Shown here: positions 1 to 64,000 of the stretch, one piece after another
Layout: each line of letters opens with the position of its first letter
Numbering within the stretch: position 1 is the first letter of the stretch
Origin: a virus
Reading direction: 5' to 3' (one strand)
IMG/VR virus record: IMGVR_UViG_3300046529_000477
Span: 1-64,000 of that record
Length of the DNA stretch: 64,000 nucleotides
Translations under genes and position numbers: made by a program
The notes under the pieces: generated by a model
Databases searched by the model: none
Told to the model about the DNA's origin: nothing
Seen by the model: the letters and a program-made list of their open reading frames with translations, nothing else

Positions 1-160
1 GAAACTGGTTTGATTTGGGTGTTTTAAGGCGATTTAAGACAGGTTAATGATCTTTAGCTATGATTGTATGGGAGGAGGGGATCATTGCCTGGTTATTGGA
101 TTGGAGGGAATTGTAAATAATATTTGGTGGATTGTGAGAGTTTTTTGGTAGGCGGGGGTT

Positions 161-244
161 ATTAAATTTGTAGCTACAATTAAGAAAGTATTAACAAATA
201 AAAGTAGCTACATTGCTTTAAGGCGTATTAAATTTGTAGCTACA
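161..244. promoter_or_regulatory. Three palindromic operators upstream of the RHH gene
   Basis: The 10-bp perfect palindrome TGTAGCTACA occurs at 169-178 and 235-244, and a one-mismatch copy (AGTAGCTACA) lies at 203-212, so centres are 34 and 32 bp apart, about three helical turns. The two perfect copies sit in an 18-bp exact repeat, ATTAAATTTGTAGCTACA, at 161-178 and 227-244. Each repeat also contains TAAATTTG, which fits the Bacteroidota -7 consensus TAnnTTTG, so a bound protein would cover the promoter. The last copy ends 8 bp before the start codon at 253. I infer autoregulation by the encoded RHH protein. Positions 1-160 hold nothing else I can name. Confidence 0.6.
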
Positions 245-252
245 TATTAATT

Positions 253-579
253 ATGGCAAAAACAAATCAAATAGGAGTTAGATTTGATTTAGACCTTTGG
301 GAGCAACTTGATAAAATGGGCTACTCAACTGCTCAACGCAAACTTAATTTTTTGGAAGGTTGGTATATTCTAAATTTAGAAAAGGTAGTTGCTTTTAATA
401 ATCTTGAGGAAGAAAAAAACAAAATCAATAAAGAAAGAGAGCCTATAAAACCAATCGAACAGAAAAAGATAGTAACAGAAAAAGAATGTATTACACAAAA
501 ACCTGAAAGAATGAAAGGCGAAGATTCTGTTGATTATGCAGGTAGGGTTAATGAATGGAAAAAATCTTTAAACAAGTAG
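253..579 (+). CDS. Ribbon-helix-helix type DNA-binding protein
   Basis: This 108-aa protein starts with a short strand of alternating residues (NQIGVRFD, residues 5-12) followed by two predicted helices, the usual Arc/CopG layout in which the strand pairs in a dimer and reads the major groove. Residues 50-108 are a charged, Lys/Glu-rich tail with no recognisable fold. The gene directly follows three palindromic sites, which suits a small autoregulator that binds tandem operators cooperatively. It opens a plus-strand group of small genes (to 1910). The RHH call rests on pattern, not on a database match; a structural or partition protein of the same fold is the main alternative. Confidence 0.55.
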   Translation: MAKTNQIGVRFDLDLWEQLDKMGYSTAQRKLNFLEGWYILNLEKVVAFNNLEEEKNKINKEREPIKPIEQKKIVTEKECITQKPERMKGEDSVDYAGRVNEWKKSLNK

Positions 580-580
580 T

Positions 581-988
581 ATGAGAAAGTCTATAATATT
601 AGTATGTTTATTTACAAGTTGTACGGTTATTCCTAATCAGCAACAAACTGTTTTACGCACATCATCTTTCCAAGATGCGTTTATAACCCCTACTCAATTA
701 CCAATAGCATCTGATAGAAATGTGATTATACCTGTTCCAAATCCTTTTCCAACACCTACTATTGGTTGGGCTATTCAAGGAGTTGATACACCCCCAGATA
801 GCACACTTTATTACATGGTGGTTAATAATGATACTGTTTATAGGCAATATCCCGATACCGTAATTGTTAATGGAGATTCAGCAGTCAATAATTGGCTTGC
901 TTTAGGATTTTATGTAAGTTTTAGTGGCAATAAAATACTTAGAGCGCCGGATAAAAAAGATTTTAAATATATCAAACAGATACCATGA
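581..988 (+). CDS. Putative lipoprotein
   Basis: The 135-aa product begins with a short signal peptide ending in the lipobox-like LFTSC, giving a lipidated Cys at residue 14. The mature part is rich in Pro, Thr and Val with no family I recognise. The start codon follows the previous stop by 1 nt and the end overlaps the next gene by 4 nt (ATGA), so it is translated within the group. A cell-surface role during infection, such as blocking superinfection, is possible but only inferred from the signal. Confidence 0.6.
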   Translation: MRKSIILVCLFTSCTVIPNQQQTVLRTSSFQDAFITPTQLPIASDRNVIIPVPNPFPTPTIGWAIQGVDTPPDSTLYYMVVNNDTVYRQYPDTVIVNGDSAVNNWLALGFYVSFSGNKILRAPDKKDFKYIKQIP

Positions 989-1215
989 ATGAAGAAACTA
1001 AAAAACAAATAGAACAATTAATCAACCAAAGAAAAGAATGGTTAATTGAAAGTTTAGTTAAGTTCTGTATTGAATTGGTTGAGAAACAGAATACTGATTT
1101 ATTATTATTTGATTTCTGCAAGTGGCTTTGTGATAATGGGTATAAAATAAACGGCTATGATGATGGGCAACTAACAAGAATTATTGAATTATACCAACAA
1201 AAACAAACCATCTAA
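985..1215 (+). CDS. Small hypothetical protein, 76 aa
   Basis: The start codon overlaps the stop of the lipoprotein gene as ATGA, which supports translation. The protein is mostly helical in character (EETKKQIEQLINQRKEW at the start), with two Cys at residues 28 and 45 and no membrane segment. I do not recognise the family. Confidence 0.55.
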   Translation: MNEETKKQIEQLINQRKEWLIESLVKFCIELVEKQNTDLLLFDFCKWLCDNGYKINGYDDGQLTRIIELYQQKQTI

Positions 1216-1226
1216 AACAATAAAGT

Positions 1227-1421
1227 ATGTTTAAAATGATTGTAATAAGTGCAGGGATAATTTTTACGGTAGGATTTTTAACAAGTGTTGCTGCGGGCAT
1301 ATATCATGAATTTATTAACCCCAATACCGATACAGAAGGAGTTTTGGAAGTTTATCTCACATCCCTTATCGGAATTGTTTGTTGTATCAATTATTTCAAA
1401 CCAAACCACCTAAAACAATAA
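1227..1421 (+). CDS. Small membrane protein, 64 aa
   Basis: Two hydrophobic stretches are visible, roughly residues 3-25 and 43-57, separated by an acidic, Asn/Asp-rich loop, which suggests a two-pass membrane protein with both ends on the same side. It lies 11 nt after its neighbour and before a lipoprotein gene, so the group at 581-1910 is envelope-directed. Function unknown. Confidence 0.5.
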   Translation: MFKMIVISAGIIFTVGFLTSVAAGIYHEFINPNTDTEGVLEVYLTSLIGIVCCINYFKPNHLKQ

Positions 1422-1451
1422 ACAAATAGAAACTTTAAAAACAAAAATAAA

Positions 1452-1910
1452 ATGAAAAAAATCTTAATTTCAGTAGCACTTTTAATTAGTGCTTGTACAA
1501 AAGAAAGTAATTCTAAACTAAATTCATCTGATGTAAACAATGCTCACATGGTATTGGCCACGATAACGTGCGCTTGCGACAAAAACCCATATTATGAAGT
1601 ATGGTATAGCCTTTCGCAAACGAAACCAGGAATTGGTACATTTATAATTTTTAGTTCTGATAGTGTCCATGTAAGCAGCTTTGTAAAAGTATCTTCTGTA
1701 GATGGTAGTAATAATATGTTTATTTGGCACACAGGATATGCTAATGGTGTTGGGGCATTATACATTATAAAAGGAACTAAACCAACTAAAGGCGAAGCAC
1801 TCACATTTGTATTAGCGGAATTAAAAGACTTACATAATCTTGATTGCTCTGCTTGCCCAAATACGCCTATTAGCCCCAAACATCCTTTTGATACAATACC
1901 AATTCCTTAA
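1452..1910 (+). CDS. Putative lipoprotein
   Basis: The 152-aa product has a clear type II signal peptide: a MKK start, a hydrophobic run, then LISAC with the lipid-anchor Cys at residue 15. The mature chain contains a CACDKNPYY motif and a later CSAC, four cysteines that could pair in an exported domain. No family recognised. It is preceded by an A-rich leader (AAAACAAAAATAAA) typical of Bacteroidota translation starts. It is the last gene before a 414-bp gap and a convergent operon. Confidence 0.65.
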   Translation: MKKILISVALLISACTKESNSKLNSSDVNNAHMVLATITCACDKNPYYEVWYSLSQTKPGIGTFIIFSSDSVHVSSFVKVSSVDGSNNMFIWHTGYANGVGALYIIKGTKPTKGEALTFVLAELKDLHNLDCSACPNTPISPKHPFDTIPIP

Positions 1911-1959
1911 ATAAATTATTTTTGGATATATTAAAAGTGAATTATAACTTTGATTTCTA

Positions 1960-1987
1960 TAACCATTATTGGTTACGTAGTGACGTA
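1960..1987. repeat. Two adjacent perfect inverted repeats with 4-nt spacers
   Basis: TAACCA-ttat-TGGTTA occupies 1960-1975 and TACGT-agtg-ACGTA occupies 1974-1987, sharing 2 bp. They lie in the gap between the plus-strand group ending at 1910 and the minus-strand operon ending at 2325. They could be protein sites or two small RNA hairpins. The rest of 1911-2324 holds only terminators and no gene that I can support. Confidence 0.5.
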
Positions 1988-2021
1988 CGATAAGAAGTTT
2001 GTTTGTTATTCTTCATATTAC

Positions 2022-2061
2022 AAAAGCCTCATCGTTGCGTCACCAACTTTGGGGTTTTTTT
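2022..2061 (+). terminator. Imperfect terminator hairpin for the 253-1910 group
   Basis: AAAAGCCTC at 2022-2030 can pair with GGGGTTTT at 2051-2058 (one bulged G and one G-T pair). An inner GTTG/CAAC stem lies between, and a run of seven T follows on the plus strand. The pairing is imperfect, so this is a moderate call. Confidence 0.4.
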
Positions 2062-2088
2062 ATTTACCCCTCATTCCTAAAAGCAAAG

Positions 2089-2110
2089 AAGGGAGCGTTT
2101 AAACTCCCTT
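2089..2110 (-). terminator. Hairpin, possible minus-strand terminator
   Basis: AAGGGAG (2089-2095) and CTCCCTT (2104-2110) form a perfect 7-bp stem with an 8-nt loop. Read on the minus strand it is followed by TTCTTTGCTTTT, so it may act as a back-up terminator for the operon that ends at 2325. Confidence 0.35.
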
Positions 2111-2272
2111 GAATGACTTTCCTATTTGATTTTACTTTTACACTTCAGAAACGTAAAGGTAGAAAAAAATTGCAGAATATCAAATGAAAATCTCCTGCGC
2201 ACAACTGTCATTTGTTAAAATTGCTCTACAATCCCAAAAACATCAAAGCCATACATTATCATTCAAAACAAT

Positions 2273-2295
2273 AAAAAAGCCCCGCAATAGGGCTT
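2273..2295 (-). terminator. Rho-independent terminator of the minus-strand early operon
   Basis: AAGCCC (2278-2283) pairs with GGGCTT (2290-2295) around a 6-nt loop, and on the minus strand the stem runs straight into six T residues. It lies 30 bp beyond the stop codon of the helicase-methyltransferase gene. Confidence 0.7.
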
Positions 2296-2324
2296 AAAAT
2301 TGATTTTATAACTATTTTGGAGTT

Positions 2325-4523
2325 TTATGCAAACAACAATGCAGTTTGTTGTAATGATGCTTCGGCGGCTTTACAATTTTGGATTGCTTTTTTGAAATAG
2401 CTTGCCTTTAATTCGCATCCAATTCCATACCTGCCCCTTAAAATAGATTGATATATTTCACTACCTATCCCCAAAAAGCAAGAAAATACAGTATCGCCTT
2501 CATTTGTCCATAAGGTTAAACATCTATCAATAATATCCAAACTTAAAGGCGCAATATGCTTTTCGTCTTTTTCTTCATGACCATCGCCGAACAGACTTAC
2601 ATTACTGTTATTTAAATTCTTTGAGAAATCCACATCCATCCAAACCGGACTTGCATATTTCTGCCATGTGTCAACTGATATTTTACATTTAACCGGATTA
2701 ATATTTTCGCCTGGTTTGCGAAAGATCAATAATTTATCAGGAATACCGACCCTACTCATGCAACTATCCTTACCTAATTGTTTATGTAATAATCCTAATG
2801 CTTTTGTTCTTTGCATTTCTGTTACCGGATTCTTCCAACAAACCACTTCACTATGAAAGATAAATCCTTCCTTTTCATGTGCATCAATAATCATGTTGCT
2901 GAATGAACGCAAACCTATATAACCTTCTTTGCCTTTCTGAATTGGCAAATCCATGCAATGTTGAACTACTAAATGACCCGCTTTCATTATTCGATATAAG
3001 TCTTTTGTAAGGTAGCTATAAGCATTAAAAAACTCTTTATAATCCTTACTATTACCCATATCTGCCAATTCATCTGAATAAACATAAAGAGATGCAAATG
3101 GCGGAGATTGTATAGAAAAATCAATACTATTATCGGGTATTTCTTTGATACGTTTAACCGTATCGCCATGCATTAATTTAAATTTAGACGTAATAAAATC
3201 TTCATGCCATACAGTCTCTTTAACTTTTGTATCAATATTTAATGTGCGATTACAAGCATCTGTCATTTCCTGTTGCATAATTTCAAATTGTTTTTCTTTT
3301 TGTTTAATTGATTCAATTACATTTTCCATAGTATCGGTTGTTATAATGTAGATATTTACTTGCTCTTTTTGACCAAAGCGCCATGACCTGCGGATTGATT
3401 GAAATAAAGATTCAAAACTAAAATCTATTGAAGGGAATATTTGGTTATGACATCGCTGAAAATTCATCCCTGCACCGGCTATCTTACTTTTGGTAATCAA
3501 AACTCTTATTTTACCATTTGCGAAATCGAGCAATGTTTTTTCTTTAAACTCAATACTATCACTTCCGGTTACTTCAACGGCATCAGGGATTAATTTTTTA
3601 AGTAATTCACCTTCTGGATTTTGTTTAATCCAAATAATAAAAGTTTCATCGCTATTGTTTACAATATATGCGGCTTGTTCAAGTCTTTCTACTTTTGTTA
3701 TTCTTAATTCAGCATTGAAGTTTGTTGCATTTACAGAAGTGTCATTATATAATTTTCCGTTATCTCTTTTTTGAGTTACTATTTTATGTTCAACTAAGTT
3801 AAGCGGCGGTAAATCATACCCATCTTGAATAAAATTAATATCAGAAGGTTTCTGAAACATTATAGCCCATGTACTTATCCATTCATAAAATGATTTTCTT
3901 GCATGACCCTTTAATCGCCATTCTTGCGTTTTACCGGCATCATGCACAAAATACATAGCAAGCATTTCTCTATAACTCATTACATTTAAAAACTCCGAAT
4001 GATTACCTAATTCCATTTCGTCATTGGGCGAAGGTGTGGCAGTTCCACAAAGTTTAAATTCAATATTTCCGCATTCCTCAATTAGTTTGTTTCTATAAGC
4101 ACCTGCCACATTTTTTAGGATTGATGATTCATCCAAACATATACCACCAAAAATATATAAATCTATATTGTCAATCTGCTCATAGTTAGCTATTTGAATT
4201 GATTTTAATGTTCCATCACATTTATAAACATCAATACCAATATTTTTGCCTTCCTGAATAGTTTGCATTGAAACAACTAATGGAGCTAAAATCAAAACAG
4301 GTTTACAAGTATATCCAACAACCGCCTTGCACCAAGCCAATTCCATTCTTGTTTTTCCTGTTCCAGTTCCTGAAAAGATTGCATATTTACCATACTTCAA
4401 CGCTCTATTAACTACAAAGTTTTGAAATGGGAATAAATAATCTCTTTGTTCATTACATTCAAATCCTTTGTGTTCATGTGTTTTCTTTTTGCTTTCTAAA
4501 AATGTTTGATAATCAGAATTCAT
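2325..4523 (-). CDS. SF2 helicase fused to an N4/N6-type DNA methyltransferase
   Basis: The 732-aa protein has two enzymes. Residues about 25-430 are an SNF2/DEAD-like helicase: Walker A SGTGTGKT at 51-58, a LDES box (Walker B) at 130-133, GTATPSPND (motif III) at 160-168, and motif VI QSIRRSWRFGQ at 375-385. Residues about 435-732 are a DNA methyltransferase of the N4-cytosine/N6-adenine class: catalytic SPPF at 473-476, then, later in the chain, the SAM-binding CFLGIGSE at 682-689 and GCELKASYF at 702-710. That circularly permuted order (catalytic motif before SAM motif) is typical of the beta group. It likely remodels or scans DNA and methylates it in the cytoplasm. It is the last gene of the early operon, before a strong terminator. 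The modified base cannot be decided from sequence. Confidence 0.88.
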   Translation of the reverse strand: MNSDYQTFLESKKKTHEHKGFECNEQRDYLFPFQNFVVNRALKYGKYAIFSGTGTGKTRMELAWCKAVVGYTCKPVLILAPLVVSMQTIQEGKNIGIDVYKCDGTLKSIQIANYEQIDNIDLYIFGGICLDESSILKNVAGAYRNKLIEECGNIEFKLCGTATPSPNDEMELGNHSEFLNVMSYREMLAMYFVHDAGKTQEWRLKGHARKSFYEWISTWAIMFQKPSDINFIQDGYDLPPLNLVEHKIVTQKRDNGKLYNDTSVNATNFNAELRITKVERLEQAAYIVNNSDETFIIWIKQNPEGELLKKLIPDAVEVTGSDSIEFKEKTLLDFANGKIRVLITKSKIAGAGMNFQRCHNQIFPSIDFSFESLFQSIRRSWRFGQKEQVNIYIITTDTMENVIESIKQKEKQFEIMQQEMTDACNRTLNIDTKVKETVWHEDFITSKFKLMHGDTVKRIKEIPDNSIDFSIQSPPFASLYVYSDELADMGNSKDYKEFFNAYSYLTKDLYRIMKAGHLVVQHCMDLPIQKGKEGYIGLRSFSNMIIDAHEKEGFIFHSEVVCWKNPVTEMQRTKALGLLHKQLGKDSCMSRVGIPDKLLIFRKPGENINPVKCKISVDTWQKYASPVWMDVDFSKNLNNSNVSLFGDGHEEKDEKHIAPLSLDIIDRCLTLWTNEGDTVFSCFLGIGSEIYQSILRGRYGIGCELKASYFKKAIQNCKAAEASLQQTALLFA

Positions 4524-4542
4524 GGTTATAATTGTTTAGTTT

Positions 4543-4902
4543 TTAAAAGTTAAATCCTAACTGATTTGAATGTGGTTCTTGCGATATTGAATGTATTGTT
4601 TCTATTGGTTTTTTTTCTACTTTAGGTTGAGTTTCGTTTGATAAAGTATGAACATAGGCATTTCTTTGTCGGGAGGTTAATTTCTTAACTCCGGTATTGA
4701 TTAATAATTTTAATTTACGCATTTCTTTCATTCTGCGACTAACAATATTAAAATCTTTTAATCCTAAAAACTTAGCCACATCTTCATAATGCCCACTGCC
4801 TATAATTTTATATGCTTCAATTATTCTTTTGTAATCTCTATTTTTACTTTCATCTGTTTTGAGAGATTTTGCTTCTAAAGATGTTTCAGGAAATTTACTC
4901 AT
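4543..4902 (-). CDS. Winged-helix DNA-binding protein
   Basis: A helix-turn-helix with wing is readable in the middle: HYEDVAKFLGL, then VSRRMKEMRKLKLL, then INTG, the pattern of a regulator or replication protein wing domain. I chose the Met at 4902 over the one at 4944 because it sits about 10 nt after the stop of the small gene at 4913-5083, with an A/T-rich leader, whereas the 4944 start would overlap that gene. The product is then 119 aa. The C-terminus ends QLGFNF, faintly like a sliding-clamp-binding motif; this is speculative. It lies next to the DnaA-like gene, so a replication role is plausible. Confidence 0.6.
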   Translation of the reverse strand: MSKFPETSLEAKSLKTDESKNRDYKRIIEAYKIIGSGHYEDVAKFLGLKDFNIVSRRMKEMRKLKLLINTGVKKLTSRQRNAYVHTLSNETQPKVEKKPIETIHSISQEPHSNQLGFNF

Positions 4903-4912
4903 AAAATTTGAT

Positions 4913-5083
4913 TTAATTAAGCCAAATAATTTTAGCGCATTCATAAGCTGTTTTAGGAGATATTCTCCATTTATAAATCCATTGGTATAGATTAGGTTTA
5001 TCTATTTTTACATACCAATTACGGCAACCCAAAAGTTTAAAAAAACATCTTGTGAATTTGTAATATTTTATTATTGTTTTCAT
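4913..5083 (-). CDS. Small basic hypothetical protein, 56 aa
   Basis: The ATG lies 2 nt after the TAA of the DnaA-like gene (TAACCATG), a tight spacing that suggests translational coupling. The product is rich in Lys, Tyr and Trp (for example RNWYVKIDKPNLYQWIYKWR) and has a short central segment that could bind nucleic acid. I do not recognise it. It ends about 10 nt before the preferred start of the winged-helix gene. Confidence 0.5.
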   Translation of the reverse strand: MKTIIKYYKFTRCFFKLLGCRNWYVKIDKPNLYQWIYKWRISPKTAYECAKIIWLN

Positions 5084-5085
5084 GG

Positions 5086-5514
5086 TTAATTATCTAATTG
5101 GTTATGATGTTTTATTGTTTGGTTTCCTTTTATCATTAAGATTAATACGTCTAAATCATGTTGTATGTCATGATTTGGGAACTTGCCAGTTATTTGCTTT
5201 AGGATAAATCTATACGCATGACGCACACTTGTATGGTCGTTTAAAGTTTCAAAATAATTACCAATTCCTTTTAATGTTAATTCAGTAAAAATCCGCATGA
5301 GATAAACAGATAATTTCCTTGCATAAACTATTTCTGTTTTTCTTGTTTTCCTTTTAATATCCGTAATTGGTATGTGTGAATACTCCGACACTGCATTAAA
5401 AATATCATTACAGGTTATATACACAACTTCGTCTTTAAGAGTTTTTCTTTTTTTGGGCGGCAAATCCCCCATATCCTTTAAACCAGGAATTGAATAAGCA
5501 TTTAAGTTATACAT
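5086..5514 (-). CDS. Stand-alone DnaA domain IV-like initiator protein
   Basis: The 142-aa protein matches only the DNA-box-binding domain of DnaA. Residues about 33-130 contain the helix YARKLSVYLMRIFTELTL, followed by GIGNYFETLNDHTSVRHAYR, in which DHTSVRHA corresponds to the DnaA signature DHTTVxHA that contacts DnaA boxes. The AAA+ ATPase domain of full DnaA (about 450 aa) is absent. The gene sits in the early operon near the DUF1376-type replication gene. It could mark the phage origin for host DnaA/DnaB, or compete with host DnaA; neither can be decided here. Confidence 0.8.
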   Translation of the reverse strand: MYNLNAYSIPGLKDMGDLPPKKRKTLKDEVVYITCNDIFNAVSEYSHIPITDIKRKTRKTEIVYARKLSVYLMRIFTELTLKGIGNYFETLNDHTSVRHAYRFILKQITGKFPNHDIQHDLDVLILMIKGNQTIKHHNQLDN

Positions 5515-5623
5515 ATTGAAATATTTGTTTTACTTTTTTAACAGCATCAGCAATAGAAGTAGCCTTTATCCAAATTACTTGCATACCACCTTTTATTACT
5601 ATAAATACCTTGTAAAAATTCAC
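5507..5623 (-). CDS. Small hypothetical protein, 38 aa, GTG start
   Basis: The frame runs from a GTG at 5623 to a TAA at 5507-5509 that overlaps the ATG of the DnaA-like gene (5514). The peptide (FYKVFIVIKGGMQVIWIKATS) looks like a short beta-hairpin followed by a helix with a KKVK stretch. A later ATG at residue 14 would give a 25-aa product. Support comes from the tight junction with the next gene only. Confidence 0.4.
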   Translation of the reverse strand: MNFYKVFIVIKGGMQVIWIKATSIADAVKKVKQIFQYV

Positions 5624-5661
5624 TTTAAACAATTTTCTTTATAACACTTAATTCATTTATT

Positions 5662-5910
5662 TTATTCTGCACCACAACAACAATCGGCTACATGAATAAC
5701 TGAACCATCTTTAGCGAATTGCCATGCACCACATTTGCAAGTTGCAGCACGTTCAGCAAGTTCTTCTTCTCGCCTTTCTTCCATTTCTTCACGCCAATCA
5801 TCTTCATCGTTATCTTCACGCCAAAAAGCCTTGCAATTTTGGCAAAATCCAAGTTGTTGTTCATTTGTGTTTAATCCTATTCCGCATTCAGGACAAAATT
5901 TGTGTTTCAT
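5662..5910 (-). CDS. Zinc-ribbon protein, 82 aa
   Basis: Residues 6-26 hold a CPEC..CQNC pair spaced as a zinc ribbon. The middle is a very acidic/basic helix (EEMEERREEELAERA), and the C-terminal part has CKC and CCC clusters (residues 58-80) that could bind a second metal. Zinc ribbons of this type often bind DNA or RNA polymerase. It lies inside the early operon with small neighbours. Confidence 0.65.
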   Translation of the reverse strand: MKHKFCPECGIGLNTNEQQLGFCQNCKAFWREDNDEDDWREEMEERREEELAERAATCKCGAWQFAKDGSVIHVADCCCGAE

Positions 5911-5922
5911 ATAATTATAGCT

Positions 5923-5970
5923 TTATAATTTTTCAATAACACTTAATTTAACCAATATTGTTTTTATCAT
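5923..5970 (-). CDS. Micro-ORF, 15 aa, LSVI peptide family
   Basis: The ATG at 5970 overlaps the TGA of the upstream gene (ATGA), the same coupling used by full-size genes here, and the stop is 12 nt before the next start. The peptide MIKTILVKLSVIEKL shares the LVKL and LSVI parts with the micro-ORF at 6281-6343 and with the C-terminus of the protein at 6643-6867. It may be a leader peptide that couples translation, or a true microprotein. Confidence 0.4.
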   Translation of the reverse strand: MIKTILVKLSVIEKL

Positions 5971-6278
5971 TTGTTTTTATTATACCATTTGATAGACTCA
6001 ATAAGTTTTTTATAAAAATCTTGAATTGAATGTTGGATGGTCATATTAGCCAAAGATGCTCTTATTTGCCGAAATTCGGTTAGATGAGTTACGTGATAAT
6101 CAAACTCTGTGATGTCAATATTTAAAAATTTATCAATAGCCGGTTTAAGCAAATCCCAAGATGATTGATATTTAAGACTACTCATTTCGTATTCATCATA
6201 TTCTTTATCTTCATGATGTTGCCATTCCATAAATTCGGCAACTATCTTATTGCTTTCTAATATCTCTTGTTTATTCAT
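5967..6278 (-). CDS. Conserved phage hypothetical protein, 103 aa
   Basis: The sequence (NKIVAEFMEW at residues 10-19, YQSSWDLLKPAIDKF near residue 37, a C-terminal IKWYNKNK) resembles a small protein family that I recall from Bacteroidota phages, with the pattern NKLIAEFMG, YHxSWDWLMPVVEKI and IKWYN. No function is known to me. It is probably a soluble helical protein. It lies in the early operon and overlaps the next micro-ORF by 2 nt. Confidence 0.65.
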   Translation of the reverse strand: MNKQEILESNKIVAEFMEWQHHEDKEYDEYEMSSLKYQSSWDLLKPAIDKFLNIDITEFDYHVTHLTEFRQIRASLANMTIQHSIQDFYKKLIESIKWYNKNK

Positions 6279-6280
6279 GT

Positions 6281-6343
6281 TTAAATCTTTTTAATAACCG
6301 ACAAGTCACTATTCTTTAATTTAACCAATACCAATCTTTTCAT
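6281..6343 (-). CDS. Micro-ORF, 20 aa, LSVI peptide family
   Basis: This ORF starts 11 nt after the previous stop and ends 2 nt before the next ATG. Its peptide is nearly the same as the last 17 residues of the protein at 6643-6867 (RLVLVKL then S/N then LSVIKKI), yet Ser and Leu codons differ between copies (TCG, TCT, AGT; TTG, TTA), which suggests conservation of the peptide rather than of the DNA. Confidence 0.4.
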   Translation of the reverse strand: MKRLVLVKLKNSDLSVIKKI

Positions 6344-6354
6344 TGTTTATTATT

Positions 6355-6618
6355 TTAGTGTTGCTTATTTACAAGCATCATATAAAATTCACGACAATTA
6401 TCTCGTTCAAAACATGAATATGTATTGTCGATTGCCTTTTCCAAATATATACATCTTAACCGCCAATATTCGGTGCTGCCATAAATAGTGCTTTTAATTT
6501 CTTCTTTCAATTTTTCTAAGTGTGGATATTCTTTATACTTATCAGGTTTTAACTCATACTTCTTCCCTGTTTCTTCATTAACTGCATACTCCGGTTCAAC
6601 TTTAATTTTTTTTATCAT
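6355..6618 (-). CDS. Hypothetical protein, 87 aa
   Basis: The product is charged and Lys/Glu/Tyr-rich with no membrane segment; two Cys lie at residues 58 and 70 and a third at 76. I do not recognise the family. Its place between conserved small early genes, and the proper spacing to the preceding stop, support it as a gene. Confidence 0.5.
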   Translation of the reverse strand: MIKKIKVEPEYAVNEETGKKYELKPDKYKEYPHLEKLKEEIKSTIYGSTEYWRLRCIYLEKAIDNTYSCFERDNCREFYMMLVNKQH

Positions 6619-6642
6619 GGTTTTATTATTTTATCATTCGTG

Positions 6643-6867
6643 TTACATCTTTTTTATAATAGATAATTCATTACTTAATTTAACCAATACTAATCTTTCT
6701 TTTTCAAGTAGTTTTTTAAACTCTAATTTTTTTGGCGGATATACCATTTTGCCATTCATAATTCCGTATTCTATGTCCTGTAAACTTTTTTCTGAAATGT
6801 AGAAATAGCCCTTTCTCTTTAGCGGAAATTCAAACGGAAATACAGGCGGTTCTTTAATATTTTTCAT
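6643..6867 (-). CDS. Hypothetical protein, 74 aa, ending in the LSIIKK motif
   Basis: I prefer the Met at 6867 (MKNIKEPPVFPFEF) because the alternative at 6891 would overlap the upstream gene by 38 nt. The N-terminal part has an FPFEFPLKRKGYFYI segment, and the last 17 residues are the peptide seen again in the micro-ORFs at 5923 and 6281. The family is unknown to me. Confidence 0.5.
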   Translation of the reverse strand: MKNIKEPPVFPFEFPLKRKGYFYISEKSLQDIEYGIMNGKMVYPPKKLEFKKLLEKERLVLVKLSNELSIIKKM

Positions 6868-7081
6868 AGCGTTTCCTTTGTTTTTCTGCAAGTGCTTGTA
6901 TTTTTATGGCTTGTAAATTATCTTTAATATAGACCGCTAATTTTTGGTCAAACATTCGTTTGCCTTGTTCAGATGTATCATAAAGCCAAAGCAAATATTC
7001 ACTTGGTACATTACCGAGTTTTGTGCCCTTATGTTTCCCGAAAAATATCGGTGTATCATCAGTATAGGAATCCATAATCAT
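6854..7081 (-). CDS. DUF3820-like protein
   Basis: The N-terminal half shows the DUF3820 pattern: a FGKHKGTKLGNVPSEYLLWL stretch at about residues 14-33, where FGKxKGxxLxxVPxxYLxWL is the family signature. DUF3820 proteins are small and are found in many phages; their role is not settled. The ATG overlaps the preceding stop (ATGA at 7078-7081). Confidence 0.75.
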   Translation of the reverse strand: MIMDSYTDDTPIFFGKHKGTKLGNVPSEYLLWLYDTSEQGKRMFDQKLAVYIKDNLQAIKIQALAEKQRKRYEKY

Positions 7082-7380
7082 GATTTTAAAGCATTTAAAA
7101 TTATAGGTGGATAAAGCATATATTTTACCATTAGGTCGTGCATAGCTTTTCTGCCAACAAAAATTAATAATTCGCCAGTATCTGTATCTAAAACTTCAAT
7201 GTAAACCATTTTATCTTTCGGATAAATTTTATGTTGCCTTGCGTGAAATATAGCTGCTGTTTCGTTGTGAGTGTACGATATTTCGTGTCTATCTTTATTC
7301 TCCCAAAAGAATTCAGTAGCATCACAACGCATTTCTTTATCGCTTTCATAAACCATATATTGCTCTAATTTAAGTTTCAT
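7078..7380 (-). CDS. Hypothetical protein, 100 aa
   Basis: A soluble, Met- and charge-rich protein whose middle suggests alternating strands (MVYIEVLDTDTGELLIFVG). No family recognised. Both ends overlap neighbouring genes by 4 nt, which gives good evidence that it is translated. Confidence 0.55.
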   Translation of the reverse strand: MKLKLEQYMVYESDKEMRCDATEFFWENKDRHEISYTHNETAAIFHARQHKIYPKDKMVYIEVLDTDTGELLIFVGRKAMHDLMVKYMLYPPIILNALKS

Positions 7381-7625
7381 ATAGGCATCATTGATTTGTA
7401 AAAATCTCTTTCAGCTTTTCTTTTATGGTAAGTAGCAGAAGCAGTTTTCGTTCTACATTTTTTGCAACACATACACCTTCCATCTGCATTTTTAGGTGTC
7501 TTTGAAAAAAGTTTAATTTCTTTTGTTTCGCCACAACTTTTACAAGTTTTAAATTCTTCTTTAAAATTGGAATAAGTCGAATGAAGCATAGCTGAAACAA
7601 ATTCTGTTGGTTTGTAATTTCTCAT
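7377..7625 (-). CDS. Zinc-ribbon protein, 82 aa
   Basis: Residues about 28-60 read CKSCGETKEIKLFSKT, then CMCCKKC: the pattern CxxCGexKpxxxF...CxxCxxC that is common in small phage zinc-binding proteins related to HNH cores. No catalytic HNH is present, so a DNA-binding or scaffolding role is more likely than cleavage. Both ends overlap neighbours by 4 nt. Confidence 0.65.
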   Translation of the reverse strand: MRNYKPTEFVSAMLHSTYSNFKEEFKTCKSCGETKEIKLFSKTPKNADGRCMCCKKCRTKTASATYHKRKAERDFYKSMMPI

Positions 7626-8185
7626 TTGTTTGAAGTTAAAAGGTCTCTTAAAGTTAAAATTCTATCATTTATTGGATACGTTTTATGTTGTACCGATTGT
7701 TCATATCTCAATTCCTGTAAGGCTTGCCATCTTTCTTCCCGATACTTTTCAAAAAATTCCATGAACTTAGGTATATCCATGCTTTCATAAAGTTTTCCAT
7801 ATTCGCCCCTGGTCAATTTTTGAAGAAATAGCATAACATCTTCCAAAGACAAGTTATCTTCACTGCTACTTTCTAAAATTGTTTCAGCCAAGTCAATAAG
7901 CTGATTATCAGATACTCCCCTAACCAAATTCATTGTTTCAAAAGCCAACGTTAATCCCGCAGTCAAGACAGGCAGTATTTCTTCAACAGGTAACGCCGGA
8001 AGTCTGTTTGTTGAAGGGATTTCAAACAAAGAATCAAATTTTACAACACCATTTTGATTTTTGTATTGCTTCAACGATAGATTTATTTCAGCCTTGTTGC
8101 CGCTCTTTAATGCGTTTAGCAAGTTCGGCTTGTACTCCTTCACGGCTAAATCCGCTGTTTGTTGTACTTGAATTTGATTTTCCAT
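7622..8185 (-). CDS. DUF6633-like phage protein
   Basis: Of 187 aa, residues about 95-160 (LAETILESSSEDNLSLEDV, then GEYGKLYESMDIPKFMEFFEKY) resemble a family that I recall in Bacteroidota phages and mobile elements as DUF6633. It follows a DUF1376 replication gene directly and overlaps it by 98 nt, so a helper role in replication (a loader-like position) is suggested by context only. Confidence 0.6.
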   Translation of the reverse strand: MENQIQVQQTADLAVKEYKPNLLNALKSGNKAEINLSLKQYKNQNGVVKFDSLFEIPSTNRLPALPVEEILPVLTAGLTLAFETMNLVRGVSDNQLIDLAETILESSSEDNLSLEDVMLFLQKLTRGEYGKLYESMDIPKFMEFFEKYREERWQALQELRYEQSVQHKTYPINDRILTLRDLLTSNK

Positions 8186-8867
8186 TGAATAAATTATTTT
8201 TAATTGGGAATAAACCTTTCCATCCTTTAGCCATACTTTGTTGAATAATTGCTATTGCTAATTCTTCATTTCCGCCCGCTAAAGAGGTTAATTCGTGTAA
8301 TGCCGCTTGTTCACTTCCATCACTTTTGTATTTGAAATCATGTTGCTTGAATTTGTATTTTTTCCATTCTTCCCATAACTCATGGAATTTTCCGTTGAAG
8401 GGCATTGAAATTCTTGGAATTTTTGTCGCTTCTTCCGTTCCCATATCCAATTCCTTTTCCCTATTCCCTATCCCATACCCTTTCCCTAATGGCTTTTTTT
8501 GGGTTTTAGTTTGGGTTTTAGTTGGGTTATTTTTGGGTTTTGACTGGGTTTTAGGTCTGCCACCTCTTCTGCCATTATCTACTTGTTTATCAATGAAGTT
8601 AGAGCGTTTTGAAGTTTCCTTTTTTAATCGTTGATTTTGTATCTTATTTTCGCCAATATCAATGAATTTTTCGCATACAATACCCCAACTTTTATCAAAA
8701 GAAGTGCAAAAACGGCGTAAAAAATCGGTATTATTTGGCAATATTCCACCACGATTAAACTGTGCTAATAAAAGCCTAACATAGCACCCTAATTCTTCAT
8801 CTGTCATGTGGCGAGTGCCGCCTTCAAAATCGTTTACATAAAACGAAAAAGATGGGTTATTAGCCAT
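8088..8867 (-). CDS. DUF1376 (YdaU-like) phage replication protein
   Basis: The N-terminal ~85 residues match DUF1376: NNPSFSFYVNDFEGGTRHMT at residues 3-22, then EELGCYVRLLLAQFNRGGILP. A basic linker follows with GRRGGRPKT, an AT-hook-like patch, and a run of Lys/Thr/Gln. The C-terminal ~90 residues carry the FHELWEEWKKYK and AIAIIQQSMAKGWKGLFP pattern found at the end of many phage replication initiators. DUF1376 proteins are linked to origin recognition in lambdoid and Bacteroidota phages. It is the first structural gene after the repressor and so probably the main initiator. Confidence 0.8.
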   Translation of the reverse strand: MANNPSFSFYVNDFEGGTRHMTDEELGCYVRLLLAQFNRGGILPNNTDFLRRFCTSFDKSWGIVCEKFIDIGENKIQNQRLKKETSKRSNFIDKQVDNGRRGGRPKTQSKPKNNPTKTQTKTQKKPLGKGYGIGNREKELDMGTEEATKIPRISMPFNGKFHELWEEWKKYKFKQHDFKYKSDGSEQAALHELTSLAGGNEELAIAIIQQSMAKGWKGLFPIKNNLFNGKSNSSTTNSGFSREGVQAELAKRIKERQQG

Positions 8868-8922
8868 TAATATAGATTATTTTTAAAAAGTAATGAGTGC
8901 AGACTAAAATAAAAAAACGGAA

Positions 8923-9132
8923 TTAAGCCGTTAACTTAAAATCCGTTTGTAGTGCTTCGTTAATCTTGTTAAGATTTTCTTCTGTCAGGTCTCTTTCCTT
9001 TTGAAGTACCAATGTTAAATGACTATCTGATAAATCCAGTTTTTCAGCAAGCCATCTTTGTTTAATTCCATATTTTTTTAAATGCTCTAAAATTAAATCC
9101 CTTGCATCTTCAACTATAATTTGTTTACCCAT
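8923..9132 (-). CDS. Cro/C1-type helix-turn-helix repressor
   Basis: This 69-aa protein has a single HTH: KQRWLAEKLDLSDSHLTLVL at about residues 24-43, where the SDSHLTLVL helix is the recognition helix, followed by a helical tail. The small size is like Cro. It is the first gene of the minus-strand early operon and faces the non-coding RNA block, so it likely controls both directions from the region 9133-9240. Confidence 0.8.
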   Translation of the reverse strand: MGKQIIVEDARDLILEHLKKYGIKQRWLAEKLDLSDSHLTLVLQKERDLTEENLNKINEALQTDFKLTA

Positions 9133-9194
9133 AAAATTGCATATTGAAAAACGAAGGTATAGGAAAGTTTATTTACAAAAAAATATTTTTTCCG

Positions 9195-9234
9195 AAAATA
9201 TATTTTGCCATATCAAATATACTATTTTACTTTG
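9195..9234 (+). promoter_or_regulatory. Candidate rightward promoter with palindromic operator
   Basis: A perfect 12-bp palindrome AAAATATATTTT lies at 9195-9206. Its last T residues belong to TTTG (9204-9207), which lies 19 nt before TTACTTTG (9227-9234), one mismatch from the Bacteroidota -33/-7 pattern TTTG-N19-TAnnTTTG. Transcription would enter the RNA block to the right. The palindrome could be a repressor site for the HTH protein encoded at 8923-9132. Confidence 0.4.
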
Positions 9235-9304
9235 TATTGTGATTAACGAAAATTGTTTGGTGTTTTTCATAGTTAGCAGTTTTTTAAATGAGTGATTAAA
9301 GTGT

Positions 9305-9340
9305 AAGCTCCTTTTGTTTTTACAATGAGGAGCTTTATTT
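9305..9340 (+). terminator. Terminator or attenuator hairpin
   Basis: AAGCTCC (9305-9311) and GGAGCTT (9329-9335) form a perfect 7-bp stem with a 17-nt loop, followed by TATTT. It lies about 65 nt after the candidate rightward promoter, so it may attenuate that transcript. Confidence 0.45.
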
Positions 9341-9343
9341 CTG

Positions 9344-9520
9344 AAAAGTTATTTGAAATTATTATAAACAAAGAGGAAATAGGAATGACCCTACGCCGGA
9401 AGGAATATGAATATTAGCTTAAGATAGTATTAGACTTCATGAAGCATATTCAAATACGGTGGAAAAAATTGACAGCGTGGAAAGACACGCATAACTTTTA
9501 AAAAAGTTATTTGAAATTAT
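9344..9520 (+). repeat. 19-bp direct repeat flanking an RNA-like domain
   Basis: AAAAGTTATTTGAAATTAT occurs exactly at 9344-9362 and 9502-9520, 158 bp apart. The intervening DNA has no usable ORF but several helices. The second copy also forms the right arm of a hairpin with ATAACTTT at 9491-9498. Confidence 0.6.
9394..9510 (+). ncRNA. Candidate structured RNA domain 1
   Basis: Pairings seen by eye are CGCCG 9394-9398 with CGGTG 9457-9461 (one G-T); GAATATG 9403-9409 with CATATTC 9445-9451, stacked on CTT/AAG at 9418-9420/9442-9444; GCGTG 9475-9479 with CACGC 9486-9490 around a GAAAGA loop; and ATAACTTT 9491-9498 with AAAGTTAT 9503-9510. The longest start-to-stop frame inside is only a few codons. 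No RNA family recognised. Confidence 0.4.
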
Positions 9521-9527
9521 ATAGTTA

Positions 9528-9719
9528 ATGAAAGCGATTGAACAAGAAAGAGGCGTATCAAAAAAAATGATTGATGCTGAAAAGTATGTTGATGCTTATA
9601 TTAAGAAGCATAATAAGCCGCCAACATATCGAAATGTATGTCTTTACTTCAATCTTAAAAGTTCTTGTACCGCTTATAATAGATTAAAAAGATATAGGCA
9701 CAAGATGAAAACAGTTTAA
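9528..9719 (+). CDS. Small HTH-like protein, 63 aa
   Basis: The middle (AEKYVDAYIKKHNKPPTYRNV, then KSSCTAYNRLKRY) follows the pattern of a LexA-type or resolvase-type HTH, in which PPTxRxV and SxxAxxRL are typical. The protein is basic and small. It lies between two structured non-coding segments, so it could be a regulator of that region. No database support is available here, and a fortuitous ORF within an RNA transcript remains possible. Confidence 0.5.
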   Translation: MKAIEQERGVSKKMIDAEKYVDAYIKKHNKPPTYRNVCLYFNLKSSCTAYNRLKRYRHKMKTV

Positions 9720-9731
9720 AAAGTTCTTTTA

Positions 9732-10038
9732 TTCTATGTTGATTGGTTGGTGTGGCGAATAAACGCAAAAACAATATGATTGCGGTAGGGGAAGTCGTGA
9801 AAATACTCGTAAAGTAACGACACCGCAAAGAATTGAGTTTTATATGCAGGTAAAATGAAGTCCTGCCATCAACCACAACATAGAAAAAATAAATGTTGTG
9901 TATTGGTATGGTACAACAGAGTACTATAATAGGTGAGTTGCAAGGAGAACCAGAAAGCCTATTCGTGAGCATGAGAACACTTGGTTAATAATCCAAAAAC
10001 ATGAAATTATGCTTCATTGCAACAATCAATCACAACAT
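9732..10038 (+). ncRNA. Candidate two-domain structured non-coding RNA
   Basis: Domain A (9732-9885) is closed by TTCTATGTTG 9732-9741 with CAACATAGAA 9876-9885, then GGTTGGTG 9745-9752 with CATCAACC 9867-9874. Inside are GCG/CGC (9755-9757/9764-9766), TTGCGGT/ACCGCAA (9780-9786/9822-9828) stacked on GTCGT/ACGAC (9794-9798/9817-9821), and GCAGG/CCTGC (9846-9850/9862-9866), which makes a multi-branch junction. Domain B (9893-10038) is closed by ATGTTGTG and ATTG (9893-9905) with CAAT and CACAACAT (10027-10038), and holds AATAGG/CCTATT (9928-9933/9958-9963) and ATGAA/TTCAT (10001-10005/10013-10017). No convincing ORF exists here. A tRNA-like sequence follows. Confidence 0.55.
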
Positions 10039-10123
10039 AGATAATAAATAAAGTTAGTTAAAATGCTTTCATCAGTAGAGGTGTTTAAAAAGGTGGTTTT
10101 TTGTCTATTTAAGAACCTACCGG

Positions 10124-10199
10124 TTGGTAATAGTTTAACGGTAGAACCATCCCCCTATACGGCGGATTGCGGAGTTGGGTTCGATTCCCACTTACCAAC
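10124..10199 (+). tRNA. tRNA-like gene with irregular anticodon arm
   Basis: The acceptor arms TTGGTAA (10124-10130) and TTACCAA (10192-10198) pair over 7 bp. The D arm GTTT-AACGGTA-GAAC fits, and the T arm has the TTCGATT loop with GGG/CCC. The anticodon arm (10149-10167) pairs only with a C-C mismatch. Possible anticodons are TAT (Ile, but with C at position 33) or ATA, and the variable loop is long. No CCA is encoded. It may be a divergent tRNA-Ile(TAT), which would suit the ATA-rich codon use, or a tRNA mimic. A 64-codon frame across it is a shadow. Confidence 0.6.
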
Positions 10200-10238
10200 A
10201 AAAGTTTTTTCATATAGCAGGTTTAGCTTAGTCAAAAA

Positions 10239-10262
10239 GGCATCTATATTCTTGTAGTTGCC
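10239..10262 (+). terminator. Terminator-like hairpin after the tRNA-like gene
   Basis: GGCA-T-CTATA (10239-10248) pairs with TGTAG-T-TGCC (10253-10262), with one T-T mismatch and one G-T pair, and TAAATTTT follows. It would end the RNA transcript before the next gene at 10286. Confidence 0.4.
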
Positions 10263-10285
10263 TAAATTTTAAAAATCAAATTTAT

Positions 10286-10492
10286 ATGAATATTAAATCA
10301 AAGTTTATATTGGTATTAATGGGAGCATTTTATTTTGGGTTTGGTGCGGGTATTAGAATCGAGGGAGGAGGCGGAATTTCTATTGTTATATGGACAACAT
10401 CAATTTTAGTATGGCTTTTCATTGCACTTTTTATTTTACCCGATATAAAAGAAATTCTATTCTCAAAAAATACAGAAATCAAAAAATCATAA
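10286..10492 (+). CDS. Small membrane protein, 68 aa
   Basis: Two hydrophobic segments (residues about 7-23 and 32-52) with a glycine-rich EGGGG turn between them and a charged C-terminus indicate a two-pass inner-membrane protein. Function unknown. It lies 23 nt after the end of the RNA block and opens the rightward protein-coding unit. Confidence 0.5.
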   Translation: MNIKSKFILVLMGAFYFGFGAGIRIEGGGGISIVIWTTSILVWLFIALFILPDIKEILFSKNTEIKKS

Positions 10493-10495
10493 CTC

Positions 10496-10720
10496 ATGCA
10501 ATACATTTTAGCCATCTTTGGAATACTACTAATAATAGGTTATATTATTAGCAAGTGGATTAAGAGAAAACAAAAGCAAATAGATGATAACAATGAAGCC
10601 ATCCATACCAGGAAACAAAAAGAGTTTTTTGAAGGGAAAAGTTATGACTACAAAGGGAGAAAAACAAGTGCTGATTGGGCGGAATGGTTCGATCAAACCG
10701 CCAATAGCAGTGAAAATTAA
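10496..10720 (+). CDS. Single-pass membrane protein, 74 aa
   Basis: An N-terminal membrane helix (residues 2-21) is followed by a strongly basic KWIKRKQKQ stop-transfer and a soluble cytoplasmic tail with an aromatic SADWAEWF segment. Only 3 nt separate it from the gene before. The family is not recognised. Confidence 0.5.
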   Translation: MQYILAIFGILLIIGYIISKWIKRKQKQIDDNNEAIHTRKQKEFFEGKSYDYKGRKTSADWAEWFDQTANSSEN

Positions 10721-10734
10721 AACCAAAATAATCC

Positions 10735-11226
10735 ATGTCAATAGAATCCATAAGACTACTGAAGGCACAAGCATTAATACCTAAACAGAGAAGGATTTAT
10801 ACAATTCCCAAAAAATCTGCAAAAAAAATAGCACAAGAAAAAGAACAAAAACAAAACAATTCAGATGAAGGAATGGATAAGTTCTTTGAGAGAATGAGAA
10901 AACGAATGATTGGGATTTGTCAGTGTGGTTGTGCTGAAAAAAGCCAAAAAGACGATGATACTTTTTACCGTAACTGCATTTGCCATATCTTTCCAAAAAG
11001 AATTTTTAAGTCAATAGCAACACATGAACTTAATTGGGTGGAAAGAAGTTTTTGGAATGGACATCATACGAATATGGATAACAGAAGTATTGAACTATGG
11101 AAAAACTTTGCAGACTTTGACGATATAAAAGAGAAGTTCTATATGCTTGCGCCTTTATTGACCGAAGAAGAAAGAAAGACAAAATTTTACCACAATCTTG
11201 AAAATATAGTGTATGAAAGAATTTGA
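10735..11226 (+). CDS. Putative zinc-binding HNH/NinG-like protein
   Basis: After a basic N-terminus (KQRRIYTIPKKSAKKIA), residues about 60-125 have CQCG, then CHIFPKRIFKSIATH and a FWNGHHTNMD segment. The order Cys pair, C/AHIxPKxxFKS, then xxHHxxxD resembles phage HNH or NinG-type proteins (recombination or nuclease). Some catalytic residues are not clear, so activity is uncertain. The end overlaps the next gene by 14 nt. Confidence 0.5.
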   Translation: MSIESIRLLKAQALIPKQRRIYTIPKKSAKKIAQEKEQKQNNSDEGMDKFFERMRKRMIGICQCGCAEKSQKDDDTFYRNCICHIFPKRIFKSIATHELNWVERSFWNGHHTNMDNRSIELWKNFADFDDIKEKFYMLAPLLTEEERKTKFYHNLENIVYERI

Positions 11227-11431
11227 AATTTGGGTTGAAGGATATGCGGTTACAGGTAATCGAGAAAAAGCATCTTTATTAGGTAAAGAAATTGCAGAAA
11301 CTTGGGATGAGGCGGTTTGTGCGTATATGAATAAAAATCCAGACAGAATAAGAAAAGATTTTAGAGGATATACTAATTGGGGTTGTAGATTATTTGATAA
11401 CGAAACTGATGCGAGAAAATCATTTGGATAA
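11213..11431 (+). CDS. Conserved phage hypothetical protein, 72 aa
   Basis: The pattern FEIWVEGYAVTGNREKASLL at residues 4-23, then WDEAV and a C-terminal WGCRLFDNETDARKSFG, matches a small protein that I recall in many unrelated phages, where the WGCRLFDNExDARxSFG end is conserved. Role unknown. Confidence 0.65.
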   Translation: MKEFEIWVEGYAVTGNREKASLLGKEIAETWDEAVCAYMNKNPDRIRKDFRGYTNWGCRLFDNETDARKSFG

Positions 11432-11446
11432 ATTAAATAAATAAAA

Positions 11447-12139
11447 ATGTTATCAATCTGTATCCCAACTTATAACCGCTTTGAAATGACTATTCAATGC
11501 TTTGAACAAATACTTTACGATGATAGAGTAGATGAAATAGTTATTTCAGACGATTGCTCTGATGATGGCAGTTATGAAAGATTAGTAAACCATTTTAAGT
11601 ATGATACCAAAGTAAAATTATATAGAAATGAAACTAATTTGGATTGTTATTTTAATAAGAAACGAGCTATCGAATTAGCTTCTAATAACTGGTGCATATT
11701 AGCAGATAGTGATAATATATTTGCCATTGATTATTTAGATAGAATATTTGACTATGCATGGAGTGATAACATTATTCTAACCCCTTCTTTTGCGTTTCCT
11801 AATTTTAATTTTGAAGCATTTAGCGACCTTCTAATATCGAAAAGAAATGTATCAAATTATGTTGATGAGCCACTATTTGAAACTATGCTCAATGCAAGTA
11901 ATTTCCTTATAAATAGACAATCATATTTACAAACGTGGAAAGCAGATATTAATCCTGTTACAAGTGATAGTATTTGGTTTACTTATAATTGGCTTAAAGA
12001 TGGAAAACAGATATACGTAGTACCAAATTTATCATACTTCCATAGGGTTCATGAAGGTTCACATTACAAAAATAACGTAGCAAAAACACCAATAGGATTA
12101 CACGAAAATATTTTAGAACAATTAAGAGAATTAAGATAG
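11447..12139 (+). CDS. Family 2 glycosyltransferase
   Basis: This 230-aa protein is a GT-A fold enzyme: the LSICIPTYNRF strand at residues 2-12, EIVISDDCSDDGS at about 30-42, and an ADSDN metal/nucleotide-binding motif near residue 86 (the DxD equivalent). It transfers a sugar from a nucleotide sugar, in the cytoplasm. It is the first of several glycan genes up to 17633, which suggests a shared glycan target on host surface, virion or DNA. The acceptor cannot be told. Confidence 0.82.
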   Translation: MLSICIPTYNRFEMTIQCFEQILYDDRVDEIVISDDCSDDGSYERLVNHFKYDTKVKLYRNETNLDCYFNKKRAIELASNNWCILADSDNIFAIDYLDRIFDYAWSDNIILTPSFAFPNFNFEAFSDLLISKRNVSNYVDEPLFETMLNASNFLINRQSYLQTWKADINPVTSDSIWFTYNWLKDGKQIYVVPNLSYFHRVHEGSHYKNNVAKTPIGLHENILEQLRELR

Positions 12140-12141
12140 AT

Positions 12142-12888
12142 ATGGTTTCATGGAGAAATTTCGGTAGATTAGGTAATACACATTTCCAGGCAGCTACTTG
12201 TATTTCTTATGCATTAAAGTATGGATTGGAATATTCAGCACCAAATTGGACTTCTGATAATTATTGGTCGCCTCTATATTTTAAACATTTGATTCACCCA
12301 AAATATAATAAAAGAGAAGATGTTCTAATAAATGAAAGTTGCCATGAATATCAAGAGTTACCTTATAAACCGGAATGGGAGAATTTAAATATAGTGCTTA
12401 ACGGTTATTTTCAAAGTTGGAAATACATAGATGAATATAGAAATGAGATAATAAAAGCCTTTAATTATCCTTATGAAATGAAAGAAGGCATTTGCTCAAT
12501 TCATGCAAGATTTGGAGACTATTTAAATCTTCCAAAAAAACACATATTGATTGATAAGGATTATTTACTTGAAGCAATGAATTATGTTTATGAGCGAACT
12601 GGTTCAGAAAGATTTAAAGTATTTTCAGATGATTTAAATTACTTCAAATCCAATTTCGGGCAACTACATAATTTTACTTATAGCACTAATAATGATATTG
12701 TAGAAGATTTAATAGAAATAAGTTGCTGCCAAGATAACATCGGTTCATCAAGTACGTTTTCTTGGTGGGGTGCATGGCTAAATCAAAATCAAGAAAAGAT
12801 AGTCATTACTCAATCTAAATGGTTTCAAGATGGGTGGGGAGACTTAGAAACTAAAGATATAATTCCTTCAAATTGGATTAAGATATGA
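12142..12888 (+). CDS. Family 11 glycosyltransferase (alpha-1,2-fucosyltransferase-like)
   Basis: Residues about 5-20 (NFGRLGNTHFQAATCISYAL) match the GxLGNxxFQYA start of GT11. Near residue 120 is IHARFGDYL, the HxRxGDY motif that binds GDP-fucose, and near 205-215 is SSSTFSWWGAWL, the third conserved block. Fucose from GDP-fucose to galactose is the usual reaction. It starts 2 nt after the GT2 gene and overlaps the next gene by 4 nt. Confidence 0.82.
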   Translation: MVSWRNFGRLGNTHFQAATCISYALKYGLEYSAPNWTSDNYWSPLYFKHLIHPKYNKREDVLINESCHEYQELPYKPEWENLNIVLNGYFQSWKYIDEYRNEIIKAFNYPYEMKEGICSIHARFGDYLNLPKKHILIDKDYLLEAMNYVYERTGSERFKVFSDDLNYFKSNFGQLHNFTYSTNNDIVEDLIEISCCQDNIGSSSTFSWWGAWLNQNQEKIVITQSKWFQDGWGDLETKDIIPSNWIKI

Positions 12889-13097
12889 GCAAATTTATTG
12901 ATTACGATTTTGAAATGAGTTGGTTATACCATTGTGGATTAAAGATGAATTCTATTGATGTTTATGATTTAAAAGATGGAGAAATAAGAAACATTAATGA
13001 AAGCACAGACAAAGATTATGATGGTGATTTGGGAGTGGATAATAAAAGAAATGGATATTATTTCATGGGTGGTAAATGGAGACCTTTAATGCAATGA
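12885..13097 (+). CDS. Hypothetical protein, 70 aa
   Basis: An acidic, aromatic small protein without membrane segments and not recognised. The start overlaps the GT11 stop (ATGA), and it is followed by another ATGA junction, so it is translated in line with the glycan genes. Confidence 0.5.
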   Translation: MSKFIDYDFEMSWLYHCGLKMNSIDVYDLKDGEIRNINESTDKDYDGDLGVDNKRNGYYFMGGKWRPLMQ

Positions 13098-13300
13098 TTT
13101 ACGAGTTCAAAAAAGCAATTCCGGTTATAGTGGAAGATGGAAAAGAAGGCTATGCAATCTATATAGAAAGCGGTGGTATGTTTGAAAACGATTGTTGGAC
13201 TGTTGTTCATTGTGATGGTGGAATAGTAAGACATTATACCACAGATGAAATTAGGATTCACCATAACAGCACTTATAAAATAATTAAAAAAGAAAAATGA
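13094..13300 (+). CDS. Conserved phage hypothetical protein, 68 aa
   Basis: I place the start at 13094, where ATGA overlaps the previous stop, rather than at 13076. The chain MIYEFKKAIPVIVEDGKEGY, then ENDCWTVVHCDGGIVRHY and YKII follows a pattern I recall in small phage proteins (KAIPVxVxxxxEGYxIYV, ENDxWxVVLCxGG). It is probably a compact beta protein. It sits between glycan genes. Confidence 0.6.
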   Translation: MIYEFKKAIPVIVEDGKEGYAIYIESGGMFENDCWTVVHCDGGIVRHYTTDEIRIHHNSTYKIIKKEK

Positions 13301-14511
13301 TAGGACAAGAAGAAATATCCTTAGTAAATGGTCTTACTTCTTTTATGAATGAGAAGCCAATAATTTTAGATGTAGGTTCGAATAAAAGCGATTGGTCAGA
13401 TATAATGATTAAAGAGTTTGGGGATAATTGTACTATTCATTTGTTTGAACCAAATAAAATGCTTTTAGATTATAGCCGTATAAAGTATGAATACAAAAAG
13501 AATATAGTTTATAATGAAGTTGCGTTATCAAATAGAACCGGACTTGCTAATTTTTTTTACTTTGAAAATTTCAATAACGAATTATCTTCTTTACATAAAC
13601 AGGATTGGTGGGAAACAGAATTACCAATGAAAACAAGTATTGTAAAATTATGCACTGTTGATAATTACTGCCAAAAAAATAAGATTGAATTTATTGACTA
13701 CTTAAAAATTGACTGCGAGGGCAACGATTATTTTGTTTTAATAGGTGCAATGGAAATACTGAAACAAGATAAAATAAAATTTATACAAATAGAGTATGGT
13801 GGTCATTATAGGATTGTTGATGTTAAATTTGCAGACATAATAAAACAAATGAATGAATTGGGTTATAAAGTATATTCATTCCAAACAGATAATTATAATG
13901 AGATAACACTTGAGAACTTCACTGAAGATTACCACTACGAAAACTACATAATAACCAAAGAAGAAATACATAACTATTCAATGGATGGCGGTTGGTTGGC
14001 TGCATTTAGAGAAAGTGTGCAAGGATTACCAAAGTTTAATTTCATATTGGAAGTAGGAAGTTATGAAGGACTTACGGCAAAGTATATGTGCCAAAATATG
14101 CTTGAAGATGATGGTAGAATGATAGTAGTTGACCCATTGAAAGATTACTATACAAAAGAAGATGATAATAATGCTTATCCCTATTTCAAACACCAATATC
14201 AAAGATGGTTAAGAAATACAAAAGGATTACCAATAGAGCTATTCAGAGATGATAGCAGAACAGTATTACCAAAATTCCATGCTTTTAGATTTGACTTTAT
14301 TTTTATTGATGGTAATCATGAAGGTGAGGTTGTTTATAGAGATTCAGTAAATTGCTTGCCAATTCTTAAAGAAGGCGGTTATATCCTTTGGGATGATTAT
14401 GACACTTATACAAAAGATACAAAAGCGGGAATTGATAGATTTCTAAATGAATATGAAAATCAATATATAGTAATTAAAAAAGAATATCAACTATTAATTC
14501 GCAAAAATTAA
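13297..14511 (+). CDS. Two-domain methyltransferase: FkbM-like plus Methyltransf_24-like
   Basis: Residues 1-230 are FkbM-like: ILDVGSNKSDWSDIM near residue 24 (SAM-binding motif I), HLFEPN near 46, and IDYLKIDCEGNDYFVLIGA near 135, the FkbM DxEGxE block. Residues about 240-404 are a second Rossmann methyltransferase: EVGSYEGLTAKYM near 251, MIVVDPLKDYY, FIFIDGNHEGEVVYRD near 333, and GGYILWDDYDTY near 360, like macrocin O-methyltransferases. Both probably cap or modify sugars by O-methylation. It lies between GT11 and a second FkbM gene. Fusion of the two is unusual. Confidence 0.78.
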   Translation: MIGQEEISLVNGLTSFMNEKPIILDVGSNKSDWSDIMIKEFGDNCTIHLFEPNKMLLDYSRIKYEYKKNIVYNEVALSNRTGLANFFYFENFNNELSSLHKQDWWETELPMKTSIVKLCTVDNYCQKNKIEFIDYLKIDCEGNDYFVLIGAMEILKQDKIKFIQIEYGGHYRIVDVKFADIIKQMNELGYKVYSFQTDNYNEITLENFTEDYHYENYIITKEEIHNYSMDGGWLAAFRESVQGLPKFNFILEVGSYEGLTAKYMCQNMLEDDGRMIVVDPLKDYYTKEDDNNAYPYFKHQYQRWLRNTKGLPIELFRDDSRTVLPKFHAFRFDFIFIDGNHEGEVVYRDSVNCLPILKEGGYILWDDYDTYTKDTKAGIDRFLNEYENQYIVIKKEYQLLIRKN

Positions 14512-14514
14512 TAT

Positions 14515-15231
14515 ATGCTTATTGACTTTAAAGAAATTGTCTCAAAATATAATCTAAATATAAGGGGTGTGATTGCGGTTGGCGCACATTATGCCGAAGA
14601 GCATGATATATACGTTGGATTAGGAATTAACAAGATTATTTATATTGAGTCATGCAATGATGCCTATGAAAAAATGGTAGATAAGTTATCAGAAAGATAT
14701 GGATACCCAAATTTTCATGGAATTTTTAAACTAAGCCGAACCGATAAGATATTATTTAAAGATGGAACGGATGGGGAGATTGTATGTTTTCAAATAGCTT
14801 GTGGAGAAACTAATAGCCATAATACCATGTATGTTTCTGATAATAATCAAGGGCAATCTAATTCACTATTAAAACCAGGATTGCATATAAATCAGCACCC
14901 AGAAGTAGTATTTACAAAGTTTGAAAATGTAATTGTCGCACCATTAGATGAAATACCATTTAAAAGAGAAGATTACAACTTACTTGTAATGGATGTGCAG
15001 GGAGCAGAAGGATTAGTTTTGAAAGGAGCAACAGAAACACTAAAGCATATTGACATAATCTATACAGAAGTAAACAGAGATTATACTTATGAAAATAATA
15101 TGCTTATAGATGAAATGGATGAATATTTGGCTAATTTTGGTTTCGCAAGAGTTAAAACTTATTGGCCTTCACCTAATTGGAGTTGGGGTGATAGCATCTA
15201 TATAAAAGAACCTTTATTATCTATCCATTAA
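14515..15231 (+). CDS. FkbM family methyltransferase
   Basis: The 238-aa protein shows IRGVIAVGAHYAEEHDIYV at residues 17-35 (motif I), a IIYIES strand, then YNLLVMDVQGAEGLVLKGA near residue 158, the FkbM DVQGAE block, and DIIYTEVN after it. It should use SAM to methylate a hydroxyl of a sugar. It follows the double methyltransferase by 3 nt and is separated by 11 nt from the next gene. Confidence 0.82.
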   Translation: MLIDFKEIVSKYNLNIRGVIAVGAHYAEEHDIYVGLGINKIIYIESCNDAYEKMVDKLSERYGYPNFHGIFKLSRTDKILFKDGTDGEIVCFQIACGETNSHNTMYVSDNNQGQSNSLLKPGLHINQHPEVVFTKFENVIVAPLDEIPFKREDYNLLVMDVQGAEGLVLKGATETLKHIDIIYTEVNRDYTYENNMLIDEMDEYLANFGFARVKTYWPSPNWSWGDSIYIKEPLLSIH

Positions 15232-15242
15232 AAACAAAAAAT

Positions 15243-15560
15243 ATGGCAAAGAAAACCGTTACGCCAAAAGCGACAAAAAAGGTAAAGGCAAAAACATCAA
15301 AACCAAAGCCTGAAAAAAATGTTGAAGTAGAAGTATTAGACATTAAAATTGCAAGACCAATACTTGAATTTATAGACAATGAAGATAGATACCAAGAATA
15401 TAGTCTTGAAGGCATAGTTGATGCAGTTATGTCAAGAATAGGGGCTGAAAGACAAGATATTGAATCAACAATGTTGGAGTTAAAAAAATATAAATATGTT
15501 AAACAAGAAGGTAATAACACCTTTGAGTTAACTAAAAAAGGCAAAGATTTATTACAATAA
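15243..15560 (+). CDS. Winged-helix protein with basic N-terminus
   Basis: The first 25 residues are Lys/Ala/Pro-rich like a histone tail (KKTVTPKATKKVKAKTSKPK). Residues about 40-105 look like a winged helix: YSLEGIVDAVMSRI, then RQDIESTMLELKKYKYVKQE, then a wing (NTFELTKKGKDLL). Possibly a nucleic-acid-binding protein packaged with DNA or a regulator. The start follows an A-rich leader (AAAAACAAAAAAT). Confidence 0.6.
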   Translation: MAKKTVTPKATKKVKAKTSKPKPEKNVEVEVLDIKIARPILEFIDNEDRYQEYSLEGIVDAVMSRIGAERQDIESTMLELKKYKYVKQEGNNTFELTKKGKDLLQ

Positions 15561-15578
15561 CAATTAAAAACAAAAAAA

Positions 15579-15740
15579 ATGAAAAAGGCACATCCAGGTT
15601 TTAAAGCTGTACAAGCAAAAATTCAAGGCGAAGGTTATTCTAAACAAGTTGCGGGCGCTATATTGGCATCAAAAACAAGGGCTGCCAGTCCTGCTGCCAA
15701 AGCTAAGAATCCAAATCTTAACAGGGTTAAAGGCAAGTAA
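15579..15740 (+). CDS. Small basic conserved phage protein, 53 aa
   Basis: The peptide starts MKKAHPGFKAVQAKIQGEGY and continues with AGAILASKTRAAS and NPNLNRVKGK. I recall this pattern (HPGFxAVQxxIA...G.S...AGAILA...R.AS..AK..NP.L) as a short conserved protein of many phages. It is very basic (pI high) and probably a minor virion or DNA-associated protein. The next gene starts at the nucleotide after its stop. Confidence 0.7.
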   Translation: MKKAHPGFKAVQAKIQGEGYSKQVAGAILASKTRAASPAAKAKNPNLNRVKGK

Positions 15741-16586
15741 ATGGTACAAACTCCCGATTGGGTACGTCCTCATATTAATGTTGATTATCCAAGTTGTAAT
15801 AAGTTAATTTTTGAGGAATGGTTTTATGAAAATTATGATGGAGATGTTTCTGAAAGGGAGTATTTACCTATCTTCTTTACAAGTTATCAGGTAAATAATT
15901 CGTATGGGCAAGATAAGGTAGCAATGCAACGATTACAAGATTATGTAGATACATTACCAAATGATAAGAAATACCATACTTCTTGTCAATACGATGATGG
16001 GGTAGGTGTAGATTGGAAAGGGAAAGATGTACTTGAATTTAATATGAGCAAAGTTGGCGAAAACAAATATCCATTGCCGCTTATTGGTCAACCATATCCC
16101 TATAAATTTAGTGGTGAAAAAAAATATTTGGCAAATTTTATCGGCTCAATGACTCACCCAATCAGAGAACACGCTAAAACATTAATAGGCAAAGAAGGTT
16201 ATTATATTTCTTTTGACTATCATAATCCTTATGAATATTGTAAGATAATTTCAGAATCATATTTTACTCTTTGTTATCGTGGTTATGGGATAAATAGCTT
16301 TAGAATAGCAGAGGCATTACAATATGGCAGTATCCCGATTTACATTTCGGATAAATTTTTAATTCCACATAAAATAGCCTTTAATATTTATGGAATAACA
16401 ATAGAAGAAAAATATTTAAATGAAGCTGACAATTGGTTTACAGGTAATCCTATTAATTCTTTGAAAATTAATTATGAAAGTTGGCATAAACAAAAGCTTG
16501 AAATATTACCTAAAATATATCAATATTACTATACCTACGAAGGAACAAAAGATAAAATATTAAAACATTTACAAACTATAAAATAA
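15741..16586 (+). CDS. Exostosin-like glycosyltransferase (GT47-like)
   Basis: The C-terminal half has the exostosin pattern: YFTLCYRGYGINSFRIAEAL near residue 175, then QYGSIPIYISD, the nucleotide-sugar-binding end of GT-B enzymes such as GT47. The N-terminal ~110 residues have IFFTSYQVNNSYG and a DWKGKDVLEF segment. The protein is 281 aa, short of full exostosins. It lies in the glycan cassette between two small phage genes. Donor and acceptor are not known. Confidence 0.72.
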   Translation: MVQTPDWVRPHINVDYPSCNKLIFEEWFYENYDGDVSEREYLPIFFTSYQVNNSYGQDKVAMQRLQDYVDTLPNDKKYHTSCQYDDGVGVDWKGKDVLEFNMSKVGENKYPLPLIGQPYPYKFSGEKKYLANFIGSMTHPIREHAKTLIGKEGYYISFDYHNPYEYCKIISESYFTLCYRGYGINSFRIAEALQYGSIPIYISDKFLIPHKIAFNIYGITIEEKYLNEADNWFTGNPINSLKINYESWHKQKLEILPKIYQYYYTYEGTKDKILKHLQTIK

Positions 16587-16593
16587 AACAATT

Positions 16594-16986
16594 ATGGCTA
16601 CTATTTCAAAATTTAATCGAGCAGAAGGCGATCCGATTCAAGCAAAAGAAGAAACAGTTACAGAAGAAACAAAAGAAGTTCCCAAAGCAACTTATACAAT
16701 CAATTCGCCAAGATTTCAACCAAAACCAAGAATGTCTCCCGAAGATGAATACAAAGACGTTTTAAAACAGATTGAACTTGCAAAAGCAAATAATCAAGCA
16801 TCTCTCATAATCAAGTATGATTTGCAAGATTTAGCATGGCAAAAACTATCACAAGCCGGATATAAAATAGAACGAAGAGTATTAGATAAAGCAGTTCAAG
16901 ACAGTGAATTTGGCAAAGAGAAAGACCCAAATAAAGTAGAGTTTGAAATTAATCTTAGAGAATTTAATCAAGCCTATTTCAAGTGA
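16594..16986 (+). CDS. Hypothetical protein, 130 aa
   Basis: The N-terminal ~55 residues are low-complexity (Glu, Thr, Pro, Lys); the rest is helical (DEYKDVLKQIELAKANN...). No family recognised. Its position between two glycosyltransferase genes and its 4-nt overlap with the next suggest joint translation, but not joint function. Confidence 0.5.
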   Translation: MATISKFNRAEGDPIQAKEETVTEETKEVPKATYTINSPRFQPKPRMSPEDEYKDVLKQIELAKANNQASLIIKYDLQDLAWQKLSQAGYKIERRVLDKAVQDSEFGKEKDPNKVEFEINLREFNQAYFK

Positions 16987-17633
16987 GTTGGCAAGATTAT
17001 TTTCCAAAGATAATAGTGCCAAATTTAGCCGAAAGAAAAGATAGGTTTACCAGAATGAAACAAATGCTTTTTGATTATGGCATTGAAGCTGTAATTTCAG
17101 AAGCAACAAGACATGAAGATGGTAGATTGGGACTAATTATAACGATGAAAGAAATTTTCAAATGGTGCTTAGAACAGAATTTTAAAAGGGTAATAATATT
17201 TGAAGATGATTGTGATATTATTGTAAATGTAGATGAATTTCATTCAGTTATGGATAATTGCTGCGAAGATTTGAAAAATATGAATTGGGATTTATTTTAT
17301 ATGGGAGTGCAGCATCCGGCATCATTTTTTAAATGGGCAACACCCAACTTATTAAGGGTTTCAATGGGATTTAGTACTCATGCAGTGGGGTATTCAAGAA
17401 GGGCAATGGAATTTGTTTTACAGTCTCATATTGATGAACCATTTGATAATTTCTTAGTCAGAGAATTTCAGAAATATAATACTTCATATTGTTCATATCC
17501 AATACTTTGCAGCCAAATAGCAGGTCATTCAGATATATGTAAAGATTGGATTGATTGGAGTCAATTTATTAAACCTACATTTGATAAAAACGTAAAAGAT
17601 ATTTTACACGCAAGATTTAAAACAGAACTATGA
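16983..17633 (+). CDS. Family 25 glycosyltransferase
   Basis: The 216-aa protein begins SWQDYFPKIIVPNLAERKDR, the GT25 opening (hxxIxVxNLxxRxDR). Residues 70-80 are VIIFEDDCDII, the GT25 EDD metal-binding motif, and HAVGYSRRAMEFVL near residue 140 matches the AYxxSxxgA end. The start is GTG at 16983 (GTGA overlap). GT25 enzymes of bacteria usually add galactose to LPS or capsule glycans. Its paralogue lies at 39147. Confidence 0.82.
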   Translation: MSWQDYFPKIIVPNLAERKDRFTRMKQMLFDYGIEAVISEATRHEDGRLGLIITMKEIFKWCLEQNFKRVIIFEDDCDIIVNVDEFHSVMDNCCEDLKNMNWDLFYMGVQHPASFFKWATPNLLRVSMGFSTHAVGYSRRAMEFVLQSHIDEPFDNFLVREFQKYNTSYCSYPILCSQIAGHSDICKDWIDWSQFIKPTFDKNVKDILHARFKTEL

Positions 17634-17794
17634 ACAAAAAGGCGATAGATATTTATATCAACAAATTTAAGAAGAAAGACGAATATATTCGTTCCTGTAA
17701 TAGTTCTTTGGGTAAAATAGAATTTTACCCATTCAAAGACAAGAGTGGAAATATTATACAAAAATCGTCTTTAATAAAAGTAAAACTAAAATAG
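17630..17794 (+). CDS. Small hypothetical protein, 54 aa
   Basis: The ATG overlaps the previous stop (ATGA), so it is translated in line. A basic peptide with KKAIDIYINKFKKKDEYI and KSSLIKVKLK ends. Not recognised. It is followed by GroES. Confidence 0.5.
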   Translation: MNKKAIDIYINKFKKKDEYIRSCNSSLGKIEFYPFKDKSGNIIQKSSLIKVKLK

Positions 17795-17798
17795 AAAT

Positions 17799-18068
17799 AT
17801 GAAATTTACAAAATTCACTCCTTACGGGAAAAGATGTATGATAAAGTTAGATAGTTCAAAAGATATGACAGAAGGCGGCATTATCATTCCCGATAGCGCA
17901 CAAAGACCAAGTAACACAGCAACGGTTATTTCCATTGGTGAAAGCTGTCAAAAGGCAAGAGTAGGAACAAAAATATTAATTCCGCAAAATGCAGGTACAG
18001 AAATAGAAATGATGAATGGGACATATTTCCTAATAATGGAAGATGATATTGATGGCGAATTAGAATGA
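17799..18068 (+). CDS. GroES-like co-chaperonin
   Basis: This 89-aa protein has the Cpn10 layout: PYGKRCMIKLDSSKD at residues 8-22, GGIIIPDSAQ near 28-37 (the mobile loop and the GIxxP seam), then TATVISIGESCQKARVGTKILIPQ and YFLIMEDDIDG at the end. It caps a GroEL ring; phages carry such proteins (T4 gp31 and relatives) to fit their capsid protein into the host chamber. It ends a transcription unit at a strong terminator, and a double GroES-like gene follows. Confidence 0.8.
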   Translation: MKFTKFTPYGKRCMIKLDSSKDMTEGGIIIPDSAQRPSNTATVISIGESCQKARVGTKILIPQNAGTEIEMMNGTYFLIMEDDIDGELE

Positions 18069-18107
18069 TTTTGTTTTCATGGTTTATAGCAATTGTTAGT
18101 TCGGTTT

Positions 18108-18140
18108 ATGCCTCCTATTTTCATAGGGGGCATTTTTTTT
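18108..18140 (+). terminator. Strong rho-independent terminator after GroES
   Basis: ATGCCTCCTAT (18108-18118) pairs with ATAGGGGGCAT (18123-18133), 11 bp with one T-G pair and a TTTC loop, followed by seven more T. It clearly closes the unit 10286-18068. Confidence 0.85.
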
Positions 18141-18161
18141 GTCAATATATTTAAAATATAC

Positions 18162-18192
18162 TATAATTTTACTTGACCAAAACTAATTTTTT
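18162..18192 (+). promoter_or_regulatory. Late promoter-leader element, copy 1
   Basis: TATAATTTTAC at 18162-18172, three bases, then ACCAAAACTAATT (18176-18188) precede the next gene. An upstream TTTG lies at 18138-18141, 20 nt before TATAA. Four more copies lie in front of the portal, scaffold, capsid and a holin-like gene. The first part resembles the Bacteroidota -7 box, and the second would be the start of the 5' leader. Confidence 0.65.
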
Positions 18193-19044
18193 TTGATAAC
18201 TCCATTAAATAGTGTCTTTCTGTCCTTAGATAAGGCTTTGAATGATGAAATATTACTTGAAGGTGGTCTAAAACTTTATTTGGATGGCAATTTTAACCCT
18301 GAATGGAACGCAACAGTAACAGGAAAAGTTGCAGGAATACCAAAGCATCCAACCGGATTATGTGCAGAAGTATGCAGCAAAATAAAGGTGGGTGATGAAA
18401 TTGCATTTTCATATAGAGTTGTAAGTGATAGGTGCTTTAATAAGGTGAATGATTACTTCATGCAGACCAAATCGGGCAATCCCTATCAAGAAAAGTTCAC
18501 CAACTTCAAAAAAGATATTCTTACTATAACCACAATGCCCCCTGCTTTCAATAAATTCAGTAAGATTTGGATAGGGTTATTGACAGACAAAAACGGCAAA
18601 TGGATTGATGGCACACAAGGAAATGAAAGTGAAATTGAACGTTGGAAAAGTCAATTCAATTTTTCAGGTGTGCAAGATTTAGGATTCAATAACCTACTAT
18701 TTGCCGATAAGCAAAACCTTTGGCGTTGCCAATTCACAGAAATATTAGCCAGGAAAGTAGGAGATAAAATCATTGCAATTAATGATAGGGTTATATGTGA
18801 AAAAATAGAAGAAGATGTAAAGCATAAAATAGAACTACAAGAAGGAATTGCATTGCCTTTCCATGATGTAAAAATGAGATATATAGATAGGGGCAAAATG
18901 GTTTCAGGTGGTGAAGATATGGGTTTCAAAAAAGGAGACATTCTTTCATTTGAGCCGCAATATTGTGAAAAATATGACTTGTGGGGTAAGAAGTATATGC
19001 TAATCAAAAAAAGAAGGGTACAAGGAATTTGGAGTTTAGGGTAA
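18193..19044 (+). CDS. Double GroES-like protein, 283 aa, TTG start
   Basis: There is no ATG; TTG at 18193 lies exactly where the shared leader places the start codon. Residues about 10-85 resemble Cpn10 (KALNDEILLEGGLKLYL, then WNATVTGKVAGIP and IKVGDEIAFSY). Residues about 185-283 repeat the fold (IAINDRVICEKIEE, GIALP, GKMVSGGEDMGFKKGDILSF, KKYMLIKKRRVQGIW). The middle is charged with aromatic residues. This may be a chaperonin cofactor with two domains or a structural protein that borrowed the fold. It follows the single GroES gene after a terminator and a promoter. Confidence 0.6.
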   Translation: MITPLNSVFLSLDKALNDEILLEGGLKLYLDGNFNPEWNATVTGKVAGIPKHPTGLCAEVCSKIKVGDEIAFSYRVVSDRCFNKVNDYFMQTKSGNPYQEKFTNFKKDILTITTMPPAFNKFSKIWIGLLTDKNGKWIDGTQGNESEIERWKSQFNFSGVQDLGFNNLLFADKQNLWRCQFTEILARKVGDKIIAINDRVICEKIEEDVKHKIELQEGIALPFHDVKMRYIDRGKMVSGGEDMGFKKGDILSFEPQYCEKYDLWGKKYMLIKKRRVQGIWSLG

Positions 19045-19326
19045 ATAAATCATATCAATGGGATTAAAACAGATAACAGGGTAGAAAATTTAGAATGGTG
19101 TGATAATAGATATAATTCAAATCATGCTATTAAATTAGGACTTAGAGTAGCAAATAAAGGCGAAAAACATGGTATGAGTAAATTAACGGATATTCAAGTA
19201 ATAGAAATAAGAAAACTATATCAAACAAAAAAGTATAGAAGAGTAACTTTAAGTAAAATGTTTTCTATAAGTGGAACAAATATATCTGATATTATCAATT
19301 ATAATACATGGCAGCACGTTCAATAA
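19045..19326 (+). pseudogene. HNH homing endonuclease remnant (C-terminal half)
   Basis: Directly after the stop at 19044, in the same frame, the sequence reads NHINGIKTDNRVENLEW, the last part of an HNH active-site motif, then a linker and a C-terminal HTH-like region (KLTDIQVIEIRKLYQTKKY) to a stop at 19324-19326 that overlaps the next start. The N-terminal domain and the first His of the motif are missing and there is no start codon. This is a truncated remnant of a homing endonuclease similar to the intact one at 47862. Confidence 0.75.
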
Positions 19327-19952
19327 ATGACGTTTACAATTTTCTTGTTTACATAGTGAGAAAATCTCGCGGTGTTATGCTCACTATTCCTGAAGCTATG
19401 GCTGCACTTGATACAGGGCAATTAGACGCAGTAGAAACATGGTTTTCCGCTTATGGAGAAACACAACAATTACATGATGCCATTAGAAAACTAAGAGTAT
19501 ATCAGCCATTTACAAGTGATAGCGCAGGGATTGTTACATTCCCAGATGATTATAATCACTTAATAGGAACACCATTTACAATATTTGGAAGTTCAGTTAC
19601 ACAGGTAACATTCTTTGAAGAAGATGAATTTGCCTTTGCATTGACCAACCAAGTAAGAGTAGTTTCAGATGATTACCCAATAGTTGTAAATGTTGCTAAT
19701 GGATTTTCTATTTATCCTCAACATTTACAGATAGGGGCTTATTGGTATTTGCGCAGACCTGCAACACCTGTATTAGCAGTAACAACAGTTGGAAGGACAA
19801 TAACATACGACCCAATAAACAGTGTTCAATTAGAGTTTTCTGATTCATATATCAACAATATAATTGGGCGTTCATTGGTGTATGTGGGTGTTAATATGAA
19901 TGAACAAGATGTATCAGCATTTGCAGAAATGTATAATAAAGAAACACAATAA
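19308..19952 (+). CDS. Putative ring/connector-type virion protein
   Basis: The 214-aa protein is placed first of three small structural genes that lead to the nozzle protein, like ring proteins in crAss-like phages. It starts with a helical part (residues 1-65) and then mainly beta segments (VTQVTFFEEDEFAFAL, WYLRRPATPVLAVTT). I infer a head-tail connector role from order and character; no direct motif is diagnostic. Confidence 0.5.
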   Translation: MAARSINDVYNFLVYIVRKSRGVMLTIPEAMAALDTGQLDAVETWFSAYGETQQLHDAIRKLRVYQPFTSDSAGIVTFPDDYNHLIGTPFTIFGSSVTQVTFFEEDEFAFALTNQVRVVSDDYPIVVNVANGFSIYPQHLQIGAYWYLRRPATPVLAVTTVGRTITYDPINSVQLEFSDSYINNIIGRSLVYVGVNMNEQDVSAFAEMYNKETQ

Positions 19953-20617
19953 TGGTAACAAAAAAAATCATATCCGACCAAATTTTGCTTAGATTATATG
20001 GTGGATATAGAGATACAAATGCACCTGTTGATGAACGTGATATTTGGAGAGCATTAGAAGAACTAATTAATACCGTTTTAAAATCTCAACATTTCTCACA
20101 AACATTACCCAGTGGTGAAACGATACCTGAAAATTTAATGATAGGCATTTATGAGAATGTAGCAACAATAAGCACAACAACAGGCAAATCAAAAGCTGTT
20201 TTGCCAATAACTCCAATATCATTACCAAGAAACTTAGGCATATATCAAATCTATGATAGTCAGCATCCTGATAGTCCATTTATACCTTTATTAGCGGGGC
20301 AAAAAGCATTATTAAAAACAGATGCTTTACTTTCTGATTTATTGGGGCAAGTGTCTTATGAGCCAAAAGGAACAACAATAATATTCAATAAAGATTTGCC
20401 ATTATACGGGATAAGTTCGATAACAATGGAACTGATTGTAATGGATATAAGCCTTTACGGAATTAATGATATTCTTCCAATTCCTGCGGACTATACGGCA
20501 GGGATAATAGAGCAATTAATGACAATATTCAGTGCAGTAGTTGCAGAAGATGCGGAAGTTAACCCTTATACTAACGCAGGACAACAGACAACATTAACTA
20601 ACCCTCAACGTAAATAA
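19952..20617 (+). CDS. Putative ring/connector-type virion protein
   Basis: Of 221 aa, residues 1-40 are helical with a VDERDIWRALEELINTVLK motif reminiscent of connector proteins in crAss-like phages. The rest is mainly beta. The stop overlaps by one base with the neighbour at 19952, and a gap of 2 nt leads to the next gene. Role inferred from order. Confidence 0.5.
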   Translation: MVTKKIISDQILLRLYGGYRDTNAPVDERDIWRALEELINTVLKSQHFSQTLPSGETIPENLMIGIYENVATISTTTGKSKAVLPITPISLPRNLGIYQIYDSQHPDSPFIPLLAGQKALLKTDALLSDLLGQVSYEPKGTTIIFNKDLPLYGISSITMELIVMDISLYGINDILPIPADYTAGIIEQLMTIFSAVVAEDAEVNPYTNAGQQTTLTNPQRK

Positions 20618-20619
20618 CA

Positions 20620-21396
20620 ATGGTATTCTACACACTCGATGCGATAACAAGAAATTACCTTATAAGAAAGGGTTATCCATTACAATATTATATGCAGGGA
20701 TTGGTTTATAGTGCCGCTTGCTTACGTGAGTTAACCATTGATGATTTGAAAATTATTAATACAAAAGTTTTACCTGTTAACCAAGATAACAATCAAGTAG
20801 AGTTACCTTATGATTATGTAAATTATATTCAGATAGGCATGGAAACGGGGCAAAAGATACAGCCATTAGTAGAATTAAATAGTCTCAATCCTGTTCCTGC
20901 ATACACAAGTACATTTCAACCAACAACCTATCAAACAAGACAAAATACTCAAAATGGAAATGTGTTATATTATGGCTATCTATTACCATTACTTTGGAAT
21001 ACGATAACATGGAATGAGTATGGTGAAAATATAGGTAGATTATTTGGATGGGGACAAGGTTCACAACCCGACACATTTACAATAGTAAAAGAGTTAGGCA
21101 TAATACAAGTAAATAATGACGTAACCGTAGATAAAATTGTCTTGAAATATATCAGTGATGGGCAAAGTGCAGATGCAGCTACACAAATCCCTTCTGAAGC
21201 ATACGACACAATTCTAACTTACATAGCATGGCAATTTAAAGAACATTCAAGGTCTTATAGTGAAGGCGAGAAAGAAAGAACAAGACAAGAATATTTAACA
21301 GCAAGAGGAATATTGAGAGCAAGAATGAATGATTTAACAATGGAAAAGATAATGCGCATATTCCAAAAGAATTACTATGCAGCCGCAAAAAGCTAA
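20620..21396 (+). CDS. Putative ring/connector-type virion protein
   Basis: The 258-aa product has a Tyr/Gln/Asn-rich middle, a DNNQVELPYDYVNYIQIGM segment at about residue 53-71, and a helical C-terminus (EGEKERTRQEYLTARGILRARM). This layout, with helical ends for subunit packing, is common in connector or tail ring proteins. It lies directly before the nozzle gene. Confidence 0.5.
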   Translation: MVFYTLDAITRNYLIRKGYPLQYYMQGLVYSAACLRELTIDDLKIINTKVLPVNQDNNQVELPYDYVNYIQIGMETGQKIQPLVELNSLNPVPAYTSTFQPTTYQTRQNTQNGNVLYYGYLLPLLWNTITWNEYGENIGRLFGWGQGSQPDTFTIVKELGIIQVNNDVTVDKIVLKYISDGQSADAATQIPSEAYDTILTYIAWQFKEHSRSYSEGEKERTRQEYLTARGILRARMNDLTMEKIMRIFQKNYYAAAKS

Positions 21397-21402
21397 AAGT
21401 AA

Positions 21403-24400
21403 ATGCAGAACGATAAAAAGTTATTTTCTAAATTAAACACAGACGATGAAGAACGTTTTCTTCAAAGTACAGATTATATAAATCTTGAAAATTGTATTAT
21501 TGCCCAAAATGAGTTTAGTAAAAACTTTGCCGTTCAAAATGTTCCTTCAACAGAACTTCTATTTTATTATACAAGTGGCTTAAATACCTTAGGAACAGTT
21601 TCGGATTACCAAAACAAAAGACTTTTTTGGTTAGATCATAATGAAGATACAGGATTAGATACCTTATTTGCTTATGACTTAAACTTGAAGATAACATATA
21701 GGGTTATTGTAAGTACTCAAATTGATGGTGGCTTAAATTTAAGCAACGATTTTCGTATAGATAGGAATTTTAATATTGTAGATGGTCTTGCTGTTTGGAC
21801 AGACGATTTGAACGAGCCAAAAAGTATAGATGTTGAAGCCGGAATAAAGTTAAATCAACCTTCTTATGTTACCAATGTGCAGCCTTATGGTACACCAATA
21901 CCTTATGAAACTTCAACATTAATAAAAAGACCTCCTATTTATCCGTTGCAAATGACGAAACTTTTCGATGGAAGTTTTCTCAACAATTATATAAAAAACA
22001 ATGCTTATCAAGGAACAGTTTTTTATACTTATAAAAATTATCAACAATCAGTATTAGCCCCTTATTCAGCATTAGCCCCTTACAATTCAGCATCAGAAGA
22101 TAGCAATTATATTTTATTTCAATTACCATTTTCTGAAACGATACCCGACTATGTTCAATCAGTTTCTTTTTGTGTTAAATATGGAAATGATGGAATTACA
22201 TTCATAGTAAAAACATTCGATAAAAATAATCCCTATGATGCAATGGCTATTGCGTCACATAATAGCAAATCAGTTCAACTAAGTTTTTCTTTTTTTGATA
22301 ACACAATAGGGATTGCATTAGATGAAATTACTGCTAATACTTCATTTGATTCAGTTGCTTTATTGGCTAAAACATTAGAGGCAGCAAAGAACAGAATATT
22401 TTTGGGCAATGTATTGAAAGGCTATAATACTCCTTCAACAACAAGTTTAACGGCAGCAGTAGTAAATGTAGATACGGGCGGTGGTGGTGCTACCTATTCG
22501 GGAACATGGGGGTATGTTACACTTCATGCAAATCTTGTTGGTGGTTGTCAAGATACATATATGTACCCGTTTGTTTATATTTCAAGTGGCGCACCACAAG
22601 TATTTTATTATTTTCCAAGTGTGAGAAATTCAACTATATGGAATGGTGGCGTTGGAACTGTTCCAAGTAATGTTAATTATTTTGATGCCACTTTTGGGGG
22701 TGCAAGCGAAGCAAGTTTAATAACATACCTGAAAGCAACGCAATATCCATATTCCCCAAGTTGTGCAGTTGGTTCACCTACATGGCAAGTACCTTATCAA
22801 ATATCTGCTTATAATGCTTTAGGGGCTGTAACGGTAACAGCATTTGAACCGGCTAACGTAATAAGATTTTTCAAGTCCTCGAGTGACTATGAAATAGACA
22901 TTGAATTTAAAGATAGATTCAATAGAAAATGTGGTGTTGTGAATAAAGCTATTACGGTAACCACACCGCCAAGAACATTTACCCAAGTTTCATTCACTGC
23001 AAGTATTCAATGGACATTAAGCAATGCAGATGCAATAGATGAAATACCCGATTGGGCTTATTATTATCAGATAGTAATTAAAAAAAATCAAACCACAAGA
23101 TTCTTTGAACAGATAAGAGCAACAGGAGTTCAATATGTAACCAAAAACCAAGATGGCACATTTACTTATGGTAATACATGGACATTCGGAACTACTTATG
23201 CGATTGGAATAGACCTTTCAGCACTTACCAATTACGGATTAGGATATACATTTAATCAAGGCGATTTTGCCCATTTGATACTTTCAGATGATACATTTCT
23301 CACATTAGCTGTATTGGGGCAAGATGGTAACTTTGTATGGCTTTCACCTACTGATGTGGGTACAGGTTCAACAACTACTATTGTATTTTTGGAATTATAC
23401 ACACCTTACAAGCCAACGGCAACAGAACCATATTTTGAAGTTCCAAATGTGTACAATATTTCAAATCCTGGAACAATAAACAGAGCATATAGCACCTTAA
23501 CAGATACCATAAGCGGCGACACATACGCAATAGAAAGGACAGATAGTTCTACCGCAAATTATATAGTTGAAGCAATGTCTCCCAACGATAATGTTTGGCA
23601 GATATGGCAGACAGATACGGGTTTCCCAAACTTCATTGATACAATAGGACAGCAACAAAAATCAACTGCAATAGATTGGAGTGATACATTCATCACAGGC
23701 GCAAAAGTAAATGGGCTAAATAAATTTCAGCCATTAAATACAAAAGATGTTGGAGCAAGTTCCGGCAGCATACAAAAATTACAGCTTACAAATAAAATGG
23801 AAGAAAGTGGTACTGTAATGCTTGTTATAACTGATACAGATACACTATCCGCTTACTTAGGCGAACTTCAACTATACAATGCAGCAAGTGTTGAAGGGTT
23901 AATAACCACAGTTGATGTAATAGGTTCTATTAATTCATTGCAGAATGGGCAAGGTACAATCAATCCCGAATCAGTAGTAGAATACAATGGTACTGTATGG
24001 TGGATTAATGTTTTAAAAGGTGTTGTTGCCCAATACTCAACCAATGGAGTAGATAATGTTAGTGATACCAAGATGCGTAGGTTCTTTGATAGGTTTAGTA
24101 AAAGATATGTTGAATTAGGCAAAGCGGGAGTGAAAGCATTATGTGGCTTTTCTCACATTGCAGGTTGTGTAGATATAACCAATGGATTTTACAGTTTGGT
24201 ATTACCACAGACAGAAGTTAACGCTGTTGTGAGTGGTATTCCTGTTGGATTTGCATCTGCATTACCAAGTTATGATAGCTTACCCGATTATGCGAGTTCG
24301 ATACAGAACAGATTTGATATTTATGATGGGCAACCTAAAATAATGAACTATAACTTCAATTCAAATATTTGGGTTGGGGCTTATCAATGGTTGCCTGAAT

Positions 24401-24891
24401 GTATGGAGTATTTTGGTAATAAATTGTTTGGGTTTAAAGATGGCTTTCTGTATTTGCACAATGAAGATACAAGTAGTTATAATAATATTTATGGAGTGCA
24501 GTATCCGCAAAGAATATGTTTTACTTGCAACATTCCGCCAAGTGAAGTAAAGTCAATTTTCAATATTGCTTTGGAAGGGAAACAAATTCCTAACTTTACT
24601 GTACTATATACTAACTATCCAAATGTTCAAATTTCTGATTTGACAGTGGATGATTATAGCAACCAAGAAGGAGTTCAATATGCACAATTCTTTAGAGATA
24701 GGTTAAGTCCTTCAGTTGATGGAACAGTCATTGATAAATTATATCAAGGAGATGTAATAATTGGTGCAGTAGGGTTTGTAATGTTAGAATTTAGTGTATA
24801 TGACGAACAATTAATTTTAAATATGTCTAATATAGGATTTGAGTTATCAAGAGGTCAAGGTAACATAATGATTAAACCACAAACAAAATAA
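21403..24891 (+). CDS. Tail nozzle (stabilization) protein, crAss-like type
   Basis: This 1162-aa protein starts with LENCIIAQNEFSKNFAVQNV, followed by repeated beta segments (NKRLFWLDHNED, GLAVWTDDLNEPKSIDVEAG), the pattern of the long stabilization/nozzle proteins that form beta-propeller tail tubes in short-tailed phages, analogous to T7 gp12. Further segments at residues 350-700 are glycine/threonine rich. It lies in the expected place after three ring-like proteins. The exact fold and the channel domain cannot be shown from sequence alone. Confidence 0.7.
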   Translation: MQNDKKLFSKLNTDDEERFLQSTDYINLENCIIAQNEFSKNFAVQNVPSTELLFYYTSGLNTLGTVSDYQNKRLFWLDHNEDTGLDTLFAYDLNLKITYRVIVSTQIDGGLNLSNDFRIDRNFNIVDGLAVWTDDLNEPKSIDVEAGIKLNQPSYVTNVQPYGTPIPYETSTLIKRPPIYPLQMTKLFDGSFLNNYIKNNAYQGTVFYTYKNYQQSVLAPYSALAPYNSASEDSNYILFQLPFSETIPDYVQSVSFCVKYGNDGITFIVKTFDKNNPYDAMAIASHNSKSVQLSFSFFDNTIGIALDEITANTSFDSVALLAKTLEAAKNRIFLGNVLKGYNTPSTTSLTAAVVNVDTGGGGATYSGTWGYVTLHANLVGGCQDTYMYPFVYISSGAPQVFYYFPSVRNSTIWNGGVGTVPSNVNYFDATFGGASEASLITYLKATQYPYSPSCAVGSPTWQVPYQISAYNALGAVTVTAFEPANVIRFFKSSSDYEIDIEFKDRFNRKCGVVNKAITVTTPPRTFTQVSFTASIQWTLSNADAIDEIPDWAYYYQIVIKKNQTTRFFEQIRATGVQYVTKNQDGTFTYGNTWTFGTTYAIGIDLSALTNYGLGYTFNQGDFAHLILSDDTFLTLAVLGQDGNFVWLSPTDVGTGSTTTIVFLELYTPYKPTATEPYFEVPNVYNISNPGTINRAYSTLTDTISGDTYAIERTDSSTANYIVEAMSPNDNVWQIWQTDTGFPNFIDTIGQQQKSTAIDWSDTFITGAKVNGLNKFQPLNTKDVGASSGSIQKLQLTNKMEESGTVMLVITDTDTLSAYLGELQLYNAASVEGLITTVDVIGSINSLQNGQGTINPESVVEYNGTVWWINVLKGVVAQYSTNGVDNVSDTKMRRFFDRFSKRYVELGKAGVKALCGFSHIAGCVDITNGFYSLVLPQTEVNAVVSGIPVGFASALPSYDSLPDYASSIQNRFDIYDGQPKIMNYNFNSNIWVGAYQWLPECMEYFGNKLFGFKDGFLYLHNEDTSSYNNIYGVQYPQRICFTCNIPPSEVKSIFNIALEGKQIPNFTVLYTNYPNVQISDLTVDDYSNQEGVQYAQFFRDRLSPSVDGTVIDKLYQGDVIIGAVGFVMLEFSVYDEQLILNMSNIGFELSRGQGNIMIKPQTK

Positions 24892-24902
24892 AACTTAATT
24901 AT

Positions 24903-25295
24903 ATGCCACAACCAACAAGCGGGAAAGTAAAATATGACCCAAATGATTATGCTCCATTTGGTCAACATGCTGACTATGCCGCCCAACAAGGATGGGAAAA
25001 AACTGATTCCAATGGCGGTGCAGTAACATACAGAAACAAATACCATGATGCTTTTAATAATGTCATGGTGAATGGCAAACCACAAGGCAGTATTGAATTG
25101 GTGGGTAATAGAAATGGCTTATTTGATGTACAACTAAATCAAGGCAATGGCAAAGTACAAAAGATAATGACAGGACAACCATTTAATCAAGTAGATAACT
25201 ATTTCAGGAATCAAAAAAGTGTTATTCAACAAAGAATGAATAGGGTGCAGAATGACCCAAATACGCAAGTAAATGGCATAGCATGGAATCAATAG
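24903..25295 (+). CDS. Hypothetical virion-region protein, 130 aa
   Basis: Rich in Asn, Gln, Gly and Tyr (for example QHADYAAQQGWEKTDSNGG), without Cys or membrane segments. Not recognised. Its location between nozzle and internal virion genes suggests a minor structural component. It overlaps the next gene by 13 nt. Confidence 0.5.
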   Translation: MPQPTSGKVKYDPNDYAPFGQHADYAAQQGWEKTDSNGGAVTYRNKYHDAFNNVMVNGKPQGSIELVGNRNGLFDVQLNQGNGKVQKIMTGQPFNQVDNYFRNQKSVIQQRMNRVQNDPNTQVNGIAWNQ

Positions 25296-25714
25296 TGAGA
25301 GTAAATGATGAAATCATGGATAAGATTGAAGCTGCTATGCAAGTGGCTGATAATCCTATTGAATGTTCTGTTATACATAGGTTCACAGATAAGATGTATA
25401 TAAGGGAAATATTTATGCCACAAGGAACATTATTGACAAGTAGAACACACAGATTTGAAAGTCCTTTTGTTATATCACAAGGCACAGTGGCAGTTAATAT
25501 TGATGGGCAAGGTTGGGTAATTTATAAAGCACCTTATACAGGAATTACTAAAGCAGGAACAAGGAGATTATTATACATTATTGAAGATTGTATTTGGACT
25601 ACATTTCATGTGAATGAAGATAACGAAAGAGAAATAAAAACATTAGAGAATAGATATACATTTATGGACAATCCATTACTAACAAATAAAAACGAATTAT
25701 TATGTCCTTCTTAG
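25283..25714 (+). CDS. Cupin-like phage protein
   Basis: The 143-aa chain carries a cupin-like beta-barrel: KMYIREIFMPQGTLLTSRTH near residue 32, HRFESPFVISQGTVAVNIDG, and YTGITKAGTRRLLYIIEDCIW with TTFH. This pattern (YIREIFMPxGTxLTSxxHxTEHPFVISxGxxSV) is known to me from many phages, usually near virion genes. Its substrate or structural role is unknown. Confidence 0.72.
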   Translation: MESIVRVNDEIMDKIEAAMQVADNPIECSVIHRFTDKMYIREIFMPQGTLLTSRTHRFESPFVISQGTVAVNIDGQGWVIYKAPYTGITKAGTRRLLYIIEDCIWTTFHVNEDNEREIKTLENRYTFMDNPLLTNKNELLCPS

Positions 25715-26295
25715 GAGTGAGTTTAGGCATTGGTGCAATAGGCGCAGGGGCGAAGATATTTACAGGGTTGCATCAAAATCAATTGGCAAATCAAATAAAT
25801 CCAATATTTCAACAATACCAAACAAGTCCATTTGCCAAACAGCAATTAGGTATAGCAAATCAATTATTTAATGGTAGGATGGCAGGGGCAGCAAGTGAAG
25901 AACAAAACATAGCAGGAAGCCAAGCACAATATCTAAACAATGTAAATAGAAATGCAACAGATAGTGGGCAAGCATTGGCATTAGGCGGATTGTCGCAAGG
26001 GCAATCTAACCAAGCATACAATCAATTAGGAATAAGAGAAGCGCAAAATAAATATGGGTTATTAGATAATCTAAATGCAGCTTATCAATCAATGATTGGA
26101 GAAGGAAATAAAGTATATCAAAGTGGATTTGATAAATATCTTTCTGATGTTGAATCTAAATCAGCATTAAGAAATGCAGGAGCGCAAAATACATTTTCAG
26201 GATTAAACGATTTGGGAAGCAGTGCATTTTTAGCAAATCAAGGTGGCTTATTTGGTGTAACACCTTCACCTACAATAAAGAAAACAGGACAATAA
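25702..26295 (+). CDS. Putative internal virion (ejection) protein
   Basis: A 197-aa Gln/Ala/Gly/Asn-rich protein with a glycine-rich hydrophobic start (LGVSLGIGAIGAGAKIFTGL) and amphipathic helices after it. Such composition is usual for pore-forming ejection proteins of short-tailed phages. It overlaps the cupin gene by 13 nt and precedes two large low-complexity proteins. Inference from composition and order. Confidence 0.5.
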   Translation: MSFLGVSLGIGAIGAGAKIFTGLHQNQLANQINPIFQQYQTSPFAKQQLGIANQLFNGRMAGAASEEQNIAGSQAQYLNNVNRNATDSGQALALGGLSQGQSNQAYNQLGIREAQNKYGLLDNLNAAYQSMIGEGNKVYQSGFDKYLSDVESKSALRNAGAQNTFSGLNDLGSSAFLANQGGLFGVTPSPTIKKTGQ

Positions 26296-26296
26296 A

Positions 26297-27730
26297 ATGC
26301 CAAGTGGTTACGAAAATCAAGACCAAGCATATATTTTACCAAGTTATGGTTTAAACGATGCGCAAAAATTAGGTGCAATTCAAAACACCAATCAGCTTAA
26401 TGAGCAAAAGCAGCAACGCCTATATGAGCAGAAACAAAGAGAAGAAGGTAAAAATCTCAATACCATTTCAGATGAACTAAACTTTGATAAGTACAAAACA
26501 GGCGAACAAGCGATAGATAACTATGCACAAGGGCAACTGCAACAAATATATAGTGAAGCATTGAAAAACCATGTTAGTGACGACCCTATTGTTTTAGAAG
26601 GATGGCTGCAAAATCAAGTGCAGCCATTGGCTAAATGGCATACCATGACACAAAATGCTTATCAAACAGTAGATAAACAACTTCAGGATTATAATAAAAC
26701 ATACCCAAATATTGACTATAATAAAGCAAGGGGGATGATTTTAAATCAATTTGAGAATGATTATCTTAATCCAGATGGCACAAGAAAAAATACAGACCAA
26801 ATTCAACCTTCTGATTACAATGGAATAATGCAATCGCCTCAATTTTTGGGACAGGTAAATAACGACCAATCAGCATTTTCAAAGTTCTTTACTGATATTC
26901 CAAGAACAGCAATAGGAGATAAACAATATGTGAATAATAAAGGTCATGTTAAAGCATTTGCATGGAGCGGATTAATGCCGGAAGGTGTTGGTGAAATAGG
27001 AACTAATGCAGATAACCAACCAACAGACATAAGACTAAGAAGTGAGATAGTTCCTTCTATTGCAGATGAAAAAGGTCAACCAATGAAAATGTTACCCAAT
27101 GATATAGAATCAAGAATAATGGCTAATCCACAGGCCAAAGCAGCAGCATTAGGAATGTGGGAACAAGCTAAACCTGCAATAGAACAAGCATATATGCAAA
27201 AGACAGGGCAAAAAGGATTAAACCCTGCAGATGAAAATATGCTTAAAAGTTCCTTTTTATATAATCGTGCAAATCAAATTATAGCACATCCATTAAAGAC
27301 AGAAGAAATACAGAAAGAACCTAAAATAACTATCAATACAGGTAATGCAGCAGATACAGATGTAAATAATGTTTATAAAAAAGTAGCAACTAATCTTTTA
27401 TCTGCTAAACAACAAGGTTCACCATTACAACCATTAACTAATATGGATTCTGATGCAAGGGAGTTAATCATGAAATCAATTAATGCAGGGAGGGCGCAAA
27501 AAGATCAAATACCAATAGATAATATACAAGTATTAATTGCAGATAATGGAGATATAAGAGCAATTAATACACAAGTTGGTGAAACTGGAGGTGGCGATGT
27601 TGTCGGAGTATTTACGCCACATGGATTAAATACAAAAGCGAATCCCACACAAAAGCCGTTACAAAAAGAATTACATAGTCCAACTCAACCAATAACTTCA
27701 ACAGGAAAGAAACAAATACAAGGATTTTGA
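26297..27730 (+). CDS. Putative internal virion protein, 477 aa
   Basis: Extremely Gln/Asn/Lys-rich and helical with coiled-coil-like stretches (NTNQLNEQKQQRLYEQKQRE at about residue 28-47). No catalytic motif. In crAss-like virions such proteins are cargo within the head. It begins 1 nt after the previous stop. Confidence 0.5.
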   Translation: MPSGYENQDQAYILPSYGLNDAQKLGAIQNTNQLNEQKQQRLYEQKQREEGKNLNTISDELNFDKYKTGEQAIDNYAQGQLQQIYSEALKNHVSDDPIVLEGWLQNQVQPLAKWHTMTQNAYQTVDKQLQDYNKTYPNIDYNKARGMILNQFENDYLNPDGTRKNTDQIQPSDYNGIMQSPQFLGQVNNDQSAFSKFFTDIPRTAIGDKQYVNNKGHVKAFAWSGLMPEGVGEIGTNADNQPTDIRLRSEIVPSIADEKGQPMKMLPNDIESRIMANPQAKAAALGMWEQAKPAIEQAYMQKTGQKGLNPADENMLKSSFLYNRANQIIAHPLKTEEIQKEPKITINTGNAADTDVNNVYKKVATNLLSAKQQGSPLQPLTNMDSDARELIMKSINAGRAQKDQIPIDNIQVLIADNGDIRAINTQVGETGGGDVVGVFTPHGLNTKANPTQKPLQKELHSPTQPITSTGKKQIQGF

Positions 27731-27731
27731 T

Positions 27732-30083
27732 ATGCCTAATGGTGATAAAATAAAAGCATTATATAACGCTGTTTCTAATGATTATAACGTAGGAACATTA
27801 GATGAATTTACTCAAAAGCTACAAGACCCAAATAAAAGACAAGCATTATATAATACAGTAGGCAAAGAATATGATTTAGGAGATTATAATTCTTTTAATC
27901 AAAAGTTAGGATTTGATAGTCAAGAAGTGCAACAACAAGCACAGCAGCAAAATCAAATCCCAATGGCTAATAGCCAAGACTTACAGAAAACATTACAAGG
28001 TTATACAGCAACACATCCAATTAGTAAAAATGCTTCATTAGGCTATGATGTTGGAATTGCCCCAAAAGGAGCAAATGGAAGTCAATTAATAACCAATCAA
28101 GAAAATGCAAATGAAGAACAATTAAATAAAGCAGCCGCAAACACATTTAATAAAACAATAGGACAAGGAGCGTACACCCAAGCCGATAGCACTAAGTTTA
28201 CCAATCAATTAAAGCAGGGTGTTAAAAATGGCGACTTAGCAATTAAAAAAGATGCACAAGGAAATGATGTAATAAAAAATGCAGGTAATTTCTTTCAATC
28301 ATTTAAAGCAGCAGCAGACCAAGCCCATGCACAAGACATAGAGAATAAATATTTACAAAGTGTTCCAAAAAATGAAGCAATATCATATCTAAATAGAATA
28401 GCACAACATCCCCAAACAGGGATAGTAAAAGAATCAGATATTGCGCCAAGTGGATTAGGCGAAGCAATAGGACAACAATCTCAAATATTAGGCAAAGCTA
28501 CTATTGGCAGTTTAGCAGGGGCAGAAACAGGATTAACAGGGGGTGCAAGTGCAGGTTCATTTGCAGCTATCGCAAATGATTTGGCTACTTCTGGTTTTTC
28601 TGGAGCATTAAAAAAGACTTATTATGAATTAAAAAAAGAAGGTCTTAGCGATAGCGATGCTTACGATAAAGCTACTCATGCAGCATTAACAGGGGAAGCA
28701 GTAAGTTTAGGACAAGGAGCATTACTTTCAGGTGAAATACCTTTAACCCCAAAAGCAGCAGAAGGTGGTTTATTGAATGGTATAAAACCAAATATTGAAG
28801 CACAACAAGGATTTATAAATTCATTAAAACATACTGCCACATCAGCCCCTAAAGTAGTAGGTTCAGCAATGGCAGGTTCGGTTATAAATGATATTCAAGA
28901 AAATGCTATTGCAAATGGCAATCCTATTGATGCAAAACAAATGTTTAAAAATTCAATAGATGCAGGTGAATCAATGGCTACAATTCATGGAGCATTAGGA
29001 TTGTTAACAGCAGTTGCAAATGGACAAAAAACAATAGCACCAAGTTATGTAAGACCACAAGCTGAAAATGTTGCATCAAGTTTACCAAGAGCCGATGTTG
29101 CTGAATATCTTAATACAAAAGAACAAAACGGCGACTTACCGCAAGGAACTACACAAAAAGTGTTAAACACATTATCGGCATTTGATAAACAGAAGGCTAT
29201 TGTTGCACCCTTTGCAATATCAGAAGAAAATAAAGCAGCTATTGCGGGTAAATTAGTTCAGAAACAAAAGTTATTGGATGAATTACAAACATTAAAACCA
29301 AACGAAAATGCCTTCCCTGAAAGAATTGCAGAAATCAATAAAAACATTACAGGAATTGATGGAGAAATCAATAAACTCTATAATGCAAAAAATGTTTTTG
29401 AGAAAGAAACTGACACGAATACAGGCGAGAGCAATTATCAACCAAAGACGTTTGAAGAACTTAAACCGCAAGAAAAAAATGGCATAGAAGTACCAAAAGA
29501 ATATGGTGATACAGAAGTTAAACAAAGTGACGAAGGTGATAATAAAACATTCACCCCAAAAGCATACTATACAGAACAACAGGGAAGCCTTACAATCAAA
29601 AAAAATATTCCAATTGAGGGAACATTCACCGAAAAAGACAAAGCCCAACAAGCAGCAGATAACGCATTAAAGCAACACTATTATGAAAACGGATTACATG
29701 ACAATGCCAAACCCGATAAAAAAATCGAAACCGAAACGCAAACAGAAAAGCCTATCCAAGAAGGAAATGTCGGAGGCAATGCAAATAATGAACCTATCAC
29801 CACAGAAGAAACGCAGCCTAAACCAACAAATGTTGCTGAAACTGCACAAGAACCAACAGCAGAAAAAACAGCACCAATAGAAGAACAGCAAACTACTAAA
29901 ATAAATGATTTACAGGAACAGAAGTATAGTAAAATGAAAGATGATATTAAAGATGAAACAAAACTTAATCTTATCCCCGCAAAAGAATTAGTGAAAGCAA
30001 AAGAACCTATTGAAGCAAAGAAAACACATGATGATATTAAAGACAGATATAAGACATTGAAAAAATTAATTGATTGTATATAG
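27732..30083 (+). CDS. Large polyvalent-type internal virion protein, 783 aa
   Basis: The first ~60 residues hold two tandem copies of a short module: ALYNAVSNDYNVGTLDEFTQ and ALYNTVGKEYDLGDYNSFNQ. This module is common at the start of large phage internal proteins. Residues 230-430 include hydrophobic Gly/Ala-rich segments (ATIGSLAGAETGLTGGASAG) suitable for membrane insertion, and the last ~200 residues are Glu/Lys/Gln/Thr-rich. I infer an ejected internal protein. It ends in TAG. Confidence 0.6.
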   Translation: MPNGDKIKALYNAVSNDYNVGTLDEFTQKLQDPNKRQALYNTVGKEYDLGDYNSFNQKLGFDSQEVQQQAQQQNQIPMANSQDLQKTLQGYTATHPISKNASLGYDVGIAPKGANGSQLITNQENANEEQLNKAAANTFNKTIGQGAYTQADSTKFTNQLKQGVKNGDLAIKKDAQGNDVIKNAGNFFQSFKAAADQAHAQDIENKYLQSVPKNEAISYLNRIAQHPQTGIVKESDIAPSGLGEAIGQQSQILGKATIGSLAGAETGLTGGASAGSFAAIANDLATSGFSGALKKTYYELKKEGLSDSDAYDKATHAALTGEAVSLGQGALLSGEIPLTPKAAEGGLLNGIKPNIEAQQGFINSLKHTATSAPKVVGSAMAGSVINDIQENAIANGNPIDAKQMFKNSIDAGESMATIHGALGLLTAVANGQKTIAPSYVRPQAENVASSLPRADVAEYLNTKEQNGDLPQGTTQKVLNTLSAFDKQKAIVAPFAISEENKAAIAGKLVQKQKLLDELQTLKPNENAFPERIAEINKNITGIDGEINKLYNAKNVFEKETDTNTGESNYQPKTFEELKPQEKNGIEVPKEYGDTEVKQSDEGDNKTFTPKAYYTEQQGSLTIKKNIPIEGTFTEKDKAQQAADNALKQHYYENGLHDNAKPDKKIETETQTEKPIQEGNVGGNANNEPITTEETQPKPTNVAETAQEPTAEKTAPIEEQQTTKINDLQEQKYSKMKDDIKDETKLNLIPAKELVKAKEPIEAKKTHDDIKDRYKTLKKLIDCI

Positions 30084-30497
30084 ATGAATAATTTTATTGA
30101 CGATACCGATTTAGATAATGATAGTGATTTTAAAGAATTGTTATTAGATAAAAGACTTACTGATATTTTAAAAGCATTAAGTAAGTTATCTGAAAATTCA
30201 AAATTAGATATACAATCTTTTTTAAATTCTAATAGGATATTAATTGATGCTTTTCTATCCAAATTAAAAGACATACAACAGCAAGAATTACCAAGTCCAA
30301 ATGTAAACGTAGAAGTAAATCAATCAAAAGTTATAGCATCAATAGAAAAATCAAGCAATGACATTACAGATAGTTTAAAATCATTAGAACAGACAATAGC
30401 GAAGATGAATGAATGTAAACCTACAAATTGGGAGTTTAAGATAACAGAAAGAAATACAAGTGGATTTGCCCAAAAAATAATAGCAACATCAAAATAA
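30084..30497 (+). CDS. Hypothetical protein, 137 aa
   Basis: The N-terminus is acidic (DDTDLDNDSDF), and the middle is helical with possible coiled coil (KLSENSKLDIQSFLNSNRIL). Not recognised. It starts directly after the previous TAG and ends 1 nt before the next gene, so a minor virion component is likely. Confidence 0.5.
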   Translation: MNNFIDDTDLDNDSDFKELLLDKRLTDILKALSKLSENSKLDIQSFLNSNRILIDAFLSKLKDIQQQELPSPNVNVEVNQSKVIASIEKSSNDITDSLKSLEQTIAKMNECKPTNWEFKITERNTSGFAQKIIATSK

Positions 30498-30498
30498 T

Positions 30499-30906
30499 AT
30501 GGCAACGTATAATAAGTTTTTCAGTTTCGTAGCAAACCAAGCAAATGCAGTTTATAACTTTAGAACAGATCAATTAAAAATTGCATTAAGTAATTCCGCA
30601 CCCGTAGCAACAAATGCCGTATTAGCTGATATAACTGAAATAGCTTACACTAACTTATCGAGTAGGAATATAACTACAAGTTCATCTTCTCAAACAAGTG
30701 GAACATATAAATTAGTATGTGCTGATTTAACATTAACTGCAAGTGGAAGTGTGGCAGCATTTAGATACATAGTATTGTATGATGATACAGCAACTAATAA
30801 AGAACTTATATCATGGTATGATTACGGTTCGTCTTTATCATTAAACAACGGAGATACTTTATTAATAGATTTTTCACAAACAAATGGAGTTTTACAAATA
30901 ACATAA
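30499..30906 (+). CDS. Conserved phage structural protein, 135 aa
   Basis: A beta-rich chain: MATYNKFFSFVANQANAVYN, SNSAPVATNAVLADITEIAY, then YDYGSSLSLNNGDTLLIDFS at the end. I recall this arrangement (KLxFSNSAPVATNAVLADITEI, YDYGSSxTLxxGxTxxxDFSxxxGI) in head or tail regions of very different phages, where the role is decoration or unknown. No enzyme motif. Confidence 0.68.
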   Translation: MATYNKFFSFVANQANAVYNFRTDQLKIALSNSAPVATNAVLADITEIAYTNLSSRNITTSSSSQTSGTYKLVCADLTLTASGSVAAFRYIVLYDDTATNKELISWYDYGSSLSLNNGDTLLIDFSQTNGVLQIT

Positions 30907-30907
30907 T

Positions 30908-31420
30908 ATGCCTATTCTAACATTTTATAATGGTGCAATGCAAACAACGGCTGCTCCAGTCAAAGTAGCCACAGGTACATCAATTAAAACAATGTTACAA
31001 GTGAAGCCATCAGCAACACTTATAGCTAAAGTTATTGAATGGGGTGTTTCTTTTGATGGTAGCGCAGCAGCAACATCAGGAGTAGTAGAATTGATTGAAA
31101 CGGATGTAGCAGCAACAGTAACCGCTTATGTAGCTAATGATATTACTAAAGTAGATGCAGATGCCTTAATGTGCGGTGACGTAACAACAAATTTAATTCA
31201 GGTAGGCACATCAGCAAGTGGATATACTTCAAGCAATGAAGGTACGCCGGCAGCAGTAAGAAATTTAGATGCACCACAACTTATTGCCCCAACAAGTCAA
31301 TTTATAAAACAATTTGCATTGGGTAATTATCCTGTTATTCAAGTAAATAAATTTCTAAGAATAAGGGTAACATTTGGAGCAACAGTTAACTGTTTTTGTT
31401 ATGTAGTTTTAAGTTTATGA
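30908..31420 (+). CDS. Putative virion decoration protein, 170 aa
   Basis: Ala/Thr/Val-rich, beta-sheet-like from end to end, with aromatic start ILTFYNG and a C-terminal FLRIRVTFGATVNCFCYVVL. It resembles jelly-roll-type decoration proteins in composition, not by motif. Its stop overlaps the start of the next small gene. Confidence 0.5.
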   Translation: MPILTFYNGAMQTTAAPVKVATGTSIKTMLQVKPSATLIAKVIEWGVSFDGSAAATSGVVELIETDVAATVTAYVANDITKVDADALMCGDVTTNLIQVGTSASGYTSSNEGTPAAVRNLDAPQLIAPTSQFIKQFALGNYPVIQVNKFLRIRVTFGATVNCFCYVVLSL

Positions 31421-31605
31421 TACCATTAATATTATATTGCCCTAAATGTCATAAACGCATTAATATACCAAAGTTCATAAATAATTTAAATGTATTAACT
31501 GATATAAATATTGAATGTGCTGATAAAAAATGTGGTGGTAAAATAAAAATTAAGAATAAAAATAATGGCAACGTTCTTTTGGATTCATGCGGCAGCAAAC
31601 AGTAA
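31417..31605 (+). CDS. Small zinc-ribbon protein, 62 aa
   Basis: I use the ATG at 31417 (ATGA overlap with the previous stop). The peptide MIPLILYCPKCHKRINIPKF and a later CADKKCGGKIKIK give a CxxC...CxxxxC arrangement typical of a small zinc ribbon. It overlaps the next gene by 41 nt. A role inside the virion region is not clear. Confidence 0.5.
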   Translation: MIPLILYCPKCHKRINIPKFINNLNVLTDINIECADKKCGGKIKIKNKNNGNVLLDSCGSKQ

Positions 31606-32731
31606 CTGGAGTACTGTAAATAATTGGTCAGCTACATCAGGTGGCGGGACTAACAGTGCTACTCCAACTACAACATCAGATGTTACTTTTGATGGTGCAG
31701 GAACGCATGGAAATGATGCATCAACCGTATCTGCCAATGTAACCATTCTCTCATTAACTTTTACATCAGGATATACTTCAACACTAACAATAAGCACAGC
31801 AGTTACATTAACTATTGGGGGTAATTTTACAGACAATACAGCACATAGTTGGACAGTAACAGGAACGGGTTCAATGACAATATCGGCTGCAAGTACTATA
31901 ACAAGCGGAGGTAAAACATTTCCTGGTTCTGTTACATTTTCGGGAGCTAATACTAAAACATTGTCAGGAGATTGGACTATAACGGGAACATTGTCAACAA
32001 CTGCTGCAACTACTATTACATCGGGTAATTTAACTATTGGAGGTTTAAGTCCAAGTGTCGGGGCTGTTTCAGGAACTACTAATTTAATTTTAAATAGCGG
32101 GACATGGCAAGGAGTTACTACTGTTCAAAATAATCTTACCATTTCAGGAACAGTTACTATTTCAGGAACAGTAACTTATAATACAGGAACATTAACTTGT
32201 ACGTCAGGGACAATTACAACAACAGGTTCTACATTGACATTATCCGGTTCATGCACTTTAAATACAAGTGCCATTTCATGGATTAACGTTACAATTTCTG
32301 CTACTGCAACTATAACTATTAATTCATTATTAACTGCTTCTGTCTTATTAATTAGTGGTGCAGTTCCAACATTTGCGGGTACAACCGGATTTACAGTAGG
32401 AACATTTAATATGCCCGCAGTAAGTGCTATAACAGTAACGTTCGTTCATAGTGTGACATATACTATTACATCTGCTATTACTTGCTTTTCATCGAGGGTT
32501 GGTGCAGTAGTATTATTTACTTCTGATGATGCAGTAATAACGGCTAAATTAACTTTGAGTCAAGGGGCAACTTGTAATGTACTTGCAAATTTTACAAGGA
32601 TAGATGCAAGTGGTGGCAGAAATATAAATTCTTTCAATGGAGTAATAACAAGTTGTGTAGGTGTATATTCTTTTACAGATGTAAATTATATAGGTAGTAT
32701 TGTTCAGGCAAAAGCAGTTGGAGGATATTAA
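31565..32731 (+). CDS. Thr/Ser-rich beta-helix-like fibre protein, 388 aa
   Basis: The start has WIHAAANSNWSTVNNWSA, the W...NWS motif found at the head of Bacteroidota surface beta-solenoids. It then runs as repeated short beta segments (TITGTLSTTAATTITSGNLT, TLSGSCTLNTS). No signal peptide. Probably a tail- or capsid-associated adhesin. Strong repeats at the DNA level are caused by this composition. Confidence 0.6.
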   Translation: MATFFWIHAAANSNWSTVNNWSATSGGGTNSATPTTTSDVTFDGAGTHGNDASTVSANVTILSLTFTSGYTSTLTISTAVTLTIGGNFTDNTAHSWTVTGTGSMTISAASTITSGGKTFPGSVTFSGANTKTLSGDWTITGTLSTTAATTITSGNLTIGGLSPSVGAVSGTTNLILNSGTWQGVTTVQNNLTISGTVTISGTVTYNTGTLTCTSGTITTTGSTLTLSGSCTLNTSAISWINVTISATATITINSLLTASVLLISGAVPTFAGTTGFTVGTFNMPAVSAITVTFVHSVTYTITSAITCFSSRVGAVVLFTSDDAVITAKLTLSQGATCNVLANFTRIDASGGRNINSFNGVITSCVGVYSFTDVNYIGSIVQAKAVGGY

Positions 32732-32734
32732 AGT

Positions 32735-33232
32735 GTGGCAAGAAAAGGTAGATATGGAATATATAAGCCGATTATTTTAAAGAATAATGTTGTAAGTGCA
32801 GTTAACTATACACTTACAGTTGACACAGGTTTTTATGGTTTAAGTGGACAGGATATAAATTTAAACGTTGGAAGAAATTTAGTTGTTGATACAGGCTTAT
32901 ACAACTTAACAGGCGAAGATGTTTTATTCAGTGTTGGAAGAAGTATAAGTGTAGATACAGGTTTTTATAATTTAATAGGTGAAGATGTTCTATTTAATAT
33001 TAGCAGGAATATTTCACTTGATACAGGAATTTATGGATTAACAGGAATTGATGTTGGATTTATTTATACACCTTTTAAGCCCCCTTCACCACCATTTTCA
33101 GATGGCGGAGGCGGTGGCGGAAGTAATAGAAATGAAGAAAATAGATTGAGAGAAGAAAATGAGATGAAAATAAGAATTGATGATAATAATTTAATTTCGG
33201 TATTTAAAATATTTTTAGAAGAATGCCCATAA
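32735..33232 (+). CDS. Virion protein with 22-aa GxYxLTGxDV repeats, GTG start
   Basis: Start is GTG at 32735. From residue 27 there are almost four 22-aa repeats (VDTGFYGLSGQDINLNVGRN, VDTGLYNLTGEDVLFSVGRS, and so on), followed by a PPSPPFSDGGGGGGS linker and a charged tail. Repeats of the form DxGxYxLTGxDVxL occur in tail and fibre proteins of many phages. A flexible surface element is likely. Overlaps the next gene by 10 nt. Confidence 0.62.
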   Translation: MARKGRYGIYKPIILKNNVVSAVNYTLTVDTGFYGLSGQDINLNVGRNLVVDTGLYNLTGEDVLFSVGRSISVDTGFYNLIGEDVLFNISRNISLDTGIYGLTGIDVGFIYTPFKPPSPPFSDGGGGGGSNRNEENRLREENEMKIRIDDNNLISVFKIFLEECP

Positions 33233-36200
33233 AAGATTGTTTAGAGCAAAAAGGTGTAAAGCAACAACACATAGATGAAATAGGAAATATTGTAAAATCT
33301 TTCACTGATAAAGGAATGTCTGAAAGAGATGCAGGTATTGAAGCAGTAAAAGAATATCATAAAAAACTTAGTTCAGATTTAAACAATTTAAAAAAATCAG
33401 TAGGCATTAAAACAGAGAAATACGTAGCACCAACAAAATACGAACAAACCAAAAATGAATTTGATAAACAAATTATTTCACAACAAAATACAAAACAAAA
33501 TGAAAAAGCAAATGAGCCAATCCCAAGCAATGAAAAAATGGGAGAGCAGCAAGCAAGACCAGAAAATGGACAAGAAGTACGGGGAGAACAGCCCAAAGGA
33601 CAAGGCAATGGACAAGAAAATGGTAGCCAAAATGATAAACAAGAAAAAATAGGAGGTCAAAATGCCACTACCAAAAGCGCCGAACAACAGCAAGAAGGCG
33701 ATAAACAAGCAGGTATCAGCGAACATCAAGGAGTTGGTACATCACGGAACGAAGCCCCGACCAATGAACCAAATAATAGCAATAGCGGAATCAACAGCGA
33801 GAGGGCGCAACAAGAAAAAGTAAATCAAGGCGGTGAACCTCCAAAAGAAGGCAAACCGCCTTTAACTGAAAAGCCCGAAGATGAAACCACAAGTATTAAA
33901 AATGCAACTACCAAATTAAGACGTGAACAATATGGATTAGACGAAGAAATTCCAGCAGCTAAGAAAGAATTTGGTACAACATGGGAAGAAGCAAAGGACA
34001 AAATAGCAAATGGTTATAACCCGCAAGATTTAGTTGATGAACTTGCTGCTAAACCAAGACCAATATCAGATGTTGAAAACGCAATCTTATTACATAACCA
34101 AAATACCAAAGAAATTAATCTTATAGACTTAAATAAACAGATTAATGATGCAGCAGAAAAAGGGAATGAACAAGATTTACAAGAAGCCAAAACAGCCAAA
34201 GCAAGAGTATTAGATGAACTACAAAAAATATATGATGTCAATAAAGCCGTAGGTACTGAACAAGGTAGAGGATTAGCAGCACGTAAGATGATGGTTGATA
34301 GGCGTTATTCATTAGCTAATATGGTTGCAGAAATAAGGGCAACTGCCAATGATGGCAAACCATTAAGCGAAGAACAACAAGCTGAAGTAGAGGCACTACA
34401 TAAAAAAATAAATGAGACACAAAAAGCATTTGACGACTATGTAAAACAAGCTGAATCGGAAATAAAAGGATTGCAAGAAAAAATATTAGGCAAGAAAGTA
34501 GGAAATAAAAAATCAGCAGCACAAAAGTTAAGAGACTTAGCAGATAAGTTAGAAAAAAGTACAGCAGGACAAACTTATGCAAGCATAGTTCCCATTACTC
34601 CAAAAATGATTGCAGGTGCAATGCGTTTGATTGCGGATGGATTAGAAAAAGGGGAAGATATTTTAAACTTAATAAAAGATGCTATTGAAAAAATAAAAGG
34701 TGAAAATAAAGATATTGATGAAGCTAAGTTAACCAAAGCCATCAATAATGAAGTTATAAATAGCGGTATTATTTCAGCAACAGAGAAAGAAAGAAAGACA
34801 AGTAAAGATTTAGGCGGATTGCTTTTGAATAATAAGTTAGATAGAAAAGCACTTGAATTAAAATCAGCAGCAGATAGAGCCAAAAATGAATTTGATATAA
34901 AAGTAAAAAAAGATGCAGCCAAAAAAGAAAGTTTCTTTAGTAAAGTACAAAATGTTTTTACAAAATTTCAACGTGGATTTAAGTTATCTAATATTCTTAC
35001 ATTGGGCAAATTGGAAGCAGCAGGATTGGCAAGATTGACTACTACTCCATTAGAAGATATTGTAGGCGCAGGATATTCAAAGATATTACCAAGATTAGCT
35101 AAAGGTGCAATAGGAGAAGGCGGCGGTTTAAATGTAAAAGAAACAGCAAATGCTTATAAGACAGGATTGATTGAGGGAATGAAAGATGCTGCTACTATAA
35201 TGAAAAAAGGTAGTCAAGGCAAAAGTGATATAGATGTAGCATTTGGTAAATTAGGTGATATGCCGCCTGAAGCAATAGACTTTTTCGGGCAATTACATAG
35301 CGCACTTAAAGCTCCTATTAAACGATTTGCATTTGAACGTTCATTATCAAAAAGATTAAGAAGAAATATAGCAAATGGTGTTGATGTATCAGACCCAATG
35401 GTGCAAACAGAAATATTAACAGGTGCATATAAAGATGCTAATAGAGCAATCTTTATGCAGGATAATAAAGTGGCAACAGGATTTCAAAACTTAATTAAAT
35501 ATTTTGAAAGCAAAGACAAGGCAACAGGGAAAGCAGTGAATAAACCACTTGCAACAACTTTACAATGGATGATACCATTTGTGAAAATACCTACTAATAT
35601 AGCAGCAGAAACAGGGGCGCACGTTTATGGAGTTCCATTAGAGATAGGTAAAGGAATAGTAAGAATATTTGATAAAAATCAGAAAGGGTTAACAGCAGAA
35701 GAAAAAGATATAATCTTTAGAAACTTAAAGAAAGGAACATTGGGTGCAGCAGCAATGGCATTGGGTTATTTTAATCCTCAAAACTTTGGTGGTTTTTATC
35801 AGAAAGGACAAAAAAGAGAACAAGATGATGCACAAGCATTAGGATTGAAATTATTTGGTAAACGTATTCCTGCATGGTTTATTGAAGCCCCAATATTTCA
35901 AGCAATGCAGTTAGGTGCGACAGTAAGAAGAATTAAAGATGAAAGAGTTAAAGGAGAAGAAAAAGGAATTGGTGAAGGCATTTGGGCAGGAGCATTAGGA
36001 TTGGTAGATAAAGTGCCAATGGTTGACCAACCAATGAGAATGGCTGAATTGTTTTCAAGTTCAAGAGATAGGCAATATTATTTAGGAGAACTTGCAAAGA
36101 GTACTGTTGATCCCGCATTAGTAACTTATTTAGCCAATGTAACAGACCCCGCAGATAGAAAATCTATAATGGGTAAAATATTAAATCCAGAAAACAAAAG

Positions 36201-36687
36201 AACAAATACTTCAATAGTAGAACATATTAAAAGTGGTATTCCTGGATTACGTGAAACATTACCATTAAAAGAAACAACATTTACTGAAGAAAATAAAAAA
36301 GACCCAACATTCAAATACTTTTTGGATAAAGGATTAGAACTACCAAATACATCAATGAAGTATGAAGAAATAACTAATGAAGAAAAAGGAACTAAAAAAA
36401 CAGTAGCTGATTATCCAAAAGAAATACAAGATAAATACAAGGTAGAACATACAAAACAACTCAAACAGATATTAGCACCAATAGTAAGCGGTAGAGAAAA
36501 AGTATATGTAAAATCATACAAAAAAGCAAATGGTGAAACAACAACAGCAGTTTCAATTGATGAGCCAAATGGTAATTATAAATCAGAAAACATAAATAAG
36601 TTATCAAAAGAACAACTTGCCCAATTATTACATTTAGCACAATCTCATGCAACAACAGCAACAAAAGAAAAAATATTTAATAAATGA
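33223..36687 (+). CDS. Large internal virion protein, 1154 aa, polyvalent type
   Basis: The N-terminus (MPIKDCLEQKGVKQQHIDEI, then TDKGMSERDAGIEAVKEY) is common for large phage polyvalent proteins. Residues 75-230 are low complexity (Gln, Asn, Glu, Lys, Gly). Residues 245-600 are helical with coiled-coil features; residues 590-930 have membrane-prone, Gly/Ala-rich parts (FQRGFKLSNILTLGKLEAAG; MIPFVKIPTNIAAETG), and the rest is basic. It is likely injected with DNA. No catalytic motif found by eye. Confidence 0.6.
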   Translation: MPIKDCLEQKGVKQQHIDEIGNIVKSFTDKGMSERDAGIEAVKEYHKKLSSDLNNLKKSVGIKTEKYVAPTKYEQTKNEFDKQIISQQNTKQNEKANEPIPSNEKMGEQQARPENGQEVRGEQPKGQGNGQENGSQNDKQEKIGGQNATTKSAEQQQEGDKQAGISEHQGVGTSRNEAPTNEPNNSNSGINSERAQQEKVNQGGEPPKEGKPPLTEKPEDETTSIKNATTKLRREQYGLDEEIPAAKKEFGTTWEEAKDKIANGYNPQDLVDELAAKPRPISDVENAILLHNQNTKEINLIDLNKQINDAAEKGNEQDLQEAKTAKARVLDELQKIYDVNKAVGTEQGRGLAARKMMVDRRYSLANMVAEIRATANDGKPLSEEQQAEVEALHKKINETQKAFDDYVKQAESEIKGLQEKILGKKVGNKKSAAQKLRDLADKLEKSTAGQTYASIVPITPKMIAGAMRLIADGLEKGEDILNLIKDAIEKIKGENKDIDEAKLTKAINNEVINSGIISATEKERKTSKDLGGLLLNNKLDRKALELKSAADRAKNEFDIKVKKDAAKKESFFSKVQNVFTKFQRGFKLSNILTLGKLEAAGLARLTTTPLEDIVGAGYSKILPRLAKGAIGEGGGLNVKETANAYKTGLIEGMKDAATIMKKGSQGKSDIDVAFGKLGDMPPEAIDFFGQLHSALKAPIKRFAFERSLSKRLRRNIANGVDVSDPMVQTEILTGAYKDANRAIFMQDNKVATGFQNLIKYFESKDKATGKAVNKPLATTLQWMIPFVKIPTNIAAETGAHVYGVPLEIGKGIVRIFDKNQKGLTAEEKDIIFRNLKKGTLGAAAMALGYFNPQNFGGFYQKGQKREQDDAQALGLKLFGKRIPAWFIEAPIFQAMQLGATVRRIKDERVKGEEKGIGEGIWAGALGLVDKVPMVDQPMRMAELFSSSRDRQYYLGELAKSTVDPALVTYLANVTDPADRKSIMGKILNPENKRTNTSIVEHIKSGIPGLRETLPLKETTFTEENKKDPTFKYFLDKGLELPNTSMKYEEITNEEKGTKKTVADYPKEIQDKYKVEHTKQLKQILAPIVSGREKVYVKSYKKANGETTTAVSIDEPNGNYKSENINKLSKEQLAQLLHLAQSHATTATKEKIFNK

Positions 36688-37022
36688 GTGAATTAATAGA
36701 TTATAAAAAGAAATGTGAAGAATATGAAAAGAGGATGGGCATAGGACAAAATGACCCCGCTAAAGATGGCTATTTAGTTATGGTAAGTATTTTACAACAA
36801 CAGAATGAATATCTAAGTAGTTTTAAAATAAAATCATTTATAGCTTCGGAAGAAAAGGGAGACCAGTTAGCTTATAAAAATGCTAAAGACTTATGGGAAA
36901 ATTTACCAAATACTATTGAATCAGTTTCTAAATTAAAAATAGCATTGAAAATGGAAGGAGAAGAAAAGAGAAATAATTATAAACCAATTTCTTCAAAAGA
37001 AATAGCTAACGGTAATGTTTAA
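36684..37022 (+). CDS. Hypothetical protein, small-terminase position, 112 aa
   Basis: A helical, charged 112-aa protein whose ATGA overlaps the preceding stop and whose end overlaps the large terminase by 8 nt. Its position, length and helical character fit a small terminase subunit, but no HTH can be recognised, so this is a guess from context. Confidence 0.4.
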   Translation: MSELIDYKKKCEEYEKRMGIGQNDPAKDGYLVMVSILQQQNEYLSSFKIKSFIASEEKGDQLAYKNAKDLWENLPNTIESVSKLKIALKMEGEEKRNNYKPISSKEIANGNV

Positions 37023-39150
37023 AGATTTAAGAAATGGGTACATTGATATAGCTGATAATTCTTTTGGATTTGTCTATAAATGCTATTTGCCTCCTGTTGG
37101 GTATGGTTTAAATGCGGCTAATGGATTAATTCAGGAAACAGATATTTTACTTTCATCAGAAATACCAACAGAACAGTTTTGGGAAAGACCTTCATTACCA
37201 CATGACTTTAAATTCAAGAGAAAAAAAGAAAAAGATATTCAGAGAATAGACCCTTATTATGTTGATGAATATTTAGAGATAATAAGAAAAAGAGAATGGA
37301 AAAGAAGATTATGTGGTGTATGGTTTTGGAACTATAATCCTATAAGAGAATGTAGTGAACTAATATACATAACAGGGCTTCATTATTTATATATAACCTA
37401 TTGGAAGTTTCAAGGTAAATTCTTAGATTTTAGAATAGCAGATAGAGACTTTTTTTATTTCGTTGCCTATTGCATGGAAGATGAAAAATGTTTAGGCATA
37501 AATGAAATAACCAAACGTAAGAATGGAAAGACAGCAAGAGCAGGTTGTTGGGCTTATGAAAGAGTTTCAAGAATGAATAATCATCATGCAGGTTTACAAT
37601 CTAAAAGTGATGATGATGCTGAAGATGCTTTTTTCAAAGCAGTCATTAATCCTTGGCAGAAGTTACCCGATTTTTTTAAGCCAAGATATGATTTAATGAA
37701 AGGCGAAGAACCAAATGAATTAAGGTTTTTCGCAACAGCACGTAGAGGTAGCAGAATAGAAGAAGAAGATGATAGTATAGAAGAACCATTGGAATCTTTT
37801 TTTGATTATAAAGTAGCAACAGAGTCAGCTTATGATGGGCCGGAATTGCACACATACGTTTCAGATGAAGCAGGTAAAACAAAAAAACCAGTAAGCATAA
37901 AAGAAAGACAAAATGTAACAAGATTTTGCACTGAAATAGATTTTGAATTAAAGGGAAAGCATTACTACACTACTACAGTAGAACCGGAAAAAAATGAAGA
38001 AGAAAATATAGAATTTCAAGAATTGACAGCAAATAGCAATCCACTTGAAAGAGATGAAAATGGATTTACCGGAACAGGACTTTATACAATATTCCTACCT
38101 GCACAAAAAGGAATGTATGTAAATAAAGAATTTGCTAAATACGGTTTTGTAGATGAAGAAATGAATCTACGTACTATATCAAATAAGATAGCATCATTAC
38201 AAGAGAAAAATGATACAAGAGGAATAAGTTCATTTAAAAGAAAAAACCCAAGAAATTTAAAAGAAGCATTTAGCGCAGATGGTGAAAACAGTTTATACAA
38301 TCCCGAACTTTTAAATAACCAATTAGACGCAATTCAATGGACAAATAAATTCACTGAATTTGGAAATTTAGAATGGGTAAATGGAGATAGATTATTTATT
38401 GAAAAGAAGTTGGCAGATGGCAAAATAGAAATTGTACCAAATAAATTAAAATGGGTTGTTTCTGCAACAGGCAAATTTGAGAAATTAAAAGATTGGTTTC
38501 CTAAAGAAGAAAATAATATTTATTACAGAAATGGACAATTTTTTACAAACAATGACAAGTCAATAAATATAGGCGGTGACCCTTTTAAATATGATAAAAC
38601 CAAAGATAAAAGACGTTCTAACTGTGCTGCATTTGCTTATCAATTACCAGACCCTATTTATCCTGATGATACTTATGATGATACTTTTTGTTTAAGATAT
38701 TCTTATAGAGAAGAAAGCACGAGACTATCAAATGAAGATATGCTAAAAATGGCATGGTGGTGCGGTTGTAAAATATTATTTGAAAGAAATGTAAACCATT
38801 GGAAAGATTATTTCATAGATAATAATTGCGGTGATTTTTTAGTATGGTTGGATGGTGAAGTAGAGCCAGGAATTATAACAGCAACGGGAAGTTCAGGAGT
38901 ACAAGCTATTTGCGATTATACAGAAGCATATATTAATCAACACATAGAAAAAGTATTTTTCAAAACATTAATAAGAAAAGAAACAGGTTGGTTGGGATTT
39001 AAAGTAGAAGATACTGAAAAATTTGATGAACCAATGGCAGCAGGGATAACATTAATAAGAGTAAAAGGAATGAAACGAAAATTAAAATCACAACTGCCAA
39101 AAAGAAATATATCAGATTACTTTTCAAAAACAAGCGGTTGGACTTATTGA
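37015..39150 (+). CDS. terL: Large terminase subunit
   Basis: The 711-aa protein has an ATPase with a variant Walker A KRKNGKT at residues 167-173 and Walker B TYVSDE at 280-285, followed by a coupling motif region (KHYYTTTVEPEKNEEE). The nuclease half begins with INIGGDPFKYD near residue 518 and includes acidic residues expected to bind metal (DDTYDDTFCLRYSY, DGEVEPG). Together they cut and pump concatemeric DNA into the capsid. Its size resembles crAss-like terminases. It lies before the portal, with one gene between. Confidence 0.85.
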   Translation: MFKDLRNGYIDIADNSFGFVYKCYLPPVGYGLNAANGLIQETDILLSSEIPTEQFWERPSLPHDFKFKRKKEKDIQRIDPYYVDEYLEIIRKREWKRRLCGVWFWNYNPIRECSELIYITGLHYLYITYWKFQGKFLDFRIADRDFFYFVAYCMEDEKCLGINEITKRKNGKTARAGCWAYERVSRMNNHHAGLQSKSDDDAEDAFFKAVINPWQKLPDFFKPRYDLMKGEEPNELRFFATARRGSRIEEEDDSIEEPLESFFDYKVATESAYDGPELHTYVSDEAGKTKKPVSIKERQNVTRFCTEIDFELKGKHYYTTTVEPEKNEEENIEFQELTANSNPLERDENGFTGTGLYTIFLPAQKGMYVNKEFAKYGFVDEEMNLRTISNKIASLQEKNDTRGISSFKRKNPRNLKEAFSADGENSLYNPELLNNQLDAIQWTNKFTEFGNLEWVNGDRLFIEKKLADGKIEIVPNKLKWVVSATGKFEKLKDWFPKEENNIYYRNGQFFTNNDKSINIGGDPFKYDKTKDKRRSNCAAFAYQLPDPIYPDDTYDDTFCLRYSYREESTRLSNEDMLKMAWWCGCKILFERNVNHWKDYFIDNNCGDFLVWLDGEVEPGIITATGSSGVQAICDYTEAYINQHIEKVFFKTLIRKETGWLGFKVEDTEKFDEPMAAGITLIRVKGMKRKLKSQLPKRNISDYFSKTSGWTY

Positions 39151-39704
39151 CATTACATATCATACACGACAGAGATAGAATTGATAGATATAATCAGTTA
39201 ATGAATGAATTAAAAGATCAAGGCATTGATAATTATTTTTTATGGGATGCAATACATGATAAAAAAGGAACTTATCAAGGAATAAATAAAGCACATAAAC
39301 AAATAGTAGAATGGGCACGAGAAAATCATTTGCCAAGAGTAATTATAGCAGAAGATGATATTAGATTTTTTGACAAAGGAGCATATAAATATTTCATAGA
39401 GAATGAACCAAAAGATTATGATTTGTATTTGGGCGGCATTTTCTTAGGTGAAATAGACAATCATAATGAAACAGAAAGATTTACTGGGTTAAGTCTTTAC
39501 ATGGTTAACTATACATATTATGATACATTTTTAGATGCAGAAGAAAATGAACATTTAGATATAGCATTATGTTATAAAGGCGGCAAATTCATAGTATGTG
39601 ACCCATTTGCAGTTAGGCAACACAACGGATATAGTTATAATGAAAAGAGATTTATGAATTACGATTTCATGTTTGACAACAGGAAAGTGTTTAGAGCGAA
39701 TTAA
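39147..39704 (+). CDS. GT25-like glycosyltransferase, TTG start
   Basis: The product starts TLHIIHDRDRIDRYNQLMNE and has VIIAEDDIRFF near residue 68, the GT25 EDD motif, and DLYLGGIF after it, as in the paralogue at 16983. No ATG is available; TTG at 39147 overlaps the terminase stop as TTGA, like the ATGA junctions elsewhere. It lies between terminase and portal, where no such gene is expected. A role in glycosylating virion proteins or LPS is inferred. Confidence 0.7.
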   Translation: MTLHIIHDRDRIDRYNQLMNELKDQGIDNYFLWDAIHDKKGTYQGINKAHKQIVEWARENHLPRVIIAEDDIRFFDKGAYKYFIENEPKDYDLYLGGIFLGEIDNHNETERFTGLSLYMVNYTYYDTFLDAEENEHLDIALCYKGGKFIVCDPFAVRQHNGYSYNEKRFMNYDFMFDNRKVFRAN

Positions 39705-39706
39705 AG

Positions 39707-39736
39707 TATAATTTTACAATACCAAAACTAATTAAG
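39707..39736 (+). promoter_or_regulatory. Late promoter-leader element, copy 2
   Basis: TATAATTTTAC at 39707-39717, AAT, then ACCAAAACTAATT at 39721-39733 directly before the portal ATG at 39737. Spacing is identical to copy 1. Confidence 0.65.
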
Positions 39737-42112
39737 ATGGCTGAAAATACATGGGCTTATCCGCCAATGAACATTGATCCAAGACGCAAAAATTTTGCGT
39801 GGATACTCCAATACCTTAAAGCATCGTGGAGTGATGCCTGTAATTTCATGCCCTCCGCCATGCTGTTCAATAGAAGCCAAAACAGATTTTGGGAAATAAA
39901 GCAATACGTATTAGGCAAGCAGAGTATATCAAAATATAAGAAGATACAACCTGGAGATGAAATACAAAACAATACCGAATTAAATAATGATAGTACCGTA
40001 TTAGCTATGATACCTAAGTTTATTGAAATAGCTAAATCCAAAATACTTCAGAAAGAATATAATCTTGAAGCAGCAGCGGTTGACCCAATGGCTAAGAGCG
40101 AAGAAGATGAATATTTTAATCAGATGAAGATTAAGATAATGATGAATAATATGCTTACTCAAATGCAATCTTCACTTGCACAATCTCCATTAGTAAAATT
40201 AAAAAGTAATGAGCCACAAGATATGGAGCAATTACAAATGCAAATGGATTTTGGATATAAGCATATAATGGCAATGGAAGCAGAAGAAGGAATACAATTA
40301 ACATTTGGGCAGAATAGATTTGAACATCAAAGAACAGAATTAGTTGATAATCTTTATGACTTTGGAATTGGTGGTTTTAAAGTTTGGATTGATGAAAATG
40401 GGCAAGTAAAATTTAGGGCTGTTTGTGGTGAAAACTTTATATCTTCTTATTGTCTTAAATCTGATTTTACAGATGGCAATCATGCGGGTGAAATTATACA
40501 AGTAAAAGTTTCTGATTTAGCCCCTTACTTCAATGCAGGGCAAATGGAACAGATATGTAAAGTAGTAGCAGGTAAATATGGCAATCCAAGTTCATTTGAT
40601 GTAAGACAAAATAGATGGTGGGATAAGTTTACAGTAATGGTTTTAGACTTGCAGTTCTTTAGTTGGAATAGTACGGTTTATGAATCTAAGATTGATAAAA
40701 GCGGAAATGAAAGATTTGGTAAAACAGATTTTGCAAATATGAGATTTGTAGGAAACTCAAATCCATATAGCAACATGGCTTATGAAAATGATGAAAGCGA
40801 ACAAATAGCACAACCAACAAAGAATGTTCTTGATGATACAATGGTAGGATTAGTTGATGATGATGTAAGAGGCGGTATGCCAAAACCTGTTTATATGTCA
40901 AGCACTGAAAAAGTAGTTTATAAAGGTAAATGGATTATAGGGACAGAATTAATGTACGATTGGGGTCTAAAAGAAGAACAAGCAAGTGAATTATCTTCAT
41001 GGTGGAATAAGAAATTGGATTACATAATGGGTGCGCCAATGTTTTATAAGATGCAGTTTACAGGCATTTCAGAAAGATTAATTGTACTTGCAGATGCTTA
41101 TCAATTAACATGGCGCAAACTCCAAAATCTAAAAAATAAACTCATTCCTTATTTGATTGAACTTGATTTAACATCACTTGAAAATGTTGGATTAGGTCGG
41201 GGAAATGAGCAAATGACACCTGCACAGATAATAGATTTCGCTTTCTCTAATTTTATTCTATTGAAACGAAGTACAGACCCTTATAAAAATAATCCCAATT
41301 ATAAGTCAATGGATATTCAGCCAACAGGAATGTTGGAAGCATTTGCACAATTATATGCAGATTTGGATAGGCTTTATTTAATGATACAGCAGGTATCGGG
41401 TTTGAATGAATTAACAGATGGCAGCACACCTAATCCCAAAATGCTTGTTCCCGTTGCAGATGCAGCTATGCAAGCCACTAACAACGCATTATATCTAATA
41501 AGTAATTGTGAAAAAGATTTGATAGAAAGATTGGGGCAATTAGTTGTTGAGAAAATACAGTTAGCCGTTCAACGTGGTAAAGTGGCAGGATATGCAAAGG
41601 CATTAGGTAGCAGTACAGTAAAATTCTTTGAAATAAACCCTGAAATAAGCCTTTATGAATTAGGCATTTTCATTACAGATAATCTTTCTTCTGAAGAAAA
41701 ACAAATGCTATTGCAGGAAATAAACATAAAAGATAGTCAAGGTTTGCTAACTCCCGCAGATAAATTATTCTTGATAAAAAGCAAAAGCATTACACAAGCA
41801 ATGGTTTATCTAAACTATATCACAAAGAAAAGGGGTGATGATGCACATCAAAAACAAATGCAGTTGGTTCAACAACAGACAATGGGCAATCAGCAAACAG
41901 CCGTTGCAGCAGAACAAATGAAACAGCAAACGATTGTATTGCAAGGGAAAATACAAATGGAAATAGAATCAGCAAAAGGACAATGGCTCTACATAACAGA
42001 GCAAATGAAAAAAAGCAGCGACCAACAAGAAGCAGGAATACAAGCTCATGCAAAAGTATTATCAGCAAGTATTACTGCAAGTGCAAAACAAGCGGCAGCA
42101 TCTATTGGCTAA
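39737..42112 (+). CDS. Portal protein
   Basis: The 791-aa protein is long for a portal but fits crAss-like portals. The N-terminus (NFMPSAMLFNRSQNRFWEIK, then YVLGKQSISKYKKIQPGDE) resembles the W/Y-rich start of such portals. A long helical region with the stem follows, and residues 660-791 are Gln/Lys-rich coiled coil (KKRGDDAHQKQMQLVQQQTM), as in barrel domains. It has its own promoter element and lies between terminase and scaffold/capsid genes. Confidence 0.75.
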   Translation: MAENTWAYPPMNIDPRRKNFAWILQYLKASWSDACNFMPSAMLFNRSQNRFWEIKQYVLGKQSISKYKKIQPGDEIQNNTELNNDSTVLAMIPKFIEIAKSKILQKEYNLEAAAVDPMAKSEEDEYFNQMKIKIMMNNMLTQMQSSLAQSPLVKLKSNEPQDMEQLQMQMDFGYKHIMAMEAEEGIQLTFGQNRFEHQRTELVDNLYDFGIGGFKVWIDENGQVKFRAVCGENFISSYCLKSDFTDGNHAGEIIQVKVSDLAPYFNAGQMEQICKVVAGKYGNPSSFDVRQNRWWDKFTVMVLDLQFFSWNSTVYESKIDKSGNERFGKTDFANMRFVGNSNPYSNMAYENDESEQIAQPTKNVLDDTMVGLVDDDVRGGMPKPVYMSSTEKVVYKGKWIIGTELMYDWGLKEEQASELSSWWNKKLDYIMGAPMFYKMQFTGISERLIVLADAYQLTWRKLQNLKNKLIPYLIELDLTSLENVGLGRGNEQMTPAQIIDFAFSNFILLKRSTDPYKNNPNYKSMDIQPTGMLEAFAQLYADLDRLYLMIQQVSGLNELTDGSTPNPKMLVPVADAAMQATNNALYLISNCEKDLIERLGQLVVEKIQLAVQRGKVAGYAKALGSSTVKFFEINPEISLYELGIFITDNLSSEEKQMLLQEINIKDSQGLLTPADKLFLIKSKSITQAMVYLNYITKKRGDDAHQKQMQLVQQQTMGNQQTAVAAEQMKQQTIVLQGKIQMEIESAKGQWLYITEQMKKSSDQQEAGIQAHAKVLSASITASAKQAAASIG

Positions 42113-42138
42113 AAATATTTGTTTAATTAAAAAATAAC

Positions 42139-42165
42139 TATATTTACAGTACCAAAACTAATTTA
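42139..42165 (+). promoter_or_regulatory. Late promoter-leader element, copy 3
   Basis: TATATTTAC at 42139-42147, AGT, then ACCAAAACTAATT at 42151-42163, just before ATG at 42166. A TTTG lies at 42118-42121. Confidence 0.62.
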
Positions 42166-43278
42166 ATGTCCGATAAAGCAGTAATTACAGGTAATTCGAC
42201 ATTGGGTGAAAGTCTTAAAGAAGTAGCAGTTGAAACTCCCGAAACTACTCCAACACCGCAGGAAAATCAAACATCTCAAACATCAGTTACACCAAGTGGT
42301 GATTTAGAAACAATCAATATCCCTTCGCCTGAGGCTGCCCCAATAGAAGAAAATTCAAGCGCCTTTGATATTCAGTTTGGTGAAGAAAATGCGCCACAAG
42401 AGAATATTCCACAACAATCTTTTACAGATTGGAGAGCAGCATTAAAAAGTGTTGATAGAAATGAATTATTGAAAGAATTAGGAATTACTGAATTTGCGGC
42501 TCAAATAAATGAGCATCTTAAAAAAGGTGGTAAAGCATCAGATTACATAGCAGCCAAAGGCATTAATTGGAATGAAGTTCCTGATATGGACTTAGTTAGG
42601 GCTGAATTTGATGCAAAATATCCAACACTATCCAAAGAACAAAAAGCATACAAGTTTAATAAAATGTATGTTGCTAATGAAGTAGATGATGAAGAAACGG
42701 CAATGGATAAATCCATTAACTTACAAACAGCAGCATACGAATCAAGACAAAGAAGAATTGCCGAACAGCAAAACTTCAAAGAGCCAGAAGTTATTCAGCC
42801 TGAACAAAGTGCTGAATATACAAATTGGCAACAACAACAAGCACAGTTAAATACCAATAGAGAAGCATTTAAAAATTTCCTCATTAATCATGATGCCACA
42901 AAGTCGCTACTGCAAAACAAGAGAGTTGCCATACCAGTAGATGATAAAGGTACAGTTTACAATTTTACGATTGATAGACCAGAGGCAGTTATAAATGCAC
43001 TTTCAGATGGGGGCAAAATTTGGAGCGAGCTAATTAAAAATGCACAGGGCGAGCCGGACATTTCTAAGCAGCAACAAATCATTCTTTTTGCATCCAATCC
43101 GCAAAAATTTATTGGGCAAATATTTAATTATGGTAAAATGCAGGGTATCAAACAGAAAGTGTCGGAAAACAATAATCTGCCGCCAGTTTCAGGAACGATG
43201 CCTCGCAATGGTGCAGTTAACCAAACAGAAAGAGACGCATGGAAAAGTGCGAGATCAAGTACGTTAGGAGGTAACTAA
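42166..43278 (+). CDS. Putative scaffolding protein, 370 aa
   Basis: The first ~85 residues are Pro/Thr/Glu/Gln-rich and disordered. The middle is helical (DWRAALKSVDRNELLKELGI; YPTLSKEQKAYKFNKMY), and the C-terminus is basic (SENNNLPPVSGTMPRNG). Acidic disordered start plus helices plus basic end, directly before the capsid gene, is the classic scaffold arrangement. No direct motif. It has its own promoter element. Confidence 0.6.
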   Translation: MSDKAVITGNSTLGESLKEVAVETPETTPTPQENQTSQTSVTPSGDLETINIPSPEAAPIEENSSAFDIQFGEENAPQENIPQQSFTDWRAALKSVDRNELLKELGITEFAAQINEHLKKGGKASDYIAAKGINWNEVPDMDLVRAEFDAKYPTLSKEQKAYKFNKMYVANEVDDEETAMDKSINLQTAAYESRQRRIAEQQNFKEPEVIQPEQSAEYTNWQQQQAQLNTNREAFKNFLINHDATKSLLQNKRVAIPVDDKGTVYNFTIDRPEAVINALSDGGKIWSELIKNAQGEPDISKQQQIILFASNPQKFIGQIFNYGKMQGIKQKVSENNNLPPVSGTMPRNGAVNQTERDAWKSARSSTLGGN

Positions 43279-43302
43279 CCCAAATAGTTATTTATTTTTT
43301 TT

Positions 43303-43321
43303 ATTCCAAAACTAATTAAAA
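43303..43321 (+). promoter_or_regulatory. Late leader element, copy 4 (degenerate upstream half)
   Basis: CCAAAACTAATT at 43306-43317 lies just before the capsid ATG at 43322. The upstream half is a T-rich tract (TTATTTTTTTTATT) rather than a clean TATAATTTTAC. The leader part is exact. Confidence 0.55.
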
Positions 43322-44668
43322 ATGGCACAGTTAACGTACATCAAAAAATCGTACGTATCTGCACTCTCTAATTTCATAGATACTCGTGAAATAAATAAAC
43401 AAGTAGCAGATATAGCAAATGAAGATGCTCTCACAGACATCTTGGATTTCGGGGATAGGAAAATGCCGATTACAACCGGACAGCCTGTTTACCATACATT
43501 CACAAACGAAACTCTTTTTAAAATTGGTGATACCACAGGTGCATCAGTTTCAGGAAGCGGCACAACTTCAGTAACAACAGCTTTTACGGCAGCAACAAGC
43601 GGTTATACACAAGCAGGTGATTTAGTTATATTCCCTACAGGTGGTATAGTTGGTTATGTTTACAGCGTTGTAACTTCTTCCGGCATTGATACAGTAGTTA
43701 TCAAATCTGTAAGCGGCGCAAACATTACAAGCACAGCAGGAGATAAACTTTCTTTGTTTTCTAATGCTTACGGTGAAAGAGCCGATGCACCACAAAATGT
43801 AGCTTATGGTGTTACTGATTTCTTCAACAAATATCAAATCTTCTCTATTACATCTCAAATTACAGATGTTCAGAACGCAGCAACGATTGAAGTAGAATTT
43901 GAAGGACAAAACAAATACATTGTAAAAGACCATATTGATAAAGCAATCAAAATAAAAGGTTCAATCAATGGTGCTTTTTGGGGTGGTGATATGTCAACTA
44001 CGACATTCAGCGATACCAATCCAACACTTACTGACCAAAACATAGTTTCAGGCGGTGGTGGTGGTGGTGCAGTACAAACCACTCGTGGAGTGAACAAATA
44101 CATTGAACTATATGGAACTACTCTTAATCCGGGAAATGTTTCCTTTGGTGCAATAGATGATGCACTTGATAACTTGATTGCTAAACGTGCACCTAAAGAC
44201 CAATTGGTAGTAGGTTCATCTAAAGCAAATAGAGTTTATGATGTGTTTCTTAAAAATTTAGGTTCAAGTGGCGTTAATTCAGTAAGGCTTATCGTTGATG
44301 GCAATGAAGTTGATTTCACAGTAGATAAATTTACTTATGGTGGTTTCAATATCAACAAAGCATTGATGCCTATTTTAGACCATCCAACAATGTTTGCTTT
44401 TGTACCTGCAATCAAAAACTCTATGTATTGGCTTCCTTATGATAAGAGAGTTAAAATATATGGTGGTGGTTACGACCCTGCATTAAGAGTTAGATATGTA
44501 CCTAATCAAAATAAATGGGGTAATGAATTGATAGGTGAAGCTCATGGCGGCGCATTAAGTCCCGTTAATCCTACTGGATTCGTTCAGGAATGGAAAATGG
44601 TTATGACTTCCATGCAAGGGCTTGAATTTATCGCACCACAGTTTGCACTTAGGCAACAGGTGTTTTAA
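43322..44668 (+). CDS. Major capsid protein
   Basis: A 448-aa, beta-rich protein placed after portal and scaffold. The start (SYVSALSNFIDTREINKQVADIANEDA) fits a helical N-arm, residues 40-270 have Thr/Ser-rich beta regions, and residues 280-448 have the VGSSKANRVYDVFLKNLGS helix with DGNEVDFTV and FIAPQFALRQQVF at the end, as in the P and A domains of HK97-fold proteins. It is followed by a hairpin that may act as a partial terminator. Inferred from order and character. Confidence 0.72.
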   Translation: MAQLTYIKKSYVSALSNFIDTREINKQVADIANEDALTDILDFGDRKMPITTGQPVYHTFTNETLFKIGDTTGASVSGSGTTSVTTAFTAATSGYTQAGDLVIFPTGGIVGYVYSVVTSSGIDTVVIKSVSGANITSTAGDKLSLFSNAYGERADAPQNVAYGVTDFFNKYQIFSITSQITDVQNAATIEVEFEGQNKYIVKDHIDKAIKIKGSINGAFWGGDMSTTTFSDTNPTLTDQNIVSGGGGGGAVQTTRGVNKYIELYGTTLNPGNVSFGAIDDALDNLIAKRAPKDQLVVGSSKANRVYDVFLKNLGSSGVNSVRLIVDGNEVDFTVDKFTYGGFNINKALMPILDHPTMFAFVPAIKNSMYWLPYDKRVKIYGGGYDPALRVRYVPNQNKWGNELIGEAHGGALSPVNPTGFVQEWKMVMTSMQGLEFIAPQFALRQQVF

Positions 44669-44677
44669 ATAGCTTTT

Positions 44678-44702
44678 AAGGGGTGGCATGAAGTCGCCCC
44701 TT
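44678..44702 (+). terminator. Hairpin after the capsid gene
   Basis: AAGGGGTGGC (44678-44687) pairs with GTCGCCCCTT (44693-44702), 10 bp with two G-T pairs and an ATGAA loop. Only a weak U tract follows (ATTTCAAT), so it could be a partial terminator that keeps capsid transcripts abundant. Confidence 0.5.
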
Positions 44703-44727
44703 ATTTCAATAATAAAACAAATTTTTT

Positions 44728-45432
44728 ATGAAGGTTCTCAAAAATTTCAACAACATTTCAGAACAACTAAGAGAAGAATGTATTGGTGAATTTAAACAAG
44801 GAATGGTTAAAACATTCAGAATGCTCAATGGAGTAGTTAATAACAATCCTGATATTACGCAGAGATTAATAACTCCTATTTTCTATCGTGACTCACAGAT
44901 AAGGACTTATGATAGAATACGTGACCCATTTCTAAATGATGGCAAAGGTGGTTATGTTGATATTGGTGTAGTTGAAAATTTTGATATTCATACCGAACAA
45001 CCGACAAAATTCAAACTTGTAGTAAAAGGGCAAGGCATAGGCTATTTTCTTTTAGATGGCGGCAGCATAGATGATGCAGAATTGTATGAATTTTTGTGTA
45101 TATGCAATGAAAATGGCAAATTTAAATATCGTGATAGTCGAGTTACTCCATTGTTTGAAGAAGTTACAGAAGTTGATGGTAATGAAAAAGAACAATCAGA
45201 TTTTGATTTATTGTTGGAAGCAGGTTCAGCACTAAGGAAATGTAATCCCGACCAAAGAAAGCAATTATCTATATTACTTCATATTGACCCTTCTTTAGAT
45301 AACAGAACGCTTAATAATAAACTAAATGAACTTGTTAAAGCAAGACCACAGGATATATTAAACGGTTTAAAAGAAGTTAAATTAAAATCCAAAAGAAGTT
45401 ATAATAGAAAAGAAGCAGATTTGGTTGAATGA
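44728..45432 (+). CDS. Hypothetical protein, 234 aa
   Basis: The N-terminal half is mixed alpha/beta (KNFNNISEQLREECIGEFKQ, later GYVDIGVVENFDIHT), and the C-terminal half is helical with a basic end (KLKSKRSYNRKEADLVE). Not recognised. Its place directly after the major capsid gene suggests a head-completion or assembly role, without proof. Confidence 0.5.
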   Translation: MKVLKNFNNISEQLREECIGEFKQGMVKTFRMLNGVVNNNPDITQRLITPIFYRDSQIRTYDRIRDPFLNDGKGGYVDIGVVENFDIHTEQPTKFKLVVKGQGIGYFLLDGGSIDDAELYEFLCICNENGKFKYRDSRVTPLFEEVTEVDGNEKEQSDFDLLLEAGSALRKCNPDQRKQLSILLHIDPSLDNRTLNNKLNELVKARPQDILNGLKEVKLKSKRSYNRKEADLVE

Positions 45433-45485
45433 CATTTTATAGCTGAACAGTGGGTATAATTTTTAATTAAAGTAAATGCAATCAA

Positions 45486-46004
45486 ATGCCCCTGTCTCCT
45501 AATTTTACATCGGTAGAACTTTCAAATCTTTCATCTGTCTTAGTTACTGATACATCAACAGGAAGTGATGGTGGTATAGTTGCACGTAGGATTTTTTTCC
45601 AAGAATATAACGGCAGCTATTTAGTACCAAGTGGAACATTAACCGATTATGTACCTTTCCCTTTAGGTGGTTCAACTATTACAATAGACAATCTATTACT
45701 TAAGGCATGGGCTTTAAATGTAAGAGTTGATTGGGTAGATGCCAATGGTAATGCTTTGTATTCTCTTACTATTTTAAATGGCTATCCATCTTATATAAAA
45801 TATGGATTGTATCAATTATCTCAATATCAAATACCCAACAATAATCTTCTCAAAGTACGCAATTATAGACAAGCCAAATTAGATGTTTGGGATGCTGTCA
45901 TTAGTGGTGATAATGCCATATCACAAGGAAGTGATATAACCAATGCACAACGATGTTATGATGCAGCAACAGCCATTTTATCAAATCCTTCAAATTTCTA
46001 TTAA
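45486..46004 (+). CDS. Conserved virion-region protein, 172 aa
   Basis: A mainly beta protein with the features TDTSTGSDGGIVARRIFFQE near residue 21 and WDAVISGDNAISQGSDITNA near 137. The sequence style is that of phage head/tail-associated proteins with no known enzyme part. The ATG of the next gene overlaps its stop (TAATG). Confidence 0.5.
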   Translation: MPLSPNFTSVELSNLSSVLVTDTSTGSDGGIVARRIFFQEYNGSYLVPSGTLTDYVPFPLGGSTITIDNLLLKAWALNVRVDWVDANGNALYSLTILNGYPSYIKYGLYQLSQYQIPNNNLLKVRNYRQAKLDVWDAVISGDNAISQGSDITNAQRCYDAATAILSNPSNFY

Positions 46005-46825
46005 TGGCATATCCCCTAACAGTAGCACAGCAAATACAGATAGGGCAAGTATCAACGTATTTGTCATTAACAGATATTACTAAAAAGAAGTTCTTAGATG
46101 GCATACCATATTTTGAACAACAGTTATCATTGCTGATAGCAATGGAAACTGATATACTTAATTGGCAATACGAATTAAATCCAAGTGATATAACATTATT
46201 TCAAGCAGGAGATTACTTATATGCTTTATGTGGAAGATATGCTATTGATGCACAAAATGCTATTAATGAAGGAGGGGTTATAATTACTCCGGTAACAGGT
46301 GTTGCTACATTCCTAATTCAATTAAAATCATATCCTCAATTTATTGTCGGTGCATTAGACTCACCAATGGTAGATGGTCAGGATACACTTATCATAACAG
46401 ATGCTTTAGCAGTTGACCAAAGTTTACAAGGTGAAGTAGAAATTCATGTTGAAGGTGCAGAACAAGGCGAAGATTTATCAGATAGGTTAAGTTTCATTGC
46501 TACATACGCAACAGGGCAATATACAATCATTTGGAATCAAGGGTTATCAAATGGGATGTTGGTTCAGATAAAATATCCCGTAAAAGTTACTTTGGTTTCT
46601 CAACAAACAAGTACTACAGGCAAAGGATTACAAGCAGTTTATGTTGTTGCTACCGTAACAGGAAACACATTAACTGTAATTGAATTAGGTACATTCATGT
46701 TTGCTCAAATACGTGGTGCAACCTATGATACTTCTGTAATAACACAGACAGGGCAAGATTTGGATTTGACAAATGTAGGTGGTGTAACAGTAGGTGAATC
46801 TATTTTAATATTTTACTATCCATGA
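46004..46825 (+). CDS. Hypothetical virion-region protein, 273 aa
   Basis: The first 85 residues are helical (QIQIGQVSTYLSLTDITKKK), and the rest is beta-rich (FIATYATGQYTIIWNQGLSN). Not recognised. It overlaps both neighbours by 1 and 4 nt. Possibly a tail or base element ahead of the fibre block. Confidence 0.5.
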   Translation: MAYPLTVAQQIQIGQVSTYLSLTDITKKKFLDGIPYFEQQLSLLIAMETDILNWQYELNPSDITLFQAGDYLYALCGRYAIDAQNAINEGGVIITPVTGVATFLIQLKSYPQFIVGALDSPMVDGQDTLIITDALAVDQSLQGEVEIHVEGAEQGEDLSDRLSFIATYATGQYTIIWNQGLSNGMLVQIKYPVKVTLVSQQTSTTGKGLQAVYVVATVTGNTLTVIELGTFMFAQIRGATYDTSVITQTGQDLDLTNVGGVTVGESILIFYYP

Positions 46826-47850
46826 GGAAAATATTTTTATTCATATTATTAATTGTTTCCGTTTTTGTTCATGCACAAACTAAAACTTTATTGCCCCCTG
46901 TTGGTGGGACAAATACGATATATAGAATAGCAGGAGGCGCAATAGCAGATACAGTTCAATATCTACCTTCGACAGTTGGAATACCAACTCTTAATATGCT
47001 CAATTATATGGCTGCAAAAAGAGCAGCAGCAACACAAGTAGATACAGCAAATGATATTCCTTATTGGTATTCACCTAAATTAAACGCATGGTACACGATA
47101 ACAGGCGGCGGCGGCACTGATACTGCAACTTTAGATGGCGGTGCATTTACAACAAGCAATGTGCAAGTAGGGTTTAATCCTGGTGCGCATATCACACCTA
47201 AACAATTATTGCTTGCAGTATTTTACGGATTGCAGCCGCCAACAGCTACTCTTACGGGTGGAACTACCTTAGAATTAACAGCATCGCCAACAGTTACACA
47301 AACTTTAAATTGGGGTGCAGGAAGGCAATCAAACACCCCCATATTAAATTCAATCGTTGTTGCAGGAATATCACAAAGTTTTTCTCAACCGCCTTTAAAT
47401 GGAACAGTAACAGGAACACAATCAGTAAATGTTCCCGCTAATACAACAACAACTTATAGCAATTTAGTAACAGCAAGTTTACAGACAGCAATAGCAAATA
47501 CTACATTCACTTTCTTAGGCAAAAAATATTATGGACTTCTAACGGATACGACAGGTATAACAACAGGTTCACTAAATGCAAATATTATTGCTTTGGCAGG
47601 TTCAGCATTTGCCACGACAAAAACACTTGCAACAAATACAGGTGCAATAACAGGAACAGAATTTTGGTGTTATGCTTATCCTTCAAGTTTAGGAGATTTA
47701 ACAGCATTGTCATTTAATAGTATTCCTGCATTAGAAGCAATGAATAAAATAACATTAAGTATAACAAACGCATCAGGATTTACGCAGAATTACTTGGTTT
47801 ATTACAATAAGCAGGCGCAAACAATATCATCAGATATAACAGCGCAATAA
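46822..47850 (+). CDS. Exported fibre-like protein, 342 aa
   Basis: A clear Sec signal peptide (MRK, hydrophobic core, then VHA before Gln-19) precedes a Thr/Ser/Gly-rich beta protein with a [15 protein letters not shown] segment and a fibre-like C-terminal half. It is the first of six spike-region proteins that carry signal peptides with predicted Gln at +1, the usual cleavage in Bacteroidota. It could be a tail fibre with a relic signal or a phage protein exported to the cell surface. Its start overlaps the previous stop. Confidence 0.6.
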
Positions 47851-47861
47851 AAAAATATATT

Positions 47862-48383
47862 ATGATAGAAAGATGGAAAGATATTATACACTTTGAGGGG
47901 GCATATCAAATTTCAAATTTAGGTGAAGTTAAATCTATCGAAAGGATACATCATTCTAAAAATAATTCTTTTAGAAAATGCAAGGGAGGTATTTTAAAAC
48001 AAGGCAACTGCAATGGGTATAAACAAGTTAATTTATCTTTTAATGGGATAAAAAAAATGATTACTGTTCATAGGTTAGTTGCTGAAGCATTTATACCTAA
48101 TCCTGAAAATAAAAAGACAGTGAACCATAAAAATGGTGATAAAAGCGATAATAGAATTGAAAATCTTGAATGGAATACACGTCAAGAAAATACGATGCAC
48201 GCTTATATAAATAAATTAATTAAAGTTGTGCCTACTTATAGCAAAATAGTATTAAATACAAGAACAGGAATATTTTATGATAGCGCCAATGAAGCAGCAA
48301 GAAGTGAAGGATTAAATGGAAATACATTATCTCATAGATTATGTGGTAAAAGAAAAAATAATACACCCTTTCAATATGTGTAA
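47862..48383 (+). CDS. HNH homing endonuclease (NUMOD4-HNH)
   Basis: Residues 1-50 are NUMOD4-like ([20 protein letters not shown]). Residues 65-110 hold the HNH core: [16 protein letters not shown], then [19 protein letters not shown], with the catalytic His pairs. Residues 125-173 carry a C-terminal DNA-binding region ([20 protein letters not shown]). It is a free-standing mobile endonuclease inserted between two fibre genes. Its end overlaps the start of the next gene. Confidence 0.85.
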
Positions 48384-50667
48384 ATATTTATTAATGGTAT
48401 CAATTATATTTTCAATAACAGCAAAAGCACAAGTTCAACCGAACAAAAACGGTTATGTTCATCCATTAATAATTCCTACTCATTTCACTGCACTAACTTC
48501 TGTTAGTCTCAATCGGTATAAAGGACAAGATACTTTTTTAATTACAGCAAATACAGCAGGATGGTCATTACAACAGGATAGCGGAATAGACTGGAATCAT
48601 CCTCTTGTTTTTATAAATATTTCAACAAAAAAGATAAGAGTAGATAATGGTATTGATGCACAAAATTGCAGGTATATTAAAATAATTGGATTTGGTTCTG
48701 ATTCTGCTTATGGTTTTGAATTTGTTGGTGATACTGTTCATACGCCACTAAATTTTCAGGGTATGCAAAATGGTATTCTGATTGAAGGATGCCATATAAC
48801 ACATGGTGGTGCAGGAGGATTATGGGTAAAAGAAGAAGCACCACAGGCTTGCCAATATTTCGGTTTTTGGAGTACGAAAGGAACGGCAGATAGCTTAAAG
48901 TATGGTGTGATAAATAATTATCTCGCACCTAATTTTCAGGATAGTGTATTTGTGCGTCATAATTGGATTGATTCATGTGGTGGTGATGGTTATTTCGGAA
49001 GCACAGGAACAATTCATGGTAGAGAACCAGTTAACTGCTTGCCTGGTAGTCCTGCAAGACCAACAATGCAAACACGAAATTTTCATATAGACAGCAACTA
49101 CATAAATTATTTTGGCAGAAGCGGCATACAATTAAATTTAGCAGTAGCAGGTAATCAAACAATAAACGATAATATAATTACGAATTGCGGTTATGAATTT
49201 GCTCAAACAAATAGTCCCGATAGCAAAAATCAAGGTGCAGGAATAAGGACAGGTTCAGGAGATATAAATGTAGAAATAGCACGAAATACAGTTGATTACA
49301 CAAATCTTTATAATTATGATATTGAAGAAGCGGGATGTAATTTCCATGATAATTTTGGAGACCATGTTTCCCTTGTTAATTATAAAGGATTAGTTGTTAA
49401 CGGTGGACAAGCATTAGCATCAGTAATAGCAGCATCAGCAGACCCACAAACAAGCCCTTTACTTATAAGAAGCAATCAAATGTTTCATACAACAGCAGGG
49501 GGAAATGTGGCTTATGCAATTTATGGTGGTAGCAATTTTACTTTATCAACGAATGATACTTGTTTTAATGTTGGTAAAGTATCAGTATTAGCAACACCAT
49601 TTGTTGCCCTTCCAACTTGTTCAAGCGCAGGATGTGATACTACATTCAGCGATAGCACTTTTACTGTTCAACATGATAGTCCAGAGGTAGCGCATTTCCC
49701 ACCAACAGTAATAACAAAAGATACGGTACTTATTAGCCCAACAGGGATTGATACTAATTTTAATAGAAATCATAATTATATAACAAGAGTAACTTTTGGC
49801 AAACCAAGAGACAGTACATATTTAGATACAATCAGAGCAGCTTACGACAGTGCTTATATATGTTCTTTATGTGCTTCACATGACACAACAATATCAGTTA
49901 CCCGTATTTTATGTTCAGGTATGAAACCATCTCATGTTATTGTAGTAATGATGGAGAATCATGGCTATAATCAAATAATTGGCAGCGCAAGCGCACCTTA
50001 TATAAATAGTCTTGCAAATAGTGGAATGTTGTTTTCAAATATGCATGGTGTAGCGCATCCATCACAACCGAATTATATTGCCTTATTTTCAGGAGATACG
50101 CAAGGAATTACAGATGATTCATGCAGACCAAGAATTAATGCAGCGAATCTATATACGGAACTTAACTCTATAGGTAAAACATTTGCATGGTATAGTGAAG
50201 ATTTGCCCGCACAAGGTGATACTGTTTGCGCAGCAGCCCCTTATGTAAGGAGACATAATGCATCTGCAATTTTCTCAAATGTTCCTAATAGCCGTAATAA
50301 AAGATTTGTTGATTTTCCAACAAACTTTGATAGTCTCCAAAATCTTGTTTTCATATCTCCAAACTTAAATAATGATATGCATAATGGGACAATAGCACAA
50401 GGAGATACTTGGCTGCAAACAAATTTAAGTTCACTTGTTACATGGTGCAATACGCATAATTCAATATTTATAATAGATTTTGATGAAGATAATGGAACGC
50501 CAGGAAATCAAATTCCGATGGTAGCATCAGGTCAATATGTGTTAAAATCAAATAATGGAAATAATTATAATCATTATAGTTTAACAAAAACATTATGTGG
50601 ATTATTTAATGCACCGATAGCATGGACAACAAATTTAGCAGCAGCATCTTTAATAGTATTTTTTTAA
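48376..50667 (+). CDS. Exported beta-helix spike fused to a phosphoesterase
   Basis: I start at 48376 ([18 protein letters not shown], then Gln-19), where a signal peptide begins. Residues ~90-340 are right-handed beta-helix ([31 protein letters not shown]). Residues ~519-763 match the PF04185 phosphoesterase family: [15 protein letters not shown] at ~519, [14 protein letters not shown] at ~562, [13 protein letters not shown] at ~662, [16 protein letters not shown] at ~702 and NHYSLTKTL at ~731, covering the Asn/His/Asp metal ligands. This family includes acid phosphatases and phospholipase C enzymes. A spike that removes phosphate or phospho-groups from host surface polymers is inferred. Confidence 0.75.
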
Positions 50668-50677
50668 AATAAAATAT

Positions 50678-51931
50678 ATGGCAACTATAAATTTTTCGGG
50701 CGGGAAATCTTTTAACGGTGGGTTGAATCCTGGTGATATAATTCAACTGCAAGCTGCTAATCAATACACTTATCTTTATCTCGGTCAATGTAGTGGTACA
50801 GCCGATAATCCTATTATTATTACTATAGATAGATTGGGTGTAGTAAATATGAGCTCAGGCATCACACTTGAAAATTGCAATTATATACATATTAATGGAG
50901 GAACTACAAATAGCTACGGGATTAAAATCGTCAATACATCTTCCGTTGCTTTAGTTATAAAAGGTAAATCAAATCACATTGAAATAAACGGGGTTGAGGC
51001 TACCGCACTTAATGGGGCTTTATGGGCTAAGACAGACGTAGCAGATGTACAGAACATTTATAATTGCGACCAAAGCTATCTATATCCTAACCATATAGAT
51101 GATATTAAAATCCATGATAATTATTTTCACGATATACAAATGGATGCTGTTTATTTAGGCGAAACAGACCCTTATGGAACTTCACGTTCTATTACTTGCA
51201 ATGGTGTGACAACAACCCCAAGACCACAAGGCTTATCTAATTTCATTGTATATAATAATCGGGTAGAAAGATGCAATAGGCAAGGCATCCAACTTTCAGG
51301 CTGCGATTTAGGGATTAATAAAATATATAACAATACACTTACTGATTGTGGCTTTGAATATAGCGACAGTCAAGGTGTAGGTATTTTTGTTGGCGGTGCA
51401 ACATTCAATTGTGAAGTATATGGAAACACAATCAATAACACATGGCAGCATGGTATTTCTTCTTATGGAATAGGTCAAGTTAATATTCACGACAATACAA
51501 TTAATAATAGTGGCATCTTGGGAGGCAGGACTAATCAATGGGCAATGGCAAATATTTTTCACAACTTTATTGACAAAGCAGGATGCATAATTAATGTAGA
51601 AAATAATACTTGTGGATTAAATTCAGATGCAGCCAACGATTATAAAGTTGCTTTATTCAATACAGCAGGAACAGGAAATAGCCCAGATAATGTTGTTGCT
51701 AATTCAGGAAAAGTTTATGCAGAAGCAGGAATTACCTATACAGTCGGAACTATTAAACCATTAAGTCCAATAGTTTATTTTACGCTTGATGTTCCAAATA
51801 AATCTATAACATTTCATAGACAAGATAGCACAACTATTTCTTATACAAACGTAGATAGGGGCATAGGTTCAGTAACAAATAATTTGTGGAAAGTATTTTT
51901 TAATGATGGCACAAGTAAAATCGTTCAGTGA
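50678..51931 (+). CDS. Beta-helix spike protein without signal peptide
   Basis: The 417-aa chain is a parallel beta-helix: NYIHINGGTTNSYGIKIVN, HIDDIKIHDNYFHDIQMDAV, RQGIQLSGCDLGINKIYNN and CEVYGNTINNTWQHGISS are repeated coils. It is similar to the beta-helix half of the preceding gene (for example RSGIQL... TNCGYEF against RQGIQL... TDCGFEY), so the two are paralogues. Unlike its neighbours, it has no signal peptide. Polysaccharide binding or cleavage is likely, but the catalytic residues are not clear. Confidence 0.65.
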   Translation: MATINFSGGKSFNGGLNPGDIIQLQAANQYTYLYLGQCSGTADNPIIITIDRLGVVNMSSGITLENCNYIHINGGTTNSYGIKIVNTSSVALVIKGKSNHIEINGVEATALNGALWAKTDVADVQNIYNCDQSYLYPNHIDDIKIHDNYFHDIQMDAVYLGETDPYGTSRSITCNGVTTTPRPQGLSNFIVYNNRVERCNRQGIQLSGCDLGINKIYNNTLTDCGFEYSDSQGVGIFVGGATFNCEVYGNTINNTWQHGISSYGIGQVNIHDNTINNSGILGGRTNQWAMANIFHNFIDKAGCIINVENNTCGLNSDAANDYKVALFNTAGTGNSPDNVVANSGKVYAEAGITYTVGTIKPLSPIVYFTLDVPNKSITFHRQDSTTISYTNVDRGIGSVTNNLWKVFFNDGTSKIVQ

Positions 51932-51934
51932 TAA

Positions 51935-54343
51935 ATGAAATATCTAATTACCATATTGTTGATATTAAGTTGTGCGGTTTCTTTTTCGCAGGTAAAGATT
52001 GATTCAAGTGGCGCAATGGTTGCTACCGGAAATTATCCTGCTACCAAAATGAGAGGCGTAAAAGCATTTATGTTATCAGTTCAGTCAATAACAGATAGGA
52101 ATAATATACCTGCTAATTTCAGAGATACAGGAATGGTCATACTCGTAAGAGACAGTAGCGCACTTTATTCTTTGGTAGGTGGTATTGGAAATATAAATTG
52201 GATTAAAGTAGGATTTGGCACAGGCACAAACGGTACTTTGTTTGCATTGGCAGGAACAAATACAGCATTGGATAATGTAACAGGTGTATTAAATGGTCAT
52301 ACCTTAACGGTTGATGGCGGAAATACAAATTCAGTTATTGACCCTTCTGCTTCACAAGAAAATTTTAATGCAGGTGATGGCACAGCGCAAGCTAATTTGA
52401 CATTATTTGGTACAGTAGCAGGTGCAAGAGTGCTTAGCCAAACAACTGATGGAATAGGTTCATCTGAAATGCAATTATATGCCAATTCAGATGGGGGATA
52501 CAATTTCTATCTCAATTCAAATAATGGAATAAATGAAGCTGAAATTTTAGGTGATGCAATAGCAGATACTATAGGTTATTCAACGGGTTCACATATATTC
52601 AGAGGAAATTTAGTTTGGAAAACACCAATTTTAGGTGCTGCAAATGATTCATTATTATCCATTGATAGTATAGGTGATATTCATTATATAAGTAAATCAA
52701 GTCTGCCATTTTCAAATCAATTTCTAACAGCAGGATATGGAATACTTGGATTTAATTACAATGGAAGCACACCCCAAACATGGGCAGTTGATACTACATT
52801 AATAGCAAACAAAACTTATGTAAATGCAATAACAGGACAAGATACAGCAGTATGGATAGTAGATAGTATTGCTTGTGATACTACAGGATTATTGGTTAAT
52901 ACTGATTATTTGGTTTGCCCAACTCCAGTAAATGGATTTGCGGGACATAGAAATCAAATAGCTACTAAGACGGGAAGTGTATGGAATTATAAAATACCTG
53001 GAAATGGAGATGTACTTAGTGATGCAAACCCTGTATCTTATTATCAATATGATAGTGTTAATGCTTTATGGAAATTAATAAGCAGGGCAGTATTAGTAGG
53101 GTATGCAAATTATGGTGGCGTATTAACTATCGGCACATCTACAAAGAATAATATTCGATTAGGAACAAGAAATGGACTTGCTATAGTAATTGACACCAAT
53201 CAAAGAGTAGCTTTATCGAAATACATAGGAACAAGAAATGGTAATTATCTATTCTTGGATTCAATCACGGGTAATGTAGATACAGGCTTTTTCAAACCAT
53301 TAATAGCAGGTACAGGAATAACTATTTCATCAAGTCCACAAGCAGATACGATAAAAGCAAGTGGTGGCGGGGGTAGCGATAGCACTACAGCAAGTAATGG
53401 TTTAACATTAGTAGGTAAAGATGTTCGATTGGGAGGTAGCACAAATACATTTACAACTGTTAATACTACGGGCGGAATTGTTCAGTTTTCTTCCTCGGCA
53501 GTCGGCAGTCCTACAATAGCGGTAAGTAATTCATCATCAAGTGTAAATTCACAAGCCATCCAAGTATCAACAGGAGCAGAGCAAGGAATAAATATAGGCA
53601 CAACTACTGGTACGGCATTGACAATTCAAACTTCTGGTGGGATGCCTATATTAGCTTCTAATAGTTCATCAACTACAAATACAGTTTTACCATTAATTCA
53701 ATTAAATAGAACAACAACCGGAACAGCAGCTAATGGCATAGGGCAATCTATTGATTTTCAAAATGCAACTACTGGTTCTACACGATTATCAAATCAGATT
53801 ATAAGCAAATGGACAAATGCTACAGATGCAAGTAGAACTTCTGAATTTTCTATTGCAGGTATAGGCAGTGCAGCAACAAATACTTTGCTTACACTTTCAG
53901 GTAGTGGTGCGGCAAGATTAAATAAATATGGGGTAGGAACTTTCACAGGTACACCAACATTTGCATTAAATGTAGATGCAAGTGGGAACGTAATTGAGGG
54001 AACAGTAGGAGGGGGAGGCGGTTCAACACTTACAAGACAAATAATAACAAGCGGAAGTTCAGGGACAGTAACAGGAAGTAATTATATTGTTACTATTGAC
54101 CCTGCGGCTACACTTGCATCTTATGTGCTGACAATGCCCGCAAGTCCAACAGATTTACAAACAGTAGAAGTTGACTTTGGTGGTACATTGACAAATGGTA
54201 CAATAGTAACAGCACTAACCATTTCACCAAATTCGGGACAGACAATTTTAGACAATACACCTCCAACAACAGCAACAGCAGACAACACATTATTATATAG
54301 ATATAGAGCATCAAACACAACATGGTATAGATTTAAACCATAA
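51935..54343 (+). CDS. Exported fibre-like protein, 802 aa
   Basis: The signal peptide (MKYLITILLILSCAVS, FS, then Gln-19) is followed by a long Thr/Ser/Gly-rich beta region with a GGGGSDSTTASNGLTLVGKD segment. It ends with a domain (SYVLTMPASPTDLQTVEVDF, then ILDNTPPTTATADNTLLYRY) that I recall from the C-termini of phage tail fibres. It is one of the exported-type fibre proteins. Confidence 0.6.
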   Translation: MKYLITILLILSCAVSFSQVKIDSSGAMVATGNYPATKMRGVKAFMLSVQSITDRNNIPANFRDTGMVILVRDSSALYSLVGGIGNINWIKVGFGTGTNGTLFALAGTNTALDNVTGVLNGHTLTVDGGNTNSVIDPSASQENFNAGDGTAQANLTLFGTVAGARVLSQTTDGIGSSEMQLYANSDGGYNFYLNSNNGINEAEILGDAIADTIGYSTGSHIFRGNLVWKTPILGAANDSLLSIDSIGDIHYISKSSLPFSNQFLTAGYGILGFNYNGSTPQTWAVDTTLIANKTYVNAITGQDTAVWIVDSIACDTTGLLVNTDYLVCPTPVNGFAGHRNQIATKTGSVWNYKIPGNGDVLSDANPVSYYQYDSVNALWKLISRAVLVGYANYGGVLTIGTSTKNNIRLGTRNGLAIVIDTNQRVALSKYIGTRNGNYLFLDSITGNVDTGFFKPLIAGTGITISSSPQADTIKASGGGGSDSTTASNGLTLVGKDVRLGGSTNTFTTVNTTGGIVQFSSSAVGSPTIAVSNSSSSVNSQAIQVSTGAEQGINIGTTTGTALTIQTSGGMPILASNSSSTTNTVLPLIQLNRTTTGTAANGIGQSIDFQNATTGSTRLSNQIISKWTNATDASRTSEFSIAGIGSAATNTLLTLSGSGAARLNKYGVGTFTGTPTFALNVDASGNVIEGTVGGGGGSTLTRQIITSGSSGTVTGSNYIVTIDPAATLASYVLTMPASPTDLQTVEVDFGGTLTNGTIVTALTISPNSGQTILDNTPPTTATADNTLLYRYRASNTTWYRFKP

Positions 54344-54348
54344 AGACA

Positions 54349-56571
54349 ATGAAGAATTTATTTTTTATATTATTTGTTTTAATCAGCACAATATCATTCA
54401 CTCAATCTTATAATAATGGGCAAAGGGTATTCAATGTAAAATTATTTGGTGCAACAGGTAACGGAGTTTATGATACAACTGGAGCAATAACTTCAGGTGG
54501 GGGAGCTTTATCTACTGTTACTTCATTATTCACAGCAGCAGATGTCGGAAAAGTGATTGTGGTATTAGGTGCAGGAACTTCGGGCAGAGATTTAGTTACC
54601 ACGATTGCTACGTTTACAGATGCAACCCATGTAGGGTTGACAGCAAACGCATCAACAACAGTTTCAAGCAATGGCAGAATAATATATGGTACAGACCAAA
54701 CAACTTTTATTCAGGCAGCAATCACGGCAGCCAAATCAATAGGAAATGGGAGTATTGTATTTATCCCAAACGGAGTGTATATTATAGCAGGAGCATTGCA
54801 AACAAGTGTCGGTGGGGTAAATATGAATAGTCAGATTTATATTCCTGCGGATAGCATCCAATCACTAAAGAAAACCAATATAACTATACAAGGAGAAACT
54901 GCACCCAATTGTACTCAATATGGTGTCTTAACTTCTTATAATTTGAATGACTATACCGGAACTGTATTGGTATCTACTTTAACAAGTGGAGCAACAGATT
55001 GTTCGGTAATTGGTACAAAAGGATTTACCGGAACATTTGGAACATTTAATTATAATTATTTAACGGTTAAAAATCTTGCAATAAAAGTTCTTGATAATCC
55101 GGCAGGGGCAGGGGCAGTCATTGGCGGCATTTCTATGAAATTCGGTTCTTCCTTGATTACAAATCAAGTAATGATTAATCCTATCGGGATAGGTACAACT
55201 TCTGTAACTCCAACGAATGACATTAGCGGAATTGAAACACCTGATATAAGTAGTGAGGCTATGACATGGCTAACTAATACAGGTGTAGGTGGATTCAAAA
55301 CAGGATATAAAATTGGCGAACACGCTGATATGGAACAAGCACACGCTTATGCTTGTTATTATGGGTTTGCGATTAAACAGGGCTATCATAATGTTCATGG
55401 CGGAAGAATATTAACGCATTGGTGTACAAATGACATTTATAATATAGCAGGTTCAGTTCCCCCATCAGTAAAAATAGATGCATTAGATGTTGAATATATG
55501 ACGGCTGCTGTTTCAGGCGGTAAATGGTATGACAATATCAATACAATAAATGATAGCTTAAATCAGATTAAAGGAACGATGTATTTTACGTTAGTTTCCT
55601 CAAGTGTTGGACTGGTAAATACGCATTTCACAAAGAATGGCGGATCTAATTTTTCTGCTTATGCTATTGGGGACAGTTCAAATTTAGCTGTATTAAATGG
55701 CAACAATGTGTATAGCATTACTTCGGGAGTGCAGACACAATATTTTATACCGCCTATTAACGGCGCAACAGGATTTGTTTGGCAATATGGTGGCAATAAT
55801 AAAATGGGATTGTATTTTGATTTTGATGGACTGAATAAACACGATCTGAAATTATATAATTATAAAACAGCAACAGCAGTTTTAAATGTAGATTCTGCCA
55901 ATACAATAAATTTAGGTGGTACTGCTTCAACGGTTTCAACTTCAGGGCTTTCAATTACAAGCAATCAAGCCGTATATGCACCTTTTAGAATAGGTATAGC
56001 CCAAACCACACCCGGATTCCCTTTAGACATCACAGCAACAGGGGTAGGTTTAAGTGTAGCAAATGGAGCATCAGGCAGCTATGCGGGGGCAAGATTTATT
56101 AACAATGGTTCAAGTTTATTGATAATGGGCAAAGCGGGGAGTGCCTTTTCTTTTGCGTCAATAGCGGCTAATGATTTCTTCTTTGAAAATACTGCATCTG
56201 GTAATATAACTATTCAAAATGATGTTGCGGCAGTAGGGCTGACCGGAGGAGGGTTATCTACGCATGGATTTAGGGTTAATACAAATAATTCAATCGCTGT
56301 TCCTGCCACAATAACAGCAGGAGGAACAACAGGGAATCAGACAATAAATAAATCGAGTGGTACTGTAAATTTTGCGGCATCAGCAACAAGTTTAACTGTA
56401 ACAAATTCACTTGTAACCACATCATCTATTGTATTTGCAATAGTAAGAACAAATGATGCCACAGCAGAAGTAAAAAATGTAGTTTGTTCATCAGGTAGTT
56501 TTGTAATCACACTAACAGCAGCAGCAACGGCAGAAACAAGTGTAGGTTTTTTTGTACTTAATAATTATTAA
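54349..56571 (+). CDS. Exported pectate-lyase-fold spike, 740 aa
   Basis: After a signal peptide (MKNLFFILFVLISTISFT, then Gln-19), residues 27-60 show VFNVKLFGATGNGVYDTTGA, the head of the pectate lyase superfamily spike fold, followed by FIQAAITAAKSIGNGSIVFI and GVYIIAGAL. A beta-helix continues to about residue 560. The C-terminal domain (INKSSGTVNFAASATSLTVT, then TAEVKNVVCSSGSFVI) is a known fibre end. It probably degrades or binds host polysaccharide. Confidence 0.72.
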   Translation: MKNLFFILFVLISTISFTQSYNNGQRVFNVKLFGATGNGVYDTTGAITSGGGALSTVTSLFTAADVGKVIVVLGAGTSGRDLVTTIATFTDATHVGLTANASTTVSSNGRIIYGTDQTTFIQAAITAAKSIGNGSIVFIPNGVYIIAGALQTSVGGVNMNSQIYIPADSIQSLKKTNITIQGETAPNCTQYGVLTSYNLNDYTGTVLVSTLTSGATDCSVIGTKGFTGTFGTFNYNYLTVKNLAIKVLDNPAGAGAVIGGISMKFGSSLITNQVMINPIGIGTTSVTPTNDISGIETPDISSEAMTWLTNTGVGGFKTGYKIGEHADMEQAHAYACYYGFAIKQGYHNVHGGRILTHWCTNDIYNIAGSVPPSVKIDALDVEYMTAAVSGGKWYDNINTINDSLNQIKGTMYFTLVSSSVGLVNTHFTKNGGSNFSAYAIGDSSNLAVLNGNNVYSITSGVQTQYFIPPINGATGFVWQYGGNNKMGLYFDFDGLNKHDLKLYNYKTATAVLNVDSANTINLGGTASTVSTSGLSITSNQAVYAPFRIGIAQTTPGFPLDITATGVGLSVANGASGSYAGARFINNGSSLLIMGKAGSAFSFASIAANDFFFENTASGNITIQNDVAAVGLTGGGLSTHGFRVNTNNSIAVPATITAGGTTGNQTINKSSGTVNFAASATSLTVTNSLVTTSSIVFAIVRTNDATAEVKNVVCSSGSFVITLTAAATAETSVGFFVLNNY

Positions 56572-56572
56572 A

Positions 56573-56962
56573 ATGAATAAAATGAAAAATATTATCATCG
56601 CTTTAATTATAATCTTTATAGGCTTTCAATCTCATGCACAAGTAGATCAAAAATCAAGAGATTCTGTAGCCAACACAAATGACTTTCAAGTTAAAGTAAG
56701 AGAAGCTACATTATTGGCAGCTAATCAGACGTTAGCGGACACAAGTCAACACACAGAATATATTTTACGATATTCTTTTTCACTTGTAAATGACCCACAG
56801 GGAAGATGGGTATTAGCTATGTCTTATCAAGTACTTACCAATCCACAAATAAATTATGATAGCCCTCAAAATGATATAGAGTTTGCGGTCAACAGTAATT
56901 TTGAAAAGATGGCAAGAGCAGCATCAGGCGTAGTTGTTATACCACCCTCACACCAAGATTGA
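56573..56962 (+). CDS. Small exported protein, 129 aa
   Basis: I start at 56573 (MNKMKNIIIALIIIF...), which is 1 nt after the previous stop. A signal peptide ends in SHA followed by Gln. The rest is a soluble part (REATLLAANQTLADTSQHTE, then YILRYSFSLVNDPQGRW). Not recognised. It sits between two spikes, so it may be their chaperone or an accessory subunit. Confidence 0.5.
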   Translation: MNKMKNIIIALIIIFIGFQSHAQVDQKSRDSVANTNDFQVKVREATLLAANQTLADTSQHTEYILRYSFSLVNDPQGRWVLAMSYQVLTNPQINYDSPQNDIEFAVNSNFEKMARAASGVVVIPPSHQD

Positions 56963-56967
56963 TAAAA

Positions 56968-59631
56968 ATGACAAAAAGTATTATAATAATTGTCTTGTTA
57001 TTTATAGCTTTTATTTGTAAGGCACAGGATAGTTTGCCAAAAGGTTTTCCTGTTCAAAAATGGAATGGGCGAATTGAAGCAACCTATGTACAAGAAGATA
57101 GCGGGCATATTCCTTCATTAAGAGACACGCTTTGGCAGCCTCGTTTTTTAGGAACACAAGTAGTATGGTTTCATACAGGTGTAGATACTGCAATGTGGAT
57201 TTATACAGGTTCACCAATCGGTGCTAAATGGGTAAGACAATTTGGTTTTCCTTCGGGTGGTGGTAGTAGCAATACAATTATTACAGTTCCAAATATCGCT
57301 GCATTACAACTGCAAACAGGTGCAGATGGTCAAATAGCAATAACGCAAGGTTTTTATAATCCTTCAGATGGCGGAGGAAGTATATTTTATAGAAACGCAT
57401 CTTCACTTCAAGACACAGTTACAGGAATGATAGTGAAGTCAACACCATTAGATACCGGAAGATGGATAAATCTAATAGATAGAGGCAGCAGAATAAATGT
57501 TAAGCAATTTGGCGCAATCGGGGATAGTGTTCATGATGACCAACCAATTTTACAAGTAGCAGTAGATTATCTTGAATCATTAGGCGGTGGTACAATGTAT
57601 TTTCCAAAAGGGAACTATCATGTACGATTGCCCGTTTTTCTAAGGAAAAATATGCATTGGGTAGGAGATGGCACAACGTCATACGTATTCAATGATAGGG
57701 ATACACAACATTCAGTAAGAAATGGTGATGTATATGTTTATTTCATGGGTAATTTCAATGTAACCACTTATGGAAGCACATTACACTATACATCTTCAGA
57801 TACTCTGATAGCCGCAAAAAATAAAATTCAGTTAACATCAGCAGAAACAGATAGCTTTCATATAGGCGGACTAATTGAAATAGAAAGCCCAACAGGATTT
57901 AATGGAAGTGGCGGATTCTTCAGACCTTACTATGCAGTTATAAACAGAGTTACAGAAATTGATAGAGCAGCAGGAACAATAACAATTGAGCATCCAATGG
58001 ATACAACTTTACCTGTTGCAAACATTGGCATTTGTGATAAAATTGCTGTTGGTTCAGATACAGATGTATTAGGTCAACGGTATTATATAGCAGATAGATG
58101 TAGTTTAGATAACATGAGCTTTTCCTCTGCTGATTATGTTGCAAGACGTTATGGGGCATACGAATGTAACATAACCAACAACAGATACCATTCATCTAAA
58201 GGTGTCGGCGGAAATGGTTTAAGTTGGTGCAACTTCTTAAATAACTACCTTGAATTTACTTATAAAGCTATTGAATATGCCATGTATAGTAGCAATACAC
58301 ATATTGACCATAATACCTTTGTTTACTATAATGGATTTGACGATGGTGTAATTGAAAGACCTGGAATTAAATTTGGTGAAAATGTAAGAAATAGTACTGT
58401 CAGTTATAACACTTTTATTTTTGGAGATGCTTACACAACTGGACCTGTAATTAGTTTTGACCACGCATTTGATAATGAAGTTGTAGGCAATAAAATATAT
58501 GCACAGCACATAAACCAAAATGTCTTTGACGTAAGAGCAACCAATGACAGCGTAAGAATATTTGGTAATCTTTGCCTTAACAATGAAGCATGGGCAGATA
58601 GTGTGTTTACATTTATTAATCTTACTCGTAGTTGTACTGCTTGTTGTGTAGATAACAATAGATTCATTGGTAATATATTTCATGGCACACCTTTACAACA
58701 CGCATATTATCAAGGGGGCAGTAATAATATTATATGGAATAATTCAGTAGATGCAGGAGATGTAAAAATAGACAGTGATGCCAATAATTTCATGGTGAAT
58801 ACAATGGGGGCTAATGGCAGAGTACCACAGATAATGTTACCATTGAAACAATTTACTGCATCACCTATAAGTGGAGCAATAGAAAGAGATGCTACTAATT
58901 TATATTTTGTTGATAGTTCAAAAATAAGACACAAAATAGAATACGGTGACACTGCAATAAATGTTGGTGACAGTGATTATTCAGCACATAGAACAGATAG
59001 AATACTTGTTGTTAATGCACATACAGCATCGAGACAGATACATTTAGTTGTAGCTCCACTTGTACAATCGGGTACAAGATTGTTAGTAGCTGATTTTAGT
59101 GGAAATGCTTCTGATGTAGCCCCGATAATTATTGTTCATGCAGGAAGTAATACAATAAATGGAGTAGCAGGAAATGTAAAAATTACTCAACCTTATGGAT
59201 GGGTATCTCTAACGAGTGATGGCATAAGCCAATGGAATTTTGACGCAGGTAAAGGCTATGCCATATTCGCACAACATCCTATTATATATACAGGAACAGC
59301 ACCTTCGATAAGTGTAGGTGTAGGTGCAGGAAGTGGTTTTGCTGCGACATTAACCGGAAGTGATGGCGCAGGAACAATAAGTATCACAACAGGGACAGGA
59401 TGCACAGCAGGAGGCAACATAATAACAGTTACATTCAATACACCTTTACTTTATAATGCTATTGTAAATTTAACAGCACAAAGCCAAGCAGCAGGACAAG
59501 AGATTAGTAAATTCTTTATTGACCCCGCAGGAACAAGCGCAACCCAATTTAGAATTAAGAACACAGGAACGGCATTATTAGATAATGTTCTATATACCTT
59601 AAATTATACTGTCTCACAGCAAACACCCTAA
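56968..59631 (+). CDS. Exported pectate-lyase-fold spike, 887 aa
   Basis: I prefer ATG at 56968 (MTKSIIIIVLLFIAFICKA, then Gln) to TTG at 56959. Residues about 30-110 form a neck domain (IEATYVQEDSGHIPSLRDTL...). INVKQFGAIGDSVHDDQPIL near residue 175 and GGGTMYFPKGNYHV give the pectate-lyase spike fold. Beta-helix coils follow to about 590 (for example CNITNNRYHSSKGVGGNGLS), and then a fibre-like C-terminus with GTAPSISVGVGAGSGFAATL. Likely a host-polymer-binding or -degrading tailspike. Confidence 0.72.
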   Translation: MTKSIIIIVLLFIAFICKAQDSLPKGFPVQKWNGRIEATYVQEDSGHIPSLRDTLWQPRFLGTQVVWFHTGVDTAMWIYTGSPIGAKWVRQFGFPSGGGSSNTIITVPNIAALQLQTGADGQIAITQGFYNPSDGGGSIFYRNASSLQDTVTGMIVKSTPLDTGRWINLIDRGSRINVKQFGAIGDSVHDDQPILQVAVDYLESLGGGTMYFPKGNYHVRLPVFLRKNMHWVGDGTTSYVFNDRDTQHSVRNGDVYVYFMGNFNVTTYGSTLHYTSSDTLIAAKNKIQLTSAETDSFHIGGLIEIESPTGFNGSGGFFRPYYAVINRVTEIDRAAGTITIEHPMDTTLPVANIGICDKIAVGSDTDVLGQRYYIADRCSLDNMSFSSADYVARRYGAYECNITNNRYHSSKGVGGNGLSWCNFLNNYLEFTYKAIEYAMYSSNTHIDHNTFVYYNGFDDGVIERPGIKFGENVRNSTVSYNTFIFGDAYTTGPVISFDHAFDNEVVGNKIYAQHINQNVFDVRATNDSVRIFGNLCLNNEAWADSVFTFINLTRSCTACCVDNNRFIGNIFHGTPLQHAYYQGGSNNIIWNNSVDAGDVKIDSDANNFMVNTMGANGRVPQIMLPLKQFTASPISGAIERDATNLYFVDSSKIRHKIEYGDTAINVGDSDYSAHRTDRILVVNAHTASRQIHLVVAPLVQSGTRLLVADFSGNASDVAPIIIVHAGSNTINGVAGNVKITQPYGWVSLTSDGISQWNFDAGKGYAIFAQHPIIYTGTAPSISVGVGAGSGFAATLTGSDGAGTISITTGTGCTAGGNIITVTFNTPLLYNAIVNLTAQSQAAGQEISKFFIDPAGTSATQFRIKNTGTALLDNVLYTLNYTVSQQTP

Positions 59632-59634
59632 TGA

Positions 59635-60036
59635 ATGGAGAACGTAAAGGATATAATTTCATTAAGAGAATATCTTGAAAGAGTTATCTTAGAACAGGAA
59701 AAGCATTTTGAAAGACTTATTGAAGAAAAAGAAAAATTGTATAATGAAAGATTTAATGCGGCAGAAGTAGCAGTTAAAAAGGCAGAAGATAATGCTCAAA
59801 AATGGAGAGAAAATGCAAACGAATGGAGATCAACAATGAATGATAAGGATAAATTATTATTACCAAGAAGTGAATTTACGGCTTATAAAGAATCTACTGA
59901 AAGGGCAACGGGCGTAGAAAGAAGTAGATCAGACAAAAATGAAGGGAAAGGAATAGGAATCCAACAATTTATAGGATGGATATTATTCTTAGTTACATTA
60001 ATAGGTTTTTTGATAATGATATATAAGAGCAAGTAA
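59635..60036 (+). CDS. Coiled-coil membrane protein (holin/spanin-like), 133 aa
   Basis: Residues 10-65 are a coiled coil (LREYLERVILEQEKHFERLI, later AAEVAVKKAEDNAQKWREN), followed by an RSEF segment and a single C-terminal membrane helix (residues 108-129: FIGWILFLVTLIGFLIMIY). This layout is common for phage membrane proteins at the fibre-lysis boundary. A role in lysis is inferred. Confidence 0.55.
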   Translation: MENVKDIISLREYLERVILEQEKHFERLIEEKEKLYNERFNAAEVAVKKAEDNAQKWRENANEWRSTMNDKDKLLLPRSEFTAYKESTERATGVERSRSDKNEGKGIGIQQFIGWILFLVTLIGFLIMIYKSK

Positions 60037-60062
60037 AAAAGTAATTTGTTTGGATTTAAAAA

Positions 60063-60323
60063 ATGGCAATAGAAATAGATGTTGACAAGACCAAGATAGG
60101 GTTTACACCACGTTCTATTATTTCATTAATTATATCTGTTATTGTAATAGTTTCAGGATATTTTGTAGCATCAGAAAGAACAAATGAACGGATAGATGAA
60201 TTGGATAAAAAAATAGAAACATTTAATATCGTAGTTCAATCACAACAAGAGTTGATAATGGCAAACAGATTTAGAGACAGTATAGAAATAGATTATTTGC
60301 GCAAACGATTAAAATTATATTAA
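60063..60323 (+). CDS. Membrane protein with coiled coil, 86 aa
   Basis: A single membrane helix (residues about 17-36: RSIISLIISVIVIVSGYFV) is followed by a coiled coil (NERIDELDKKIETFNIVVQS) and a basic end. The arrangement resembles an inner-membrane spanin-like subunit. No lipobox partner is adjacent, so this is uncertain. Confidence 0.5.
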   Translation: MAIEIDVDKTKIGFTPRSIISLIISVIVIVSGYFVASERTNERIDELDKKIETFNIVVQSQQELIMANRFRDSIEIDYLRKRLKLY

Positions 60324-60348
60324 TTTTACATAACCAAAACTAATTTTT
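60320..60348 (+). promoter_or_regulatory. Late promoter-leader element, copy 5
   Basis: TTAATTTTAC at 60320-60329, ATA, then ACCAAAACTAATT (60333-60345), before ATG at 60349. A TTTG at 60296-60299 lies 21 nt before TAATTTTA, in line with the Bacteroidota -33/-7 spacing. Confidence 0.65.
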
Positions 60349-60675
60349 ATGTCACAAGAAGCGACTACAATACCACCTAAAGGATTAGGAAGTTTAAGTT
60401 TAAATGATTTTTGGAAAAGTTTATTGCTTGCAGCATTGACCAATGTTTTATTAGAATTATATACTATTATTCAAAGTGGGAATTGGCCTACACACGCTGA
60501 TTTAATAACAATGACCAAAACAACATTTGCGATTATTTTAAGCTATCTATTAAAGAATTTGGGAACTAATAATGCAGGGCAATTACTTAAGAAAGATGTT
60601 TCTGTTGTAAGTGTTCCCGCAACCCAAGCAGCAGCAGCAAATATTCCACCTGTTTCTACGACAGCTAATCCATGA
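60349..60675 (+). CDS. Putative holin
   Basis: This 108-aa protein has a helical membrane segment near residues 23-42 (SLLLAALTNVLLELYTIIQS) and a second near 58-72 (TFAIILSYLLKNLG), followed by TNNAGQLLKK and a Pro/Ala-rich tail. The pattern (two helices and YLLKNLxTNxxG) is one I know from Bacteroidota phage holin-like proteins. It has its own late promoter element, suggesting strong, timed expression. Confidence 0.58.
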   Translation: MSQEATTIPPKGLGSLSLNDFWKSLLLAALTNVLLELYTIIQSGNWPTHADLITMTKTTFAIILSYLLKNLGTNNAGQLLKKDVSVVSVPATQAAAANIPPVSTTANP

Positions 60676-60902
60676 AAAATGTAGATGTTTATAAAGTAGC
60701 ATTTTTAATATTGGTATGTGTGTTTTGTTATATAATAATAATCGTAATAACCGGAATGGTAATGAGTAAAATACCAACAACAACAGATAACAAAGAGATA
60801 CGCGAACAAATATTAGAAATGGTTGCAGGTATTCAAAGTAGTGTAACATTGATTTTAGGTTACAAATTAGGCAAAGCAACTAATAGCAAAAACGATATTT
60901 AA
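60672..60902 (+). CDS. Two-pass small membrane protein, 76 aa
   Basis: A long N-terminal hydrophobic segment (residues 8-31: AFLILVCVFCYIIIIVITGM) and a shorter one at residues 49-65 (GIQSSVTLILGYKLG) flank a polar loop. Start overlaps the holin-like gene's stop (ATGA). Likely part of the lysis or envelope module. Confidence 0.5.
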   Translation: MKNVDVYKVAFLILVCVFCYIIIIVITGMVMSKIPTTTDNKEIREQILEMVAGIQSSVTLILGYKLGKATNSKNDI

Positions 60903-60968
60903 GTTCTTTTTTTTAATACCCAATGAAAGCGCATAAATTATTTTAGTAACAATTTAAAACAAAATGTT

Positions 60969-61130
60969 ATGCACTTACAGTTAACTATTGTTCAACGAAC
61001 ACTTTTGCAGAATATATTAGATGCAAAAGACATTGAACCGCCTCACGTAGAACTATTAAAAAGGATAGTCAAGGAACTAACAGAGGCATTGAGCCAAGAC
61101 CATCCACAACATCCACATGGTTTTTCCTAA
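60969..61130 (+). CDS. Small hypothetical protein, 53 aa
   Basis: The ORF begins after an A-rich leader (AATTTAAAACAAAATGTT) and encodes MHLQLTIVQRTLLQNILDAK, then a proline pair and a His-rich end (HPQHPHGFS). It is helical and soluble. Not recognised. Confidence 0.5.
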   Translation: MHLQLTIVQRTLLQNILDAKDIEPPHVELLKRIVKELTEALSQDHPQHPHGFS

Positions 61131-61180
61131 TGTAATTTTGTTAATGACTATTTACCTCATAGTTAGACCCAAACATCCAC

Positions 61181-61579
61181 ATGGCTATGTATAAATTTTA
61201 TATTCTGATAGCTCTTTGTTTCATTACAGTTGTGGATTTTACAGGTTATGCTAACTATCAAAATGCGTTCTGGGAATACGCTTATTTTATAACTGAAAAA
61301 GCATCATGGATATGGTTTTTGGCAATCTTTTTTGATTGGGTAAGATTTTTGCACATAGATTTAGATATTAAGATTAAAGTAAGAAAATCGCTTAAAGGCT
61401 TAATAGGTTTGTTTTTAATTAGAATTTTATGGGAAATAGTTTCCATTATCAAAGGGTACGACTTCATGCTGCAAAAATCCACAAGTTCCATATACCTTAT
61501 ACTCGTATCATGCTACATTTTTTTAGTGATATTGTGGATAAACAACTTCACATTTTGGAAGCAAAGGGGGCTTGGGTAA
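61181..61579 (+). CDS. Polytopic membrane protein, 132 aa
   Basis: Four hydrophobic segments can be counted (residues about 5-22, 42-56, 78-95 and 103-123), with a basic cytoplasmic loop (KIKVRKSLKG). No family recognised. It overlaps the next gene by about 70 nt. It lies in the lysis-like block. Confidence 0.5.
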   Translation: MAMYKFYILIALCFITVVDFTGYANYQNAFWEYAYFITEKASWIWFLAIFFDWVRFLHIDLDIKIKVRKSLKGLIGLFLIRILWEIVSIIKGYDFMLQKSTSSIYLILVSCYIFLVILWINNFTFWKQRGLG

Positions 61580-61794
61580 TTTTACCAATTTTCGGGGTTA
61601 ATTGCTACTTAATGGCATGGTTTGTTGATATTCACATTTGGTCAGACAGTTTCGATCTGATTAAAAACATAGCATTGTCATTAATAGGTATTGCAATGGG
61701 CATAATGGGATGCGTAAATACTTTTTTAGCTATGAAACAACGCATTAAAAAATACAAAGAGGAAAATAAAACCAACAAAAAGAAAGCAGCTTAA
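61510..61794 (+). CDS. Small membrane protein, 94 aa
   Basis: I prefer ATG at 61510 (MLHFFSDIVDKQLHILEAKG) because upstream starts would overlap the previous gene by over 150 nt. Two membrane segments (residues about 21-38 and 54-75) and a Lys-rich C-terminus (KQRIKKYKEENKTNKKKAA) are visible. Possibly a holin-type protein; not certain. Confidence 0.5.
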   Translation: MLHFFSDIVDKQLHILEAKGAWVILPIFGVNCYLMAWFVDIHIWSDSFDLIKNIALSLIGIAMGIMGCVNTFLAMKQRIKKYKEENKTNKKKAA

Positions 61795-61825
61795 TTATTA
61801 TTTATTCATCTCAAAATTAAATTTT

Positions 61826-62269
61826 ATGTCATTTTTTGATTTCCATTGGTTCACAGATTTATTCAATTCTGCTGAAAAGGCTTGGCACAAGTTAGAGCCA
61901 CAAGTACAAAATGCTTTAATTCATGGTTCAGGAGTGGTTAAAGTTATCAACGATAATCTCCAGGCAACACCCCAAGTAATATTTGATTTAATAGACAAAA
62001 AGTTTCCTGATTTAACAAAAGAAAATCTTACCGAAGGATTAGCCAAAGTAAGTGCTTCGTTTGGCATTGCGGAAGCCGTAGATAGCCCCGATATACTTAC
62101 TCTTATACAAAACCTACAAAAGTATTTTTCAGGTTTAAAAGGCAAATTTTGGGAAGCAGCAGCTTCTACTATTTCTCAAGTTTTAGCGATTGCATTAGCA
62201 CCGGATGAAACACCGATGGCAAAGATTGTGCAGTTAATTGAGTTTGTTTTCCGCAAGAAGTTACCATAA
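61826..62269 (+). CDS. Conserved phage hypothetical protein, 147 aa
   Basis: A helical protein with amphipathic segments (FFDFHWFTDLFNSAEKAWHK; KFPDLTKENLTEGLAKVSAS), no signal and no membrane helix long enough to be sure. The general pattern resembles small proteins found at the end of the lysis block in Bacteroidota phages. It is the last plus-strand gene before a hairpin and the tRNA-like gene. The stretch 62270-62367 shows no gene. Confidence 0.55.
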   Translation: MSFFDFHWFTDLFNSAEKAWHKLEPQVQNALIHGSGVVKVINDNLQATPQVIFDLIDKKFPDLTKENLTEGLAKVSASFGIAEAVDSPDILTLIQNLQKYFSGLKGKFWEAAASTISQVLAIALAPDETPMAKIVQLIEFVFRKKLP

Positions 62270-62367
62270 TAATTTCCTTTGATAAACCACAAATAAATAA
62301 CCCCCAATTAAAAGAAGAACATAAGCCAGAAATGACAGATATTTTAGATAAATATGAATAAATAAAA

Positions 62368-62395
62368 ATGCCGTTCTGCTACTAACAGACGGCAT
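62368..62395 (+). terminator. Hairpin ending the late unit
   Basis: ATGCCGT (62368-62374) pairs with ACGGCAT (62389-62395), with further CTG/CAG pairing inside. The tract after it is A/T-rich but not a clean T run. It lies about 100 bp after the last plus-strand gene. Confidence 0.5.
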
Positions 62396-62415
62396 ATTAT
62401 AAATTTTGGAACAAA

Positions 62416-62486
62416 AGGCGTGTAGCTCAATGGACAGAGCGTCACTTAACTTGGTGAAGGTTGCAAGTTCGACCCTTGCCACGCCT
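62416..62486 (+). tRNA. tRNA-like gene with short anticodon arm (Arg-like body)
   Basis: AGGCGTG (62416-62422) pairs with CACGCCT (62480-62486) over 7 bp, followed by TA, a perfect D arm GCTC/GAGC with an AATGGACA loop, and a perfect T arm GCAAG/CTTGC with TTCGACC. The body looks like tRNA-Arg. The anticodon arm (62442-62457) is one base short: TCACT/GGTGA leaves only six loop bases, so no anticodon with a proper U33 and purine 37 can be read. It may be a pseudo-tRNA or tRNA mimic. The 73-codon antisense frame is an artefact. Confidence 0.65.
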
Positions 62487-62518
62487 CACTTTTGCTTTGT
62501 AAAGATAGCAATTAAACA

Positions 62519-62712
62519 CAAAAAGGCAAAATTAATTTGCCTTAAATTGTTCGGTAATGTTAGATAGTAATTGTATGCTATCGCTCACATTAGAGGTTTA
62601 GCAAGTTTCTTAGCCCATTACTTTGAAATTACACGCTAACATACATTATCCGTCGTGACAGCAACATCCCACTTTCGCCGAGTGGTTGCCCCGTTTTTAC
62701 GGGGCTTTGTTG
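62519..62712 (-). ncRNA. Candidate small RNA with own promoter and terminator
   Basis: On the minus strand a -33/-7 promoter (62749-62717) lies just before this segment and a rho-independent terminator (62543-62523, then T run) closes it, giving about 190 nt without an ORF. Pairings include GCCCCGT with ACGGGGC (62688-62694/62699-62705), GCAAC/GTTGC plus CACT/AGTG (62661-62665/62685-62689; 62670-62673/62681-62684), and a long-range stem between 62553-62560 and 62643-62651. It is similar in length and rod shape to 6S RNA, but no match is claimed. Confidence 0.5.
62523..62543 (-). terminator. Minus-strand terminator of the small RNA
   Basis: AAGGCAAA (62523-62530) and TTTGCCTT (62536-62543) form a perfect 8-bp stem with a 5-nt loop. 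On the minus strand it runs into TTTTTGTG. Confidence 0.65.
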
Positions 62713-62718
62713 TTTTGT
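62688..62718 (+). terminator. Plus-strand terminator-like hairpin
   Basis: GCCCCGT (62688-62694), TTTT loop, ACGGGGC (62699-62705), then TTTGTTGTTTTG. The stem is strong on both strands. In the minus-strand RNA it forms the 5' hairpin; on the plus strand it would terminate transcription just before the resolvase-like fragment. Confidence 0.55.
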
Positions 62719-62749
62719 AAAGATACGATTGAAGCAAGAATTAGACAAA
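62717..62749 (-). promoter_or_regulatory. Minus-strand Bacteroidota-type promoter
   Basis: Read on the minus strand: TTTG (62749-62746), 20 nt, then TATCTTTAC (62725-62717), matching TTTG-N19-21-TAnnTTTG apart from the last base. A second copy of the same element, TTTG-N19-TATCTTTAC, lies at 62530-62499 next to the small-RNA terminator. Confidence 0.55.
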
Positions 62750-62945
62750 ATGCAGCTAATAGAAGTTATTCTGTTATTTTAGGACAAGTTACCGAACATC
62801 TTATACCATTTCATACCAAATTTCCTTTTAATCCAAAAGATTCAAGATTCATTGGAAGTCCTATTGATTTAATAGTATTTGATGGAGTTTCAGACGAATT
62901 AGACGAAGTGACTATTTATTTTGTTGAAATCAAAACAGGCAGAGG

Positions 62946-63143
62946 TTATTTATCTTCCAAACAAAAAAAGATAAAAGATGCAGTAGATAACAATCGTGTT
63001 AAATGGCATTTAGTTAAAGCAGATGAAATTTGACAGGCTGCATCTTCATCAGTTTTATCTATACAAACCCATTTTGGTTTTTTTTCTTTTAACCTTCTCA
63101 AAATTTCCTTTTCGTAATCTTCAATAATTTTTTGATTTTCCAT
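62946..63143 (-). CDS. Small protein, 65 aa, possibly 3'-disrupted
   Basis: MENQKIIEDYEKEILRRLKE is a plausible start 10 nt after a coupled membrane-protein gene. Up to about residue 38 it looks coding (KKPKWVCIDKTDEDAACQ), but the last 27 residues are antisense to the resolvase-like gene, so its true C-terminus may be lost at a junction near 63033. Confidence 0.4.
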   Translation of the reverse strand: MENQKIIEDYEKEILRRLKEKKPKWVCIDKTDEDAACQISSALTKCHLTRLLSTASFIFFCLEDK

Positions 63144-63153
63144 TTTTTAGTTT

Positions 63154-63258
63154 TTATGCTTTAACATGTATATAGTTACCTGCTAATCCAATCCCTGAAA
63201 TTAAAAAGCACCCAATACAAATTGCCCTCATTATAGCATACACATTTGGATTAATCAT
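63154..63258 (-). CDS. Tiny membrane protein, 34 aa
   Basis: MINPNVYAIMRAICIGCFLI continues into a single membrane helix (CIGCFLISGIGLAG). The ATG follows the previous TAA by 1 nt, which is close coupling. Such microproteins form a row here. Confidence 0.5.
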   Translation of the reverse strand: MINPNVYAIMRAICIGCFLISGIGLAGNYIHVKA

Positions 63259-63259
63259 T

Positions 63260-63364
63260 TTAGAAAAGTTTATAAAGTAACATGATTTCAATCATAAATA
63301 AAGCAGCAATTAGAACATACGTAAAAATTGCAGCTATGTTGTAGGTTTTTGTTTTTGTAGTCAT
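63260..63364 (-). CDS. Tiny membrane protein, 34 aa
   Basis: MTTKTKTYNIAAIFTYVLIA and AALFMIEIMLLYKLF give a basic start and one membrane helix. It starts 7 nt after the stop of the lipoprotein gene on the minus strand. Function unknown. Confidence 0.5.
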   Translation of the reverse strand: MTTKTKTYNIAAIFTYVLIAALFMIEIMLLYKLF

Positions 63365-63371
63365 AATTGTT

Positions 63372-63734
63372 TTATTGAATAAAAGCATGAATTAATTTAA
63401 GTGTATCAGGTAAAGGATAAGCAACTCCATAAGGTTGCCAACTACCATTTACTAATTTATAATCCCTAATAGCTATTATATGCGATTTATGCCATTGGTA
63501 ACCATGAATGATAGTAAGTGTATCTGGCTTTGAATGAGGTTCACCAATCGCTTGCCAATGCCCATTTTGATTAAGTTCATAATCTTGCACCCTTGTAAGT
63601 TTGGGTTGAACAGTACAACCAAAAAAAAGCATAAATACCAAAGGATGCCAATGAGTCTTTAAAAATGTTCTTATTCCCTTCTTAGTTAGTAATAATGAAA
63701 GAAAAAATATCTTTATCTTATGTTTTGTTTTCAT
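63372..63734 (-). CDS. Putative lipoprotein with a tandem repeat
   Basis: I start at 63734 (MKTKHKIKIFFLSLLLT) because it overlaps the preceding small gene as neighbours do. A hydrophobic FMLFFGC gives a lipobox Cys at about residue 40, so the signal is unusually long. The mature part has two similar units: VQDYELNQNGHWQAIGEPHS and IRDYKLVNGSWQPYGVAYPL, each followed by PDTL. Exported surface protein, role unknown. Confidence 0.6.
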   Translation of the reverse strand: MKTKHKIKIFFLSLLLTKKGIRTFLKTHWHPLVFMLFFGCTVQPKLTRVQDYELNQNGHWQAIGEPHSKPDTLTIIHGYQWHKSHIIAIRDYKLVNGSWQPYGVAYPLPDTLKLIHAFIQ

Positions 63735-63819
63735 GAAATATAATTTTATATACCATAACAAAAATGATAATTATAAGCAAACCGGCTATTACTGCTAATA
63801 CAGTTAAAACATTTCCCAT
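63718..63819 (-). CDS. Tiny membrane protein, 33 aa
   Basis: MGNVLTVLAVIAGLLIIIIF is a typical membrane helix followed by YKIIFHENKT. It lies 5 nt after the partial gene's stop and overlaps the start of the lipoprotein gene by 17 nt. Confidence 0.5.
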   Translation of the reverse strand: MGNVLTVLAVIAGLLIIIIFVMVYKIIFHENKT

Positions 63820-63824
63820 ATCTA

Positions 63825-64000
63825 TTAAATATAATGTAATAATAAATCTTGAAGTTTAGTATTAAATTCATCTTCTGTAATTTTTACTGCATATACATGA
63901 GTAAGTTCCAGGATAGCTATTTGCGATTCCCACAAACCTATCCGGCAAGACAATTCAAATTCATCTTCTCTATCCCTATACATTAGAACTTCTATATTGT
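63825..64000 (-). CDS. Partial hypothetical protein at window edge
   Basis: The frame is open to the window end on the minus strand; visible residues include MYRDREDEFELSCRIGLWES and VYAVKITEDEFNTKLQDLLL. It is the most upstream visible gene of the right-hand operon, so its start is outside. The Met within the window could also be the start. Confidence 0.45.
   Translation of the reverse strand, partial: NIEVLMYRDREDEFELSCRIGLWESQIAILELTHVYAVKITEDEFNTKLQDLLLHYI

What the first reader, a model, noticed from the sequence alone, without database searches (positions are those of the whole stretch)
46822..59631. Six tail-spike-region proteins carry Sec signal peptides with Gln at +1
Genes at 46822, 48376, 51935, 54349, 56573 and 56968 all begin with a clear signal peptide ending HA, KA, FS, FT, HA and KA, each followed by Gln, as in exported Bacteroidota proteins. 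Phage fibres usually assemble in the cytoplasm. Either fibres were taken from host surface proteins with relic signals, or this phage exports spike-like proteins to the envelope (to change surface polymers, or to be picked up by virions at lysis).
Basis: partly seen in the sequence, partly recalled or inferred. Interest (0 to 1): 0.76.

Follow-up and report, generated by a model that had tools for sequence, protein, structure and literature searches.

The report
Phage tail spikes with export signals
A group of viruses that infect Bacteroidota bacteria label nearly all their tail spike and fibre proteins for export out of the cell's interior, and relatives of these proteins are recorded in finished virus particles, so these viruses may put on their spikes outside the cytoplasm, at or after lysis, instead of building them there as tailed phages are thought to do.

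Summary
Six of the seven genes of the tail-spike cluster start with a Sec/SPI signal peptide followed by Gln, the Bacteroidota 'Q-rule'. None of 68 other genes in the window does (Fisher P = 3.5e-8). In relatives of this phage (MCP 52-69% identical), every fibre gene on the five independent contigs that reach the cluster has one, with different signal sequences. The same arrangement occurs in Cellulophaga phages of several unrelated groups. There, 11 signal-bearing fibre proteins carry the GenBank note 'experimental MS/MS proteomics analysis', i.e. they were annotated as virion proteins. Their C-terminal modules also occur without a signal in ordinary fibres of other Cellulophaga phages. One such signal peptide shows eight synonymous and no amino-acid differences among six phages. 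The signals are therefore maintained, not relics. Best explanation: spikes are exported by Sec, cut by signal peptidase I, capped as pyroglutamate, folded in the periplasm, and dock onto virions at or after lysis. Export and docking are inferred, not shown. Predictions are rule-based (no SignalP). Prior notes exist (Bartlau 2021: 'signaling peptides' on two phages' lyases; P. gingivalis phages: Q-rule genes of unknown function); in the papers searched, neither the paradox nor its breadth is discussed.

The parts
46822..47850 (+). 342-aa protein, first gene of the exported cluster; SP 46822-46875, mature N-term QTKTLLPP. Start codon overlaps the stop of the upstream non-SP gene (46004-46825)
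   Evidence: syntenic homologue L002:13585 (45% identical overall, own SP|Q); N-terminal ~90 aa also match L003:13411
48376..50667 (+). 763-aa beta-helix-like N-part plus C-terminal phosphoesterase domain (PF04185, E=4e-29); SP 48376-48429, then QVQPN
   Evidence: N-part homologous to the signal-less 50678 gene and to L002:15742
50678..51931 (+). 417-aa right-handed beta-helix protein WITHOUT signal peptide; paralogue of the 48376 N-part; the one exception in the cluster
51935..54343 (+). 802-aa fibre-like protein; SP 51935-51988, then QVKIDSSG; N-terminal module and an internal stretch shared with L002:14630
54349..56571 (+). 740-aa pectin-lyase-like spike; SP 54349-54402, then QSYNNGQ
   Evidence: (phrog_32881 pectin lyase, E=2.8e-17)
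56573..56962 (+). 129-aa small exported protein of unknown role; SP 56573-56638, then QVDQKSR
   Evidence: no family above cut-off
56968..59631 (+). 887-aa tail spike; SP 56968-57024, then QDSLPKG; N-terminal module shared with L020:19963 and L023:13482; pectate-lyase-like domain (PF12708)
   Evidence: (phrog_14442 tail protein, phrog_2234 tail spike protein)
46004..46825 (+). last non-signal structural gene before the cluster; same position and size class, also without SP, in relatives; candidate cytoplasmic docking partner (inferred)
43322..44668 (+). major capsid protein (by position and by conservation in relatives), used to find relatives
39737..42112 (+). portal protein
   Evidence: phrog_6547, E=2.8e-57; Pachyviridae, elemo and Panino relatives
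37015..39150 (+). terminase large subunit
   Evidence: (phrog_6681, E=3.9e-41)

Best explanation
The cluster encodes the phage's receptor-binding tail spikes and fibres. They are made as preproteins, sent through SecYEG, cut by the host signal peptidase I before Gln, and capped as pyroglutamate by the host glutaminyl cyclase. The mature proteins fold in the periplasm. Heads and tails, whose genes lack signals, are assembled in the cytoplasm. When holin and lysin break the compartments apart, the spikes dock onto exposed sites on the tails, and the virion is completed at or after lysis. SHOWN by sequence: the signals, the Gln, their restriction to the fibre cluster, their conservation and purifying selection in relatives. 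SHOWN by others' annotation: signal-bearing fibre proteins of the same kind in virions of related isolated phages. INFERRED: actual export, cleavage, pyroglutamate, periplasmic folding, late docking, and that this phage's own spikes are on its virion. A likely benefit (inferred) is keeping active lyase, epimerase-like or phosphatase domains away from cytoplasmic sugar precursors and protecting the N-terminus from aminopeptidases.
For: Six SP|Q only in the fibre cluster. Every fibre gene in L002, L003, L020, L021/L022 and L023 has SP|Q, following the last non-signal structural gene. phi18:3 is in Pachyviridae, a portal relative of this phage. Modular N-terminus: SP plus ~100 residues are shared while the C-part changes (phi18:3 gp086 and Nekkels against phi10:1 gp093), and the same C-parts occur without SP (phi46:3 gp83 is 84% identical to residues 531-931 of phi4:1 gp48; phi10:1 gp93 is 50% identical to phi4:1 gp52). 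Purifying selection on the gp086-type SP: 8 variable codons, all synonymous. Gln+1 protects exported Bacteroidota proteins (PMC5837995, PMC10653852).
Against: No experiment shows export, cleavage or the mature N-terminus for any of these proteins. The MS/MS evidence comes from GenBank notes on relatives; the presumed source paper could not be read, and contamination by periplasmic or vesicle protein cannot be excluded. Gene 50678 in the same cluster lacks a signal. Homologous fibre modules occur without a signal in phi4:1 and phi14:2, so export is not required for folding. Predictions are rule-based.
Confidence: 0.6

Rival explanations
1. The proteins are exported but are not virion parts: they act in the periplasm or outside, trimming surface polysaccharide to free progeny, blocking superinfection, or being released as free depolymerases. 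Their presence in virion MS of relatives would be carry-over.
For: Enzyme-like domains (PF12708, PF04185). Phage-encoded Q-rule genes of unknown function exist in P. gingivalis phages.
Against: Signal-bearing fibres are annotated as virion proteins in four isolates. Nearly all fibre-like candidates of these phages carry the signal, leaving few other receptor-binding proteins. Fibre-like N-module/C-module exchange.
Confidence: 0.2
2. The hydrophobic N-terminus is not cleaved: it stays on the fibre as a membrane- or virion-anchoring element, and the protein never leaves the cytoplasm.
For: Some SPs are completely conserved in amino acids across phages (gp086 type), more than an ordinary signal needs.
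Against: Small residue|Gln is conserved although the signals differ in sequence; Gln at +1 matters only after cleavage. The gp087-type SP accepts conservative replacements.
Confidence: 0.1
3. The signals are relics of host surface proteins captured as fibres.
For: Some modules resemble surface proteins: a tandem-repeat protein in L002 matches NF038112/NF012211.
Against: Present in every fibre gene of the relatives examined, and under purifying selection.
Confidence: 0.04
4. Dual targeting: a fraction stays cytoplasmic and is built into the virion with an intact leader, the rest is exported for another role.
For: Would reconcile virion presence with a signal and with cytoplasmic assembly; no direct evidence.
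Against: No internal start just after the cleavage site was noticed in the N-termini read (inspection, not a systematic scan).
Confidence: 0.06

Closest known systems
Bacteroidota Q-rule SPI substrates (PMC5837995; PMC10653852)
   Same: Sec signal, small residue at -1, Gln at +1, no Cys at +1
   Different: Encoded by a phage and carried by tail spikes or fibres, not by host periplasmic or outer-membrane proteins
Cellulophaga phage fibre clusters (phi18:3, phi10:1, phi19:1, phiSM, Ingeline, Nekkels; PMC8776804)
   Same: Consecutive fibre/lyase genes each with SP|Q; four phages with MS/MS virion annotation
   Different: Different spike sequences; in Pachyviridae the cluster lies upstream of the portal, here it follows the capsid genes. 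PMC8776804 only mentions 'signaling peptides' on the Ingeline and Nekkels lyases
Q-rule genes of unknown function in P. gingivalis phages (PMC10367356)
   Same: Phage genes obeying the Q-rule
   Different: There of unknown function, proposed to modify the outer membrane; not linked to fibres or virions
Cytoplasmic-type fibres of Cellulophaga phi4:1, phi14:2 and of crAss001
   Same: Same or similar pectate-lyase-type C-terminal modules (phi4:1, phi14:2)
   Different: Non-hydrophobic N-termini, no signal
In vitro attachment of tail spikes or fibres to finished particles (P22, T4; from memory)
   Same: Shows that spikes can dock late on finished particles
   Different: Those proteins are made and kept in the cytoplasm

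Membership tests
Bacteroidota Q-rule SPI substrate | n-region with K/R, hydrophobic core, small residue at -1 | tested here: met
   rule-based
Bacteroidota Q-rule SPI substrate | Gln at +1 | tested here: met
   6/6 in the window; all 11 fibre genes listed from relatives L002, L003, L020, L021, L023
Bacteroidota Q-rule SPI substrate | cleaved and cyclised to pyroglutamate in vivo | not testable with these tools
   needs N-terminal MS
Phage tail spike/fibre | sequence match to known spike/fibre families | tested here: met
   56968: phrog_2234, phrog_14442, PF12708; 54349: phrog_32881; 50678: PF13229. 46822, 51935 and 56573 have no significant family match
Phage tail spike/fibre | present in virion | tested here: inconclusive
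   not testable for this phage; relatives annotated from MS/MS
T9SS cargo | C-terminal T9SS sorting domain | tested here: not met
   no such family at E<=1 for the window proteins and three proteins of relatives scanned
Lipoprotein (SPII substrate) | Cys at +1 | tested here: not met
   Gln at +1 in all six

The most novel reading that the evidence does not exclude
Several unrelated groups of tailed Bacteroidota phages complete their virions outside the cytoplasm: receptor-binding spikes travel by Sec to the periplasm, mature there (signal peptidase, pyroglutamate cap), and join tail-bearing particles only at or after lysis.
Probability: 0.5. Interest if true: 0.87.

Novelty: new variant of a known kind. 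Interest (0 to 1): 0.76.

Why it matters
Tailed-phage virions are taught to be built wholly in the cytoplasm. A conserved export route for their receptor-binding proteins would add a periplasmic or post-lysis maturation step, link phage infectivity to host Sec, signal peptidase I and glutaminyl cyclase, and change how receptor-binding proteins of Bacteroidota phages are annotated and expressed (mature N-terminus starting at Gln). It is directly testable with cultured Cellulophaga phages.

Tried and rejected
AlphaFold models of 46822 (pLDDT 32) and 56968 (pLDDT 31) are unusable because alignments are too shallow, so no fold search was made. A disulfide rationale for export is not supported: most mature fibres have few or no cysteines (exceptions 48376 and phi19:1 gp104). 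Surface display via T9SS: no sorting domain. Scans of viral contigs with 46822, 54349 and the portal found no relatives; the capsid protein did. PDB search of 48376 found nothing. crAss001, B40-8, RAP44, P12024S, phi18:1, elemoF, Panino, phi4:1, phi12:1 and phi14:2 have no SP|Q in the stretches examined: the trait is lineage-specific. The Holmfeldt 2013 paper, presumed source of the MS/MS notes, is not held.

Full report
OBSERVATION. A rule-based scan over both strands of the window finds these six SP|Q genes only. Six of seven genes in the cluster against none of 68 elsewhere gives P = 3.5e-8; shuffling the residues behind the core keeps all six Gln sites in 1 of 20,000 trials. The exception inside the cluster is 50678-51931, a beta-helix protein without a signal that is a paralogue of the N-part of the 48376 protein. 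Three of the six (46822, 51935, 56573) have no significant family match, so calling them fibre proteins rests on position, modular homology and relatives.

THE PHAGE. The record is a 69,224-base IMG/VR contig. Gene order is terminase (37015), portal (39737), a probable scaffold (42166), major capsid protein (43322), three further non-signal genes, then the spike cluster and a lysis-like region. Portal and terminase are 21-25% identical to those of Flavobacterium elemo phages and, for the portal, of Maribacter phage Panino and the Cellulophaga Pachyviridae (phi46:3, phi13:2, phi18:3). The host is therefore inferred to be a member of the Bacteroidota; it is not identified.

RELATIVES. A capsid-profile scan gave eight contigs. 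Those that reach beyond the head genes (L002, L003, L020, L021 and its near-copy L022, L023) all continue with large fibre-like genes, and each of these carries SP|Q: 4, 1, 3, 2 (and 2 in L022) and 1 genes. The signal sequences differ from one another; what stays is the architecture and small residue|Gln. The genes before the cluster lack a signal in all of them.

VIRION EVIDENCE FROM ISOLATES. phi46:3 has a 'structural protein' with SP|Q. Following its homologues led to fibre clusters in phi18:3 and phi19:3 (Pachyviridae), phi10:1, phi19:1 and Nekkels (Assiduviridae), Ingeline (Duneviridae) and the phiSM/phi3:1 group. phi18:3 gp085-087, phi10:1 gp091-094, phi19:1 gp101-103 and phiSM gp08 carry the GenBank note 'annotation based on experimental MS/MS proteomics analysis', and all are SP|Q; phi19:1 gp104 has a signal with Lys at +1. 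The phiSM gp08 N-terminus was read from phi3:1 gp8, which has the same coordinates and is annotated by similarity to it. These notes are annotation; the presumed underlying paper was not readable.

MODULE EXCHANGE AND SELECTION. The first 118-132 residues of phi10:1 gp093 (SP plus N-module) recur at 83-95% identity in phi18:3 gp086 and Nekkels in front of a different C-part. The C-part of gp093 occurs at about 50% identity in phi4:1 gp52, and phi46:3 gp83 is 84% identical to the last 400 residues of phi4:1 gp48; neither phi4:1 protein has a signal. The same spike modules therefore exist in an exported-type and a cytoplasmic-type form. Six gp086-type signals differ at eight codons, all synonymous; gp087-type signals have pN/pS 0.23. 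The pairs are not independent, but the pattern speaks strongly against neglected relics.

MECHANISM. The simplest account is Sec export, cleavage by signal peptidase I, Gln cyclisation (known to stabilise exported Bacteroidota proteins; PMC5837995, PMC10653852), folding in the periplasm, and docking on tails when the envelope is breached. That spikes can attach to finished particles in vitro is known for P22 and T4 (from memory). No T9SS domain and no lipobox argue against surface display as the end point. Lack of cysteines argues against disulfides as the reason. Sequestering carbohydrate-active domains from the cytoplasm is my preferred reason, untested.

WHAT IS KNOWN. Q-rule phage genes of unknown function are reported for P. 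gingivalis phages (PMC10367356). Bartlau et al. mention that lyase proteins of Ingeline and Nekkels carry 'signaling peptides' (PMC8776804), and place such enzymes on tails without discussing export. In the open-access papers searched I found no treatment of exported tail fibres; papers outside that library were not searched.

LIMITS. No SignalP; no experimental N-termini; no structure of use; breadth beyond this lineage and Cellulophaga phages is not established.

Noticed in passing
window 47862-48383: NUMOD4/HNH homing-type endonuclease gene inserted between two spike genes (PF07463, PF13392).
   Followed up: no
window 48376-50667: Spike-like protein with a C-terminal phosphoesterase domain (PF04185, E=4e-29); no match to it in the phage collection by tblastn.
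   Followed up: partly
window 581-988 and 1452-1910: Two small proteins with lipobox-like N-termini (..FTSC..ISAC), possible phage lipoproteins.
   Followed up: no
window 10123-10200 and 62416-62487: ARAGORN calls a tRNA-Tyr with anticodon ata and a tRNA with a four-base anticodon aact; may be false or unusual.
   Followed up: no
L002:15742-19854: 1370-aa signal-bearing protein with tandem repeats resembling surface metallopeptidase repeats (NF038112, NF012211), suggesting host-derived modules.
   Followed up: no
L021:15111-19433 and L022:10688-14416: Near-identical contigs whose second fibre differs in length (1440 against 1242 aa), suggesting repeat-number variation in the fibre.
   Followed up: no
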